A stretch of 64,000 nt of DNA, from positions 48,697,353 through 48,761,352 of the forward strand of contig CM060198.1 of NCBI GenBank assembly GCA_030549335.1. Reading direction: 5' to 3'. Position numbers and translations under genes: made by a program. This document shows, piece by piece, positions 1 through 64,000 of this stretch (the first letter of the stretch is position 1; each line of letters begins with the position of its first letter). The DNA comes from Pontederia crassipes. Lineage: Eukaryota > Streptophyta > Magnoliopsida > Commelinales > Pontederiaceae. A model generated the notes under the pieces. It made no database searches, was not told where the DNA came from, and saw nothing but the letters and a program-made list of their open reading frames with translations.

Positions 1-15
1 CTTTATCAATTTCTT

Positions 16-3000
16 ATGGGCCTAAATGAAACTTGTACACAAATCAGAAGTCAGATACTTCTTATGTCACCACTGCCAGCTGTGAAACAAGCATACTCCA
101 TGCTAATACAGGAAGAAAGTCAGCGAAATATAGCCTCTGGAATCTCTCTGGAGACTCCTCCTGATACAGCAGCACTTATAACTTCAGGAGGACAAAATCA
201 CAAATCCTCAATACAGAATTCAAAGCCTAAAAGAAATTGGAATCTACTGTGTAATCACTGCCATAATAAAGGGCATGAAAGGAAAACTTGCTACAAGTTA
301 ATCAGATATCCAGCTGATTACAAATTCAAGAAGAGATCTATGAAGCAAGGAGATGCAGTAGCCAACAATGCTGTTAATACTGATTTTTCAGAAACCAGTT
401 CTTCTACTGTGCCAGCACAAACCTTTAATAAGGAGCAGTATGAACAAATTCTGAAATTCATTAACAAAGAATCTATGGAAGAAGGAAAGGTCAAACTGGC
501 AGGTATATCATCAGTTATGAATGTTGTAGATAATGGACCTGAATGGATTTTGGATACAGGTGCTACAAATCATGTATCCTCTTTTAAAACTTGGCTGAAT
601 AACTTGGTTGAGAACAAATCAGGTAGAGCAGTTAGATTACCTGATGGAAAACTTTCTAAATTGTCATGTACAGGACGTTATAAGATAACACCAGAGCAAC
701 AGTTAAATGAAGTTTTATATATGCCTGAGTTTAAATTCAATCTCATGTCTATTTCCAAGTTAACCAAAGAATTGAAATGTTTGGTGAAATTTTTCCCTCA
801 TTTTTGTCTTCTACAGGATCTCTTCAATGGGAAGATGATGGGGATTGATAAAGAGAAATGAGGCTTATATTTCCTTTTGCCGCATGGAGTGACTTGCAAA
901 CTCTTGGACTTTCAGAAAACTTCTTCCATTTCTTCTTTTTTACCTCATCATCCTCTTATGTTACAGTCTTCTTCTGTAACTGACTCTTCAATTTCTAGTG
1001 TACTTTGGCATCGAAGGCTTGGTCATGTATCATTTGATAAACTGAAACAGTTCCCTTTGATACGAGATTCAATTGAAAATTCTTCTCCTTCTAATGTTTT
1101 TTGTCCTCTTTGTCCATTGGCAAAGCAAACAAGACTTTCCTTTTAAGTAGCAACAGAACAAAAAAGGCTTTTGCCTTGCTGCACATGGATCTTTGGGGAC
1201 CATATAATCATTCAACTCATGACAATAAGAGATTTTTTTCTAATGATAGTGGATGATTATACTAGGTATACTTGGATATTTCTTTTAAAGCTCAAGAGTG
1301 ATACCTTTTGTAATATTCAGCAGTTTTCAGCCTATGTCAAAACACAATTTTCAACAGCTGTTCAAGTTATCAGAACAGACAATTCTCAGCAATGCAATGA
1401 TCTGTTATCTTCTTTAGGGACAATTCATGAGAGTAGTTGTGTTGATACCCCTAAGCAGAATGGAATTGCTGAGAGAAAGCACAAGCATTTCTTAGAAGTA
1501 GCCAGAGCCTTAAAAATCCAATCCTCCTTACCAAATCCTTATTGGGGAGAGTGTGTACAAACTGCAACCTATTTGATTAATAGGCTACCAATACCTTTGC
1601 TACAAGGAAAAACTCCATATGAGCTTTTATTTCAGAAGTTTCCTATGTATAATCATCGAAGAACTATCGGTCATCTGGTTTATGCTTCAGTAACAAAGAT
1701 ACATGATAAATTTGCAGCAAGGTCCATTCATTCAGTTCAGTTGGGTTACTCTCCTACTCAAAAGGGATATAAACTATTAAATTTTTCATCTCGAAAGATA
1801 TTTGTGAATAGAGACAATATCTTCCATGAACACATATTCCCTTTCAAAAATGACGTGAATCAACATTTTAATCTGTTTCCTCAGATTAGTCCATCCAATC
1901 CTATAGATTTTCCCAGTCCTATTGATTCTCCTTCGTCTGGTTCTTCTAATGATAATCAATAGAAAAATTCTTTTCCAGAGTTAGATGCATTAATGCCTGA
2001 AAATGCACCAGATTTTTGAGTCAGATCAAAATAATGATAATCTTTGTCATTATTCACCATATAATGTTCCAATTGATGCCCCTGTATGTAGTTAATTGCC
2101 TTTACCTATTGGGCCTTTACCCTTGCCATCGATACCTTCTATACAGACAAGAGAACAAACTCGAAAGTCAAAAAGAGTAGCTAAGCTACCAATTTGGCAC
2201 AAGGATTATATTTTGCCGAACAAACTCCGCCTATATTTTATAGCCGGTCCCAAGCTCGGATAAAGGAGGAGGGTTGTGTTAGGCCCCGACAGTCAGCGTA
2301 AAATCCTGTCGAATCTTATGAACATGGATCAACGAATATTACTAATAGAGCGGAATGACGTCGTATGATCCATGTAGCCGACCCCATCTAGTGGGATAAG
2401 GCTTTGTTGTTGTTGTTGTTGTTGATTATATTTTGCCTGCTGTTGAATTTGCCAAATCAACATCCACTCAGTCAAGAGACCAGATCAAGTCCACTCCTTA
2501 TTCAATTGCAAATTATATTTCCTATGACCATCTTTCTCCAAGTTATCAGTGCTTGTTGAATACTATATCTGAGGTTAAAGAGCCAAAGAAGCTGTGAGAA
2601 ATACCAATTGGATTAATGCAATAAATGCTGAAATAAAGGCTTTAGAAGACAATGGAACTTGGAAGCTTGTTCAACTGCCTCAAGAAAAAAAGGCAATAGG
2701 ATGCAAGTGGATTTATAAGGTGAAATATTTATCTGATGGTTCTTTAGAAATATACAAAGCCAGGTTGGTGGCAAAGGGATATAGTCAATAGGAAGGAATA
2801 GATTATGTTGAGACATTTTTTCCGGTGGCAAAAATGACAACAGTAAGGATAGTCCTGGCATTAGCAGGTATGTATTCATAATCTTTATATCAAATGGATG
2901 TCAACAATGCCTTCTTGCAATGAGATTTATCTGAAGAAGTATATATGGAAGTGCCTCCTGGGTTCTGTAATTCTAATAATGAAGGAATGGTCTGCAAGCT

Positions 3001-4060
3001 AATAAAGTCACTTTATGATCTAAAACAGGCCAATAGACAATGGAATTTTAAGCTGACTTCTAGACTAAAGAATAATGGATACTTCTATTAGTTTATGTAG
3101 ATGATTATTCATTATTCACAAAAAGGGTTTTTGGCAAAATTATTATTCTATTAGTTTATGTAGATGATATTCTTATCACAGGAAATGATAAGGGTCTGGT
3201 TGAAGAATTAAAGACAGTACTGAAAACCAATTTCAATATAAAAGATTTGGGAGACATGAAATATTTTCTTGGCATAGAAATAGCCAAAAACAAAGATGGA
3301 ATAGTCCTTAATAAAAAAAGTATGTCTTAGAGCTTATTTCAAAAGCAGGACTTGGATCAAAACCTTTCCAAACCCCATTAGAGAAAAATTTTAAATTCAC
3401 TACTAAAGAATATGATGACTCGTTTCAACTAAATTCAGATGGCAAGCTTTTAGAATATCCAACAAGCTATCAAAGGCTAGTTGGGAAATTACTCTACTTC
3501 ACAATGACAAGACCAGATATTATTTTTGCTGTTCAAACATTAAGCCAGTTTATGCACAATTCTAAAATCTCTCATGGATGCAGCTATGAGAGTGGTAAGA
3601 TACATCAAAGATAAGCCAGGTTTAGGAATTTTTTTCTCTTCAAGGGCAAATAGTCAATGGACAGCCTATTGTGACTCATATTGGACTTCATGTTGATTAC
3701 GCGAAGATCAGTGACAGGATACTGTATCAAATTGGGTGGCAGGTGACAATTTGGTCTCGTGGAAGGCAAAAAAACAAGACACTGTATCTAGATCTTCGAC
3801 TCAAGCAGAGTACTTAAGTATGACTTCAACCACTGCAGAAATTGTATGGATTGAAGCAGTATTAGGAGATTTCGGGATAGTAATTCTTGAGCCACGAAAG
3901 TTATTCTGCAATAATAATGCTTCAATACAAATTGCTTCAAATCCTATGTTTCATGAGAGGACTAAGCATATAGAGATAGACTGTGATTTTGTAAAGATTG
4001 CCAAGAAGACACTACATGCATCCAGCATCCTACATTCCTTCTTGCAGATATTATGACAAA
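16..4060 (+). pseudogene. Copia gag-pol polyprotein remnant
   Basis: The open stretch 16-861 holds a CCHC knuckle (C-N-H-C...G-H-E...C) near 250-291 and the protease motif WILDTGATNH near 544-573. The stretch 877-1146 has the GAG-pre-integrase signature HRRLGH. The stretch 1171-1962 is the integrase core: VDDYTRY supplies the first Asp, RTDNS the second, and NGIAERKH the Glu. From 2594 the RT shows GTWKLV, KWIYKVK and ARLVAKGYSQ. YVDDILITGND is near 3157-3189. RNase H follows at 3736-4056 with SRSSTQAEY. In-frame stops (after GYSQ, after FLQ) and shifts between segments show it is no longer translated whole. A copied piece of the YVDD region at 3083-3107 also corrupts RT. Confidence 0.88.
2218..2423 (+). 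mobile_element. SINE (Au-like 3' end), copy 1, nested in Copia
   Basis: This 206-bp insertion ends in GTGGGATAAGGCTTTG followed by (TTG)n, the tail style of the plant Au SINE family. It is flanked by perfect 14-bp target duplications GATTATATTTTGCC at 2204-2217 and 2424-2437. Removing it restores the Copia segment reading KDYILP. Two more copies of the family occur near 31990 and 38964. Family assignment by the 3' end comes from memory of the consensus, while the insertion itself is read directly. Confidence 0.85.
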
Positions 4061-4142
4061 AGGATTAGGAAGAGTACAACATGATAAGTTGGTGCGTAAG
4101 CTTGGAATGCTGGATATTCAGAGTGTCAACTTGAAGGGGGAA

Positions 4143-4523
4143 TGTTGAGTTGTCAAGTTGACACTGTAATAAACATGTACATGTAGTGTTAAACCTGCAC
4201 GAGATAATTGCAGTGGCAAACTTGTAATTACGGATTCGTTAAATCAGCTATACTCCTATTGACTTATTGTAAAAGGTATAAAGCCTTGCTTCAGAAGTGA
4301 AACAATGAAGCGGAAAAATAACATTCGATCTTTTCTTCAAAAAGCCTTTCCATCTGAAATCTTCCTTCAATTGTATTCATTGTCTATGTTGCTGCATATT
4401 CTGGATCATCAAGGAGCTTGCAGGGATAGTTCTTATCAAACATTGGAAGCTGCTGGCAATCAAGTAATAATCAAAAGCAATAGGAAAAAGCAGAGGAACA
4501 ATCATTCGTCAGCAGCTTCAACG
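4143..4523 (+). repeat. 3' LTR of the Copia element
   Basis: It starts TGTTGAGTTGTC directly after a purine-rich tract and contains a TATA-like GGTATAAAG near 4274. The right end is inferred at TTCAACG, a one-base decay of the expected TTCAACA that mirrors the TGTTGA start. The 5' LTR needed to confirm the end is outside the window. Confidence 0.6.
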
Positions 4524-4559
4524 GAACTAAACTTTGGATGATGAGAGGTCCATACTCAC

Positions 4560-4888
4560 TTGACTTTTACTCCTCCGTCGAAGTTGTACCTAGTGACGTT
4601 CTTGTTCACCCACTTCCTCGCGGCATCTGCCTCGTTCATGATCCCAAGCATGTTGTTCGGAATTGCCACCATCACCTCTATGTCTGTACCGGCCAGAGCG
4701 CTCATGGTGATGGGGTCGGCGTCGAAGAGCTTGACCTTCTTGATTCCGTTGTCCTTCAATAACTGGACCACGACCTTCGGTGGTAATTGGTGCGTCGCCT
4801 GCGTGCCCCAGTTGACTCCGAGACCCTCGGCCGAAGAGGAGCATAGAGCAGCAAGGGAAAGCCATATGATCACTCTGCAAGCCGCCAT
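4560..4888 (-). CDS. Glucan endo-1,3-beta-glucosidase-like (GH17), exon 1
   Basis: The exon encodes about 109 residues: a hydrophobic secretion signal (MAACRVIIWLSLAALCSSSAEG), then the GH17 amino-terminal signature GVNWGTQATHQLPP, DNGIKKVKLFDAD, IEVMVAIPN and AARKWVNKNV. In the family the next residues are YVAVGNEP; here the exon ends at a good donor (AA|GTGAGTAT) in phase 2, so the catalytic part must lie beyond the intron, outside the window to the left. Family members hydrolyse beta-1,3-glucan (callose) in the wall, often as GPI-anchored proteins. A Copia element sits about 36 bp into the intron. The gene may still be spliced, or it may be a broken remnant; the window cannot tell. ATG at 4888 is chosen because it begins the signal peptide. 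Confidence 0.78.
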
Positions 4889-4968
4889 TTTCTCCAGCCA
4901 ATTCTATCAAAACAGAGAAAAAAAAGGAGCTTCTTTTTTCCACTAGGAACAAATGAAAAATATGGAAG

Positions 4969-4975
4969 TTTTATA
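4969..4975 (-). promoter_or_regulatory. Candidate TATA box of the GH17 gene
   Basis: Minus-strand TATAAAA lies about 80 bp before the chosen ATG at 4888, a normal plant spacing for a short 5' UTR. Based on motif and position only. Confidence 0.4.
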
Positions 4976-6398
4976 TTCAAAACAAACGTTTTTAAAGCTA
5001 TGTGCAGTCGTGCTGATTTGGATTCAACGGAATTAGGTGGATTTGCTGCTGTGGATAGAAGAGAACAGAAGATGCTACAATAATTAATGTGCACAAGTCC
5101 ATCATCAGGACAGTGACAGGAACTGGAGGACAAAAGCAGGATGATAAGAACCACTACGAGAACCACACAGAATCAGTAAAAGATTGAAGCTGCCCAACTG
5201 TTTCAACTGGGTGGAGGCCTGATTTCGATCGAAAGTTAAAACCCGAGGTGACGTGGTTCTCACTTATCGGTTTCGTGACGTTCCGTTTCTGCTTTCCGAT
5301 TTGATGAAACTGAGGTGGAACCAAACAATACAGCAATCATTCATTTTCTTTCTTTAGAACTCTTTTTTTTACGTGACTTTTTTTCCAAATCTTATTTTCT
5401 CTCGTCAGACAAAATAATTTATTTATTAAATATAATATTTTATTATAATTTAATTTAATGTTATTTATTATTTATCATTTCAGGCAAAAAGATTTTATAT
5501 TTTGTTAAATATAATTTATTATAAATATTATTTTCTGTATTTAAATGATATATTATTTTAAAATAGAAAATTATAATTTATACTTTATATCTATAATTTA
5601 TTAATTTATTCAAATATTCACTAAAATTAATTTATCACATCAATTTTTTTAACTTAATCCATTCCATTGCTTTCAACTCAAAGACAACAACTATTGTTCC
5701 AATTGCCAAATGCTACTTGGTGAAAAATTTAAACTCCCACCATGATATTGCCTCAAAAAGAAGAAAATCAGGTATTTACCACCACAAAAGCTTCAAACTT
5801 TACACAAGAAAAAAAGAAAAAATTTTGAACTATGAAAAAAAAACTTTTCATGCTATTACCTTACACAATTTCTCTTTCACTCAGGAACTCCGAATTTTCA
5901 TTATTTTGACATTGAAAAAGTTTCCATTTCTTCTCCAATTACATGAAAATTGGAATCTCTATAAATAGAACCTTTGTACCACTTAGGGAGGGGATGCTAG
6001 GGCCTGCTACATGTGCTTTGAAGATAAAAATATGTGAGCATCTTGAAGAACAACCGAGAAGATTTCTATGTGGTGATCACGGGCGAGGCTCGTGATCGTT
6101 TGTTCCAAAGAATACTTCCAATTTTATTTTATGTTGGGATGAATTAATTCATTCTTACAAAGTTTTTTTTGTTAGTTTTGTTGTTAAGTTAAAACTTGTG
6201 AACCTTTCGTAGTGCTTGATTATAATTTGTTAATGATTATCGTGTTTAAGACTTTTAATTAGCTTTATTTGTAACTAGGCAGTGTAGTCAATCTAATAAT
6301 TCAATATTTTCTTTAAGTAATTCATATCGTAATCTAATAGAGCCAGATGGAGTATATTGTGTGGTCTTCCAAGTTAACTTGGGTGAGCGATTTGATAG
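4976..6398. other. AT-rich intergenic region
   Basis: No supportable gene. 5340-5700 is strongly AT-rich low-complexity sequence. At about 5960 there is a TATA-like CTCTATAAATAG followed by a short hairpin (GATCACG...CGTGATC, 6077-6099), which may be the edge of an old solo LTR, but no second copy or clear terminus is visible. Confidence 0.4.
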
Positions 6399-6786
6399 TG
6401 TTAGGATTTCTGCACGAGAGAAATTATGCACCACGAGAAAATCCGAGAAATTTAAGACGACGCAGAATTGTATTAGATTGAAAAAATAGAAGAAGATTAT
6501 AAGATCAGATTGATTTCTCTTTAGACCTCTAGGGAGTTTATATAGGCACTCCCTTTAACAGATAATAGGAATTAGAAACCAATTGGGTCTCTATATTAAT
6601 CTCAAAAATAGGACACCTACCTAGTAATAAGAAAACAAATCAATTCCTTAACAATCTCATGATAAGAAAATATACAAAATATGTCAGACAGATTTCCTTT
6701 TACTTCTTTGGATCCAAATACATTTCCAGTTAAAGTAGGATTCAAGGCATTATTTAATAAATTTTCACCTTGAATTGAATCCTACA
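6399..6786 (-). repeat. 3' LTR of the Tnt1-like element
   Basis: Plus-strand ends are TGTTAGGATTT (6399) and AATCCTACA (6786), so the LTR starts TGTAGGATT and ends AATCCTAACA in element direction, with the TG...CA ends typical of LTRs. The junction to coding remnants follows immediately. No partner LTR is in the window to verify it. Confidence 0.6.
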
Positions 6787-6795
6787 ATCAGATAT

Positions 6796-8767
6796 CTAAT
6801 ACTCTCTGCCGCCGTCAATCATGTTTTGATTTTGCACATGCGATAGCATCCTTGTAGCTTGATTTGGCGATTCCACCTCTTCAACTACTTGGAATGCATA
6901 TGCAACCATGTCCTCAAAGCCATAACGCTTAAGAAGACCTACTTGCCTACGAGCACGTCCTGCAGCTAGACTTGTCGTTGCTTCTTCTGCTTGCTCCTCA
7001 GACTCTGATTGTTCAACCTGATGAGATTCTTCTAGCCCATTCTGAATTGGAGTTAATCCAAACTCCATATGTTTGTTGACACCATCCTCTGCTGAGTCAA
7101 CAACATTTGATTTCTGCTTGAGCATAGACATCTCATCAAAAGATACGTTTCTGCTATGAATAACCTTGTGCTCTGAAGGAGACCAAATTCTGAAGCCTTT
7201 TACACATGCACCATATCCTACAAAGACTCCTTTTTGGCCCTTAGTTTCAGCTTTCCTTCGCTGACGTGATAATATATTGGACAGCCAAACACTTTCATAT
7301 TAGTATAATCAGCAGGATTACCTGACCATACCTCAATAAGAGTCTTTAGATCGATCGCAATTGTAGGACTCCGATTGACAAGATAGCATGCTGTGCTAAC
7401 AGCCTCAGTCCAGAATGACTTATTCAGACCAGAATTAGAGAGCATGCACCGTGCCCTCTCAAGAAGAGTTCTGTTCATGCGTTCTACTACACCATTCTAC
7501 TGCGTGTATCTCTGACGGTGCGATGTCTCGCAATGCCTTCATCCTTACAGAACTGATCGAATTCAGACAAACAAAATTCTAAATCGTTAGCTATACGAAA
7601 GCGTTTCACCTTTCTCGATGTCTGATTCTCCACTAGAATCTTCCATTATTTGAAAGCTTCGAATGCCTCGCTCTTGTGCTTCATCATGAATACCCATGTC
7701 ATCCTTGAGTAATCATCTATCATAGATAGGAAATATCTGGAACCTCTTAAAAATGGAACACGAGAGGGGCCCCAACAGTCAGCGTTGATGTAATCGAGTG
7801 TTGCCTTCGTCTTGTGCACGGCTTTCCTGAATTGATGTCATTTTTGCTTGCCAAAGACGCAGTGTTCGCAAAATCTGATTTCAGATATCTTCTGACCATC
7901 CAGAAGATTGCGCCTGCTAAGGATATTTATCCCTTTCTGATTCATATGTCCAAGTCGCATGTACCACAACTTAGATGCTTCTTATTCTGATTTGGATGAA
8001 CTACCTACTGCAGTCACGCCAGAAATTACTGTGCCTTGTAATATGTACAAGGACTTTTGTCTGACACCTGTCATGACTTCAACATCACCCTTGGTGACCC
8101 TGAGAACACCTCCTGCAGCAGACATCCGACATCCTTTGGAGTCCAGAACTCCTAACGATATCATATTTTTCTTTAATTATAAAACATGACGGACCTCTGT
8201 CAATGTCCTCATCTGATTGTCATGACTTCATATCTGAATTGAGCGAAGAACTATTTTACAGGCTGCATCATTGTCTACGATGACGTTTTCACCATCAATC
8301 TTCTGATAAGTCGAGAACCACTTTTTGTAGGAACATCCTGAGTCGAGAATCCAACTCTCCTCCAAGCATCTCTGATAAGATATCATGAGAGCCAAATCGT
8401 CATCAGATTCGCTATTATGGTGAGCTACTGCAGCAACCGTGTCTTTCTTCTTCTTCTTAGGGCAGTTCTTCTTCAAGTGACCCGATTCTTTGCAATAGTT
8501 GCAGATGTCCTTCGGATTGATATTCTTCTTCTTCGACTTATCATTTTTAGGATTTGTCTTTTCTGTGATTGTTACCAACCCTGCGGCCTGAGTCTCCACA
8601 GCCTTATCAGACGCCCTATGACGAAGTTCACGAGTATGTAGACTCGATCTTACTTCTTTCAAATAAATTGTGTCTCTTCCGATGATAATAGATTGTACAA
8701 AATTTTCGTACTGCAGAGGAAAAGACACCAACAGAAGTAGGGCAGCATCTTCATCTTCAATCTTCAC
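6796..8767 (-). pseudogene. Tnt1-like gag-pol remnant
   Basis: The gag segment 8228-8767 carries the zinc knuckle CNYCKESGHLKKNC and, after it, WILDSGCS of the protease. The integrase C-terminal half at 7218-7478 reads MNRTLLERARCML, FWTEAVSTACYLVNRSP and KVFGCPIYYHV, all standard for Tnt1-type integrases. The segment 6796-7131 is the acidic spacer after integrase (EEQAEEATTS). Stops and shifts separate all pieces. The RT catalytic region is absent. Confidence 0.82.
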
Positions 8768-8930
8768 ATCTATATTTTATAATTCCATCAACAGAGTATT
8801 CATCTGATCAAGATGATCTTTCACAGAGGTACCTTCTTGCATGCGGAGAACAAACAAACGTTGCTTCAATAACAACTTGTTGATCAGAGACTTGGTTGTA
8901 CTGTCCATATTTCCATCGTTTGTCTATTTT

Positions 8931-9949
8931 GCATGGGACGGATGAGTGAAGAGGGAGCATGGCCCTGCCTCCTTATGGAGGTAGAACCAACATTAAGTCC
9001 TTAAACATTATATAAACTAGATTAACTCAATTGTGCTTCGTGCAATTTAAATATTTTTTTATTTTTTATTATAATATATAATATTTTTTAGCTACTATTT
9101 CTTGTAACATGCATTATACATTTTTTTAAAAAGTTGTAACATGCATTATACATATAAATATCTTACAATATGAATTAAGATAAATATTAATTAAGTTTAT
9201 ATTTTAAAATATTTAAGATGATTATAAAAAATATTATGTCTTTTATAATATTTTAATAAGTATTATTTTATATTTGTGTATGTGTGTTAGAAAAAAATAT
9301 ATTACAATTTTGCTATCAATAATTAATGATTATTTTATCTAAAATAATATCATATATTTATAAAAATAATATTGATTTTTTACATCCTACTCTATATAAT
9401 AATTAAAGATGTATGGTTAACATATGTGATACTTCAAATTAAAAAATAATTATGATTCTTCATATCCACAATAATGAAGTTAAGTAGATGTAAGATATGT
9501 GATTTTATAATTAAAAAATAATTATGATTCTTCACACTTAAGTAAAAGTTCTTAAGTTATCATAGTTTTGCATTAAATGAGTTTAATGAAATCAAGAAAT
9601 AATTCAAAAATAGGAGAAAAACGAAATTAGTCGAATAAGATCACCTCGATTAACTTTTTTATTTTAGAATATGAAAATTAAAATGGTGAAACAATGAATA
9701 TATTTTTCCATAATGATTATATGTTTAAACAGTATATTCATATTTCTCAAAGCAATTATTCATTTTCTTTTTTTAATATTACATAATAGTTTTTTATTTA
9801 TTTAAAAAACACATATATTATAATAGTGTGAAGCACAAGATAATGTGATTATCGTCCGCTCCTGCCTTCCGCCTGGACTCTGTGGTAGGAACCGTAACAA
9901 CGTCAGCCTGACGGACGTATTGCTCTCTGCCAGGCAATGCAAGCTCTTC
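8931..9949. other. AT-rich intergenic region with a short direct repeat
   Basis: No gene is supported. Two copies of a segment containing AAAAAATAATTATGATTCTTCA lie near 9439-9461 and 9514-9536. The region ends at the GC-rich pseudogene block that begins near 9840. Confidence 0.4.
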
Positions 9950-10545
9950 CCTATTGTCCGCCCTGTGGCTGAAGTACATCGCGATCCAGTGCCGAATCCG
10001 GGAACTTGCCACTGTCGGAGTTCGAGGAGAATGAGGCACCACAAGCGAGCCCGTGGTCGATGAGATCCCCATCGAGCATGGTCCATAGAGAAGAACACTG
10101 AAGTTGAAGGCCTGGATTGTGGCGTTCGTCGTCCTGACCGTGCCGTCTGTTGCTAAGACTCTTGCCGCATACGCGGCACTGCACACCCATCCGCTCACAC
10201 GTGACGTCCATGGCGCACGCATTGGCGTCGCTACCAAAGAGCTCGAGGGCGTGCTCCCGCAACCACTCTGTACCTCATCACATGGTCGGGGTGCGTATTG
10301 ACGCCGACCAGTTGATGGCGGAGCCGCCGACTGCAGTGGAACCTGCTAGGACGATCACGCCCATGTTGTCAGTGATAAGGACGCCTCGCCTCTGTTCTCG
10401 TGCACCTGGTCCAAGGAATGACCTTCGAGGAGGTCGAGGTTACCACAGACACAGTAATCGCCCGTCTCGAGGACGACCACCTTGTAGCCGGGCCGGACAG
10501 GCCACCGTCGAAGCCAAGGTTGGGGTTTGGGTTGTGCCGCCACTG
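9950..10545 (-). pseudogene. Fragment resembling long-chain fatty alcohol oxidase (GMC family)
   Basis: In three minus-strand frames, pieces match the FAD-dependent long-chain alcohol oxidase family: GYKVVVLETGDY, NLDLLEGHSLDQ and then, after frameshifts, NMGVIVLAGSTAVGGSAIN, REWLREHALELFGSD and AMDVTCERMGVQCR. In intact family members these lie in this order in the FAD-binding and flavoprotein part, which oxidises fatty alcohols to aldehydes at membranes. Here the N-terminal extension and the C-terminal GMC half are missing, and stops and shifts split the pieces. The part from about 9840 to 10100 has no recognisable homology. It follows the ABC-transporter remnant in the same direction without a visible gap. 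Confidence 0.6.
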
Positions 10546-10879
10546 GTCGAGGAAGGAGACGAAGTTGGCGCCGACTGTGTAGTAGTTATCCATGCCGAAC
10601 ATGCCGAGCTTTGACATACAGAGATGAGAGCTCTCGTACAAGTATTCGACAAGCCACTTCTCTCTCATGGGCAAGTGCAGCTTCTGCACCGGGGTGATGA
10701 GCTGGGCATGCAGGGATCAAAGGCCTGGTCGATGTCGTCGAGGCCGTGGGAGAGGTAGGAGCAGGGGAGGATGGTGACGCTGCCCAGGCGCTGGTGCTCG
10801 AAGAGGCGGAAGGCATTGACTGATGTGGTCAGTCTCAGAAGTCGGGGCCTTCTGCTGGCATGGGGCTTGTACGATGCGA
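10546..10879 (-). other. GC-rich junction segment of unknown origin
   Basis: This lies between the recognisable ABCB remnant and the oxidase remnant. It has several short open frames on the minus strand (one reads FLDQWRHNPNPN) but nothing I recognise. It may be more captured coding sequence. Confidence 0.35.
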
Positions 10880-11326
10880 GGAAGATGACATAGCCGGTGC
10901 CGACCAGGATCATGAACGAAGAGGGACTTGGCGGTGATGTACCCGCCAGCGATGAGCTTTCCTCTATACCAGAAGTCGAGGACCCGTGTGCATGTCATGA
11001 GGCTCTGCGATGACGCAAGGCCGACACCGACGTACAACGACTGCCTGATGCTCTGGCGTCGGGGCCCATCCCGTGCCATCTCGAACAGTTGCAGGATGCG
11101 GTCCTAGGAGGAGAAGGTCGTGATGGTGCGAGGGAGACGGCCTCGGCCGCGAGCTTGCTGCTCTCCGATTGCGACTTGATGGTCTTGACGGGCATCTTCT
11201 TGAGCAGCACACAATGGGCGTAGAAGCAGATGATGATGATGAGTTGCACCGCGATCGTGACGAGTGCCAGCCGCCATGCGATCATGAGACCCATGGTTCA
11301 TGCGATCGTCACGTACCTGGATGAAC
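10880..11326 (-). pseudogene. ABCB (MDR/P-glycoprotein, ABCB15-type) pseudogene, TMD2 3' part
   Basis: Frames read [25 protein letters not shown], then ESIRQ-like (RRQSIRQS), [34 protein letters not shown] and FMILVGTG. This matches the second transmembrane domain of plant ABCB11/15-type transporters in order. Several frameshifts occur, the stretch between DRM and TMGL is deleted, and the second nucleotide-binding domain is absent because the sequence switches to the unrelated oxidase block. It starts just after a plausible acceptor (TTCATCCAG); the upstream exon lies beyond the Copia element at 16185 onward. Confidence 0.82.
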
Positions 11327-11365
11327 ACAATTACATTAAAATTAAAGCAGATGGTCTATGAGTTC

Positions 11366-11525
11366 TGTCAACTTTCTAGTGATCGTCATGTTGATGTGAT
11401 ACTGGGGGAAGAACACAAAGTAGTGAAATCTTATTATCAGTCATTGTGTCACTGATTTCACTGATTTCGGAGCTAATTTGATTTTAACTCTGTTTCTCAT
11501 AACTTAACATATATGTAATTCAACA
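11366..11525 (-). repeat. 3' LTR of the complete Copia element
   Basis: It is near-identical to 16012-16179 and differs by a lost stretch after GTCATGTTG and by a 10-bp duplicated CACTGATTTC. Few substitutions suggest a fairly recent insertion. Confidence 0.95.
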
Positions 11526-11532
11526 CTCCCCC

Positions 11533-14500
11533 TCAAGTTGGAGGATGGAAAAGATCTAACATCCCCAACTTGTTTACCAGGAGTTCATGCTGTGCACGAT
11601 CAAGTGACTTCGTAAGCACATCTGCAAGCTGATTTTTAATGGAAATGTATTGTAGCTGAATGAGTAACTGAAGAACTCTTTCACGAACAAAGTGACAGTC
11701 AACCTCTATATGTTTTGTATGCTCATGGAAAACTGGATTTTTTGCCATTTGTATCGCAGCTTTACTATCACAATATACTACGATTGGTAGTTGAATTGAT
11801 ATTCTGTAAGAAGTCGATGTAACCAAATAATTTTTGAAACAGCTGATGCCAGGCTTCTATACTCTGATTCTGCACTTGATCTAGAGACTATGTCTTGTTT
11901 TTTTTATTTCCAAGAAATTATGGATCCTCCTAGTTTTATACAAAAAGCTATTATAGACTTGCGAGTTAATGGACAAGCTGCCCAATCTGCATCACAGAAG
12001 ACTGACAAAGAGGATGAACTTTCTGCAGGGAAGAATAAACCACGGCCTGGTGTACCTTTCAGATATCGAACAACTCTAAGAGCAGCCTCTTTGTGCGAAT
12101 GCTTCAGTTGATGCATAAACTGACTAAGATGGTGTACAACAAATGAAATATCTGGTCGTGTTTGTGTTAAGTAAATCAATCGTCCAATCAAACGCTGATA
12201 GATTTCAGGTTCATCAAGCAAAGGATCCTCTGATAACTTGTTTCCCTGCGCTGCAAGATAACAATCATATTCATATGAAGTCAACTTGATATTCTGTTCA
12301 AGTGGTGTAGGACATGATTTGCAGGCCATCAAACCAAGGTCTGATAACAATTCAAGAGTATACTTTCTTTGATTGATCACAATCCCCTTTTTCGATCTTA
12401 TATTCCATGCCAAGAAAGAACTTAAGAGGGCCAAGGTTTTTAATCTTCAGTACAGATTGCAACGAATCATTTGCTTCTTGAATTAGTATTTCTGAGTTCC
12501 CAGTTATTAGAATGTCATCTACATATACTAGTAGGATGACCATAGCTGAACTTGAAGTTTTGATAAAAAGGGTATAGTCATTTTGACTTTGCAGGAACCC
12601 ATAATTTAATAGAATCTGAGTGAATTTCAAATTCCATTGACGAGAGGCTTGTTTCAAGCCATATAACGATTTAATTAGTCTGCACACCTTGCCATTAAAC
12701 TCTCCCTTACTGCAAAGTCCTAAAGGAAGATCCATATAAACCTCTTCATCAAGATCACCTTTAAGAAACGCGTTATTCACATCCAAATGTAGAAGAGGCC
12801 AATTATTGGACACAACAGCAACAATAACAGCACGAATAGTAACTGGTTTTGCCACAAGTGAGAAAGTATCCTTATAATCAATGCCTTCCAACTGATTATA
12901 TCCTTTTGCAACAAGTCTAGCTTTGTATCTCTCCACTTCACCATTTGCTTTAAACTTGAATTTATATACCCATTTACAACCAATAGATTTCTTTCCAGGT
13001 GGAAAATCAACTAGTTCCCATGTCCCATTATTTTCAAGTGCATCTAATTCACTTTGCATGGCCTGCATCCAGAGAGGATCTTGTGCTGCTTCACCATAAG
13101 AAGATGGCTCATGAACAGAATCAACACAAGCCAAATAACTTTTATAACTAGATGAGAAATTAGTGTAACATAATTGACGTTGCAGGGGATATGTTACTGG
13201 TGTTGAATTGGCTTGCATGACATAATCCTGGTGCCAAACAGGAGACTTCCTAATCCGTTTTTCAATAAGAGGAGCAGAAGAAATGATATTCTCAGAAATA
13301 TTTGAAGGAACAGTATGAGGAGATGAGATATCTGACAGAACAGTTTCAAGATGGACATTTGAATAATTACTTGAACAAAAATTAGAAGGCTGTGTTGGAT
13401 TAGGTGTAGCATCATCTAGAGGAGAATTATGAATTTCAGAAGGCATTGAATTGTCATCTTCAACTACAGGCAGAGAAGCAAGAGGTTTTATAGGATTCTC
13501 CTGAGCAGATAGCTGAGATACAAAAGGAAATACTGATTCCACAAACTTAACATCTCTGCTGATTATAATTTTCCATGTGCTTAGCTCCAGCAATCTGTAT
13601 CCTTTTTGAGTTTGTGAATAACCAAGCAAAACACACGCTGAAGATCTATGAGCAAACTTATCAGTTATGGGCTTATGTAACTTATAACAAAGAGACCCAA
13701 AAACTCTGAGATAAGACAGGTCTGGAGGTCAATTAAAGCATTTCTCAAAAGCTGACATATTGTTTAAGACCTTGAGTGGCACTCTATTTATCAAGTGAGC
13801 AGCAGTTTGGACTGCCTCTCCCCAATATTTAATTAGAACATTCGATTGAAAAAGCAAAGATCTGGTTGTATCAAGCAAATGTCGATGTTTACGTTCAACC
13901 AATCCATTCTGTTGTGGAGTAAACACACAGGAGCTTTGATGAATAATACCTTTTGACATAAGCAAACTATTGCGCTCTGAATTAAAAAATTCAGTACCAT
14001 TGTCTGTTCTTATTGTCTTAACAATGGCATTATGTTGCTTTTCTAACATAATAAGGAAATTCTTTAGAACAACAAAGCAATCTGATTTCTTAGTGAGCAA
14101 GTGAATCCAGGTAAGTCTACTAAAATCATCCACAATTGTAAGAAAATATTTATGACCATCATAAGTTGGCTGCTTATAAGGCCCCCAAACATCTAAATGT
14201 AACAATTCAAAGACAGTTGAAGTGTGTTTCAATGATTTGGCTATTGGAAAAGATAAACGAGCTTGTTTAGCTAAAGGGCAAGTAGAACAATGAAACTTGT
14301 CCTTTTTATTACAGTAATTCAACTGAGGTAACAAGGATAATTTTTGCATAGGGAGATGTCCTAAACGACGATGCCATAACTCCAAATCTGAGACTTCATC
14401 AACTGCTAATAAACTCATGCTGGCTGGGGGCAAGGAAATCTCTTCCTGAACCAAGTAATAAAGTCCCTTCTGCTTCTTACCAATCAGGCTCCTCTTCCCA

Positions 14501-15905
14501 CTGCAAAGGTCTTGAATCATACATGAATCAACATTAAATGACACTGCTATCATGGGATAATTATGAGTGAGCTGAGGTACTGATATAAGATTGAATCTGA
14601 AATCAGGAACATAAAGAACTTCTTGTAAGATGAGCTGTGGACCAATCAGATATGATCCAGAATGAGTCACTATTGATGTATTGCCATTTGGTAAAGTGAT
14701 AACCACCCTTTTTGAAAGTTTTTTTAACATCTTTTAACCATTCTCTATGAAAGGTCATATGATTACTGGCCCCTGTATCAATTATCCAATAGTTTAAACA
14801 ATCATGATTTGCTACTAAACTTGTACCTGTCAAATTAACCGCTGCTCCTGCTTTGACACTTTCTGGATTCTTATTCAGTAATTGTAGAATTTGCTTAAAT
14901 TGCTCACTTGTAAACTTATGTTCTTCCTCCTTCACAACAGGCAATTGTCCAGAACTTCCCAATTCAAAACTTTCTTGAACAGCAGCTGCATTGATATTTC
15001 CTGGATTTCGAGGTTTAAACTTGAAACCTAGAGGATTTCCAACAATTTTGAAGCATTGGCTTTTCTTATGTCCTGCCTTCTTGCAATAATCACATATAAC
15101 ATTATAATCTCTCCTGGGTTTCATGTACTGAGCTTGATTTTGATTTTGATTCTTTGCTGCAAAAAAAAACTGGATGTTCTGTAGTAGAATTAGATGCATT
15201 TCTACACTGCCTCTGTTCTTCTTCTATTATAAGAGAATATGCACGATTAATTGAAGGGACTGAATCTTGTAATAGAATTTGTGACCTCGCATTACTAAAG
15301 GAATCATTCAAACCAAATAAGAATTTATAAAGTTTTTGTTGCTGGAGATGCTCATAATATTCTCGATTCTGATCAGAGACTGGAAGATTAGACACCACAA
15401 TAGATCATTTTTCTCAAAGAACTTTGAGTTTACTATAATATTTCGAAACAGACATTGTTCCTTGATTAATAGTGTCAATTTCACCTTGTACTGAATATAT
15501 TTTCATTCCATTAACCTTATCAAAATGCTCTTTGAGATCATTTCAAAGAGTAAAAGCATCTTGTGAAAAAGCCACATCTAAAATCAACTCGTTAGACACT
15601 GTACTTGAAATCCATGAAATAACCAAAGCATTGCATCTTCGCCATTGATAGTGAAATGTAGAATCAACATGTTCAATCAAACAGGTTCCATCCACAAATC
15701 CTTGTTTGTTCTTTGCCAAAAGAGCATTATACATTGAGCTTCTCCAACGAGAATATGAACTCGAATTCGTCAATTGATAAGGAATTAAAACCATTCCTGG
15801 AGAATCTGACGAATGTAAAAATAATGGACTAGTTGTATCAACAACAGCAGGCAAGTTAACCATTCCAGAAACTAAATCAGATCCAGATCCAGAGTTCGAA
15901 GCCAT
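11533..15905 (-). pseudogene. Frameshifted gag-pol polyprotein of the complete Copia element
   Basis: Gag starts at ATG 15905 (MASNSGSGSD) with the Copia gag pattern SSSYSRWRSSMYNALL. A zinc knuckle CDYCKKAGHKKSQC is at about 15055-15095 and the protease WIIDTGASNHM near 14755. Integrase (13729-14730) has HRRLGHLP, CPLAKQ, VDDFSRL, RTDNGTEF and NGLVERKH, i.e. all three acidic residues. RT (12352-13629) has GCKWVYK, ARLVAKGYNQ, DVNNAFLKGDL and YVDDILITGNS. RNase H (11533-12434) has DADWAACP, SKAAIQMAKN and HIEVDCHFVRE. The seven open segments are separated by at least five shifts or stops, so it cannot move by itself, but conservation is high. Confidence 0.93.
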
Positions 15906-16011
15906 AACAATGAAAGAAATGGAAAACCACAACAACAAATCTTATTAGCTGAACGATGAAAATGACGATCTAACCAGATGCTTCATATACTGCAACCAGG
16001 CTCTGATACCA

Positions 16012-16179
16012 TGTCAACTTTCTGGTGATCGTCATGTTGCAGTACAGATCTGATAAATGTGATATTAGGGAAAGAACACAAAGTAGTGAAATCTTATTAT
16101 CAATCATTGTGTCACTGATTTCGGAGCTAATTTGATTTTAACTCTGTTTCTCATAACTTAACATATATGTAATTCAACA
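16012..16179 (-). repeat. 5' LTR of the complete Copia element
   Basis: It abuts the tRNA-iMet primer-binding site at 15999-16011, and its outer end meets the AGTTC target duplication. Confidence 0.95.
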
Positions 16180-16184
16180 AGTTC

Positions 16185-16700
16185 ACTTACTTTGCGCTGC
16201 AAGTTCATAGTTGCATGCATGTATCCATGCTCCTAAATGTGACGTACACCACATTGGTGTCCTTAGCGAGCCTTGAGCAGATGGCGCCCATGGAGTTCTC
16301 ATCCTAGTCAAACCAAGCGACTTCGAAAGTTAGGATCTTGGACATCATCATTTCTCTCACCCTCTTGGTCAGGTACTCCCTCATGGCGCCGCCCAAGTTG
16401 TCGTACTGCAAGATGTTGATGAGGAATGACAACAACATGAGCCCCACGAAGAGGAGAGTGCAAGTCCTCGTCTTCGTCTTGATCTCCTGGTGATCAGTTA
16501 AGAAGTACACTGATCTGCTTATGCCAAATGCGTACAACGGTTGGATAGCGCCGAAAACTGCCGTGCCCTTTCGAGTGTCGCATGCTTCTATTCTGGCGCG
16601 CTCAGTATCAACAGCCTACGGAAAGAAGGCACCGGAAGCTTCGGCTGCGTGGTGTCATCATCGTCCGCGGTGAAAATTCTGAGTGACCTCGTCGAGCTGG
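16185..16700 (-). pseudogene. ABCB15-type pseudogene, linker and start of TMD2
   Basis: 16304-16537 reads [24 protein letters not shown] and then [24 protein letters not shown], continuing after a stop with ENSMGAICSRLAKDTNVV to about 16245. A donor-like GTGTACGTC follows, so the Copia element lies in what was the next intron. Upstream (16540-16690) is the linker before TMD2, frameshifted. This block is closely repeated at 16975-17660. Confidence 0.85.
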
Positions 16701-16749
16701 TCCTGCTGGAGGTGGAGAACCGTCGGCTCATGCTGTTGCAGCTTCTCAA

Positions 16750-16870
16750 CTGTGACGCAGCCGTGCGTCGGAGGCGAAAATGAGAGAGTATAGGCCCTCC
16801 TCATCCATGATCAGCTCGTTGTGCGAGCCAAGCTCCATGACCTGGTGGCGGCGGAGGTTGTTCACCTTCT
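16750..16870 (-). pseudogene. ABCB pseudogene, C-terminal end of NBD1
   Basis: The frame reads [21 protein letters not shown], the end of the first ATP-binding domain in plant ABCB transporters (normally after the H-loop). The core of NBD1 is missing. In minus-strand order it lies after one copy of the TMD2 start (16975-17033) and before the other (16304-16537), which shows a local rearrangement. Confidence 0.75.
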
Positions 16871-16970
16871 TCACTTGCTTCCCATCCACCTGACCCCACA
16901 AGGGAGTCGATGACCATGACCGGGGACTCTCCTCGTAAGGAGGAGGAGCAGCAGCAGGGAGCGGTGTGCG

Positions 16971-17610
16971 TTCGGTTAAAAAGTATATGGACATGTCTAT
17001 GCCAAATGCGTACAACGGTTGGATAACGCCGAATAGGGGTGTTCGAATCGACCTGTGAATTTGATGATCCGACCCGACTCGGATCAATAGTCGGGTCGAA
17101 TCCAACCCGACCCGAACTCGATCCGACGGGTCGGGTCGGTGAATTTGATGATCCGACCTGATTCGGATCAATAGTCGGGTCGAACTCAACTCAACCCGAC
17201 CCGAACTCGACCCGACGGATCGAGTCGGTACGAGTGGAACCCGACTTGATCCGACCCGATTTTTTATTTTTTACTTTTTTTATTTAAACTTAAAGTTTAT
17301 ATTTAATTTTAAAATTTTAAAAAATTAAAATAAAATATTTTAAATACAATTTTATACTTTTAAAATAATATTAAATAATATTTTTTATATTAAATAAAAT
17401 ATAAAATAGTAAGAAAAAAATTTAAAAAATAAAAAATTGTTCAACCACCCTATCCGATCTGAATTGGGTCGGATTAGATCGTCCCGACCCAAGATCGGGT
17501 CGGGTCGAGAACATCCCTAACGCCGAAGACTATCGTGCCCGCACTTCCGAGCGTCGCCTGCTTCCATTCTAGCGCATTCAGCATCAGCAGCCTATGGAAA
17601 GAAAGCACCA
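16971..17610 (-). pseudogene. Second copy of ABCB linker/TMD2 start, split by a hAT element
   Basis: Minus-strand frames read [21 protein letters not shown] up to 17528 and resume at 17033 with [18 protein letters not shown]. The same amino acids and most bases recur at 16480-16690. The hAT insertion at 17034-17519 divides this copy only, so it landed after the duplication. Confidence 0.8.
17034..17519. mobile_element. Non-autonomous hAT-type element, 486 bp
   Basis: An 8-bp target duplication ACGCCGAA (17026-17033, 17520-17527) flanks inverted ends TAGGGGTGTTCGAATCGACC and (reverse complement of the right end) TAGGGATGTTCTCGACC. The interior is AT-rich, with GC-rich subterminal blocks full of GGGTCG/CGACCC repeats on both sides. 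It has no coding capacity. 8-bp duplications with TAGGG ends fit the hAT superfamily. Confidence 0.85.
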
Positions 17611-17686
17611 GAAGCTTTGGTTGCATGATGTCGTCGTCGCCATCCGCGGAACTTTCTGTGTGACATGTATGAAAGGTTGTGAAGTA

Positions 17687-17975
17687 CTGTCCTTTGGAGT
17701 GGATGCCTGCACGCTGATAAGTAACCGCACGAAGCTGCATGCATGCACACGTCCTCAAACAGCTGTCCTTTGGGGTGGATGCCTGCACGCTGATAAGTAA
17801 CCGCATGAAGCTGCATGCATGCACACGTCCTCAAACAGCTGTCCTTTGGGGTGGATGTGATTAATCACCAAATGAAGGTCCATTCACGCACACGTCCTCA
17901 AACGGCTGTCCTTTGGAGTGGATGCCCGCGTGCTGATTACTCACGGCGCATGAAGCTGCATGCATGCACACACAT
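17687..17975. repeat. 76-bp minisatellite, about 3.7 copies
   Basis: Units start CTGTCCTTTGG at 17687, 17763, 17839 and 17906 (periods 76, 76, 67). Each holds GCATGCATGCA or a decayed form of it. The array adjoins the ABCB pseudogene. Confidence 0.9.
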
Positions 17976-18009
17976 GAAGGATAACAGAGAAAGTAATGGA
18001 TAGAAGAAG

Positions 18010-18175
18010 TAATGAACGGGCATGTTTTATTATAATGGAGGAGAGAGAGAGAGTAGATGAAGTATAGCATGTAAATGCAAAAAAAAAAAAAAAAAACAGC
18101 AAAAAGGAATAATGGAGGAGAGAGAGAGAGTAAAAGAAGAATAGCACGTAAATGCAAAAAAATAGCAAAAAGGAA
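18010..18175. repeat. Two-copy direct repeat with purine tracts
   Basis: AATGGAGGAGAGAGAGAGAG followed by an A-rich tract and AGCAAAAAGGA occurs at 18036 and again at 18111. Non-coding. Confidence 0.7.
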
Positions 18176-18504
18176 AAATAGGAATGGACGAAAGATAGAA
18201 GTTTGAAACGCTTGCTTATCAGCTTTATATAAATATAAGATACGGAAGAAATACGAAAGGTTAGGAATGTAAGAGGTTAAGTTATTAAGTATTAAATTGG
18301 AATGTAAGAGGTTAAGTAGTAAATGGGGTAAATATATATGAGGTTAAGTACTCAACTGATAGTTAGAAAAGAACAAATTGAAGAAAAATTTGTAAATGAG
18401 GTTAAGCAGCGGATTCAGCCAAAAAAAGGAGAAAAAAGATAATTGCAAATGCTCAATGGATATCACTTTGAAATCTCCTCTTATGCATGAGAAAATATAC
18501 ATGA

Positions 18505-18508
<4 letters not shown>

Positions 18509-18557
<49 letters not shown>
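18509..18557. repeat. (TA)n microsatellite
   Basis: About 49 bases of alternating T and A. Confidence 0.95.
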
Positions 18558-18559
<2 letters not shown>

Positions 18560-18562
<3 letters not shown>

Positions 18563-20340
18563 GAAAGATAATTTAAGAGCGAAGGGAATAAATAGGTTTA
18601 ACCACGAATGTCAACTTACAAAATCAGAAATGAAGTTGAATCGAACAAAAATTGGTTCAATTGGTAAAAACCGGTTTAACCGTTGAACAAAAAAACGGGA
18701 TGTCAAAATGAGATAGTATTTGAATCGAGAGTTAGTATAAATTAAAACAGAAATAAATGTGAAAAAATAATTGGAGAGAGGAATTCATGGAAATAAAAAA
18801 AAAGAAATAGTAATAACTTTTAAAATGAAAAATTAACATTCTTTCCTTTTTATGAGTAGGTGAGAGAAAATAGTCATAAAATTAATAACTTAAAGTTTTT
18901 ATATGAATATGTTTTTTAAATATCTGTGTAGAAAAATAAAATTATTAAACTGAAAGTAAGAAAAAAATAAACATGAGAGTGATATATGTCAAAATAAAAA
19001 TACTCTTGAACAAAAAATAAAATAATTAATATAATATGTCAATAATAATTCAAACTCTTTTTTATGAATATTAAAATTTATTTATTATATTTTGTTATGA
19101 ATTATAAGTTAGAAATATCTTTTTATGCATTATATAATATAGATTATCTATATATCTCTAAAGTTATCATAAATAAGATTAATTTAATAAAATCTGGTTG
19201 AACCCGATTGAATTCGATCAAATTGATCCAACCACGACCTAGTTGCCAGTCCGGTGGACGGTCCGATTATTATAACATTGCTGAACAATATAACAAAAAA
19301 TGATGTGATATCTCATCTTATTTGATCATGTGATCAAATAATTTTTGAATGACTTATGAAAAGTCACTATTCCATTTTATGAGATAAAAAATGATGACTA
19401 ATGATATTAGCTGATTGATTATTTTAATTTTACATGCATTGTCTTGGTAGTTGGGTGTGAATTTTAAATATTATCTTCATTATATAACATTACTTGCCAT
19501 GTTTTTAAAACCAGATTCAACCATGAATCGATCATTCCCGTTAGTAGATAAAACCTATTTTTGCGAAAAAGATGGATTGAACCGGGTCAACCCGATCAAA
19601 ATCGAGTTGAACTGGAAAATCGATTCAATTCGATTTTTTTTCAAAAACAATAAAAGAGAGGTGAATAAATAAAAAAAAGAAAATAAGGAAACTATATGAT
19701 AATAGGCAATATGAAATAATAGAAAGGGAAGTAATATAAGTGATTTGATTATAAAGAATGAATGGATGTAAATAATAAGGAAAGTAATTTGAATTTGAAA
19801 TGAAATTGGTAAGATAGTAATAAAGAGATATTTGAATAAAAAAATTTATCATCAACATAAATAACAAGATGACAAAATTCAAATTATTATAAATAATATA
19901 CATTAAAATATGAAAATAGAAACATAATAATATAGTAAATTTTATAGGATGAACTTATACAAGAAATCAAATAATATGGAAAGAAAATCTGAATTTGAAA
20001 AATAAATGAGGGCAAGATAATAGTAATGGAAATCTAAAAAAAGAAATTATTCATGAAATTATTAAATAATTAATTAATTATAAACAATATATTATTAAAA
20101 TGTAAAAAATAATTTATTAATATTTGATTAATTTAAAATGATGATTAGTATACTTTTATTTCATTATCTTTTTACCTTCTATTCTTTTATTTGTCATATA
20201 TTGTTTTAAAGTAATAAAATAATATTATTTTAATAAAAATTTTGTTCAACTCGGTCGAACCTGATTGAACCGATCGAACCATAACCCAATTGACTAACCG
20301 ATTCGATGATCGATCCAATTTTAAAAATATTGTCACTTAC
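18560..20340. repeat. AT-rich repeats bordered by GGTTGAACC-like blocks
   Basis: No gene. Two AT-rich stretches (about 18600-19280 and 19498-20330) each carry GC-richer border blocks with variants of GTTGAACCGG and CCGATTGAACC. The second begins CATGTTTTTAAAACC and ends TTTTAAAAATATTG, roughly inverted ends, so it may be a degraded TIR element. Target duplications are not clear. Confidence 0.5.
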
Positions 20341-21308
20341 TAATAATATTTTTCTCTCGAGATACAAATATAGTTACAAAAGTTTGATTCATCTTAAACT
20401 GAAGTGCTTTAACTTTAGATGATATCCTCAATTTTGTATACTTTTCACATATCTTTTTTATAAAGTTATTTTTCAATTGTCCTATTTGCAAGAAAGTTCC
20501 CTAAACTTTTTTTTTGGCAAGAGTTTTGAATTTTAAATTCATCACATGGAAATTTTGTATTAGAACAATAATTTTTACGAGGTAAGAAAAAAATTCTTTC
20601 ATTTGGAAATCAAAATTCCGTCAGAAAGTTTTCCTACTTAAACTTTATTATCTGGTTTACTTACATAATTTTGAGGCACTCATACGTATGTAATTTAATT
20701 AGATTTTCCTATTTATCTATTGTGGACCCATCTCGCCAACAAAATTGTTGAAGTAATTAAACTTGTGAGATCATAAAATAAGAAGACCAGAACGGCGCCA
20801 CGTAGGCAATCTGCTCGCGTCCCATCACCACGTTTCCGAAAGTTACTTTTTCGCGCTCGGTCGTATAATTGAGTCCGTGGGTCCAATACTTTATAGTAAT
20901 GATGTAATTTAATAATCCCGCGCTCACCAGCGGCGGAGATTGGCTCACACCACTCAAAATCTCGCCATCTCGACCGTCCATTCACGTAGCCAAAATTATA
21001 AGCAGGCCACGGCCATCACACGCTGTGATAATGACGACGAGTTCCTTGCCTTCCTCGAAGCCATCCATGAAAACAAAATCGTCGCAGTCGACCCGGACTC
21101 GGCCGAGTCTGAAACCAAGTCCCAATTCTGGGCGTACTCGAGCTCGTGGCGCCCCTTCCCTGTACCCTCCTCCTAAGCACGCAATGTCGTGGGTCCCCGG
21201 ATAAACATGTGGACCTGACGGATCAGGATGGCGAGACGAGGAACGCGTACGTGTGGCGCGTAGTTTTACGTTTGCCTCCGGAGCATGACGTAGGTACCTT
21301 TGGCTGCC
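20341..21308. other. Upstream region of the ABCB20-like gene
   Basis: AT-rich to about 20780, then increasingly GC-rich. It contains G-box-like and ACGTG cores (CCACGTAGG near 20798, ACGTGTGGCG near 21249). A 78-codon open frame at 20940-21176 has no recognisable homology and is probably chance in promoter DNA. Confidence 0.4.
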
Positions 21309-21315
21309 TATAAAT
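21309..21315 (+). promoter_or_regulatory. ABCB20: Candidate TATA box of the ABCB20-like gene
   Basis: CTATAAATGACGC lies about 400 bp before the start codon and would give a GC-rich 5' UTR of roughly 375 bp. Based on motif and position only. Confidence 0.45.
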
Positions 21316-21715
21316 GACGCTTCCTCTCTCCGTTCACCGGTTCAACCGCCACGTTTGACCGAGTCGTCGGTGCGTCCGCAAACCCCAAAACTCGCCGGAA
21401 TCGCCTCCACGGCTCGATTCCCATAATTAAAGACCAAACAAAAGAGACCGCTCCTAACCGAAACTCGAAGCCGACGGCATTACGTCACCTCCGCCCAGCG
21501 CCACCGCTCTCGACGGTTACGAGGAGCGGCGGCTCGACGACGCCGGTCCGCCGAAGAGATTTAACGAGCGAAGGGAGGTGGAGGAGAAGGAAGAGGGAGC
21601 GCCAAGAAGCCTTAGATCCTCGGGGAAATATCTAGTGTTTCTCGATGGATTCTAGGGTTTAGGCCCGTCGCCGTCGTTGAGGCGGAGGGGAGAGAGAGAA
21701 GGGGGGAGGCCCAAG

Positions 21716-24700
21716 ATGATGGGTTCGAGGGGTTTGTTCGGGTGGTCGTCGCCCCACATGCAGCCACTGACGCCCGTGTCTGAGGTGTCGGAGCCGCCGG
21801 AGACGCCGTCCCCCTACATGGACAACGGCGGCGAGATTGTCCCCGTGGAGGTAGAGTCCGAGTACGAGATGGAGGAAATCGAGCCGCCCCCTGCCGCCGT
21901 CCCCTTTTCCAGGCTCTTCGCATGCGCCGACGGGATCGACTGGGCCCTCATGGCCGTTGGGGCGGTGGCTGCAGCAGCGCACGGGATGGCGCTTGTTATC
22001 TACCTCCATTTCTTCGGCCGGACCATCAACTTGCTCGACCTTGACGACAAGGATGAAATGTTTCATAAATTTAAGCAGGTGTGTTGTGACAAAAGAATTC
22101 GAATAATTAGGTCCTTTATAGAGGTTATTGTTAACAAATTCTTTAGGACTGGATACAGATATCTGCAGCAGGTGGCAGTTGCACATAAATTACCTGGACA
22201 AATCATTTGATCCTCGAAGTGCCTTTATGTGTATGAAGTCGTTGAGTATAGTTAGGTTACAGCAGTTCTTAGAAAATTCGTGTACCTGAGAGTTTGGCAG
22301 CACTGCTGAATATGTTTTTTCATGATGAACTCTTTAATTTTCAAAACAGTGTTAAATAACCCTCATGCTTGAAGTTTGATGGTAGTAGGAAGTCTCAATG
22401 TTGCTATAAGTCAGTGTATTCTAGTTCATTGATTTCACCTCTTGCATAAAACTTAATATGCAGAAACATGGTCTGTTCACTCTCGTGGAGAGAAAGGATT
22501 TATTGTGATGCACCAAGAAACAACAAACGGCAAAATCATAGCCAGTATGGTTATCATAATGTTCCTCTGAGTTATAATTGTTTCACAACTTCAGTTTACA
22601 TTCAATAAACTGATCTTGTTGATGTGGTTCGCATCCACAGGGGATGAAAACTTAGACATATTGTTTGGACCCCTCTCAAACAATGTTAAGCCAGCAAATT
22701 TAATGTGTCACATCTTGGGCTGTTCACCCTCATGGAAAGGATTTATTATTATTATTTTTTTGAAATAAGAAAGGATTTATTATGATGCGTCGAGAAACAA
22801 GAAATGACAGAATCATAGCCAGTATGGTTATTATAAGGTTCCTCTGAGTTATAATTGTTCACAAGTTCAGTTTACTTTCAATAGACTGATCTTGATGATG
22901 TGATTTCGCACCCACAAGGGATGAAAACTTAGACCTATTGTTTGGATGACTAGCACAAAAAGTCATCCTTTCCCCTCTCAAACAATGTAGACCAATTGCA
23001 ATTTTAATTTGTCACATCATTCTGTACAAGAATCAAAGGCTAAAGGGACGTTTTTCTTGTTTCTTTCTTTTTTTTTTTTTTGAAGGGGAAAAAGGATGAG
23101 CACCAAGTTAGGGTGTCATCCATATATATATCACTATGAAGGAAAAAGTACAAGTGTGAGCCCTCAAGATGAGAGCAGCAAAAAGGGAAAAAATACAATC
23201 ACTAGCCAAATCCCCACTCCTGAAGAGGAAAGGAGCAGTGGTGTACAATCGCCTCGAGTTGGCAACTCTTACTACAAAAGATAATCCGGTTGCGTTGAAG
23301 CCAAATAGCTCAAGCGCCAGTCAAAAATGTCGCCAAAAAAGTCGCCTGACATCGTCCGCTAGGGCTCTGAGAGATTGCCATAGCTCCTCTAGTGAGGTAG
23401 GAGGACCCCGAAATAAGCTCAGTCGTACCCATACCTCCTCCGCGTCACCACATAAAACGCAATGTGTGTCAGGCTGTCAGCTTGGGGTGCCCACCCCGCC
23501 TTATATCGCGTGGTGAGAATCCGCCCGTGCCGCATAAACCTTGACTTTAAGCGGCACCCTGAGTCGCCAAATGCATCTGAAGTCTGCCTGTGGGATGTTC
23601 GGGATCTGACAGGCTGGAAGGAAACGGAGATAAATGCTTCGAGCAGAAAAAGTCTCAGAAAACCATAGCCAGACGATACAGAGCGAGATGAGCCCCTTTT
23701 GATGACACTTCTTGTGTGCTATGCGGAGAGACGGATCAGGATATCATACATCTATTCTTCGGATGCACTATGTCCAGAGAGGTTTGGTCGAGACTGAGTT
23801 TGATCTGTGGTCATTTCCCTACACCTGAGGCATTTTGGCAGACCCTCAGAGCCACTGGCAGTCAGAGACACCATTGGAGGACTACATTGGCGACTTTCCT
23901 AGCCGGTGCATGGGCCATCTGGCTACAATGCAACCGGATTATTTTTTGTGGGGAGAGATTGCATGTTGACAGCATTGTTGCCATAGCTCTTTTCTTATTC
24001 GGGAGTGGGATTTTGTGTAGTGGTGGTACACTTCCTATCTTTTTTGCCGCTCTCGCTTTGAGAGCTTACACTTGTACATTTTTCTTATCATAGTGATATA
24101 TATCTATGGATGACACCCTAACTTGGTGCTCATCCTTTTTCCCTTCAAAAAAAAAAAGAAACCCATAGCCAGCAGGCGGTCCTAGAAGCGTCCGAACGGA
24201 AAGGAGTGATCCACTGATGGAGGTCCATAAGCTTAGAAATGCGTGTGTCGAAAAGTCCTAAAGGTGGGGGTCCATGAGCTGGTGCTAGGACCACCGGACT
24301 GAGACCATGTCTCCGCAACTGAAGAGTTTGGATGTGCCGCAAGAGCCAAGAGGCGAGGAAAGGATGCCGCCAAAGAGCCCCCGGAATCCAATCATGACGC
24401 TAGAACGAAAAGGACTCACTAGAGCCGAGGGAAGGAACCAAATATGGCCGAATCAGGGGAAGAAGAGCTGCGACACCCCTCCAGAAAGCAGATGCTCCAC
24501 GTGGGAGAACAACCCGAGAATCCCAAGAAAGGTCCTATCCATGACATGTAAAAAAGGCCGAGCGTCAGAGACAGTCATGAGATTCCATAATCCGTCCGAC
24601 CCACCAAGCCAATAAATCCTAGTTGGTATACCGGAGATCATGAACACCAAGCCCACCCTGGGAGGTAGGGCGGCAACAAATCTGTTAAGATACAAGATGA

Positions 24701-27700
24701 ATGGCCCGGATTAGAGGCACTCCTTTGCCAATAAAAACTACGTAAGTAAAGAATCCAACCTCCTCTGAAGCTACCCAGGCATCCGAAGAACAGACATATA
24801 GTAAATCGGCAAGGAAGATAAGACCGAGCGGAGCAGAATAAGATGGCCCCCTCGTGATAGCAACCTCGAACTCCAACCTTGCAACTTGTGCTCCATCAGC
24901 TCAATAACCGGTGTTCACATATGAGAGCCGATGTGATGGTCAGATAAAGGAAGCCCCAAGTAAGTGATCGGCAAGGCGCTAGTCGGAGTGCGAAGCTTAG
25001 ATGCATAGGCGTCCTCCTCCTCCAGGACCATGCCAAAAGGGATGAAAGATGATTTGACATGATTGATCCGAAGGCCGGATGCAGCCCCAAAAAGGTCCAC
25101 CATGATAGCTAGCTGCCTAGCCTCCTGTGCAGAGCCCTCAATGAAATATAATGTGTCATCATACTGGAGAAGTGGAGTAAGGCTGCCTGCAAAACCCTTG
25201 AAAAGACCGGTGGCACAAGAAGCCTGTGTGCATCTGGCGAGCGCATCGACCGCCAGGACAAATAGCATAGGTGCAAGGGGGCAGCCCTTACGTACCCCTC
25301 TTTGTGGCCGAATCCAAGTGTTAGTGGACGAGCCATTGATCAGGATTGAGAAGGAAGCGGTGGTGACGCATTGCTTCATCCACTCAATCCAAGATGTGGG
25401 GAAACGTCTGAGCTGTAGGGAGTGCAAAAAAAGATCATGAAACAGAGTCATAAGCTTTGGAGAAGTTGACCTTCCAATGAAAGACGTGATTGCAGGTCCG
25501 TCGCCAGTGCGCAATGATCTCTGCGGCCATGCTGTAGCTATCGGTGATGAAGCGGCCATGGATGAAGGCTGACTGTCCTGGATGAATGAGATCTAAAATC
25601 ACCTCACGAAGACGATTAGCCAATACCCGAGCCACCAAGAGATATGTAGCATTGGATATGGCAATCGGTCTGAAGTCCTCCATACACTCTGGTTGAGGTG
25701 CTCGAAACCCTGATTCCCACTAGTGAACTCGTGTATGACCGCCATAACTTCCTCCCGTACAACTGGCCAAAATTGCCGATAAAAGAACATCAGGAAGCCA
25801 TGGGCCAGGGGATGCGTCACTATTGAGGTCCCGAAGTGCCTCGGTAACCTCCTCAGAACCCCTGCAAAAGGAGAGAATTATGCTCGTCAGTGAGGTTCGG
25901 GATTCCCCCAGGCGACCACCTCCGGGGGCGGGGGGTTGTCGCCTAGAGGTCTCCCGATAATATGCTGAGATGGCATCCACGATGTGCTACTGGCCAGAAA
26001 TCTGCTGCCCCTGAACCATCAATCGGTCAATCTGGTTCTGTCGACGATGGGAGCTCACATAAAGGTGAAAGAAACGAGTGTTGGCATCACCCTCGCGGAG
26101 CCAGGTCTGTCGAGAGCGCTGTCTCCACTCAATCTCCACCTTCAAATCCTCGGAGCATATGGTCGACTTAGCCTGTCTGGGCTCAATAAGCTCCTACGCT
26201 CTGTCTAGCCTAGTGATAGTCCCGGGAGCCTTGGCTCTGTCGATCCTCTCGAATCTGCCTCTAGTGACCCTGAAGAAAAGCCCGCAGCCCAGCTAGGCGA
26301 GAGGCGAGGGTCCTGGTCGTAGTGTCGGAGGGAGAAGAACTTTGCCACTGATCCGCCACCAGCTGGCAAAAGCCGTCCTCCAAAAGCCATGACTGCTCGA
26401 AACGGAAGCGAGATCGGCGAGCCGTGGCCTCTCCAGACCGCCACAAGAGAGGTGTGTGGTCCGAGAAAGGTCTGTTCATAGCCTGAACATCCGCGAGGTG
26501 ATGGGCCTCCGCTAGCTCGAGAGATCCAAGAAAACGGTCAATCCTCGACCGGGCCACTGTACTCCTCCAAGTAAACCTGCAACCCGATGCGGGAAAGTCC
26601 AGCAAGGACTGAGAGGCAATAAAATCCCTGAACTCCTCAGCTCCGTAATCTCTCCCACTACGGACAAGAGGGCGATCATCCATGTTAAGTGTGACATTAA
26701 AGTGACCCCCAATGAGCCATCGAGTCTCGGGTAGTCGGGCCCATACCGCCTGGAGCTCCTCCCATAATGTAGCCCGAAGCGAGGCTGAGCAAGGGCCATA
26801 GACGCATGATATGAGGTACGAGCTATCATCCGCTCGAAGTTTGAGGTGTGCCGATAATGAAAATCTGTCCACTCAGGAGTCTACCAAGTCGAATAAGTCT
26901 CCTCGCCATCCAATAGTGCAACCCCAGGACCGCCCAATAGAAGCCAAGGAGATGTGTTCCGAAATTCAAAAACCCCCAATTTGAGACCAAAGAGAAGAGC
27001 CTCAATCCTCGAGCTTGGTTTCCTGGAGTAGAACCACATCAACATCCCATAACCACATCAACCCCTGGGCCAAGCCGACGGCACGGCGGTGGTAGAATTG
27101 GGTGAAGGGTGTCACAGTAGTGGAAGGGAGGTCGCCGCCGGAGGGAGGGGGCATTTGGCGGTGTAATGAGGTTCGCCGGTGCTTCGCGCTACCAGGGATC
27201 GAGGAGGGAGTCAATTGTAGGGGGCCGGCGAAGGAGTAAGACAATCGATGTTGTGGCGGTTTGTTGGAGGGATTTAGAGCTGTCGAAGATGGTGGCGGAT
27301 AGAGGGAGGATGGTGGTGTGGGTGCAGGCTCGCCTGACGGTGAAGGATCACCGGCAGTGGGCCTAAAGGTTGGAAGGAGATTGGCGTCGGCGTCGGACCA
27401 GAGGAGGAGGCAGAGGAGGGGGTGGAAACGTGAGTTGGTTTGGCTCGGCCGCGGGACCTGGGCCCGGACCAGGTTCGCATGCGACCTGTGGCGGCTGGAT
27501 TTGTGGTGGGGTTCAACTTTGGGTCAGGTGGTTCAATGGTGTTGAGGTTTGGGTGTGGCGAGTCCGACTGCGGATGGAGTGGTGGGTGTGGGCACGACAG
27601 CTGGGGCTTTTGAAATAAAGTGAAGCAGTTAGCTGGCTGTCGTACTCCTTCTGTATGGTTGGTGGTGCGGCTGTGGATGTGTCCCCTGTTCTCCGCCTGA

Positions 27701-30700
27701 GACGATGAAGCTGACCCGCCGGCGACAATGTCCGCCCACGTCGGTGCCGACCTAGAGTACTGCAACCAGAGGAGAAAACTGTTGGTGCCTTCGCGGAGGA
27801 CAATCAAGGGAGGAAGGGTTGCTTCCGGCTGCTGCTCAATCTCAACTGAGGTGGAAGGGACATCCGGCGATCCCAAGGTTGGGAGGGCAACAGATAGGGG
27901 GTTGCCGAAGAGTCGGGCCACCGTCAAGGCAATTTCCGGGCGAAGAAGGTGGAGCGGAATCCCTTGGATATCGACTTACCTGCGAACCAGCAGAGGTGCC
28001 ACCAATGCCCCTGTGTTCTCCGACCATATGCTCCACTGGACGCGACAGTGAGAAGGGAGGATGGAGGGGCTTGCCAAGAGCTGCTCACGCTGTTGCGGCG
28101 ACCCTGGAATGAATAACCAGGAGGTGGCATTGGGGGTACTCAGGTGAAAAGGCGGAGCTGCTCCGATACAAGCTATGATAGATAATTTTCCTCTCAAAAA
28201 AAAAGCTATGATAGATAACCGGAGAACAGTTGGATCAGGGGGAACACCATCAGCTTCGTCAACGATGCATTCCCGTAGGAACGCCACCGCCTGATGCACT
28301 TCTGGTGGCTGCTGAATGTCTATGGTGGGAGTCGACGGCGTCAGGTTCGCCTGAATATTCCACGCTGGACCTGGCGGAACGTTCGCAGGAGGACGTCGGG
28401 GACACTGTGCGCCGATGGCCCTCTCCTCTGCAGTAGAGACAACGAACAAGGCCTGAGCAGTGACGAGTGAAATGGCTGCTGCCGAGGCACCTGAAGCATT
28501 GACCTTCCAACACCGGGCAGGTGTCAAACTCTCCAGCGGACGATGGCGAGGAGCTGGATGGGAGAACGTTGTCCAGCCGTCAGGCTGGTGATTTGCCTTG
28601 CGACACATGGTGAGCACAGCGTAGGGAGGCGCTTCAGGCAGAGGTTGGCTAGGGCATGGGTGACGCTGCCAGCGTGGGGGGGGGGGGGGGGGGGGGGTTG
28701 TGTGTGTGTGGATGGCGCGTTTATTTCAGTGTACTAGTTAAGTGATGAGTTTTCAGGTTTTCCATCAGACAGTTGCAGTCTATCCCTTGTGCTTTTTAGA
28801 TTCAACTCTTTGACCTTGATCCTATTTTCATCTTCACTTCCTTCGACATTTATGAGAGACATCTTGCTGAAGCTGTCACAAGTAGAACTTGATGTCTTGA
28901 GATAAAGTTATGCCATCAGTGAAGCAGCAATGTTCCACCTCAACAGATGAATTCAAAAAGCTCCTTCTGAAAGGATATGTCCCTTATTTTCTTTATAATC
29001 CATATCAAACATATGTTGAGCATTCATTTTATCTTTTGATAGTGTGTCCAACGCAAAGTTTGTTATCAGTTTGCCATATCATTTTATTGTTGTTTATGTT
29101 TAGCATGCTTTCTTTAGTCATTCTTTGTGTACATGATTAATGTGTCATCATATTTGACTTCTCAAGTTTTTCTGTACAGCATGCCCTCTACATCATTTAT
29201 ATAGCAATTGGAGTCTTCATTGCGGGATGGCTAGGTAAGGTCAATATCCCATATATTTTGATTTCTCATTTGCTTAATCTCTTGGAATGAAGTTAGATCA
29301 ACCAACTTATAGAGGTCTCGTGCTGGATTCTTACTGGAGAGAGGCAGACTGCAGTCATAAGATCAAAGTATGTTCATGTCTTGCTGAACCAGGATATGAG
29401 TTTCTTTGATACCTACGGGAACAACGGGGACATTGTTAGTCAAGTACTAAGTGATGTGTTGCTCATCCAATCTGCACTGAGTGACAAGGTACCATTAAAG
29501 AATGTATTACTGTACAAGTTTCTTATTTTTGTTTAAACGTCAGCTGAAATTTTGGAAGTATATGTTATCTTGATTTTCTTTCCCCCCATTACACTTCATA
29601 TATGAAACATTGATTCTTCTACAGGTCGGCAATTATATTCACAACATGGCTACATTTTTCGGTGGCCTTGTCGTTGGTTTGGTGAATTGTTGGCAGATTG
29701 CGCTGGTGGCATTAGCAACTGGTATTTTCATCATCGGTGCAGGAGGAATATCAAATATATTTCTTCATAGGCTTGCTGAAAATATTCAAGATGCATATGC
29801 TGAAGCAGCAAGTGTAGCAGAACAGGTAGTTATTTGTTGAATTCAGTTTGTTTTATAACTTCGTGATTAAAATATTTAGTTATCTTTACTTCAAGGATTA
29901 TCTCATTTTACACTGCTAAGACAACTTAGTTCAGGACTGCAAAGGATTATACTGTTTACATAGTTCGGTCACACCAGGAAGATATTTTTCACGAGGGGAA
30001 AGTGAAGTAGTGTTGCATGAATCCTCCCAGACAGGTCAGATTGATGTTTGATCCATCTATGCAGGCTATCTCATACATTAAGACTTTGTACGCCTTCACC
30101 AACGAAACCTTGGCAAAGCATTCTTACGCAATATCACTTCAAGCAACCCTCCGTTATGGAATATTAATCAGTCTTGTGCAAGGTCTTGGTCTTGGGTTCA
30201 CATATGGACTTGCTATGTGTTCATGTGCCCTACAGCTTTGGGTTGGAAGATATCTCATTGTGCACAAAAAAGTCAATGGTGGTGAAATTGTCACAGCTCT
30301 TTTTGCTGTAATTCTGAGTGGCCTGTAAGTATTAAATCTTTATTGTTCTCTTGTTCTTGCTATCATTGTGTCGCACTTTTTCCTTTCCTAATGTGGTTTT
30401 GTACTTTAATAGTGGCCTAAATCAAGCTGCGACAAACTTCTATGCATTTGAGCAAGGGAGGATAGCTGCTTACAAGTTTTATGAGATGATAAGTCGTTCA
30501 AACTCCAGTGTAAATCAGGATGGGAGTACTTTAGCCACAGTACAAGGGAATATTGAATTCAGGAATGTCTACTTCAGCTATCTTTCACGTCCTGAAATTC
30601 CTATTTTAAGTGGTTTCTACTTAACTGTGCCTGCAAGAAAAGCTGTTGCCCTTGTTGGCAGAAATGGTTCAGGGAAAAGCAGCATAATTCCTCTCATGGA

Positions 30701-33700
30701 ACGCTTCTATGATCCCACATTAGGTATAATTTCTTTTGCTTTCCCTTTTAGGTGTACTATTCAATAAGAAACATGACATTGAATGGACTCCATTTGTTGG
30801 TGCAGGTGAAGTGCTTCTGGATGGAGAGAATATAAAGAACCTGAAACTAGAATGGTTAAGAAGCCAAATAGGACTGGTTACCCAGGAGCCTGCTTTGTTG
30901 AGTCTGAGTATCAAGGACAACATTTCTTATGGGAGATCTGCCACCTCTGATCAAATTGAAAAGGCTGTTAAAACTGCCCATGCACATACATTCATCAGTT
31001 CACTTGAAATGGGATATGATACACAGGTACTTTTGGCACATTTTCAACTTTTAAGTGACTGAATTTGTTTCTGCTGATCTTTTATTATACTATATTGTGC
31101 TTAATGAGTTGTATGAATTAAGGTTGGTAGGGCTGGCTTAGTCTTAAGTGAAGAGCAAAAAATTAAGCTCTCAATTGCGCGGGCTGTACTTTCAAATCCT
31201 TCCATTCTTTTACTTGATGAGGTCACTGGTGGCCTTGATTTTGAAGCAGAAAGGGGAGTTCAGGAAGCTTTAGATGTTCTAATGTTGGGAAGGTCCACCA
31301 TAATAATAGCCAGACACCTCAGCCTTGTAAGGAATGCTGATTACATTGCTGTAATGGAGGGGGGTCAACTTGTTGAAATGGGCACTCATGATGAATTGCT
31401 TACTCAAGATGGTCTTTATGCAGAGCTTCTTCGATGCGAGGAGGCAGTGAAACTTCTTAAAAGGTATAGTACACAGTTATACAATATTCTTGATACCTCT
31501 GTAAAATGTGTTTGGCATGAAAATAAGAACTGTTAGACGTTTCAGGTTTTGCTTCAAAGATATGTCATAGGTGAGTTCCCCATTATCTGTGTAAGTTCTT
31601 TCTAGGTGTCCAAGTGCCTTTCCAGTGCATGTTTCAAGTTGCATAACCACATTTGAAATTAATTTATCTATTTAGCAATTCAATATCCCTCTCCTTGATA
31701 TGAAAACACTGTTCAATATTCTTACATCTCATGTATTGCATCAGTACAGTACAAAGTACATCAACTTTCCCTCTCAAAAAAAGTACATCAACTTTTAAAA
31801 AGTAAAGTACGAGTATGGCAATCTGTATTCGATGTATTATTATATCAGAGATTGATTGTTGCGAACAAAATTATGAGATTTAAAATTTATAAATTACTAT
31901 ACTTTTTATTACTAAATATAATTGTGTCATGACATAATAATTTTAAAAGGAAAAATATGTTTCTTATTTGTTACTTGAATGGACCACTAGAGAATCTCAT
32001 GAACATGGATCAACGATGGCGTCGTATGATCCATGTAGCCGACCCCACCTAGTGGGATAAGGATTTGTTGTTGTTGTTGTTGTATATGCCTTTTTTTAAC
32101 ACCTGTCAGACTCAACAAATGTGGTGAACAACAGCACATGCTCTCCATAAAATAATATATCTTTTAGAAAACTGATCCCCATTGCAGAAAAGAGCAAAAT
32201 GACACATACCTTAAAGCCCCTGTTAACTTCTACCTGAAGAAACCTATTCTAGCATATTCTGCACTGCTGCCTCTTCTTCTATGTGCGATGTTGATTGTGT
32301 TATAATATAAAAAAGTAGGCGAAGTGCCCATTGTGCCTAGTTACCTTTATCTTCATGTTGCTTTTGTTACTACTAGTCAGTGTTACTTCCACCGGCAGCT
32401 TTGCTGTCAGTGGCCTAGTCAAAGGAGTATCACTTCTTTGTTCTTTGGTCATTTGCTTGATTTAGTTTGCTTCTCTTTTTTTTTAAATTTTCTTTGCCCA
32501 TTTGTTTAATCGTTACTCACATTTGTTATTGTTTTAAGGCATCCAAGTGTGTTTATGTTCTTGCTTAGCACAAGCATACCCTACATCAAACCCAAAACAC
32601 AACCATAAAATGTTATTTAAGTACTGGGTATATACCCGGGCATACTGATGCCTAGCTGTATCCAGTATGAGTAATCTCACTAGACTTTTTAACCCATGGA
32701 AAGCAGAAACTCATTATCTCGAAGGTCACTTTTCCTTCAGGGTCCGTTCACTGCATTGCCATTCAACATTACCTAGTATGTAGATTGCCTCTCAGAAAGA
32801 TTACCACTTGTTAAATTATCAGCAATGTACATTACCTTGTTTAATATACATAAGTAATCTATCTGGCAATCCATATTAGTTATTTATAAGAAAATACAAA
32901 TTTATGAGTTAATATATGATTTTTACCAATATACCCCTAATCAAAAGAATTATGTTTATGGATATAAATTATTTTTAACTTCGTAAAATTAAATCACAAA
33001 TATATATTCTCATCCATAAAATTAAAGTTTATAAAATAACTAATATATTTTTAAAATATGATAATAATATAGTCATAATAATTATAATATTTATTTGATT
33101 ATTTTATAATTTATTTAATTATTATTATAATTTATTCAAAATTACACTTGTTAAATTATCAGCAATGTACATTACCTTGTTTAGTATGCATAAGTAATCT
33201 ATCTGGCAATCCGTATTAGTTATTTATAAGAAAATACAAATTTATGAGTTAATATATGATTTTTACCAATATACCCCTAATCAAAAGAATTATGTTTATG
33301 GATATAAATTATTTTTAACTTCGTAAAATTAAATCACAAATATATATTCTCATCCATAAAATTAAAGTTTATAAAATAACTAATATATTTTTAAAATATG
33401 ATAATAATATAGTCATAATAATTATAATATTTATTTGATTATTTTATAATTTATTTAATTATTATTATAATTTATTCAATATGTTTTAGAATTTATTTAA
33501 ATAAAACTGTAAAGGACAAATGCGGAATGTAAAATTTAAAAGATTGCAACTCAGATGGTAATGTGGATTGCCTACTCTCCTATAGGCAATTTGCATTGCC
33601 ACTTCATAGACAATGTGGATTGTCTGGGCAATGCAGATTACCCATTATCTATCACAAGTGAACAAGGTAATGTGATGGACCCAGGTAATTTAATACAACA

Positions 33701-36700
33701 TTACTTGGTAATCCACAAAGATTACTTCTAGAGAAACGCCCTCTCAGGGAAATGGCTAGTAGTAAAATTGATGATGATATACTTCTTTTGAAGAAGTATT
33801 TTGACTTTATGAGATATTTGTTTGATGTTATTTCCCTTTGCTCTACCATGACTTACTGTTATAGAAGTCTAGAATTTAATGAGAGTGCACCTATAATCAT
33901 AATGGATGTTCAATCTGGATCAATGTTGTCAAAATCACATTTCAGATTGTAGAATCATATGATTCTATGTCCTTACGCAGGAAAAACATGCTCGATCCTA
34001 GGCACAATCATCTTTGGCCAGCACGCGGTAGAATCACGTGCGGGCCCATAAGATTGGTGGAGACGCATGCCTCCACCGATCCAACAAACCCTTCTTTTTA
34101 CCTTTTATAAGTCACTTATCGCTCCTTTCCTCCTTTTGTTTCCTGTCTGCCGATGTTGCTGTGTCATCGCTGCTGCTGACCTGCTGTTGCCGCCGCCGCC
34201 GTCCTGCTGCCACCGCCGCTCTCTGCTACACCCTCTCCCTTTCTCTTCTCCCTCTCTCCCTTTCTCTCTTCGCTCACCCGATCAGGCCTTCTCTCCCTCT
34301 CCTCTCACTTCCCTTTCTCTTCCTCTCCCTTTCTCTCTTCGCGGACGCGAACAAGCTTTCATTCCCTCGCCCCCTCCTCTCCTCTCTGTCCCTTCCCCTT
34401 TCTCTCCCTCTCCCTTTCGCACACCCGAGCATTTTTTCCCTCTCTCTCTCCTTCACACAATTAGCCTCTCATTTTTTTTCCACCATCGCTTCATGCTCTC
34501 CACAGTGGCGACGGCATCAGCATATGACCTACTGTCGCCGCGGTGGCACTCGTGGACTAGGAGCATTTTTATTTTTTTTAATGTTATAAATTTAGAACAA
34601 TTTTTTATAGTGCTACTATTGTTAATATTTGTTTAATAAAATGAGATCTGTTATTTTTTTATGAATTGATGTGCTAATTGTTATTATTATAATAATTTTA
34701 TTGATGTGTTAATTTTTCATGAATTAACTGTTAACATTATTTATTGATATCAATTGCCATTAGTCTGGTATTATTATAATTTTTTGAGGCGTTAATTTTT
34801 CATGAATTAATATATGTAATATATATAAGTAAATAGTTAATAATATCATGAACTTATAAGTTCAAAAGAATTTGCATCTCACCGTTAATTATTTATATAT
34901 ACATATATATATTTATATGTATTTATATCTGGTATATATTTAAAATGTATTTATATATATTAAATAAAACACCGGTAGAATCGGTCGTGTCGTGTTACGT
35001 GTTCACGATTTACGTGTTTTGCCGACCCTCCGTGCCGAACATGTTTTATGTGTTTGACAACATTGATCTGGATGTTATTTTAAGTACCATTTTTCTTAGT
35101 AGATTCGTATGCTTACCTTTTGGTTTGCAGAACACCTATTAGGAACCACAAGGGTCGCTCAACCTTTCAAATTGAGAAGGATTTATCACGGAGTGAAAGT
35201 TTCCAAGAGTCATCATCCCCGAAGATGACAAAATCACCTTCTCTACAAAGAACTCATGCTGCGAATGCTCTTCGGTACTTAGATTCCAATTATAATTCTC
35301 ATGAATCACCAAAAATCCAGAGCCCTCCTTCTGAGCAGATGTCTGAAAATGGACTGCCCTTGATGACATCTGAAAGAGCCCCATCTATAAAGAGGCAGGA
35401 CAGCTTTGATATGAGATTACCTGAGCTTCCCAAAATTGATGTCCATTCCATACAACGGCAATCTTGGAATACTTCAGACCTGGAGTCCCCTATTTCTCCT
35501 CTTCGTACTCCTGATCCTAAAAGTGTGCAATCTCATTCAAAGACATTTAACCGCCCTTTTAATCATTTTGATGATGTTTATATGGAGCAGAAAGAGATAC
35601 ATGAGATGGCGGATCATAAATCTCCATCTTTATGGAGGCTCGCTGAACTCAGTTTTGCAGAATGGCAGTATGCCCTTCTAGGAAGCATTGGTGCTGCAAT
35701 TTTTGGTTCTTTCAACCCTCTCCTTGCATATGCCATTGCATTAATAGTATCTGCATATTACAAAATTGGTAACAGTGATGTCCACCATGAGGTGAACAAA
35801 TGGTGTTTGATCATTTCATGTATGGGTGTCACTACGGTGGTTGCCAACTTTCTGCAGCACTTCTATTTTGGTATAATGGGCGAAAAGATGACTGAGCGAG
35901 TTAGGAGGATGATGTTTTCAGGTGATTGAATCAGATTTGACTTGTCTTATCTGTAGCTTTTTTTAGAGGGATTATCTGTAGCTTATGCTCAACTTTTTTT
36001 AATCATGTGTATCCTCATATATTATTTATTTCCAGCGATGTTGCGTAACGAGGTAGGATGGTTTGACGAAGAGAATAGTGCAGATACACTATCCATGCGC
36101 TTGGCCAATGATGCTACATTTGTTCGAGCAGCCTTCAGCAACCGTCTTTCTATGTTCATACAGGAGATCTCAGCAATCATTGTTGCAATACTTGTAGGGA
36201 TGCTATTAGAATGGCGAATTGCTCTTGTTGCATTGGCAACATTACCCATACTTACAGTAGCTGCTGTGGCACAGGTCTGCTTTGCTTTTTACATTATAGC
36301 ACTTAATACAAGTGGGACAACATTTCCAGATTTTTTGTTCATTGTTATTAGATCGATGCTCTTAATTCAATCAGGCAAATGTTCTATTGAATGTGACACT
36401 TGATTTTTTTTCTTTTCACAAAAAAAAATCTTGGAACTTCATTCATGAGAAAAGTGCAATTGAATGTCATAGAACTTCGTAAACTGGTTGACTACTTTGG
36501 GGTTAACTAGGTTAATGGGCATTCTGTAATCTGTAAATGTAGGCCGCACTATAGGGCATTCATCTACGATGTAAATATATAGCACTATGATATACGTGCA
36601 GTTAGAACTACATTGTGAATGTAGTAGCATTTTCTGCATGCTATTTATTCCAAGGAACATTGAATAAATCTTTTCACAATTGAGCCAGTTGCAAAAAGCA

Positions 36701-38232
36701 TCATGACCTGACAAAATGCATGGAGCATCTAGTTAATAGTCCACCCTTTTGAGGAGAATGGAGTACTAGAATTCTTTTGTTACATTGCTAGCCATCATTC
36801 CTTGCTCAAAGAAAAATGTCAAGTGGTCATCTATTTTTATATTTGTCCTCTAAAAGTTCATTAATCCTTATACTTAGCAAAACTTGTAGGTGCTTTGCAT
36901 TTTGTTCTCTTATTATAAACTTCGAATGACTAGGTTCTATGTTTAAGTACTTATTGTCTTGATGCTCAGTTTCTTATTACCAGCATTTTTTTCTGTTTGC
37001 AGAAAATGTGGCTTGCCGGATTCTCGAGGAGAATCCAAGAAATGCACAGGAAGGCATCGCTGGTCCTCGAAGATGCAGTTAGAAACATTTATACAGTTGT
37101 AGCCTTTTGCGCTGGTAACAAAGTAATGGAGCTATACAGATTACAACTTCGCAGAATACTGAAGAAGAGTTTCATACTTGGAATGGGCATTGGGTTTGCC
37201 TTTGGCTTATCACAACTTCTTCTTTTTGCCTGCAATGCTCTTTTGCTTTGGTACACTGCTGTTTCTATTAAGAATGACCATCTAACCATCTCCACAGCGC
37301 TTAAGGAGTATATAGTTTTCTCTTTTGCAACCTTTGCATTGGTGGAGCCATTTGGCCTTGCTCCATATATACTTAAAAGGCGGAAGTCACTAACATCAGT
37401 TTTTGAAATAATTGACCGTGAACCAAAGATTGATCCAGATGACAATGATGGTATAAAGCCACACAATGTTTTTGGGAGCCTTGAGTTCAAAAATGTTGAG
37501 TTCCACTATCCAACTAGACCAGAAGTGATGGTGCTAAATAATTTCAGTCTAAAAGTGAGCGGAGGACAAACAATAGCTGTAGTTGGCATGTCTGGATCAG
37601 GAAAGAGCACCATAATATCTCTAATAGAGAGATTCTATGATCCTGTTGCTGGCCAAGTTTTGTTGGATGGCAGAGATCTGAAGCTGTTTAATTTGAAGTG
37701 GTTGCGGAGCCACATGGGACTTATTCAACAGGAGCCAATTATCTTCTCAACAACCATAAGAGACAACATCATATATGCAAAACCCAAAGCAACTGAAGCC
37801 GAGATAAAAGAAGCTGCAAGTATAGCAAATATACACCATTTTATCAGTGGCTTGCCCCATGGCTATGACACACATGTTGGAATGAGAGGGGTTGATTTGA
37901 CTCCTGGGCAGAAGCAAAGAATTGCCATTGCCCGGATAGTGTTAAAGAATGCTCCTATATTGTTACTGGATGAGGCAAGCTCGGCAATTGAATCCGAGTC
38001 AAGTAGAGTTGTGTTAGAGGCCCTTGGCACTCTTATTATGGGAAACAAGACGACGATTCTTATTGCACATAGGGCGGCTATGATGAAACATGTTGACCAT
38101 ATTGTGGTCCTAAATTGTGGCAGGATTGCTGAGCAGGGAAATCATGATTCCTTGATGCAGATGAACGGTTTGTATGTGAGATTAATGCAACCTCATTTCA
38201 GTAAAGGTCTTCGTCAAAATCGACTTGTTTAG
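21716..38232 (+). CDS. ABCB20: ABC transporter B family member 6/20-like, 11 exons, intact
   Basis: Exons: 21716-22078, 29180-29234, 29313-29488, 29625-29825, 30065-30324, 30413-30723, 30806-31026, 31123-31463, 35131-35921, 36036-36274, 37003-38232. All introns are GT-AG, phases agree and the sum is 4,188 nt (1,395 aa), close to the roughly 1,400 aa of Arabidopsis ABCB6/ABCB20. Layout is TMD1-NBD1-linker-TMD2-NBD2. The N-terminus MMGSRGLFGW...QPLTPVSEVSEPPE is diagnostic. NBD1 has Walker A GRNGSGKSS (residues 434 on), a degenerate signature LSEEQ (537-541) and ARHLS where AHRLS is usual. NBD2 has GMSGSGKST (1181 on), LTPGQ (1285) and IAHR. It should be a plasma-membrane exporter; relatives in Arabidopsis are linked to auxin transport. 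Start is the first of two adjacent ATGs. Introns 1 (7.1 kb) and 8 (3.7 kb) are swollen by transposons, yet no exon is damaged. Confidence 0.95.
22468..23022. repeat. Direct duplication of about 260 bp in intron 1
   Basis: The block from CTGTTCAC...GGATTTATT through ATCATAGCCAGTATGGTTAT and GATGAAAACTTAGAC to CCCCTCTCAAACAATGT appears at about 22468-22715 and again at about 22719-23000 with scattered differences. The second copy also gained a small insertion at 22750-22768. Confidence 0.8.
22735..22783 (-). mobile_element. Micro-insertion with 15-bp target duplication (A-tail scar 1)
   Basis: GAAAGGATTTATTAT stands at 22735-22749 and 22769-22783. Between them are 19 bp that on the minus strand read TTATTTCAAAAAAATAATA. 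The sister copy of this intronic duplication lacks the insert. Confidence 0.6.
23090..27244 (-). pseudogene. LINE ORF2: endonuclease and reverse transcriptase
   Basis: The endonuclease (EEP fold) begins near 27100-27002 (VVLLQETKLED) and continues in 26261-26872 with VYGPCS, RWLIGGHFNVTL (usually GDFN; Asp changed to His), FTWRS, RIDRFL and SDHTPLL. RT lies in 24915-25683: EDFRPIAISNATY, QSAFIHGRFITDS, NFSKAYDSV, RGVRKGCPLAPMLFVLAVDAL and QYDDTLYF, where the catalytic pair is kept but the usual Ala before it is lost. A zf-RVT tail (FSARSIY, VPLKVKVYAARAD) is at 23460-23650. Frameshifts between segments make it defective. Confidence 0.83.
23673..24162 (+). mobile_element. 5'-truncated LINE (490 bp), inverted inside the larger LINE
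   Basis: A plus-strand copy of the same family's 3' end: CVLCGETDQDIIHLFFGC (zf-RVT) and W-rich tail to 24093, then a 3' UTR ending CATCCTTTTTCCCTTC plus an A-run. Flanking 10-bp duplications CCATAGCCAG are at 23663-23672 and 24163-24172. Its last roughly 75 bp are the reverse complement of the host LINE's 3' end at 23085-23155. Confidence 0.9.
27274..28617 (-). pseudogene. LINE ORF1 (nucleic-acid-binding, CCHC)
   Basis: 28259-28513 has two adjacent knuckles, CFRCLGSSHFTRHC and CLYCRGEGHRR, typical of plant L1 ORF1. 27976-28617 in another frame gives PPEVHQAVAFLRECI and the conserved core up to HCRVQWSIWSENTG. 27274-27927 is the proline-rich tail. The pieces are in different frames. A 33-bp in-frame gain at 28186-28218 is explained by a micro-insertion. 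Confidence 0.72.
28171..28218 (+). mobile_element. Micro-insertion with 15-bp target duplication (A-tail scar 2)
   Basis: AGCTATGATAGATAA at 28171-28185 and 28204-28218 brackets 18 bp, TTTTCCTCTC followed by A8. It lies in LINE ORF1 and adds 33 bp, keeping frame. Confidence 0.8.
28676..28710 (+). repeat. G22 homopolymer plus (TG)n
   Basis: A run of 22 G followed by TTGTGTGTGTGTGG. It sits at the presumed 5' edge of the LINE. Run length is prone to sequencing error. Confidence 0.8.
28711..29179. other. Remaining intron 1 sequence before exon 2
   Basis: Unique-looking T-rich intron DNA ending in TTTTTCTGTACAG at the acceptor of exon 2. Nothing else seen. Confidence 0.5.
31754..31795 (+). mobile_element. 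Micro-insertion with 15-bp target duplication (A-tail scar 3)
   Basis: AAGTACATCAACTTT at 31754-31768 and 31781-31795 surrounds the 12-bp insert CCCTCTCAAAAA, in intron 8 of the ABCB20-like gene. Confidence 0.8.
31990..32083 (+). mobile_element. SINE fragment, copy 2
   Basis: It shares GAATCTCATGAACATGGATC, GTCGTATGATCCATGTAGCC and the end AGTGGGATAAGG plus (TTG)n with the copy at 2218-2423, but begins mid-element (5' truncated). In intron 8 of the ABCB20-like gene. Confidence 0.85.
32745..33745. mobile_element. Possible TIR element containing a 340-bp tandem duplication
   Basis: The outer blocks have many copies of ATTACC/GGTAAT and GCAATGTGGATT motifs in both orientations, with ends GGGTCCGTTCAC and (reverse) GGGCGTTTCTCT next to TCA. 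This suggests an old MITE. Superfamily not established. Confidence 0.45.
32806..33480. repeat. 340-bp tandem duplication
   Basis: ACTTGTTAAATTATCAGCAA begins at 32806 and at 33146, and the following about 330 bp are almost identical (a handful of changes, such as AATATACAT versus AGTATGCAT). Very AT-rich, in intron 8. Confidence 0.95.
33921..35065. mobile_element. hAT-type non-autonomous element, 1,145 bp
   Basis: Inverted ends CAATGTTGTCAAA / TTTGACAACATTG with 8-bp target duplications ATCTGGAT at 33913-33920 and 35066-35073. A subterminal motif GTAGAATC recurs near both ends, including a palindrome TAGAATCATATGATTCTA near 33946-33963. The interior holds a G-box CACGTG and a pyrimidine-rich tract (34090-34450). 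Its open frames are composition artefacts. It sits about 60 bp before exon 9 of the ABCB20-like gene. Confidence 0.85.
34090..34460. repeat. Polypyrimidine low-complexity tract
   Basis: C and T rich with repeated CCCTTTCTCT units and a GCCGCCGCCGTCC patch, inside the hAT-type element. It gives spurious Pro/Ser/Leu-rich frames. Confidence 0.85.
35947..35984 (-). mobile_element. Micro-insertion with 13-bp target duplication (A-tail scar 4)
   Basis: TTATCTGTAGCTT at 35947-35959 and 35972-35984 flanks 12 bp that read TCCCTCTAAAAA on the minus strand. Located in intron 9 of the ABCB20-like gene, only about 25 bp after exon 9. Confidence 0.75.
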
Positions 38233-38951
38233 GGAATTACCGGTTATGCCCCTGTAAGTAATCTGGGGATATGATCATGATCTCTTTCACCCATTATTCC
38301 AAAGCTGAGGTTTCTTGACTCGGGAAACATCACATGCCATGCCAGTGGGATAAAATTTCTCTGATCATGGAAGTTTGATGAATGGGTGAAATAAGTGGAG
38401 AGATATGATGTACTTCTAACATGGCTAATCCCTTCCGGTTGTGATAGAAAAGGATTGATAGTAGTTATGGGATTTGGATAACAGTGTGCAAATGCAAGGC
38501 ATGTTTGGGTGTGGTGTGAAGCATTAATTCTTTTGGAGGTTTTCTTCCCCTTTGCTGGGTCCTGCCTCTATTGTGTATTAGTTGGTTAATCTAAAAAGAG
38601 ACCTGTATTTTTTTCCCTTAAGTCACAGTTGGTATCAGAGAGTTGTTTTCTAATGCTCCTCAAAAAAAAAAAAGTTGCTTTCTAATGTTAATCACCCTGT
38701 ACGTTGTCTTCCAGTTAGGTACCCGATTTGCAGTTTTTAGGTTTTGTGATTAGTTATCTTCATAACGTCTGATCTCATACTATTTCTCCTCCCGCCGGGG
38801 GCCTTTTGTTGTGCATGCAGACGTGGATAGATACAACAGAGTAACTTGATTTTTTCTGCTACATTGCGAGCCATCATTCCCACTTTGAGAATGGAAACAT
38901 GGCAACTTGTTCTTTCTCCGAAGGAGTTCCATCTCGGTTTGTTTTGTTTCA
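38233..38951. other. 3' UTR and downstream of the ABCB20-like gene
   Basis: T-rich, non-coding. It contains a micro-insertion at 38641-38687. No gene seen. Confidence 0.5.
38641..38687 (+). mobile_element. Micro-insertion with 15-bp target duplication (A-tail scar 5)
   Basis: AGTTGTTTTCTAATG at 38641-38655 and AGTTGCTTTCTAATG at 38673-38687 flank CTCCTC plus A11. Confidence 0.8.
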
Positions 38952-38963
38952 TGTATATATTTT

Positions 38964-39100
38964 ATAATCAGTCCCAAGCCCGGATAAAGGAGGAGGGTTG
39001 TGTTAGGTCCTGACAGCGTAAAATCCTATTGAATTTTATGAACATGGATCAACGAATATATAGTCGATCCCACTTAGTGAGATAAGGCTTTGTTGTTGTT
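38964..39100 (+). mobile_element. SINE, copy 3 (internally deleted)
   Basis: It carries CCCAAGCCCGGATAAAGGAG, GAACATGGATCAACG and GAGATAAGGCTTTG plus a (TTG)n end, but lacks the GTCGTATGATCC segment of copy 1. Near-perfect 12-bp flanks TGTATATATTTT / TGTATATGTTTT are at 38952-38963 and 39101-39112. Confidence 0.85.
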
Positions 39101-39112
39101 TGTATATGTTTT

Positions 39113-39745
39113 CATTGTATTATCATTTATCAGGTTTGTAGTTGATATATTTGACACATGTGTGATACTTAGGCTCAGTAGTAACCATGATCTGGTGGGA
39201 AACTGTATACTGACTTCTGTGTATATGCAAATGTTATTTCAGATGTGTAAGCGACAAAGAATAACATATTCATCTTTTTTGTTCCTCTAGAAAACTGTAA
39301 CTGAATATCCATGAGTGCGAAAGCCGTCTTTGTGATTGCATTGCTGCAATATGGAATCAAGTTTGCTTTGTTGCAGTAGAGAAACTGAATAGGTTTGAAT
39401 TCATATTGGTTATTGCCACAACATATGTTTTTGAAAGGAGAACCCGGAAAATGTCGACCGACTACTTTTCATGTACATATATCAGCATTGTTACTGTTGA
39501 AATGCCTGGGTCATTTGGTCAGAGAGTTTGTATGTTAAATAAATCTGTAGAATATCTTTTTTTTTTAGTTGTTAAATGTAACGCTGGACTATTGGAATGC
39601 TTTAGGCACTTCAGAATTCCTTTTAACGTCTTGCCAATAGAGTCGGTGTACTTTTTGGCAAACTGAGGAAGAACTTTGGAGACTATTTTTCAACAAAGGT
39701 TTTATAATTTCTTTTACGGGCGCTCATATTGGTCGGGATAGTAAA
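39113..39745. other. Intergenic, nothing recognised
   Basis: Short open frames only, none with recognisable motifs. Confidence 0.4.
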
Positions 39746-41250
39746 GAAAATTCTTGAGTGGGTTTCAAGGATGGTCATCCAATTTACGTGGTCTTCTCAA
39801 TAAGACCATCCAATCCAATTTTGATTTGTGACACGGAGGTCATTCAACTTTCATAATTTTTCAGTCACTGTCATCGCGATAGTTTGTAGTCCATTTGCCG
39901 GTCGATCGCATTCGTGGACGCCACGTTATCCAACTCGTCAAATGCCACATGGATAATTTTTCTCATGTGTTTTCTCTCTCCGACGTTGTCCACCTGTATC
40001 CTAGATGCTCGGATCGACCGGGAGTGGCTTCTTGTCGATGGCGACGTCATTAGCTAGGACGCTAAAGAGTGGGCGGCGGTGCTGATGAGGAGGAACTGGT
40101 GGGAGGCAGTGTGAGGGTGTAGTCGACGAGGCAGTAGGACAACTGTTGGCACTGGTGGCATTGATGCTAACGACGTCGTGGGAGAAGAAACCAGAGTGGT
40201 CGGCATAGGAGTAGCTATAGGGGGGAGTGTAGGGGCGCCAGGACACGATGAAGCCCGCAAGGGGACGAGGCGCCAGGCAGAATTGTAGCAACGGAAGGGG
40301 CAGGAGGAGGAGAGGCGCGGGAAGAAGGCAATGGATGACCAATGTAGGAGGGAGCAGTTCGAGCGGTCGGACCGGTAACGGGAGCAGACCTACCAGAGGA
40401 GGTTGCTGCTGGTATTGGCAACTCACCTTGGGGCGACGCTGGAGGCAACGACCAGCACCTGCTGCCGCCACCACCGATTGGGACCCTGTGGCTTTGTTCC
40501 CCCACTGCCGGCCTTTTTGTTCAAGGATGTCCTTTTGTCTCTCCACCCCTCCCATGTCCCCACCGACTGCCGCCGAGCTCATCCAACGCATCAACTCCTA
40601 GAAGACCTTCTCCCATATCTCCCTTGTCCCCCCACTTCATCGCCTTCACCACCGTCCAGACCCTCCTCAAGTCCTTTGACCCCGCCTTCGATAGCGGCTC
40701 GATCCACTTGATCGACTTTGAGTTCGGCCTCGGCGGCGTGGTCGTCCTTCGCTCAAGAGCTCGCAGCACGGAGTTGCAGCTCCCAGCCGCTAGCCATCCG
40801 AGCCACGATTGTCGTCACGGACGAGTCTGCCCATACCTGCCCAGAGGCCAACCACCACCTCCACGACTTCGCCCGCTGACGATCTTCTGCCTCCTGAGGA
40901 CTACCAGCGGCGGGGCAACGCCGGAGACCACTGATGCCGTGATCTGGTTCATCTACCGATTGTCGCCTCGAACAGTGAATGTTCATGGACACAGAGTTCG
41001 GGGCAGCATCAGGCAGTGGGATGGGCAGCCACAGAGGACACTCAGGTACCCATGTGGCATCTGACAAATCGGACAGTGTTATGTCCATGCATGTGATTGA
41101 CCGGCAAAAGGGCTATAGGCGGTCATGTCGCAACTGAAAGGTTTTGAAAGTTGAATGACATCCATGTTACAAATTAAAGTTGGATGAGTTTACTGGGAAC
41201 ACCCGATATGTTGGGTGACCATCCCTGAAATTTTCTCGAAAACTCTTGAA
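39746..41250. mobile_element. Mutator-like element with long TIRs carrying GRAS sequence (Pack-MULE-like)
   Basis: About 180-bp inverted ends: left 39746-39930 contains GGATGGTCATCCAA, TCATTCAACTTTC, TTTTTCAGTCA and TTTGCCGGTCGATCGCAT; the right end, reversed, gives GGATGGTCACCCAA, TCATTCAACTTTC, CTTTCAGTTGC and TTTGCCGGTCAATCACAT (41075-41250). The interior (40000-41060) is strikingly GC-rich against AT-rich flanks and resembles gene exons. No transposase is present. The 9-bp target duplication expected of MULEs was not resolved. Confidence 0.75.
40490..40960 (+). pseudogene. GRAS-family (HAIRY MERISTEM-like) gene fragment
   Basis: Across two plus-strand frames: FLFKDVLLSL, then PTAAELIQRINS, a stop, KTFSHISP, FIAFTTVQTLL and SIHLIDFEFGLGG. 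The last is the VHIID motif of GRAS transcription factors in its HAM-type form, and the preceding pieces match the leucine-rich region before it in the right order. The rest of the GRAS domain (PFYRE, SAW) is missing or scrambled. The location inside long inverted repeats suggests capture by the transposon. Confidence 0.68.
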
Positions 41251-44200
41251 TGTCATTTTAGTTCCATTGGAAAGTACTCTTTGGTATTTAATCACAGCTT
41301 TCTGTGATTTAATTCCAATAATTAAGATTCTAAGAGGACGGTGTTTTCCTACGAAAAAGTCATGTGATATTATTTTAGGTGATTTTTCAAACTCATCTTT
41401 AGGGTTTCTTTGGAAAATAATTAATGAAAAGGTAGTGTGTTTTGGTACCATGAGTGATGGGCTGGTGAAACATAATATGTTAGGATAATAAATTATAAAA
41501 AATTTTGGGTGAGGTAATAAAAAATTATTTATGTAAAAGTTATTTTTATTTTTCATTATTTATTAAACATTTATAATATTTGATTAGTATTTATCGTATA
41601 ATCTTTTATCCTTAATATAGTTTTCTCTTCTATTCTTTATTTGACCTATGTTGTTTTTTATTATATTATTTTTTGTAATTATTTTACTCATATATTTTTA
41701 AAGTTAAAAATGAGAAATATAAATTGAACTATTTATAAAAACTTTTCTATCATAATATTTGTTTATCAATATTAGAGAGGAGGTTAAGGAGAGAGAAGAG
41801 AGAAGAGGGGGAGAGGGTTAATTTGGTTCAAAAAAATTTTTTCTTATTTCAACAATTTAGTCGAATGAGAAATATAATATTAATATAAATGTATATGTTG
41901 GGAATATTGCACCGATGATCGATGAAATCAAAACAACGAAGAAGAGAAAAGATGAACGCAAAGATTTAATGTGATAAAACTCTCTTGATCTGAACAAGAG
42001 AGAAACATCCACGGACAAAGGAGATCGTCGTCAGAAGAATTTCACTATGAGCAAAATAGAGAGAACATCATGATATCGAATAAGAGCATAAGATTTAGAT
42101 AATACAAAAATATTATGTCAACCGTAATTCATAACAAACTAATAAACTAAACCCTCAAGCTTTTATGGATTTGTTTTTCCCAAAGGAGCTTTATTTTCAG
42201 GGGGCGATTTTTTTTATTGAAAATTTATCTTAATGTCTAATAGGATCTCTGTTTTTTTTTTGTATTTTTAATCAAGGATATTTTGATATCTTTCTGTAAT
42301 TTCCTAGTAACAATAGAAAAGCTTTGTTACGACTTGAGATATGTTTACCTACATCAATAAACTGATTAATCATATAAAGATTTACTTCCTGTTTACCTCG
42401 ATCCAAGGCACATATTCACACTAACTCTGTAAATGAATAATTAATCTTGTTTCTTTTCTGCATGTAAACTTATATGGTGTTTATCAAAATTCATTCCTGC
42501 TGAGAACCATTTTAAAGGAAACACTGGACACTCTTTTCATTAGCAAATTGCCTTATAAGATTTTATGTTGGAAGATAATCTAATGATGGTTTCTTGTGTC
42601 CAGGTTCTGCAAAATGTTTAATTTAGTTTTAGAAGCTGAATTTTGGGGTATACTTGGATAGCTATTCAATTTGAGAAGTCAGGGATGTTGTCACTATAAT
42701 AAGAGAATGTGACTCACTTTGTTGTAGATCATGTGCAATAAAGAAGCATAACCTGGGCTCTTAAGATTCTCATTTTGGACTCTTGTGACTCCTTGTTTGC
42801 ATGATCTACCGACCACAGGAATTTTTTCGACAACTTTGAGTTAAATCACATTCTTAGAAATATCTTACTTGATGCTTATGAATTGCAACTTTCTGGAGGA
42901 TTTTTATGTTTAAAATCTTCCTGCACTCTGTTGGGATTAGCATCAATGACCTTGAATCAATTATTCGTGTGAATTTGAGTCTTCTATAACGTTGTTACAA
43001 TGGTTCCGGGCTTTTATTATTACAGAATGGTCAATCTTAACCAGTACCAAACTCTGCAAGATTTGATCATTGCCATGATAGGTTAATGTTCTGTTAGAGT
43101 TGTTGCTAGCAAGTAACTATTTGACAAATTCCATCTGCACGAATATGTTGTATGGAACACAATTATCAGAGTTTTGCAAGACTTATTGAATACAACTGTC
43201 TAGCTTTGTGCAAGCAACCAGGATCGAGTTGGACAGAGGAAAGAATCTAGTGCCAAAGCATGCCTATCCTGGTAGCATTTTTTCATTAAGAGAAGGTTGC
43301 GCCACTTATCCCTATAACTTTATAAAATCAGGATAACTGAGAATGACTAATCCTGTTGGGCTGTGACTATGAATTGATTGTTTCAGGATTGTTTAGCAGC
43401 TAAGCAAAGTACTTTGAGCAAATACATGATGTCTACAATATTTGGTTTGAGCGGTACTGCCTCTGTGGGAATGTTAGTTTTGTCAGTGACAACCACAGAA
43501 GTGATGGATCGATCTTTATCTTGATTCATCACTATAATGAAATGTTCTATGTCTCTAAATGCGCTGTGGCTTTCTTCGTCAGAAGAGAACTCATCTCTCC
43601 TTGGATGATATTGTAGTTTATCATTGTTGTACTTCTTTATGATGATTTTTAAACATCTCATGCGTGATACCATCATCAATTAGGAGCAGCCATGCAAGCC
43701 ACAAGCTGGATATTGAATTATAAGGTAGTTGTCCAAATTGGCAACGTTATGTTTATTTAATTCATGACCATTATCTTTGTGTTTTTTCTAATGGCGGTGT
43801 ACCAATTATTGTGTGTTGTGTTCTTTCTTGCCTTCCATTGTCTGGACCTTGCACTTTTTTGCGCCCTCTAAGAAGGGAGGCATGTGCTGCTCAGAGGACC
43901 ACTTGTGCTTGCTTCTGAGTGGACGAAGAAGAACAAGCTACAAGGAAAGTGTTCTTGTTGACTCTTTACTTCGATCATCTTTGATTATTGTGGTGTTGTC
44001 TCTTCATCTCTCGATCATTTAACTACACCTCGAGTACTTGTCATGAAATATGATGCTGGAAAGATAGTGTATAGTACGTAGGGACAATGTAAAGCACTTC
44101 TCTGTAATTAACAGCCACTATGTACTCAATTGAAACTTTCACCAAGCTGGAAAAGATGGTACCTGGTTATATTTACAACTCGATAATTCTTTTCTAACTT

Positions 44201-45611
44201 GGGGCCTTCTTGGTATGAAACTGCCAACAATTCACTATCATAGTTGTGATGTAAACAACATGAGAGTTTATTGGAGTCTGCAAGTCTGTGACATTAGCAA
44301 AGAAGTATACAGGTGTCGACAATCTCAAGCTTCAGACTTAAAAAAATGCTGTAAACCACTCTTCTTCCCATTCGAGATCTCTGAAGCCAGTGAGCCAGGA
44401 GAATCTTTTGCAAAATTCACTAGGTAGGAAAGATCCTAAACAGGAGAAAGAGACATGTTGTAACTTAGACCACTTGATAAGATGCCAATTAATACAATCA
44501 TACTTTCCCATTGCATCTTGAATGTGTTCTGATAGTCATCAAACTGCTATGCTCAGTAGGTTTCCATCATAATTAAGAAAGAAGTATTGTTCTTCATAAT
44601 ATAAGATGAAAGATATCAGAAAAAATCTTAATTAGATTCGAAGTTTATTGCAATCTGAGGGCAATTTTCAGCTGATTAAATTATCCATCTGGATCATAGA
44701 ATAACGCTTCTAGCAAATTGTTTCGATAGAACCGCATTTTTGTCACCATTCCTGGCTCAGAATGTTCAAAATAGAAACTGCACCCGTGTGTGCTTTACGG
44801 CGAGGAACTGCTACTATTATAATCGGAATATAATGCTAAGATAACTTGGAGTACTATCCAGAGAGTAAACGGAAAAAAAAAAAAGCAAGACATAAAGCTC
44901 TTGTAGTTGACCACCTCTTTATCACCATTTTTTTGGCTGCCTAATGACAGCTTTTCATGCAACATGATCCTAGATCACTACACGAAGTCGAAACTCTTAA
45001 TTTCTAATATTAGGGATTCCAAGGTAGAAAATGCCTCCCTCTCCAATACCTTCTTCGCTGCCTCACGTGCATGGGATGTTCTTTGTGAATCAGATATCCA
45101 TCTTTGTGTTTCAGGTTAATGATTCGAGTGACCTTTTGTGAAATCTCTGTCAGTCCGTCATACTTCCTTGAAACAGAAGAATAACATATATCTACTGGCA
45201 TGATTAGCACTGAAATGATCGATCTATTTTGTGCTAAAAAAATTTGTTATCTTCTACAACCAAGCATCAACTGAGCAGAGCAGTTCAACCGGAAAAGAAT
45301 CTTAAGTTTTAGTTCATAAGATGATTCTTCATCGAGTTGCATTTTGAGGAAAACATAGAATCGAACATAGATATCTTTTGTTTATTTTAGATGGTCAAAC
45401 TGCCAAAAACAAGATTCTAGAAGATTCTTACATATCAAAACGCACAGTTCTAACTGGTAGGGTGCTCTCCATACAGATAGCATAGATTAATAAAAAGAGT
45501 CTGGTCCTTGCTACATAGAAAGCATGATTCTAGCTAAAAAAGGAAAAGCTTTGTTACAAACTTGTAGCTCTGACAAGTGGGCTTCTATGGGCGAGGAAAG
45601 TATGAGCAAAG
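41251..45611. other. Intergenic region, mostly unrecognised
   Basis: 41500-41880 is AT-rich. From 41896 (TGTTGGGAATATTGCACC) a stretch with AAGAAGAGAAAAGA and ACTCTCTTGATCTG looks like part of a retrotransposon LTR, but without a partner. 42420-45600 has ordinary base composition and only short open frames; the 98-codon frame at 43383-43679 (-) shows no known motif. No RNA gene recognised. Confidence 0.4.
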
Positions 45612-46815
45612 CTATGCTGGTTGGTACGGCCCTTTAATGTGCTGGTATTTGGAGCTCGTGAAGCCTGGCAGCATCTTGATCAACTCGTCGTCGTCAATCC
45701 TCCACAAGGACTCGGAACAGTCATGCCAAATCGGGAACGGCGTCGGAGGAGTAGACACCACATCGCAAGCCGCAGCTGCGTCGACGTCGTATGCGTCAAA
45801 GCTCAACTCGCTGCCGGAGTTCGAAGCCGCGAGCTCGTTCCATATCTGATCCATCAGACCTTCCTCGCTCGCTCCGAAGCCTACATCTAGAGAGCTGCTG
45901 CTGTTGCCGCCGCCGCCTCCTGTCGTGCTATCAGTTTCGTGCTTCAGATCTGCCCCAAGCTCTGCCGACGTCGTCGCAGGCTCGTTGGCAGGGGAGAAGA
46001 AATGGCTCGAGGAGGACGAGGACGAACAGGAGGAGGAGATGGGCGACGACGAGGACCGCAAGCTCCTCTTCCTCTCCTGCGCCTTCTTCCTCATGTGCGT
46101 CCTCCAGTAGTTCTTGATCTCGTTGTCTGTGCGCCCCGGAAGCCTCCGAGCAATCCGAGACCACCTGCAACGTTGATGCGCGGCGCATCAGTCATCACAA
46201 ACGAGCAACAAGTAAACATCTGAACATCAAATGAAGGCGAAGGGAAATATATGAACGTATGTATGGAACCTGTTGCCCCATTTTGCATGGAGTTCGAGCA
46301 CGAGGTGCTCTTCCTCGGGGGTCATGCGGCCGCGCTTGAGGCCCGGATGCAGGTAGTTGACCCAACGCAGCCGGCAGCTCTTCCCGGACCTCCTGAGACC
46401 TGCACGCAACGAATCCAAAAGCCATGCAAAGGAGGGGTGTTAACACTTCACTGTGTCCCTTTGGCACCACCCATGGCGCCGTCGACCATGTCCGTATTGT
46501 ATTGTATCCTTGGTTCATAGTTCATAGGGATAAATACAGATACATATATGCTACACGCCCTACTACGTACGTAATATATATGAGTTATGGCTACAACGAC
46601 GACGAGTATATATATAGTATGTGTATACATAGAGCTAGAAACGGCCAGGTAAAGCTTTTAGATCTTTTCCCCCGCCACCGCTTCAAACCTGACACCTTCG
46701 CTAACAAATCCCAACGACGTTCACCGAACAAGCGCACAAAGCATACCAGTTGGACGTCCTCCTGCTCCGTCCACGGCCCCCTTCGCACCTCCTCGTCCGG
46801 CATCGATAGCGCCAT
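45612..46815 (-). CDS. MYB59: R2R3-MYB transcription factor, MYB48/MYB59-type, 3 exons
   Basis: Exons on the minus strand: 46815-46689, 46399-46270, 46164-45612 (810 nt, 269 aa), with GT-AG introns of 289 and 105 bp in the standard R2R3 positions. R2 (residues 11-61) has W15, W35 and W55; R3 (about 64-112) has W87 and W106 with M68 in the first position. The stretches [40 protein letters not shown] and [14 protein letters not shown] are characteristic of the MYB48/59 clade, nuclear regulators of stress and nutrient responses. The tail is Ser-rich, then Gly- and acid-rich, likely activating. The start at 46815 directly precedes the R2 domain; an in-frame ATG at 46899 would add an unlikely 28-residue leader. 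Orthology to MYB59 versus MYB48 is not resolved. Confidence 0.93.
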
Positions 46816-47049
46816 GCTTGCAGTTTGCTTTCTTGCTGGGCTCTTGCGTTTCAGCTGGCGATCAAACAGACAGGAGAACAACTGCAGAGGTAGATCCAAA
46901 GGATATCAGGGCTTGTGGGTGTTCTTGTTCTGTTGTCTTCTTCGACTTTTCTTCTTTCTTCTTCTTCTTCTAGTGGCCAACACAAAGGCGTGCACTCAAA
47001 TCTCGCCTGGAACGGGATAATGGCTTTTGGCATGGCTGCTGCTCCCTCA

Positions 47050-47056
47050 TTTATAA
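47050..47056 (-). promoter_or_regulatory. MYB59: Candidate TATA box of the MYB gene
   Basis: Minus-strand TTATAAA (GGGGTTATAAATGAGG) lies about 235 bp before the ATG, leaving a 5' UTR of roughly 200 bp that has CT/GA-rich stretches. Confidence 0.55.
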
Positions 47057-47059
47057 CCC

Positions 47060-49423
47060 CCTAGAGGCCCCATGCATGTCCAGGTGATGTCATGTCTCAT
47101 TTCTGAACAGATTTGTGGCTTGATAAAACCAACCTATATTGGTGCACTGGTGTTTGTAATGGTTACATGTATCTATGTAGGTAGCTCACTAGGTTTTTGT
47201 TTGCTGATTTGTGAATTGCGGCAAGGGGGAATCTGATCATTGGCTCCAGGCTCTGTTGCACACCCTGGAGGGGACATGCAATTCATCATTTCGCCAGATT
47301 TCAATCTGCAGCTAGCACATAATTAAACTTGAGTTTGATTTCTTGTGCCATTTGGGAGCTCAAGATGATTCAACAATATACAAACTAACATCTAATATCT
47401 CAATTCTTGTTTGGCTAACAGAACCAGCTGATATCTCAATGCTCAGTGCCAAAGCCTCTGACTTCTTGCAACGCAAATCCATATGTGTGATGAGTCAGGG
47501 TTGACGACCACATAGTCGCCATGCATCTTTATTTTGATATGCAGGATCTCTTATCATCCTCCTGTAATTATCTGTACGTGAAACGCAAATGCCAAGAGCA
47601 TGTGAACGTCTTAGGTAATGCTTGATTCATTGAGGTGAACAGTGCTGTTGAAAGCGTGTAAGACAATGAATGATCTTAAATCCCATAAATAAGTAAATCG
47701 TTGCCGGTGTAATATATCCATTATCTAATTCTATTGAATTATATATTATATGATTATAATTAATTAATATATGTGTTGTTAGTATAGGTAATGTCGATAT
47801 AGTAAAAATTAGTTAAATTTAATTAAAGCACTAAAATATGATTAATAATCATATATAATGCTAAAGTATAGACTCGTATGGTTAAGTATGCATGTGGTTG
47901 TTAAACAATTGGATTAAGTCTCAAAGACCAATCAAATATCATCAAGTGGCATATGAATATATATATATATATGTATGTATAACAATATTTAATATAGAAA
48001 ATATGTGAATAAATTATATGAATTTTATTATCCTGATATATAGTAAATAATAATTAATTAAGGTTTATTATGAAAAATAGTGATTTTGAATTTCAAATTT
48101 TGATTAAGAATTTGAACTCATAATATGCAACCTGCTAGCGCCTCATGCTTGGGGTATTTTCTCAAGTGACCTTCTCTAGTCATAAAACTTTGGAAAAATT
48201 CGTGAAGTGACATCCTTCTCTCTAGAAAACACACAAAAATTTGCAGAGAACTCATTCTCTATAGTTCTGAGAAAATTCGACAAGGACAATTAGTCAAGGT
48301 GATAATTCTATCCTTGTGATATGATTCTTCTAGTGTACTGTGATAAGTGCTTGTGTTGATACCATGTCATAATAATATGATGAACATATATTATTCTTAT
48401 AGGAAGGCTAAGATAAGTAAAAAAAGAAGATTATTTATTGGCTTAAGGTGTAAGATTTTAGAGGGAGTAAGTTAAAGAATAAGTATGTAGGGTAGATCCA
48501 TGTGTTCTTATTGCATTCATTGTTTAAAAAATTTTACTCATGATACATGCATTTATGCATCATTGTGGATTCATAAGAAATGGTGAAGTGAATGCTTGTG
48601 CAAAAGTTATGCTATATTTTGTTTCATATGATAATTAAAAATTATTATATGAATGTAAAAGAATGTATAACAATTGAACTGTATGATATAGATATGAATA
48701 TGTTCTTATATGAGTTTGTAAAATATCACTATTACTTGTAATTGCATCATTATATGATTATTTCTACTAATACAATTATACATGACAGGATATGACATGA
48801 TACTATATGATATGATATGGCATGACATGACAAGATATGATAAAAAAGGACACGACATGTTATAAGATGACATGATATGATACTACGTAATATGGACATG
48901 TTTGGATCATGCATTTGAATTATATCTCACTATTATGCATTTGCATTACCCCTGTCGGACAACAGTTATCCTTGTATAAATGAAAAACTTGCAATGTCGG
49001 AAATATACTCTTGCATTGTTAAAAGATCATATAAGGCTGATAGTTTACCACTATATGGTTGAAAGACTTTATAGGATCGATAGATATTCGAAAAGAAATT
49101 TTAATTAACTATCATATTAACCAAATTGTGAAATCAGTGTGAGCCACTTTTAAATTCATATGGGCCGCATCGGGAATTCAACAACCTAACTTATAAGATC
49201 GACAGATATCGCAAAAGGAGATGCCTCTCCCCAATTAGCGATATGGCATGTACATACATCATTCTTTTTGCATACATCCATTTTAAATATCATGGCATAT
49301 ATTACATTGTGGATAGTGATATTTTATAATGATATGAGATGCTTTAATATAAATGATGTGGTAACAAAGTTTATATGATAATGATTAAATGTATGAACAA
49401 GAACAATAAGAATGAATATGATA
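47060..49423. other. AT-rich region upstream of the MYB gene
   Basis: No gene. 48780-48905 is a simple-sequence patch built of GACATGATAT-like units. 48950-49260 contains repeat-like blocks (GGATCGATAGATATTCG, AAGATCGACAGATATCG) that suggest old LTR-element debris. Confidence 0.4.
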
Positions 49424-51412
49424 TGTAATGCCCCAAATCGACCCCCGCCACGTGGCGAAGATCAACTCGGAGACGCTACGGCATGCTATGACTTTGACCA
49501 TCATGTTAACCATATCTCAGTCAAGAACTGAGACACGTCAGTGAAAAAATAATAAAATAAAAGGAGATAACATAAATATGCGGAATTCTAAAAGTGGCTA
49601 TATCATTTCAAAGAAATAAAATGATTTTTACATCATAATTCTAAAATGCGGAAGGTAAATGAAAACTAATAAGTCCTGTGGTTCATGTGTTGTCTTATCG
49701 TCAGAGCTTCGTCACCACATACCTACTCCACTTCGTCACTGACCTGGACCTATGAAAATCAGACACAGGGGAGGAGGTCCTCTTGTAAGCTTTACAGTCT
49801 AGTGGGGAACCACATGATATATAATGCATGACATGAATATAATAATCAGCGGTAAATAATCATGCTTAACTTGAACGTGAAAGATAACGTGTCAGTATCA
49901 TAGATCATAATAAGAATAAGATCATAGGATATCATGAATCATGAGAGTAACATGATGGTTAATAAACTTGAACTTATAGCATACTTGGAATCATGACAGT
50001 AACTTGACTTGACTTGAACATGTTTCTTGATCTTGGTTATTAATTAACAATCAGGGTAACTTTAGGTGCATTTAATTCTTAGGGTATGCCCAGCAAACGA
50101 TACGACCTTGTGCGGGTCAGTGGGTGATCAAACCATGATTAAAAGAGCTACCCTTATTTTGTTGCACTTGGCTTGGACTGGCAACCCATAATTAATCTTT
50201 CATCTGAACTTATTAATCATTTTTAACAACTTGTGGCTCTTTGTTCTTGATTCAATAGATACGATAGGATCAATGAGAAATAAATCAATAAGAGAGTAAA
50301 TCATGTAAATCAGTGAGGGATCTCTGTGGAGTCTAACAATAGGATCAATTATATATATAAGTAATATTTGGATAAAATGAAAATAATTAATAAATATAGT
50401 AAAAAGTTGTCTGGGAGAATCGGTCGACCGGTTCAAGGGAACGGTCGACCGATTGTCTGCAGGTCGATCGACCGGTCTGTCAAGATCGGTCGACCGGTAG
50501 GTCAGGTCGGATATTAAATAGGTCGGTCGATCCGTTCAGTTGAACGATCGACCTAACGGGGAAGGATCGGTCGACCGGTGACAGGAATCGATCGACCGGT
50601 CGACATGTGCAAAAATACGGCGGTAGGCAGGTTATCAATCGACCGGTTGCCGCAATGCTTGCGGATCGGTTGACCGGTCGACGTCCAGAAAATTATGAAA
50701 CTTTCAAATTTCATCGATTTCCAATGCAATCTCACCCTAACCTAATTCCTATCTCCTAGCAAATCAATCACACAACAACAGAACAATAAGAAGTGAATTA
50801 TGCATGCAATTCAATCAATCAAAGAATTCAAGGAATCAATCAATTAAAATGATAACTTGAACCCTAGTCTTGTTCTTTTTTTTTCATAACGATTAGGGCA
50901 TGAATTTGGGACAATTCAGAGGTCATGCAAGGTGATTTCGATTCACCCACCTTGGTTCGCGATTAATCCTTGCATTGGTTCGACGGAATCCTAACTATCA
51001 CGTCCCATGTTCCCTCCCTGTTCTCCCTCTCGACTGTCCTCTACAAAAATTTCAGCAAAGGGCATAAGGAGACCAGCACTCGACAGATGATAGGAGAGAA
51101 AGAAAGGTTTCTGCACCACTTGCAACTGGGACGAGAGAAGGAATCGGTCTTTGGCGTCCGGCAGACTGGCGGCGGTCCAAAAATCCAACAAGGTCTCGTG
51201 AGTTTTTTCCAAAGGAGAAAGAAGGTTTAACGAATTTTGTCTCATCTTATATAAGCCCCCCTCTCCTAAACAAATCTGATAAGATCAGATATTATTTTCC
51301 TTTCCTTTCAAATTGCACGTGGGATTTTGTTTCTATTTATCCTTTCGTGTTTTTCCCAATCGTTCATCGTAATTCTTTTTTTCTCTTTTTTTATCTTTTG
51401 CTGGTTGTTACA
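49424..51412 (-). repeat. 3' LTR of the Gypsy element (1,989 bp)
   Basis: It aligns along its whole length with 56261-58237, with scattered substitutions and small gaps. It contains a cluster of about ten GGTCGACCGG-like palindromes at 50421-50690. Confidence 0.95.
50421..50690. repeat. Cluster of GGTCGACCGG palindromes in the LTR
   Basis: Ten variants of ATCGGTCGACCGGT occur at irregular 20-40 bp spacing; the cluster is repeated in the other LTR at 57255-57505. Possible protein-binding array or methylation-rich region; function unknown. Confidence 0.8.
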
Positions 51413-51419
51413 TTCTTAC

Positions 51420-51686
51420 CCCCTTAGAGGGCTTACCGAAAAGATGAGAAAATTCTTGGCGCATTTCCGACTCGAGTTCCCATGTTGCATAGTCGCCTTG
51501 ATGGAAATGCCAAGCTACCCGGACCACAGGTACATCTTTATTTATCTGACGTTGCACCTTGCTATCCACTATATGTGTTAGATACTCAGCGAAGGTCAAG
51601 TCTAAGAATTCTTAACGTCATGCATCATCATCTCATAAAATTTCTAATGCTCTACTTTTTCCATATTGACGTGCTGGGTACTTAGG

Positions 51687-51726
<40 letters not shown>

Positions 51727-52412
51727 CTTTTTTTTTGTATCTTAATGTTTCATGTTACTACTGTTTGTTCATCCTTATACATCTGTGTATTTTCCAAATG
51801 AATCGCAACCCAGGCTTATGATTACATCCTTATACTTCTTTGTACTTTTCAAATGGATCGTAACCCAGACTTATAATATTCATCTAATACTTCTTATAAG
51901 ACCTATTCCTAAATGGACCGCAACACAGACTTACGTTATTCATCTAGTATTGCTCTCTTTGGGACTTTATCATTTGGTTTCTACATTTTTAGTTCCTCCA
52001 ACATTTCATACGCAGTCTCATGAAGCCTAGTGAGCATCACTTGTGTCTGAGTGTATGTGCAACCGAGTTCATTTTTACCAAAATGGTGCTTCATGGAGAA
52101 CTCAGAATCTTTCAAACTTCATGTCATCTTCATTGTCACTTATTAGCGTACTACTAAAAGAAAGCATACCTAAGACTCTTTAGATCGATGAACACTTCAA
52201 TCTTTTCTACATAATGTAGGCATAGTTTGAACATAATGTTCATGAGAACCTAAAGGTTTGAGGGGTGTTCTTAGTCCAATGACAACGCTCAATTTATAAT
52301 GATCATTCATTGCTGAGAAAATTATCTTCATTACATCTTCTTTAGCAACCCGAAACTGCTGGTGCTCACTCCATAGATCAATCTTGAGAACACCTAGCTT
52401 TAAATAGGTCAT
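51420..52412 (-). pseudogene. Gypsy pol remnants
   Basis: 51408-51599 reads VPVVRVAWHFHQGDYATWEL and EMRQEFSHLF, the conserved C-terminal end of Gypsy integrase polyproteins. 52197-52412 has KIDLWSEHQQFRVAKEDV and FSAMNDHYKLSV, a corroded form of the RT stretch normally reading DLRSGYHQ...EDI...F.T..GHYEF. The YVDD block and all gag features are unrecognisable. Confidence 0.7.
51686..51727. repeat. (AC)n(AT)n microsatellite
   Basis: About 12 AC units followed by about 9 AT units, within the Gypsy interior. Confidence 0.95.
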
Positions 52413-53464
52413 CTTTGCTTGGTAAAAGACACTTATGTCTTGATGATTATTTTATTTAACAACTTGTTAATAAATCTCTAGATTCATAGAGTCATCATTC
52501 TTCTTTACAAAAGAAGTGGACTCCGTCTCATAAACCCCTCGTCTTACGGTTATTAGATTTGTTTTTTTAGTTCATGTGTCATGGGGCCTTGAAAATCAAG
52601 GTCATTCTTGAAAGAAGGTCGATATGACACTCAACTTCTAACTATAACTTTTATATCTTTAAATACTGGCAACTATCTTCATCTTTTTGCATAATGCCTA
52701 TACCTCTTAGAAGGAAGAATCAAATAGGAATCCCATCGTAATCCTCCTAAGAAATTTCTAGACGATGTGAAGAATAGATTTTATCTTCAATCGTCATTAG
52801 TATCACTAGCATGGACTTTATGGTATGAAGTTATTTTCATAGGGTCGTCCTTATTGGGTAGCATATGTCGTGCAAGGATCAATAGGCTCACTAAGAACGT
52901 TTTCCATCATCGTAGATAATGGCATCATCATATGATTCGATAAAATTGATAATAGAATCATGTTAATTTAGATCAATCACTTTCACGATGACCTATGGTT
53001 TCTGTGACCCTACTCTAAACATCATCATAAAAAGAATACTTCTTTGATTGATGATCAGACCAATGATATAAAAGGGAATCACATATAAGATCAAGAATAG
53101 GTATTTGATCAAGTCATTGAATCAATACTTCATCATCTTAGTAGTATGGTTAATGTAAGTGTGATATGAAAAATATATGAAGTGGCCATATGAGGTATGC
53201 CAATTGTCACATCCTGAGATCGTCCTATATTCATATAGTACTTCGTCCTTAATCATCATGATTTTTTTGGGTCATTTAAGAAAGAATTCTAAGGATCTAA
53301 CATAATCAAATATCATGGGTTAAGAGTCATCATCATAATCATTTAGATTTTGAGTGGAAGCCATAACTTATTTGACTTACATAGATTTATTTCTTACAAT
53401 TATCAGATCATATAATTTCATAGGAGGCTAGTAGTTATATTTTATCACTACAAGTTCTTTCCTT

Positions 53465-54157
53465 GGTTGTGTTTGGCAGCAGAACTTTGTCCAGAACTAA
53501 GCAAAGTTCTGCCAAACACCCTTCACAACGAGAACATTCGAAAATCTCGTCACGTGACTTCTTTGTCGAACTTTATTGGAAAAGTTCTCGAAAAAAGTTC
53601 TCACCAATCGTGAGAACATTGCAGCCGACATAAACATTTTTCTCTCTCCTCCCTTTCCCTCGTCTCCGCCCCCATCTTCTCCGCTGCCGCCGCTCTGCTG
53701 CTGTCGCCGCTGCTCTGTTGCTGTCGCTGTCACCGTCGTTGTTGTCGCCGCTGTCGCTGTTGCCATCGCCGCTGCCATCACCGCCTCCGCTGCCGTTATC
53801 GCTATCGTTGTTGCCGTCGTCGCTGCCATCGCCGCCTCCGCTGCCGCCACCGCTATCCCTGTGGTCGTCGCCCCTATCACTGCTACCGATATCGTCGTCG
53901 TTGCTTTGCTATCGTTGCCGCCACTGCTGCTCTGCTGCCACTGTCGTCGCTGTCGCCACTGCTATCGCCGCCGCCGCCGCCATCATCGCTACTCTGATGC
54001 CGCTACCGTCGCCTGCCATGGACGCCCACTGAGTTCAGCTAGTCGAAGTTCTACTTGGATAAGAAAGTTGATCCAAACAACATATGAAAACTTTCCTTTC
54101 ACATCAGAACTTTTTTAGAACTTGAAAGAACTTTGGTTCTTCAATCCAAACACAGCC
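53465..54157. mobile_element. PIF/Harbinger-like MITE, 693 bp
   Basis: Ends GGTTGTGTTTGG and (reverse) GGCTGTGTTTGG with a 3-bp target duplication CTT (53462-53464, 54158-54160). Subterminal AGTTCT/AGAACT repeats occur on both sides. The middle is a GCC/GTC/GCT triplet-repeat tract. Superfamily is inferred from the 3-bp duplication and GG(C/T)TGTTTGG-type ends. Confidence 0.75.
53655..54010. repeat. GCC/GTT/GCT triplet-repeat tract
   Basis: Imperfect units such as GCCGCTGTCGCT produce poly-Ala, poly-Ser and poly-Thr frames on both strands (53497-53880 minus, 53576-54118 plus). This is low complexity, not a gene. Confidence 0.85.
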
Positions 54158-56260
54158 CTTGAGTATCTTGAAGCACTCTGAATTAATGTTAAGGTCGAAT
54201 GATATTTATGATGAGGGGTCGATCATATAGTACAATCTAGTTTTTAATGAACAAAATCATTTGTGCACATTCTCTAATATAAGTCATTAGTAAAACATCA
54301 TGAATGCAAGCGAATACATGGAATAAATTCAAACAATAAGACAGGAAAACAAAATAATCAACAAAACATAAGACAAGCAATTATTCTTCTTCTTTGTGCA
54401 TCATTTCTAGTCCTTTTCATTAATGATATCTTGTAGCACATGGGAGAGGGTCGGAATAACTTTAAAGTTGGAAAGGAGAATTAATCCATTTATAAGACTT
54501 ATGATCAAATCATAAGTCATCCACTTGATCACGATAAAATCTTGAACATTTTTCATCATATTGACGTAGAGGCATCTTAGAGAACATTTTATATATCATC
54601 TTACATCTTACATCTTATATGACATTTCATGTATCAACTGGTGACTTACTTAACCCATTATCTAAATATATACATGCTTTATTTTCCCTCGTGAACCATC
54701 AACTATGATTATATGATTAAATACCCTATATATTTGGACATTATTATAAAAAATTCTTAGTTTACTTCATAATCATCCTTCTCAGGCGCATAACTTGCTT
54801 CTCCCGAAATCTTGTAGGGGACTTATAAAATTCCTCAAACTTTACCTTAACCCTCCAATACTTTTTAAATTTTGTTTTCTCACTTGATGTTTTGATCTTT
54901 TAATACTGAATCGTTGGGAGCTCATATCCTCCTTAAGCATATCTCAGTTAAGAGACTTTAAATCTTTTCAAAATTTCTCACGTTCATTTAACCCTTTCAT
55001 GCATTGCTTATTCTTACTTAATTCTTTTATCAACTATGTTAGTCTATTTTGAATATATATATATTGCAATGATAGAGAATTCATTCTTAATAATGGTTAT
55101 AGAAAAATATACATCATATTAATAAAATTTCAAATCTACTCTATACTAAACTAAGTTAATTAAATCTGTTTATTTATGTATTTATCTTTATATATTTATA
55201 AGTATATTATGTTATATGTACATATGTGTGTGAGTATGCTAGATCTAAATGTTCGATTAACTCAGACAGTCACTTATTAAAAATTTCTCCTAACATTTAT
55301 TCAAGCCAATGTGACTTCTAAACCCTTTAAGCTTCTATATTTGTTCATCCATACTTTATACATGATTCTTGGACAGCTTGCTAATTCTTTAAACTCTTGT
55401 ACACGGATATTACATAACTTGAACATAATTAATAATTTGATTCTTATTTTTTCCACATAAGGTAGTCCAAATAAGAATTTCGTATAACTAGTTTAAATTT
55501 GCTTAGGACCTTTATCAACATAATATAGGAGGGTCAAATGAAGTCTAAGGCACAACGAGCATTATGAGTCCATACATATCAATATAAACATATCAGATAA
55601 TTTATTAAACCCCTATATTGGTAGACCCATGGAATCACATAAGTCATAACGATAAATCATAACTTAGACATACTTGGTTTCACTTCTACTATTTGAAATC
55701 ATCTCACACCTATGTGTTGTGTGGGTCGAATCCTTTAATTACTTTTATAATTCTCTCATTTCTTTCTTAAATCTAAATCTCTTTGCAACTATTATGCCTG
55801 CTCATTTTTCTCTTCATACTGCTGCAGTCAGCAGAAGAAGTCCGTGAATAGAGCGATCATGAAAGAGATGAAAAGCATAAATTATAAGAAACATAATCGT
55901 TTCTTATATTTTATTTTTTATATATCTGTAAGACTCATTCTTCATGTAGGTATAGTTATCCACATGTTTGTTACTTATTCTGTTCCAATTTGTTTGTAAC
56001 ATTTATGACCCTTTTTGTCTAATCACTAATAACATTTAAGTTGATTCCTACCATATAGAATAAACTCTTTACGAATCAACCTCTCATTTAAAATAAATAT
56101 CAATACATTACTAAAGAATAACTCAAAGTAAGAAAATCTTACTTGTACTTTGCGATGGAGAGTGTGGCGACTGCTCGGCGATAGCACATGAACTAATATC
56201 ATACTATTCAATACACTAGGACGTCAAGAGAGTCCTGACTTTAGGCTCTGATACCATAAA

Positions 56261-58237
56261 TGTAACGCCTCCAAATCGACCTCCGCCACATGGCGAAGAC
56301 CAACTCGAAGACGCTACGGCATGCTATGACTTTGACCATCATGTTGATCATATCTCAGTCAAGAATCGAGACACGTCAGTGAAAAAATAATAAAATAAAA
56401 GGAGATAACATAAATATACGGAACTCTAAAAGTGGCTATATCATTTCTAAGAAATAAAATGATTTTTACATCATGATTCTAAAATGCGGAAGGTAAATGA
56501 AAACTAATAAGTCATGTGGTTCATGTGATGTCTTATCGCCGGAGCTTCGTCACCACACACCTACTCTACCTCGTCACTGACCTGGTCCTGTAGAAATTAG
56601 ACACAGGGGAGGAGGTCCTCCCGTAAACTTTACAGCCTAGTGGGAACCACATGATATACAATGCATGACATGAATATAATAATCAGCGGTAAATAATCAT
56701 GCTTAACTTGAACGTAAAAGATATCGTATCAGTATCATGGATCATAATAAGAATAAGATCATAGGATATCATGAATCAGGAGAGTAACATTATGGTTAAT
56801 AAACTTGAACTTATAGCATATTTGGAAATCATGACAGTAACTTGACTTGACTTGAACATGCTTCTTGATCTTGGTTATTAATTAACAATCAGTGTGATTT
56901 TAGGTGTCTTTAATTCTTGGGGTATGCCCAACAAATGATACGGCCTTGTGTGGGTCAGTGGGTGATCAAACCATGACCAAGGGAGCTACCATTATCTTGC
57001 TGCACTTGACTTGGACTGGCAACCCATAATTAATCTTTCATATGAACTTATTAATCATTTTTAACAACTTATGGCTCTTTGTTCTTGATTCAATAGATAC
57101 GATAGGATCAATGGGAAATAAATCAATAAGAGAGTAAATCATGTAAATCAGTGAGGGATCTCTGTGGAGTCTGACAATAGGATCAATTATATATAAGTAA
57201 TATTTGGATAAAAAGAAAATAATTAATAAATATAGTAAAAGATTTTCTAGGGGAATCGATCGATCGGTTGTCTGCAGGTCGATCGACCGGTCTGTCAAGA
57301 TCGGTCAACCGGTAGGTCAAGTCCGATATTAAATAGGTTGATCGATCCGTTCAGTTGAACGATCGACCTGATGGGGAAGGATCAATCGACCGGTGACAGG
57401 AATCGATCGACCGGTCGACATGTGCAGAAATACGGCGATAGGCAGGTTATCGATCGACCGGTTGCCACAGTGCCTGCGGACCGATCGACCGGTCGGCATC
57501 TAGAAAATTATGAAACTTTCAAATTTCATCGATTTTCCAATGCAATCTCACCCTAACCTAATTCCTATCTCCTAGCAAATCAATCACACAACAACAGAAC
57601 AATAAGAAGTGAATTATGCATGCAATTCAATCAATCAATTAAAGAATTCAAGAAATCAAACAATTAAAACGATAACTTGAACCCTAGTCTTGTTCTTTTT
57701 TTTTTCATAACGATTAGGGCATGAATTTGGGACAATTCAGAGGTCATGCAAGGTGATTTCGATTCACCCACTTTGGTTCGCGATTAATCCTTGCATTGGT
57801 TCGACGGAATCCTAACTATCACATCCCCTGTTCCCTCCCTGTTCTCCCTCTCGACTGTCCTCTGCAAAAATTTCAGCAAAGGGCATAAGGAGACCAGCAC
57901 TCGACAGATGATAGGAGAGAAAGAAAGGTTTCTGCACCACTTGCAATTGAGACAAGAGAAGGAATTGGTCTTTGGCGTCCGGCAGACGGGCGGTGGTCCA
58001 AAATTCCAGCAAGGTCTCGTGAGTTTTTTTTCCAAGGGAGAAAGAAGGTTTAACGAATTTTGTCTCATCTTATATAAGCCCCCCTCTCCTAAACAAATCT
58101 GATAAGATCAGATATTATTTTCCTTTCCTTTCAAACTGTGCGTGGGATTTTGTTTCTATTTATCCTTTCATGTTTTGCCCAGTCGTTCATCGTGATTCTT
58201 TTTTTTCTCTTTTTTTTATCTTTTGCTGGTCGTTACA
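56261..58237 (-). repeat. 5' LTR of the Gypsy element (1,977 bp)
   Basis: It pairs with 49424-51412. Its palindrome cluster (57255-57505) has lost a roughly 25-bp stretch holding one motif, and several motifs are mutated at CpG-like positions (TCGG to TCAA). Confidence 0.95.
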
Positions 58238-59047
58238 TTATAACTCATGTTTATACAACAAGGTATATGTATTAGAGTTCCCTACATGATATTATCATCA
58301 AGGATGTCATGATTGCTTTTCGGGGTAGGATCGTAATGGGCTTCGAGGATGGTAGGATCGGGTCGAGGATCGTAAAATCTTAAAACATGAATAAAAATTT
58401 ATTTTTTAATATAAAATAATAAAGCAGTATATTTATTCATATATATTATGTTTATATATAAGTTAATTAAACATTGACCATTAATACTTTATTTATATTT
58501 TCAAGTCTAATAGATATTTTTTATATCATCTTAAAGACAACATGATATATTCTTATAAAACACTAAAATAATAATATATAATATTTGATCTTAATGAACT
58601 ATAATATTTATTAAAGTGCAATATAATTCTTAGTGTATGTGAAATAATAAAAAACAATGTTGTGTAAGGTAATATAGTATTAGATTCATAACATTACATT
58701 AAATTATTAGAAGATATTAAAATTCATGAAAATGATATTAACATATACAATATATATAAATAAATAGTTAAATATAATTTTCTTAAGGACCTTTACGTTT
58801 ACTTGTATTTTTTATTTGAATAAATAACTTTGTACCAATATCGTAGGATCGTAAGATCCTACCGTAAGATCTTACTGATCTTAAGACCTAGTTATAGATC
58901 CGGTACATTCTACGTTTAAGATCTTCTGGGTAGGATCAGAATCTTTACTATTCGAGGGATCGTAAGATCTTAGTATCTAGATCGAGATCCTGACAATCAT
59001 GATTATCATCCTTGCTCAAATGAATGTTTTATATTTTGAATAAGTTA
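58238..59047. repeat. Repeat region rich in AGGATCGTAAGATC motifs
   Basis: 58310-58390 and 58840-58995 carry many GATC-centred variants (GGATCGTAAGATC, TAGGATCG) around an AT-rich core. This looks like a TIR element with repeated subterminal motifs; ends near CATGATTG / CAATCATG are only suggestive. Confidence 0.45.
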
Positions 59048-60492
59048 CACTACTAGAAAAACGCTGATTACCGACGGTCCGGACCGTCGGTAATCAGTCC
59101 GAAAACCGTCAGTAACGTAATTACCGATGATTTTTCAGTCGAAATCTATCCGTCGGAAAAATGCTCGTCGCAAACGGATTTGCGACGGTTGAAAAAATTC
59201 GTCGAAAATATCGACCGTTCTGGCCGTCGGAATAGTCCCTGGCGGTTCGACCCGTCAAAATTTTTCGACGGTTGCAACCGCCGAAAAAGTCCCCGGCGGT
59301 TCGAACCGTCGAAATTTTCGACGGTTGCAACCGCCGGAAAAGGCCGGCGGTCCGAACCGGCGGAAAAGACCGGCGGTTCGAGCCGTCGCAACTTTTCGAC
59401 GGTCGCAACTGTCGAAACTTTGGACAGGCGGCGCAACCGTCGATCTTTTGACGGTCGCAACCGTCGCAAATAATCTTTTAAATATAAAAAAATTAGCGGC
59501 CGGATCGGGCCGCGGCCAGCTCCCAAGCCGGTCGATCCGGCCGCTGGGGCCGGATCCGATCGGCCGACTGGCGGCCTTTGGCCGGAGAGAGAGACGCCGG
59601 CGCGGAGCGGGAGAGAGAAAGAGAGAGAGACGTCGGCGCGGGAGAGGGTCGCTGGTAAGGGAGAGGGTCGCCGACGTCCGGCGTGGGAGAGCGTGCTCGC
59701 GGCCGGGAGAGAGAGAGAGGAGTGGAGGGAGGAGGGAGAGAGAGAAGAGGGAGGAGGAATATATATAAAGGGAAAAAATTTAGAAAGAAAGCGGGAAAAG
59801 GGAAAAAAAGCGGGATACGAAATTTTAATTATCGACGGTTTCGACCGTCGAAAACGTAAATATTAAATATTTTATAATTACCGACGGTTTTGACCGTCAA
59901 AAATATATTTAGTTATATATAATGATTATTTTTTATTTTACCGACGGTTTTAACCGTCGGTAATCGTTACCGACGGTCAAAACCGTCGGTAATTACGACG
60001 GTTTGGACCGTCGCTAGTTATATTAATAAAATACTTTTTATATGATATTATTATATATTTACCAACGGTTATGACCTTCAGAAATTGCGGCGAATTTTGC
60101 GACGGATGAATATCCGTCGGAAATATCGACGTTCCTAATCGTCGAAAAATTAAATAATAATATAATAAATTATATAATTAATTTTTTTATTTCCGACGGT
60201 CGTGACCGTCGAAAAATCCGTCGAAAAAATTTAATAATAATATAAAAAATATATAATTTAATTTTTTTATTTTCGACGATCGTAACCGTCTGAAAAGTCG
60301 TCCGAAATTACGACGGATGGATATCCGTCGAAAATATCGACGTTCCTAGTCGTCGAAAAGTTAAATAATAATATAAATTATTTCCGACGGTCATAACCGT
60401 CGAAAAATCCGTCGGAAACGGAACCGTCGAAAAATCCGTCGCAAATTGCGATGGATTTAGAACCGTCGGAAAATCGCGATTTTCTTGTAGCG
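59048..60492. mobile_element. Non-autonomous CACTA (En/Spm) element, 1,445 bp
   Basis: Left end CACTACTAGAAAAACGC and right end (reverse) CGCTACAAGAAAATCGC, with 3-bp target duplication TTA (59045-59047, 60493-60495), the CACTA hallmark. Both subterminal zones are packed with CGACGGTT/AACCGTCG units, often as perfect inverted pairs such as ACCGACGGTT...AACCGTCGGT. The centre (59560-59770) is a GA-rich, GC-rich block. No transposase. Confidence 0.92.
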
Positions 60493-60557
60493 TTATAAGT
60501 TAGTACATTTTAAGTAATATTATTTCGATCTGACATACGAGACTTTGTTCATAAAGA

Positions 60558-60605
<48 letters not shown>

Positions 60606-61858
60606 TGCACGGACGGATGGTCAATGCTCATAACAATGATGACACAAATTTGATTGTTGGAGAGTATTTTTTTAAGTACATTGTCTTATAATAATATTTA
60701 AAGATATTAATATTTAATATATGAATATTAATATTTATATATGCATAGAATACAAAGTAAAGATTTATTTTATGTGAATTCCATTATGGCAGGATGATAT
60801 AAATAAGGATCGGACGTTCCAAATAAATAAAAAATTGTTTTTGCTGGCTCGAGGGCCAGATCGTTACAATGGGTTTGTCAAGTTGAACAAAATTGTCAAT
60901 CTAAATTGCATTACATGTCCATTTTTGCTATTATATGCATTAGCCGTTTTTGTTAAACCATTCAATGAATGTGCTTTATCAATATCCTGTACACTAGTGG
61001 GCAATTTTAGCCAAGGAATCGATGGCAGTGGAGATGATACCACCAAAAACGTGATGTGGACATCTACCCACACAAATGCAACCTTGAACAGCAAAAGGCA
61101 CAAGCTCGATTGCAGATTGGGCACAGGTAGGGAGGAGCACACTTGTATAGAAAATGAGCACCATGTCAACATGATGTGGATGCCACCATTTTGTGTTTTC
61201 CCTTTGCAGCCCCCCTCCCGCTTGGCCCATTTTTTTTATCTTCACCTCAACTTTTTCCTGCAGCCATTTTCGTCGCACAGGTAATTTTGCATTCAAACTC
61301 AATCCCTCGTTCGTTTGGATGCCATTAGGAGCCTTTTGGTGATCATCACAAAGGTGTAAGAGGAAGAAATGCACAAGCAATATAAATGTTGGAGGTTTTT
61401 TTTTTTTTCTTTTTCTACCACCACTATGGAGAGTTGGTGGATCATGGCGTGGTGGACCTTTTCATAGTGTGGAAATAGGGGTCATCAAGTGATCTCTCGA
61501 TTCATGGAGCACTGCAGATGAAAATTGGTGTTTAGATGACCCAAAAAAATACAATCACATTTAGCAAGAAAGCTAAAAAGCACGTACTAATCCAGGTTAA
61601 GCTGTAGGAATGACACCAATCACAAAAATATAGTACAAATCCAAACTTCTTAAAAACTGTATAGTTCGATCCTATAATACATTGGCTTTGAGCATCATTG
61701 CTAACTGAGCTAGTGAGCTATGCTGACTTCGACCAAATTGTCACCGGAGTAGTGAGACAACTAAAGGCAAACTTTGGACCAATATAATTACACATCCTCC
61801 CCTGTGCGAACAATAGAGTGTCAATAGGCAGATCTCGTTGACCTGCGATTAACTTAGT
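60493..61858. other. Intergenic region with (TA)n microsatellite
   Basis: (TA)n at about 60558-60602. A 149-codon open frame at 60835-61284 (+) shows no domain, and an overlapping antisense frame of similar length exists, so coding is not supported. The rest is 3' flank of the kinesin-like gene. Confidence 0.45.
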
Positions 61859-64000
61859 TCATATGTTGATGGTTGTGAGCGGACTTCTTGCAGTCTGCTT
61901 AGCAAGGTGATGTTTTGTTTCAGTGTTCCCCAGTCTGTTGTCCAACTTGTGCTGCATGACGAGTTCTGATACAGGTGCAGACAATTCTTCGACAGATGCC
62001 AAGCTTGGCACCTCAATTGTTTGCTTTGTGGGTGTAGAACCAGTTGGATGATCAATCTGTGTAATAAAAAAAATATTGTAATGAGCAAGAAGAATAGCAA
62101 TATCTTTGCCTTGTCAAGAAAAAACAGTAAGGGAACCGAAAGAAAAGCCTCTAGTTAAAGGAATATTTTTCTTCATGGAGTAATCAATTGCTTCGACTTT
62201 AATGGCATAGGCGAAAAATCATAGGTTTGGTACTGAAACCACCTATCCTATCAAAGATGCCAAGCGCATCCAAAAAGAGGGTGTAGGTTGCACTTAGTGT
62301 CCTAACTTCTGAGGAAAAAACATGTGCTTTCATATGTTGTGTTTTGATTCATAGATCATTTGTCATTTTTAAAGAACAAACAAACTGTGATTCACGTAAT
62401 CTTAACAAAAAAAACATCACCGAACACTCACAACGAAAAGAAGTCGTGTCTTCATGGAAAACACCACAAAAAAGATGCCGCCCAAATGTGCTCATTGATC
62501 ACAAAGAAAAGATCTTCATCAGTCAACAAGTGATTGGTACAAGAGAGTTTGATCACTCCAAAAGGAGATGTCACATGATCAAACATCGAAAGAAAATACA
62601 CTAAAAGGTAAAACACTAACACTCTCACCTCTGACTGAATTAATTAGGGTCCATTCGTATTTTGAATACTAGGATTGATGACAAAAAACTTCTTAATCAA
62701 TTTCATGTTTAACTATAAGAACATTTTTTTAACTATAAGAACTTCATCCATAGAAAACAATGCAATGTAGCCATAATTGTGGCCAGACCAATGATCTACC
62801 CTTAATTGGGTCTGTGTTCTTTGGCAATGGCAGAGATTCTTTTATGTGAAGAGGATTATAACTCAAGTCCCTAGGGAGTTTATGTAGAGACTCTAAAACA
62901 GAAGTTATTTTTTAGAGGACTTTCATAACAAGATATGGAAAGAAACCTGAGACGCTAACACATAAGGGTGATGGGGTCGCCACATATGGGTTTCAGATGG
63001 TTGTTCAGGCAAGTGGTAACAAACAGTGAGTGTTCAAAGAGTTAACAAGTAGCCCTTGATCTTAAAGCCTACACTCTTACATAGATTGAGAACTTCGAGT
63101 CTAACACAAAGTAAGAAAACATAACCCTAACAAATTATCAAAACAAATTGCACCACATTCAAACTCAACTTTAGGATAAGAACCTATGCAAATTCTAGTC
63201 AAATTATAACAGTTTAACTACATTTTGGGTACGGATTTTGGTTCATTTCCACTTCGCGCACTTGTTTTCAAAAGTGACATTTACAACATTTCTGTTTCTT
63301 CCACTATCACATTGAATACCTATAATCGTTTGCGGAAAATTTTGATAATAACCATTAACAAAAATGAAAATCTCATAAATATCAAGAAGTTGATATATTT
63401 ATCATGACTTCCGAACAAGATTAAGGGATTTAATAAAGCACATCTACAACAACAAAAGTCATATTCGACATCAGTACTTTGACCACTATAAATTTGATTA
63501 ACAAAATGTTAACAGACCCCTAGATATGATAAAGAGAGAACAAGGTAGCTAAAGTTGATCTTTCAAAAACACAAGTACTTAAAATGAAAATTGGTCAAAT
63601 ATCAAGTCTCAAAAGTGTATAAAGTTCAGCTAGTCAATCAATGTTATATAAGCCTTAAATCTAGAGGCAAGCACAAGATGCATACCGTGCATTCCTCCAA
63701 GCATTTATCTGCTAAGCTTGTAATTTCTTCAATGCACACAACATGGTTGTCATGCAATCTTTGTAGGTGATCCAGGCATATATTTGACAATAACTTTACC
63801 TCCTTCCCAGCATCATGGTCCATCAGTAGAGACTCTAAGGAAATAACATGAAAGTATATATAAGGATCAATCTAACAAGACAACAAATAACGAATTTTCA
63901 GAAGCAAAAGTAACTACTTTTAACAGTAGCCTCCAGATCATGGGTTGCTGAATCAAATTTTCCGTCACATTCAGAAGAAAATTTAACCAATTCTTCAAGA
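61859..64000 (-). CDS. Kinesin-5-like motor protein, last three exons (5' part outside window)
   Basis: Minus-strand exons: 64000-63918 (partial), 63834-63686, 62056-61859 (TGA at 61861-61859). Phases fit (1, 0) and introns are GT-AG. The protein ends: EELVKFSSECDGKFDSATHD, then LLMDHDAGKEVKLLSNICLD, ITSLADKCLEECT, IDHPTGSTPTKQTIEVPSLA, SVEELSAPVSELV and RSPLTTINI. This parallels the plant kinesin-5 tail: a Leu-rich helix with (S/L)(S/L)xDHxxxxDxxA, a Cys-containing helix, a STP-K/R...(I/L)PS...SIEELR box and a terminal RxPLTxIN. Kinesin-5s are tetrameric plus-end motors that slide spindle and phragmoplast microtubules; the STP site is near the mitotic-kinase box. The motor is not in the window, so the identity rests on the tail. 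Confidence 0.7.
62057..63685 (-). other. Long intron of the kinesin-5-like gene
   Basis: 1.6 kb of AT-rich intron. Includes TTTAACTATAAGAAC repeated at 62708-62722 and 62728-62742 around a short T-run, possibly another A-tail micro-insertion or slippage. No other feature. Confidence 0.6.

What the first reader, a model, noticed from the sequence alone, without database searches (positions are those of the whole stretch)
22735..38687. Family of ultra-short poly(A) insertions flanked by 13-15 bp target duplications
At five places in and next to one gene the same architecture recurs: a 13-15 bp direct repeat surrounding a 12-19 bp insert made of a short pyrimidine-rich stub and an A-run (28171-28218, 31754-31795, 38641-38687 on plus; 22735-22783 and 35947-35984 in the opposite sense). 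The stubs TTTTCCTCTC-A, CCCTCTC-A, CTCCTC-A and TCCCTCT-A resemble one another and the 3' end of the local LINE, TTTTTCCCTTC-A. The parsimonious reading is target-primed reverse transcription that aborted after copying only the tail: LINE insertions truncated to almost nothing. Normal repeat annotation would miss these entirely, yet they add 25-35 bp of intron or coding sequence each.
Basis: partly seen in the sequence, partly recalled or inferred. Interest (0 to 1): 0.72.

Follow-up and report, generated by a model that had tools for sequence, protein, structure and literature searches.

The report
Tail-only LINE-like insertions near transporter gene
In and next to one plant transporter gene, four tiny insertions, each 6 to 10 bases plus a run of A between duplicated target sites, look like jumping-gene copies that stopped almost at once, a kind of scar that usual repeat annotation would probably overlook.

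Summary
All five structures are at the stated coordinates; a wider scan adds a looser sixth, 9102-9153. Simulated sequence almost never gives them: 5 observed, mean 0.02 over 250 simulations. Four sites (28170, 31753, 35947, 38641) form a coherent core: duplication, 6-10 nt pure C/T stub, A-run, duplication. A pyrimidine tract of at least 6 precedes the A-run at 5 of 6 sites but at 1 of 157 other A-runs. Target-primed reverse transcription stopped after about 10 nt explains the core best. The source is not shown: the two local LINEs end CCC(C)TTC-A, the stubs differ. Site 22735 is a real length difference, since a diverged tandem duplicate holds one copy, but its stub differs. Against: structures with the run on the wrong side also occur (3; two lie in tandem arrays), and so do short duplications without any A-run, so break repair is a real background. 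The genome-wide test could not be run: the genome search did not complete (18 calls). In both LINE ends a strong RNA hairpin directly precedes the stub, a testable stall point.

The parts
28170..28218 (+). Core site S1: 16 bp duplication, TTTTCCTCTC + A-run, duplication; lies inside the first ORF of the minus-strand LINE A; adds 33 bp in frame
31753..31795 (+). Core site S2: 16 bp duplication, CCCTCTC + A7, duplication; intron of the ABCB gene (inferred). The duplication ends in TTT, so the insert may read TTTCCCTCTC-A (5' microhomology)
38641..38687 (+). Core site S3: 15 bp duplication with one mismatch, CTCCTC + A12; 409 bp past the ABCB stop codon
35947..35984 (-). Core site S5: 13 bp duplication, TCCCTCT + A7; about 25 nt inside an ABCB intron
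   Evidence: splice donor placed by eye from the flank
22735..22783 (-). Site S4, loose member: 15 bp duplication, TTATTTC-A7-TAAT; a diverged tandem duplicate upstream has the single-copy state
9102..9153 (-). Site S6, found here, loose member: 20 bp exact duplication around CTTTTT-A6; near-palindromic insert in AT-rich DNA
22466..22540 (+). Start of the first tandem-duplicate unit: single-copy counterpart of S4
23068..28700 (-). LINE A (RT domain by Pfam; endonuclease match just below Pfam's cut-off), 3' end GGATGACACC..GGTGCTCATCC-TTTTTCCCCTTC-A14; 5' end approximate, its duplication not found
23657..24172 (+). LINE B: 5'-truncated copy of 484 bp (23673-24156) nested in LINE A, ends TTTTTCCCTTC-A, flanked by a 16 bp duplication with 1 mismatch
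24108..24135 (+). 3' hairpin of LINE B (GGATGACACC/GGTGCTCATCC), -13.3 kcal/mol, z -4.5, directly before the stub

Best explanation
The four core sites (S1, S2, S3, S5) are non-LTR retrotransposition events that stopped almost at once. A LINE machinery nicked the target, primed on the poly(A) tail of an RNA ending in a short C/T stub, copied the tail and 6-10 further bases, and the cDNA was then joined to the second nick, leaving duplications of 13-16 bp. Shown: anatomy, excess over simulated sequence, similar stubs. Inferred: the enzyme, the source RNA (probably a LINE family related to the local one but ending CCTCTC-A), and the reason for the early stop (possibly the hairpin that precedes the stub in the local LINE ends). 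S4 and S6 may be the same kind or repair scars.
For: Anatomy exact. Excess over simulated sequence. C/T tract before the A-run in 5 of 6 sites and 1 of 157 other A-runs. Of 32 tracts of C/T(5+, at least 2 C) followed by A(4+), the four core sites score 12-16 for a flanking duplication, the next best 8. A truncated LINE with a 16 bp duplication lies in the window. Both LINE 3' hairpins fold with z -4.2 and -4.5 and end where the stub begins; no core stub, outside the duplication, is longer than 10 nt. A single-copy counterpart exists for S4.
Against: Stubs are not identical to each other or to the local LINE ends. No RNA or element ending CCTCTC-A was identified. Wrong-polarity structures occur too (3 to 5; two of the three lie in tandem arrays), and short duplications without an A-run exist (18264, 27032, 59640). 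The test for a local filler template does not exclude one: the whole stubs of S2 and S3 occur within 500 bp, as they do around 29% and 53% of 100 random places. Only four core sites in one window, picked because it looked striking. No orthologous empty allele for the core sites.
Confidence: 0.7

Rival explanations
1. Repair scars: staggered double-strand breaks were filled in and rejoined with a few non-templated or ectopically copied bases, giving short duplications with filler, as described for rice insertions (Vaughn and Bennetzen 2014, seen only as cited in PMC7407515).
For: Short duplications with filler but no A-run occur in the same window (18264-18317, 27032-27062, 59640-59671; also 62708-62742), exact short repeats as such are far over-represented (16, mean 0.21 simulated), and the wrong-polarity control is not empty (3). 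The stubs of S2 and S3 occur whole within 500 bp. S4 and S6 fit this about as well as TPRT.
Against: It does not predict a similar C/T stub plus A-run at four sites. Stub matches in the 500 bp flanks are no longer than at 100 random places, though stubs this short give that test little power.
Confidence: 0.2
2. Same mechanism, other RNA (overlaps with the best explanation): the four core inserts are retrotransposed 3' ends of various poly(A) transcripts (mRNA or SINE RNA) moved in trans, not of a LINE family.
For: Stubs differ from each other and from the local LINE. Plant L1 elements presumably recognise poly(A) and mobilise SINE RNA and mRNA (PMC3747384, passages).
Against: Four C-rich pure pyrimidine ends are unlikely from random transcripts; only 1 of 157 other A-runs in the window has such an end.
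Confidence: 0.25
3. Chance coincidence in AT-rich DNA.
For: Repeats are short, and the finding was selected by eye.
Against: 5 observed, mean 0.02 in 250 simulations; 4 observed, mean 0.005 in 200.
Confidence: 0.02

Closest known systems
5'-truncated L1-clade LINE insertions (TPRT with premature stop)
   Same: Poly(A) at the 3' end, duplication of 13-16 bp, truncation at the 5' side, possible microhomology at the 5' junction (S2)
   Different: Only 6-10 nt of non-A sequence remains; source element not identified
Retropseudogenes and other RNAs moved in trans by L1 (compare the tailless class mentioned in PMC3747384, passage)
   Same: Flanking duplications (recalled as a trait of retropseudogenes); the RNA need not be a LINE
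   Different: Here the tail is nearly all that remains, the reverse of tailless copies
Tandem duplications with filler from break repair in rice (Vaughn and Bennetzen 2014, through PMC7407515)
   Same: Short duplication around a short insert; such cases exist in this window
   Different: The core sites have similar C/T stubs and an A-run
Plant L1 and SINE 3' hairpin of the monocot 1a lineage (PMC3747384, passages)
   Same: A stable hairpin close to the 3' end
   Different: That one has CGAG on its 3' flank; here the 3' flank is TTTTTCCC(C)TTC-A

Membership tests
TPRT insertion (non-LTR type) | Target site duplication of variable length, about 7-20 bp (range recalled) | tested here: met
   13-16 bp at the core sites, 15 and 20 bp at the loose ones
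TPRT insertion (non-LTR type) | Poly(A) next to the second copy of the duplication | tested here: met
   S1, S2, S3, S5, S6; S4 has TAAT between
TPRT insertion (non-LTR type) | Fixed polarity: A-run on one side only | tested here: inconclusive
   5 correct and 3 mirror-image structures in the real window; two of the 3 lie in tandem arrays
TPRT insertion (non-LTR type) | T-rich nick site on the primed strand | tested here: inconclusive
   Duplications begin AAGCT (S1), AAAGT (S2), AGTTG (S3), AAGCT (S5), ATAAT (S4), ATGTA (S6); read by eye, no statistics
Local LINE family (LINE A, LINE B) | Same 3' end sequence before poly(A) | tested here: not met
   LINE ends CCCCTTC-A and CCCTTC-A; stubs CCTCTC-A, CCCTCTC-A, CTCCTC-A, CCCTCT-A
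Local LINE family (LINE A, LINE B) | Further copies with ends intermediate between stub and LINE | tested here: inconclusive
   22944-22982 has hairpin + TTTCCCCTCTC-AAA, but no local alignment outside the two LINE ends reached 14; hairpin-plus-stub pattern 3 in the window, LINE A and B included, 0 of 300 simulated windows, a null without inverted repeats
Break-repair filler insertion | Filler copied from nearby DNA | tested here: inconclusive
   Stub matches within 500 bp no longer than at 100 random places, but S2 and S3 stubs occur there whole
Any insertion | Orthologous empty allele | not testable with these tools
   No related plant genome was reached; a paralogous single-copy state for S4 only

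The most novel reading that the evidence does not exclude
A strong hairpin just upstream of the C/T stub at the 3' end of a LINE family stops reverse transcription about 10 nt after it leaves the tail, so the genome fills with tail-only scars of 25-35 bp that outnumber recognisable LINE copies; four in about 10.5 kb would mean a very large hidden class. The stub length limit (at most 10 nt) would mark the base of the hairpin.
Probability: 0.22. Interest if true: 0.72.

Novelty: new variant of a known kind. Interest (0 to 1): 0.45.

Why it matters
If such scars are common, LINE activity in plants is undercounted, introns and UTRs gain A-runs and 25-35 bp indels from retrotransposition unnoticed, and these small indels, whose duplications here are nearly identical, could be young markers between cultivars. 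They would also make the early steps of reverse transcription visible in genomes: how often it stops within the first ten bases and whether RNA structure decides it.

Tried and rejected
Tried: the repeat unit at 22944-22982 (hairpin followed by TTTCCCCTCTC-AAA) as a LINE relic linking the CTCTC stubs to the hairpin. Rejected as proof: no place outside the two masked LINE ends reached a local alignment score of 14 to the LINE end, where the best score of 60 simulated windows is 12.5 on average and 17 at most. It is palindromic, its flanking TAGACCTATTG/TAGACCAATTG repeat is weak (read by eye), and its tandem twin differs by 25 bp. Kept only as a lead.

Tried: 9443-9534 as a longer TPRT product; by eye the repeat extends to about 26 bp and holds the A-run in both copies, so I treat it as a tandem duplication. 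A scan for inserts up to 8 kb lists 9 rows: S1, S2, S5, S6, the repeat at 9443, three rows from two 2 kb direct copies, and 42316-45557 (15 bp repeat, 3.2 kb apart), which was read and not counted: no LINE feature seen by eye. That scan's threshold misses LINE B and S3, so the lack of middle-sized inserts is not strong evidence. 62908-62913 (TCCTCT-A6) has no convincing duplication (score 7).

Tried: relatives of the LINE in viral contigs (one exact 19-base match, on a contig that by eye is prokaryotic or phage; two pattern matches, neither a relative) and in genome contigs (none). LINE A's own duplication was looked for and not found. Rfam gave no match.

Tried: papers on tail-only insertions (search listings: 20 of 128 papers shown, 15 of 91, 12 of 44, 12 of 97, 6 of 6, 3 of 3, 4 of 4; passages of PMC12016303 and PMC2912911). 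I saw no description of this class there, which is no proof of absence. Vaughn and Bennetzen 2014 is not held.

Full report
Observation. The five structures are in the sequence as described. With maximal boundaries the core sites are S1 28170-28218 (+, 16 bp repeat, TTTTCCTCTC then A-run), S2 31753-31795 (+, 16 bp, CCCTCTC-A), S3 38641-38687 (+, 15 bp with one mismatch, CTCCTC-A) and S5 35947-35984 (-, 13 bp, TCCCTCT-A). S4 22735-22783 (-, 15 bp) has the insert TTATTTC-A7-TAAT and fits loosely. The scan adds S6 9102-9153 (-, 20 bp exact repeat, CTTTTT-A6), also loose because its insert is nearly palindromic and lies in AT-rich DNA.

Chance. Exact repeats of at least 12 bp, 3-40 bp apart, number 16 here and 0.21 on average in 200 order-3 Markov windows; with a correctly placed run of six or more, 4 here and 0.005 on average, 1 of 200 windows having any. 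With mismatches allowed, inserts of 3-25 bp and simulations fitted to local composition, the mean is 0.020 and the maximum 1 in 250; the window has 5. The same call gives the result against the reading: with the run on the wrong side the real window has 3, simulations 0.016. By these are 17368-17397, 48827-48881 and 62708-62742; the first two lie in tandem arrays listed. With inserts up to 60 bp the counts are 7 correct and 6 wrong. Several of the 16 exact repeats have no A-run (18264-18317, 27032-27062, 59640-59671). Short duplications with filler are therefore a background process here, and polarity alone does not prove TPRT.

The stub. Of 165 A-runs of six or more on both strands, 6 lie in the sites, 2 are LINE ends and 157 are background. 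A pyrimidine tract of at least 6 precedes the run in 5 of 6 sites and 1 of 157 background runs (p = 4e-8); with at least 3 C, 4 of 6 and 1 of 157 (p = 2.6e-6). Conversely, of 32 tracts of C/T(5+, at least 2 C) followed by A(4+), the four core sites have flanking duplications scoring 12-16 and the next best scores 8. This joint occurrence, not the duplications alone, makes the four look like a family. The sites were chosen by eye before these tests, so the p-values are descriptive.

Source. The window holds an L1-type LINE on the minus strand (LINE A, 23068 to about 28700; two endonuclease models at E 1e-4 and 3e-4, below Pfam's cut-offs, and RT at E 6.6e-12) and a nested, truncated plus-strand copy (LINE B, 23673-24156) with a 16 bp duplication with one mismatch. 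LINE B shows that ordinary TPRT occurred in this locus. Both end in a hairpin GGATGACACC..GGTGCTCATCC followed at once by TTTTTCCC(C)TTC and poly(A); the hairpins fold at -13.3 kcal/mol, z -4.2 and -4.5. The stubs resemble but do not equal this end: CTCTC, CTCT or CTCC in place of CTTC. A related LINE subfamily is a natural guess; no such element was found, because the genome search did not complete (18 calls) and three scans of virus and prokaryote collections found no relative. A repeat at 22944-22982 with a similar hairpin and TTTCCCCTCTC-AAA is only a lead.

Empty sites. S4 sits at the start of the second unit of an old tandem duplication (88.9% identity over 180 columns). The first unit has one copy of the duplicated sequence and no insert; aligned with the filled unit it leaves a 30 bp gap, with the joined flanks a 4 bp gap, and the score is better with the flanks joined (59.1 and 53.3). 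This shows a length difference at the expected place, though not its exact ends or its direction. S1 lies inside LINE A, so it is younger than LINE A; its 33 bp keep the frame and repeat LSIIA in the reading. No orthologous empty alleles could be examined.

Place. The gene encodes an ABCB transporter; the best match among solved structures is ABC transporter B family member 19. S4, S2 and S5 are in introns as inferred from reading frames and a tblastn of parts of the protein on the window, S5 about 25 nt past a splice donor placed by eye, S3 409 bp past the stop codon. None appears to be in the transporter's coding sequence. That the window comes from a monocot such as a palm is my recollection, not a result.

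Mechanism. Most likely an L1-type machinery nicked the target, primed on poly(A), copied 6-10 further bases and stopped; the cDNA was joined at the second nick, perhaps by microhomology (S2: TTT shared by duplication and insert). In PMC2912911 (passages) microhomology and abortive intermediates are discussed for human 5'-truncated L1. Why so early? In the two local LINE ends the hairpin ends just 11-12 nt above the tail, and no core stub, outside the duplication, is longer than 10 nt. A stall at the hairpin would explain the limit; with four sites and no known source this is a hypothesis. The search for a local filler template is not decisive: matches of the stubs in their 500 bp flanks are no longer than at 100 random places, but the short stubs of S2 and S3 occur there whole.

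Known or new. Extreme 5' truncation belongs to a known mechanism. In the listings seen (the first four capped) I saw no paper on tail-only insertions as a class in plants. I rate it a new variant of a known kind, of moderate interest, rising if the genome-wide scan shows many.

Noticed in passing
32797-33482: Tandem duplication of about 341 bp, 98% identical, in the ABCB intron
   Followed up: no
49423-51414 and 56260-58239: Two direct copies of about 2 kb, 92.6% identical, 6.8 kb apart, possibly two LTRs of one element
   Followed up: no
2232-2422, 31992-32088, 38956-39108: Dispersed short repeat family with a TTTGTTGTTGTTGTT end, pieces 72-96% identical; possibly SINE-like
   Followed up: partly
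22491-23044: Old tandem duplication, unit about 277 bp, whose units differ by a 25 bp hairpin piece
   Followed up: partly
28170-28185 and 35972-35984: The duplications of S1 and S5 resemble each other (AAGCTATGATAGATAA and AAGCTACAGATAA), perhaps a target preference
   Followed up: no
59178-60445: Dense inverted and tandem repeats of CCGTCG/CGACGG motifs, like the ends of a DNA transposon
   Followed up: no
62708-62742: 15 bp exact duplication around only 5 bp (ATTTT), a short duplication with filler
   Followed up: no
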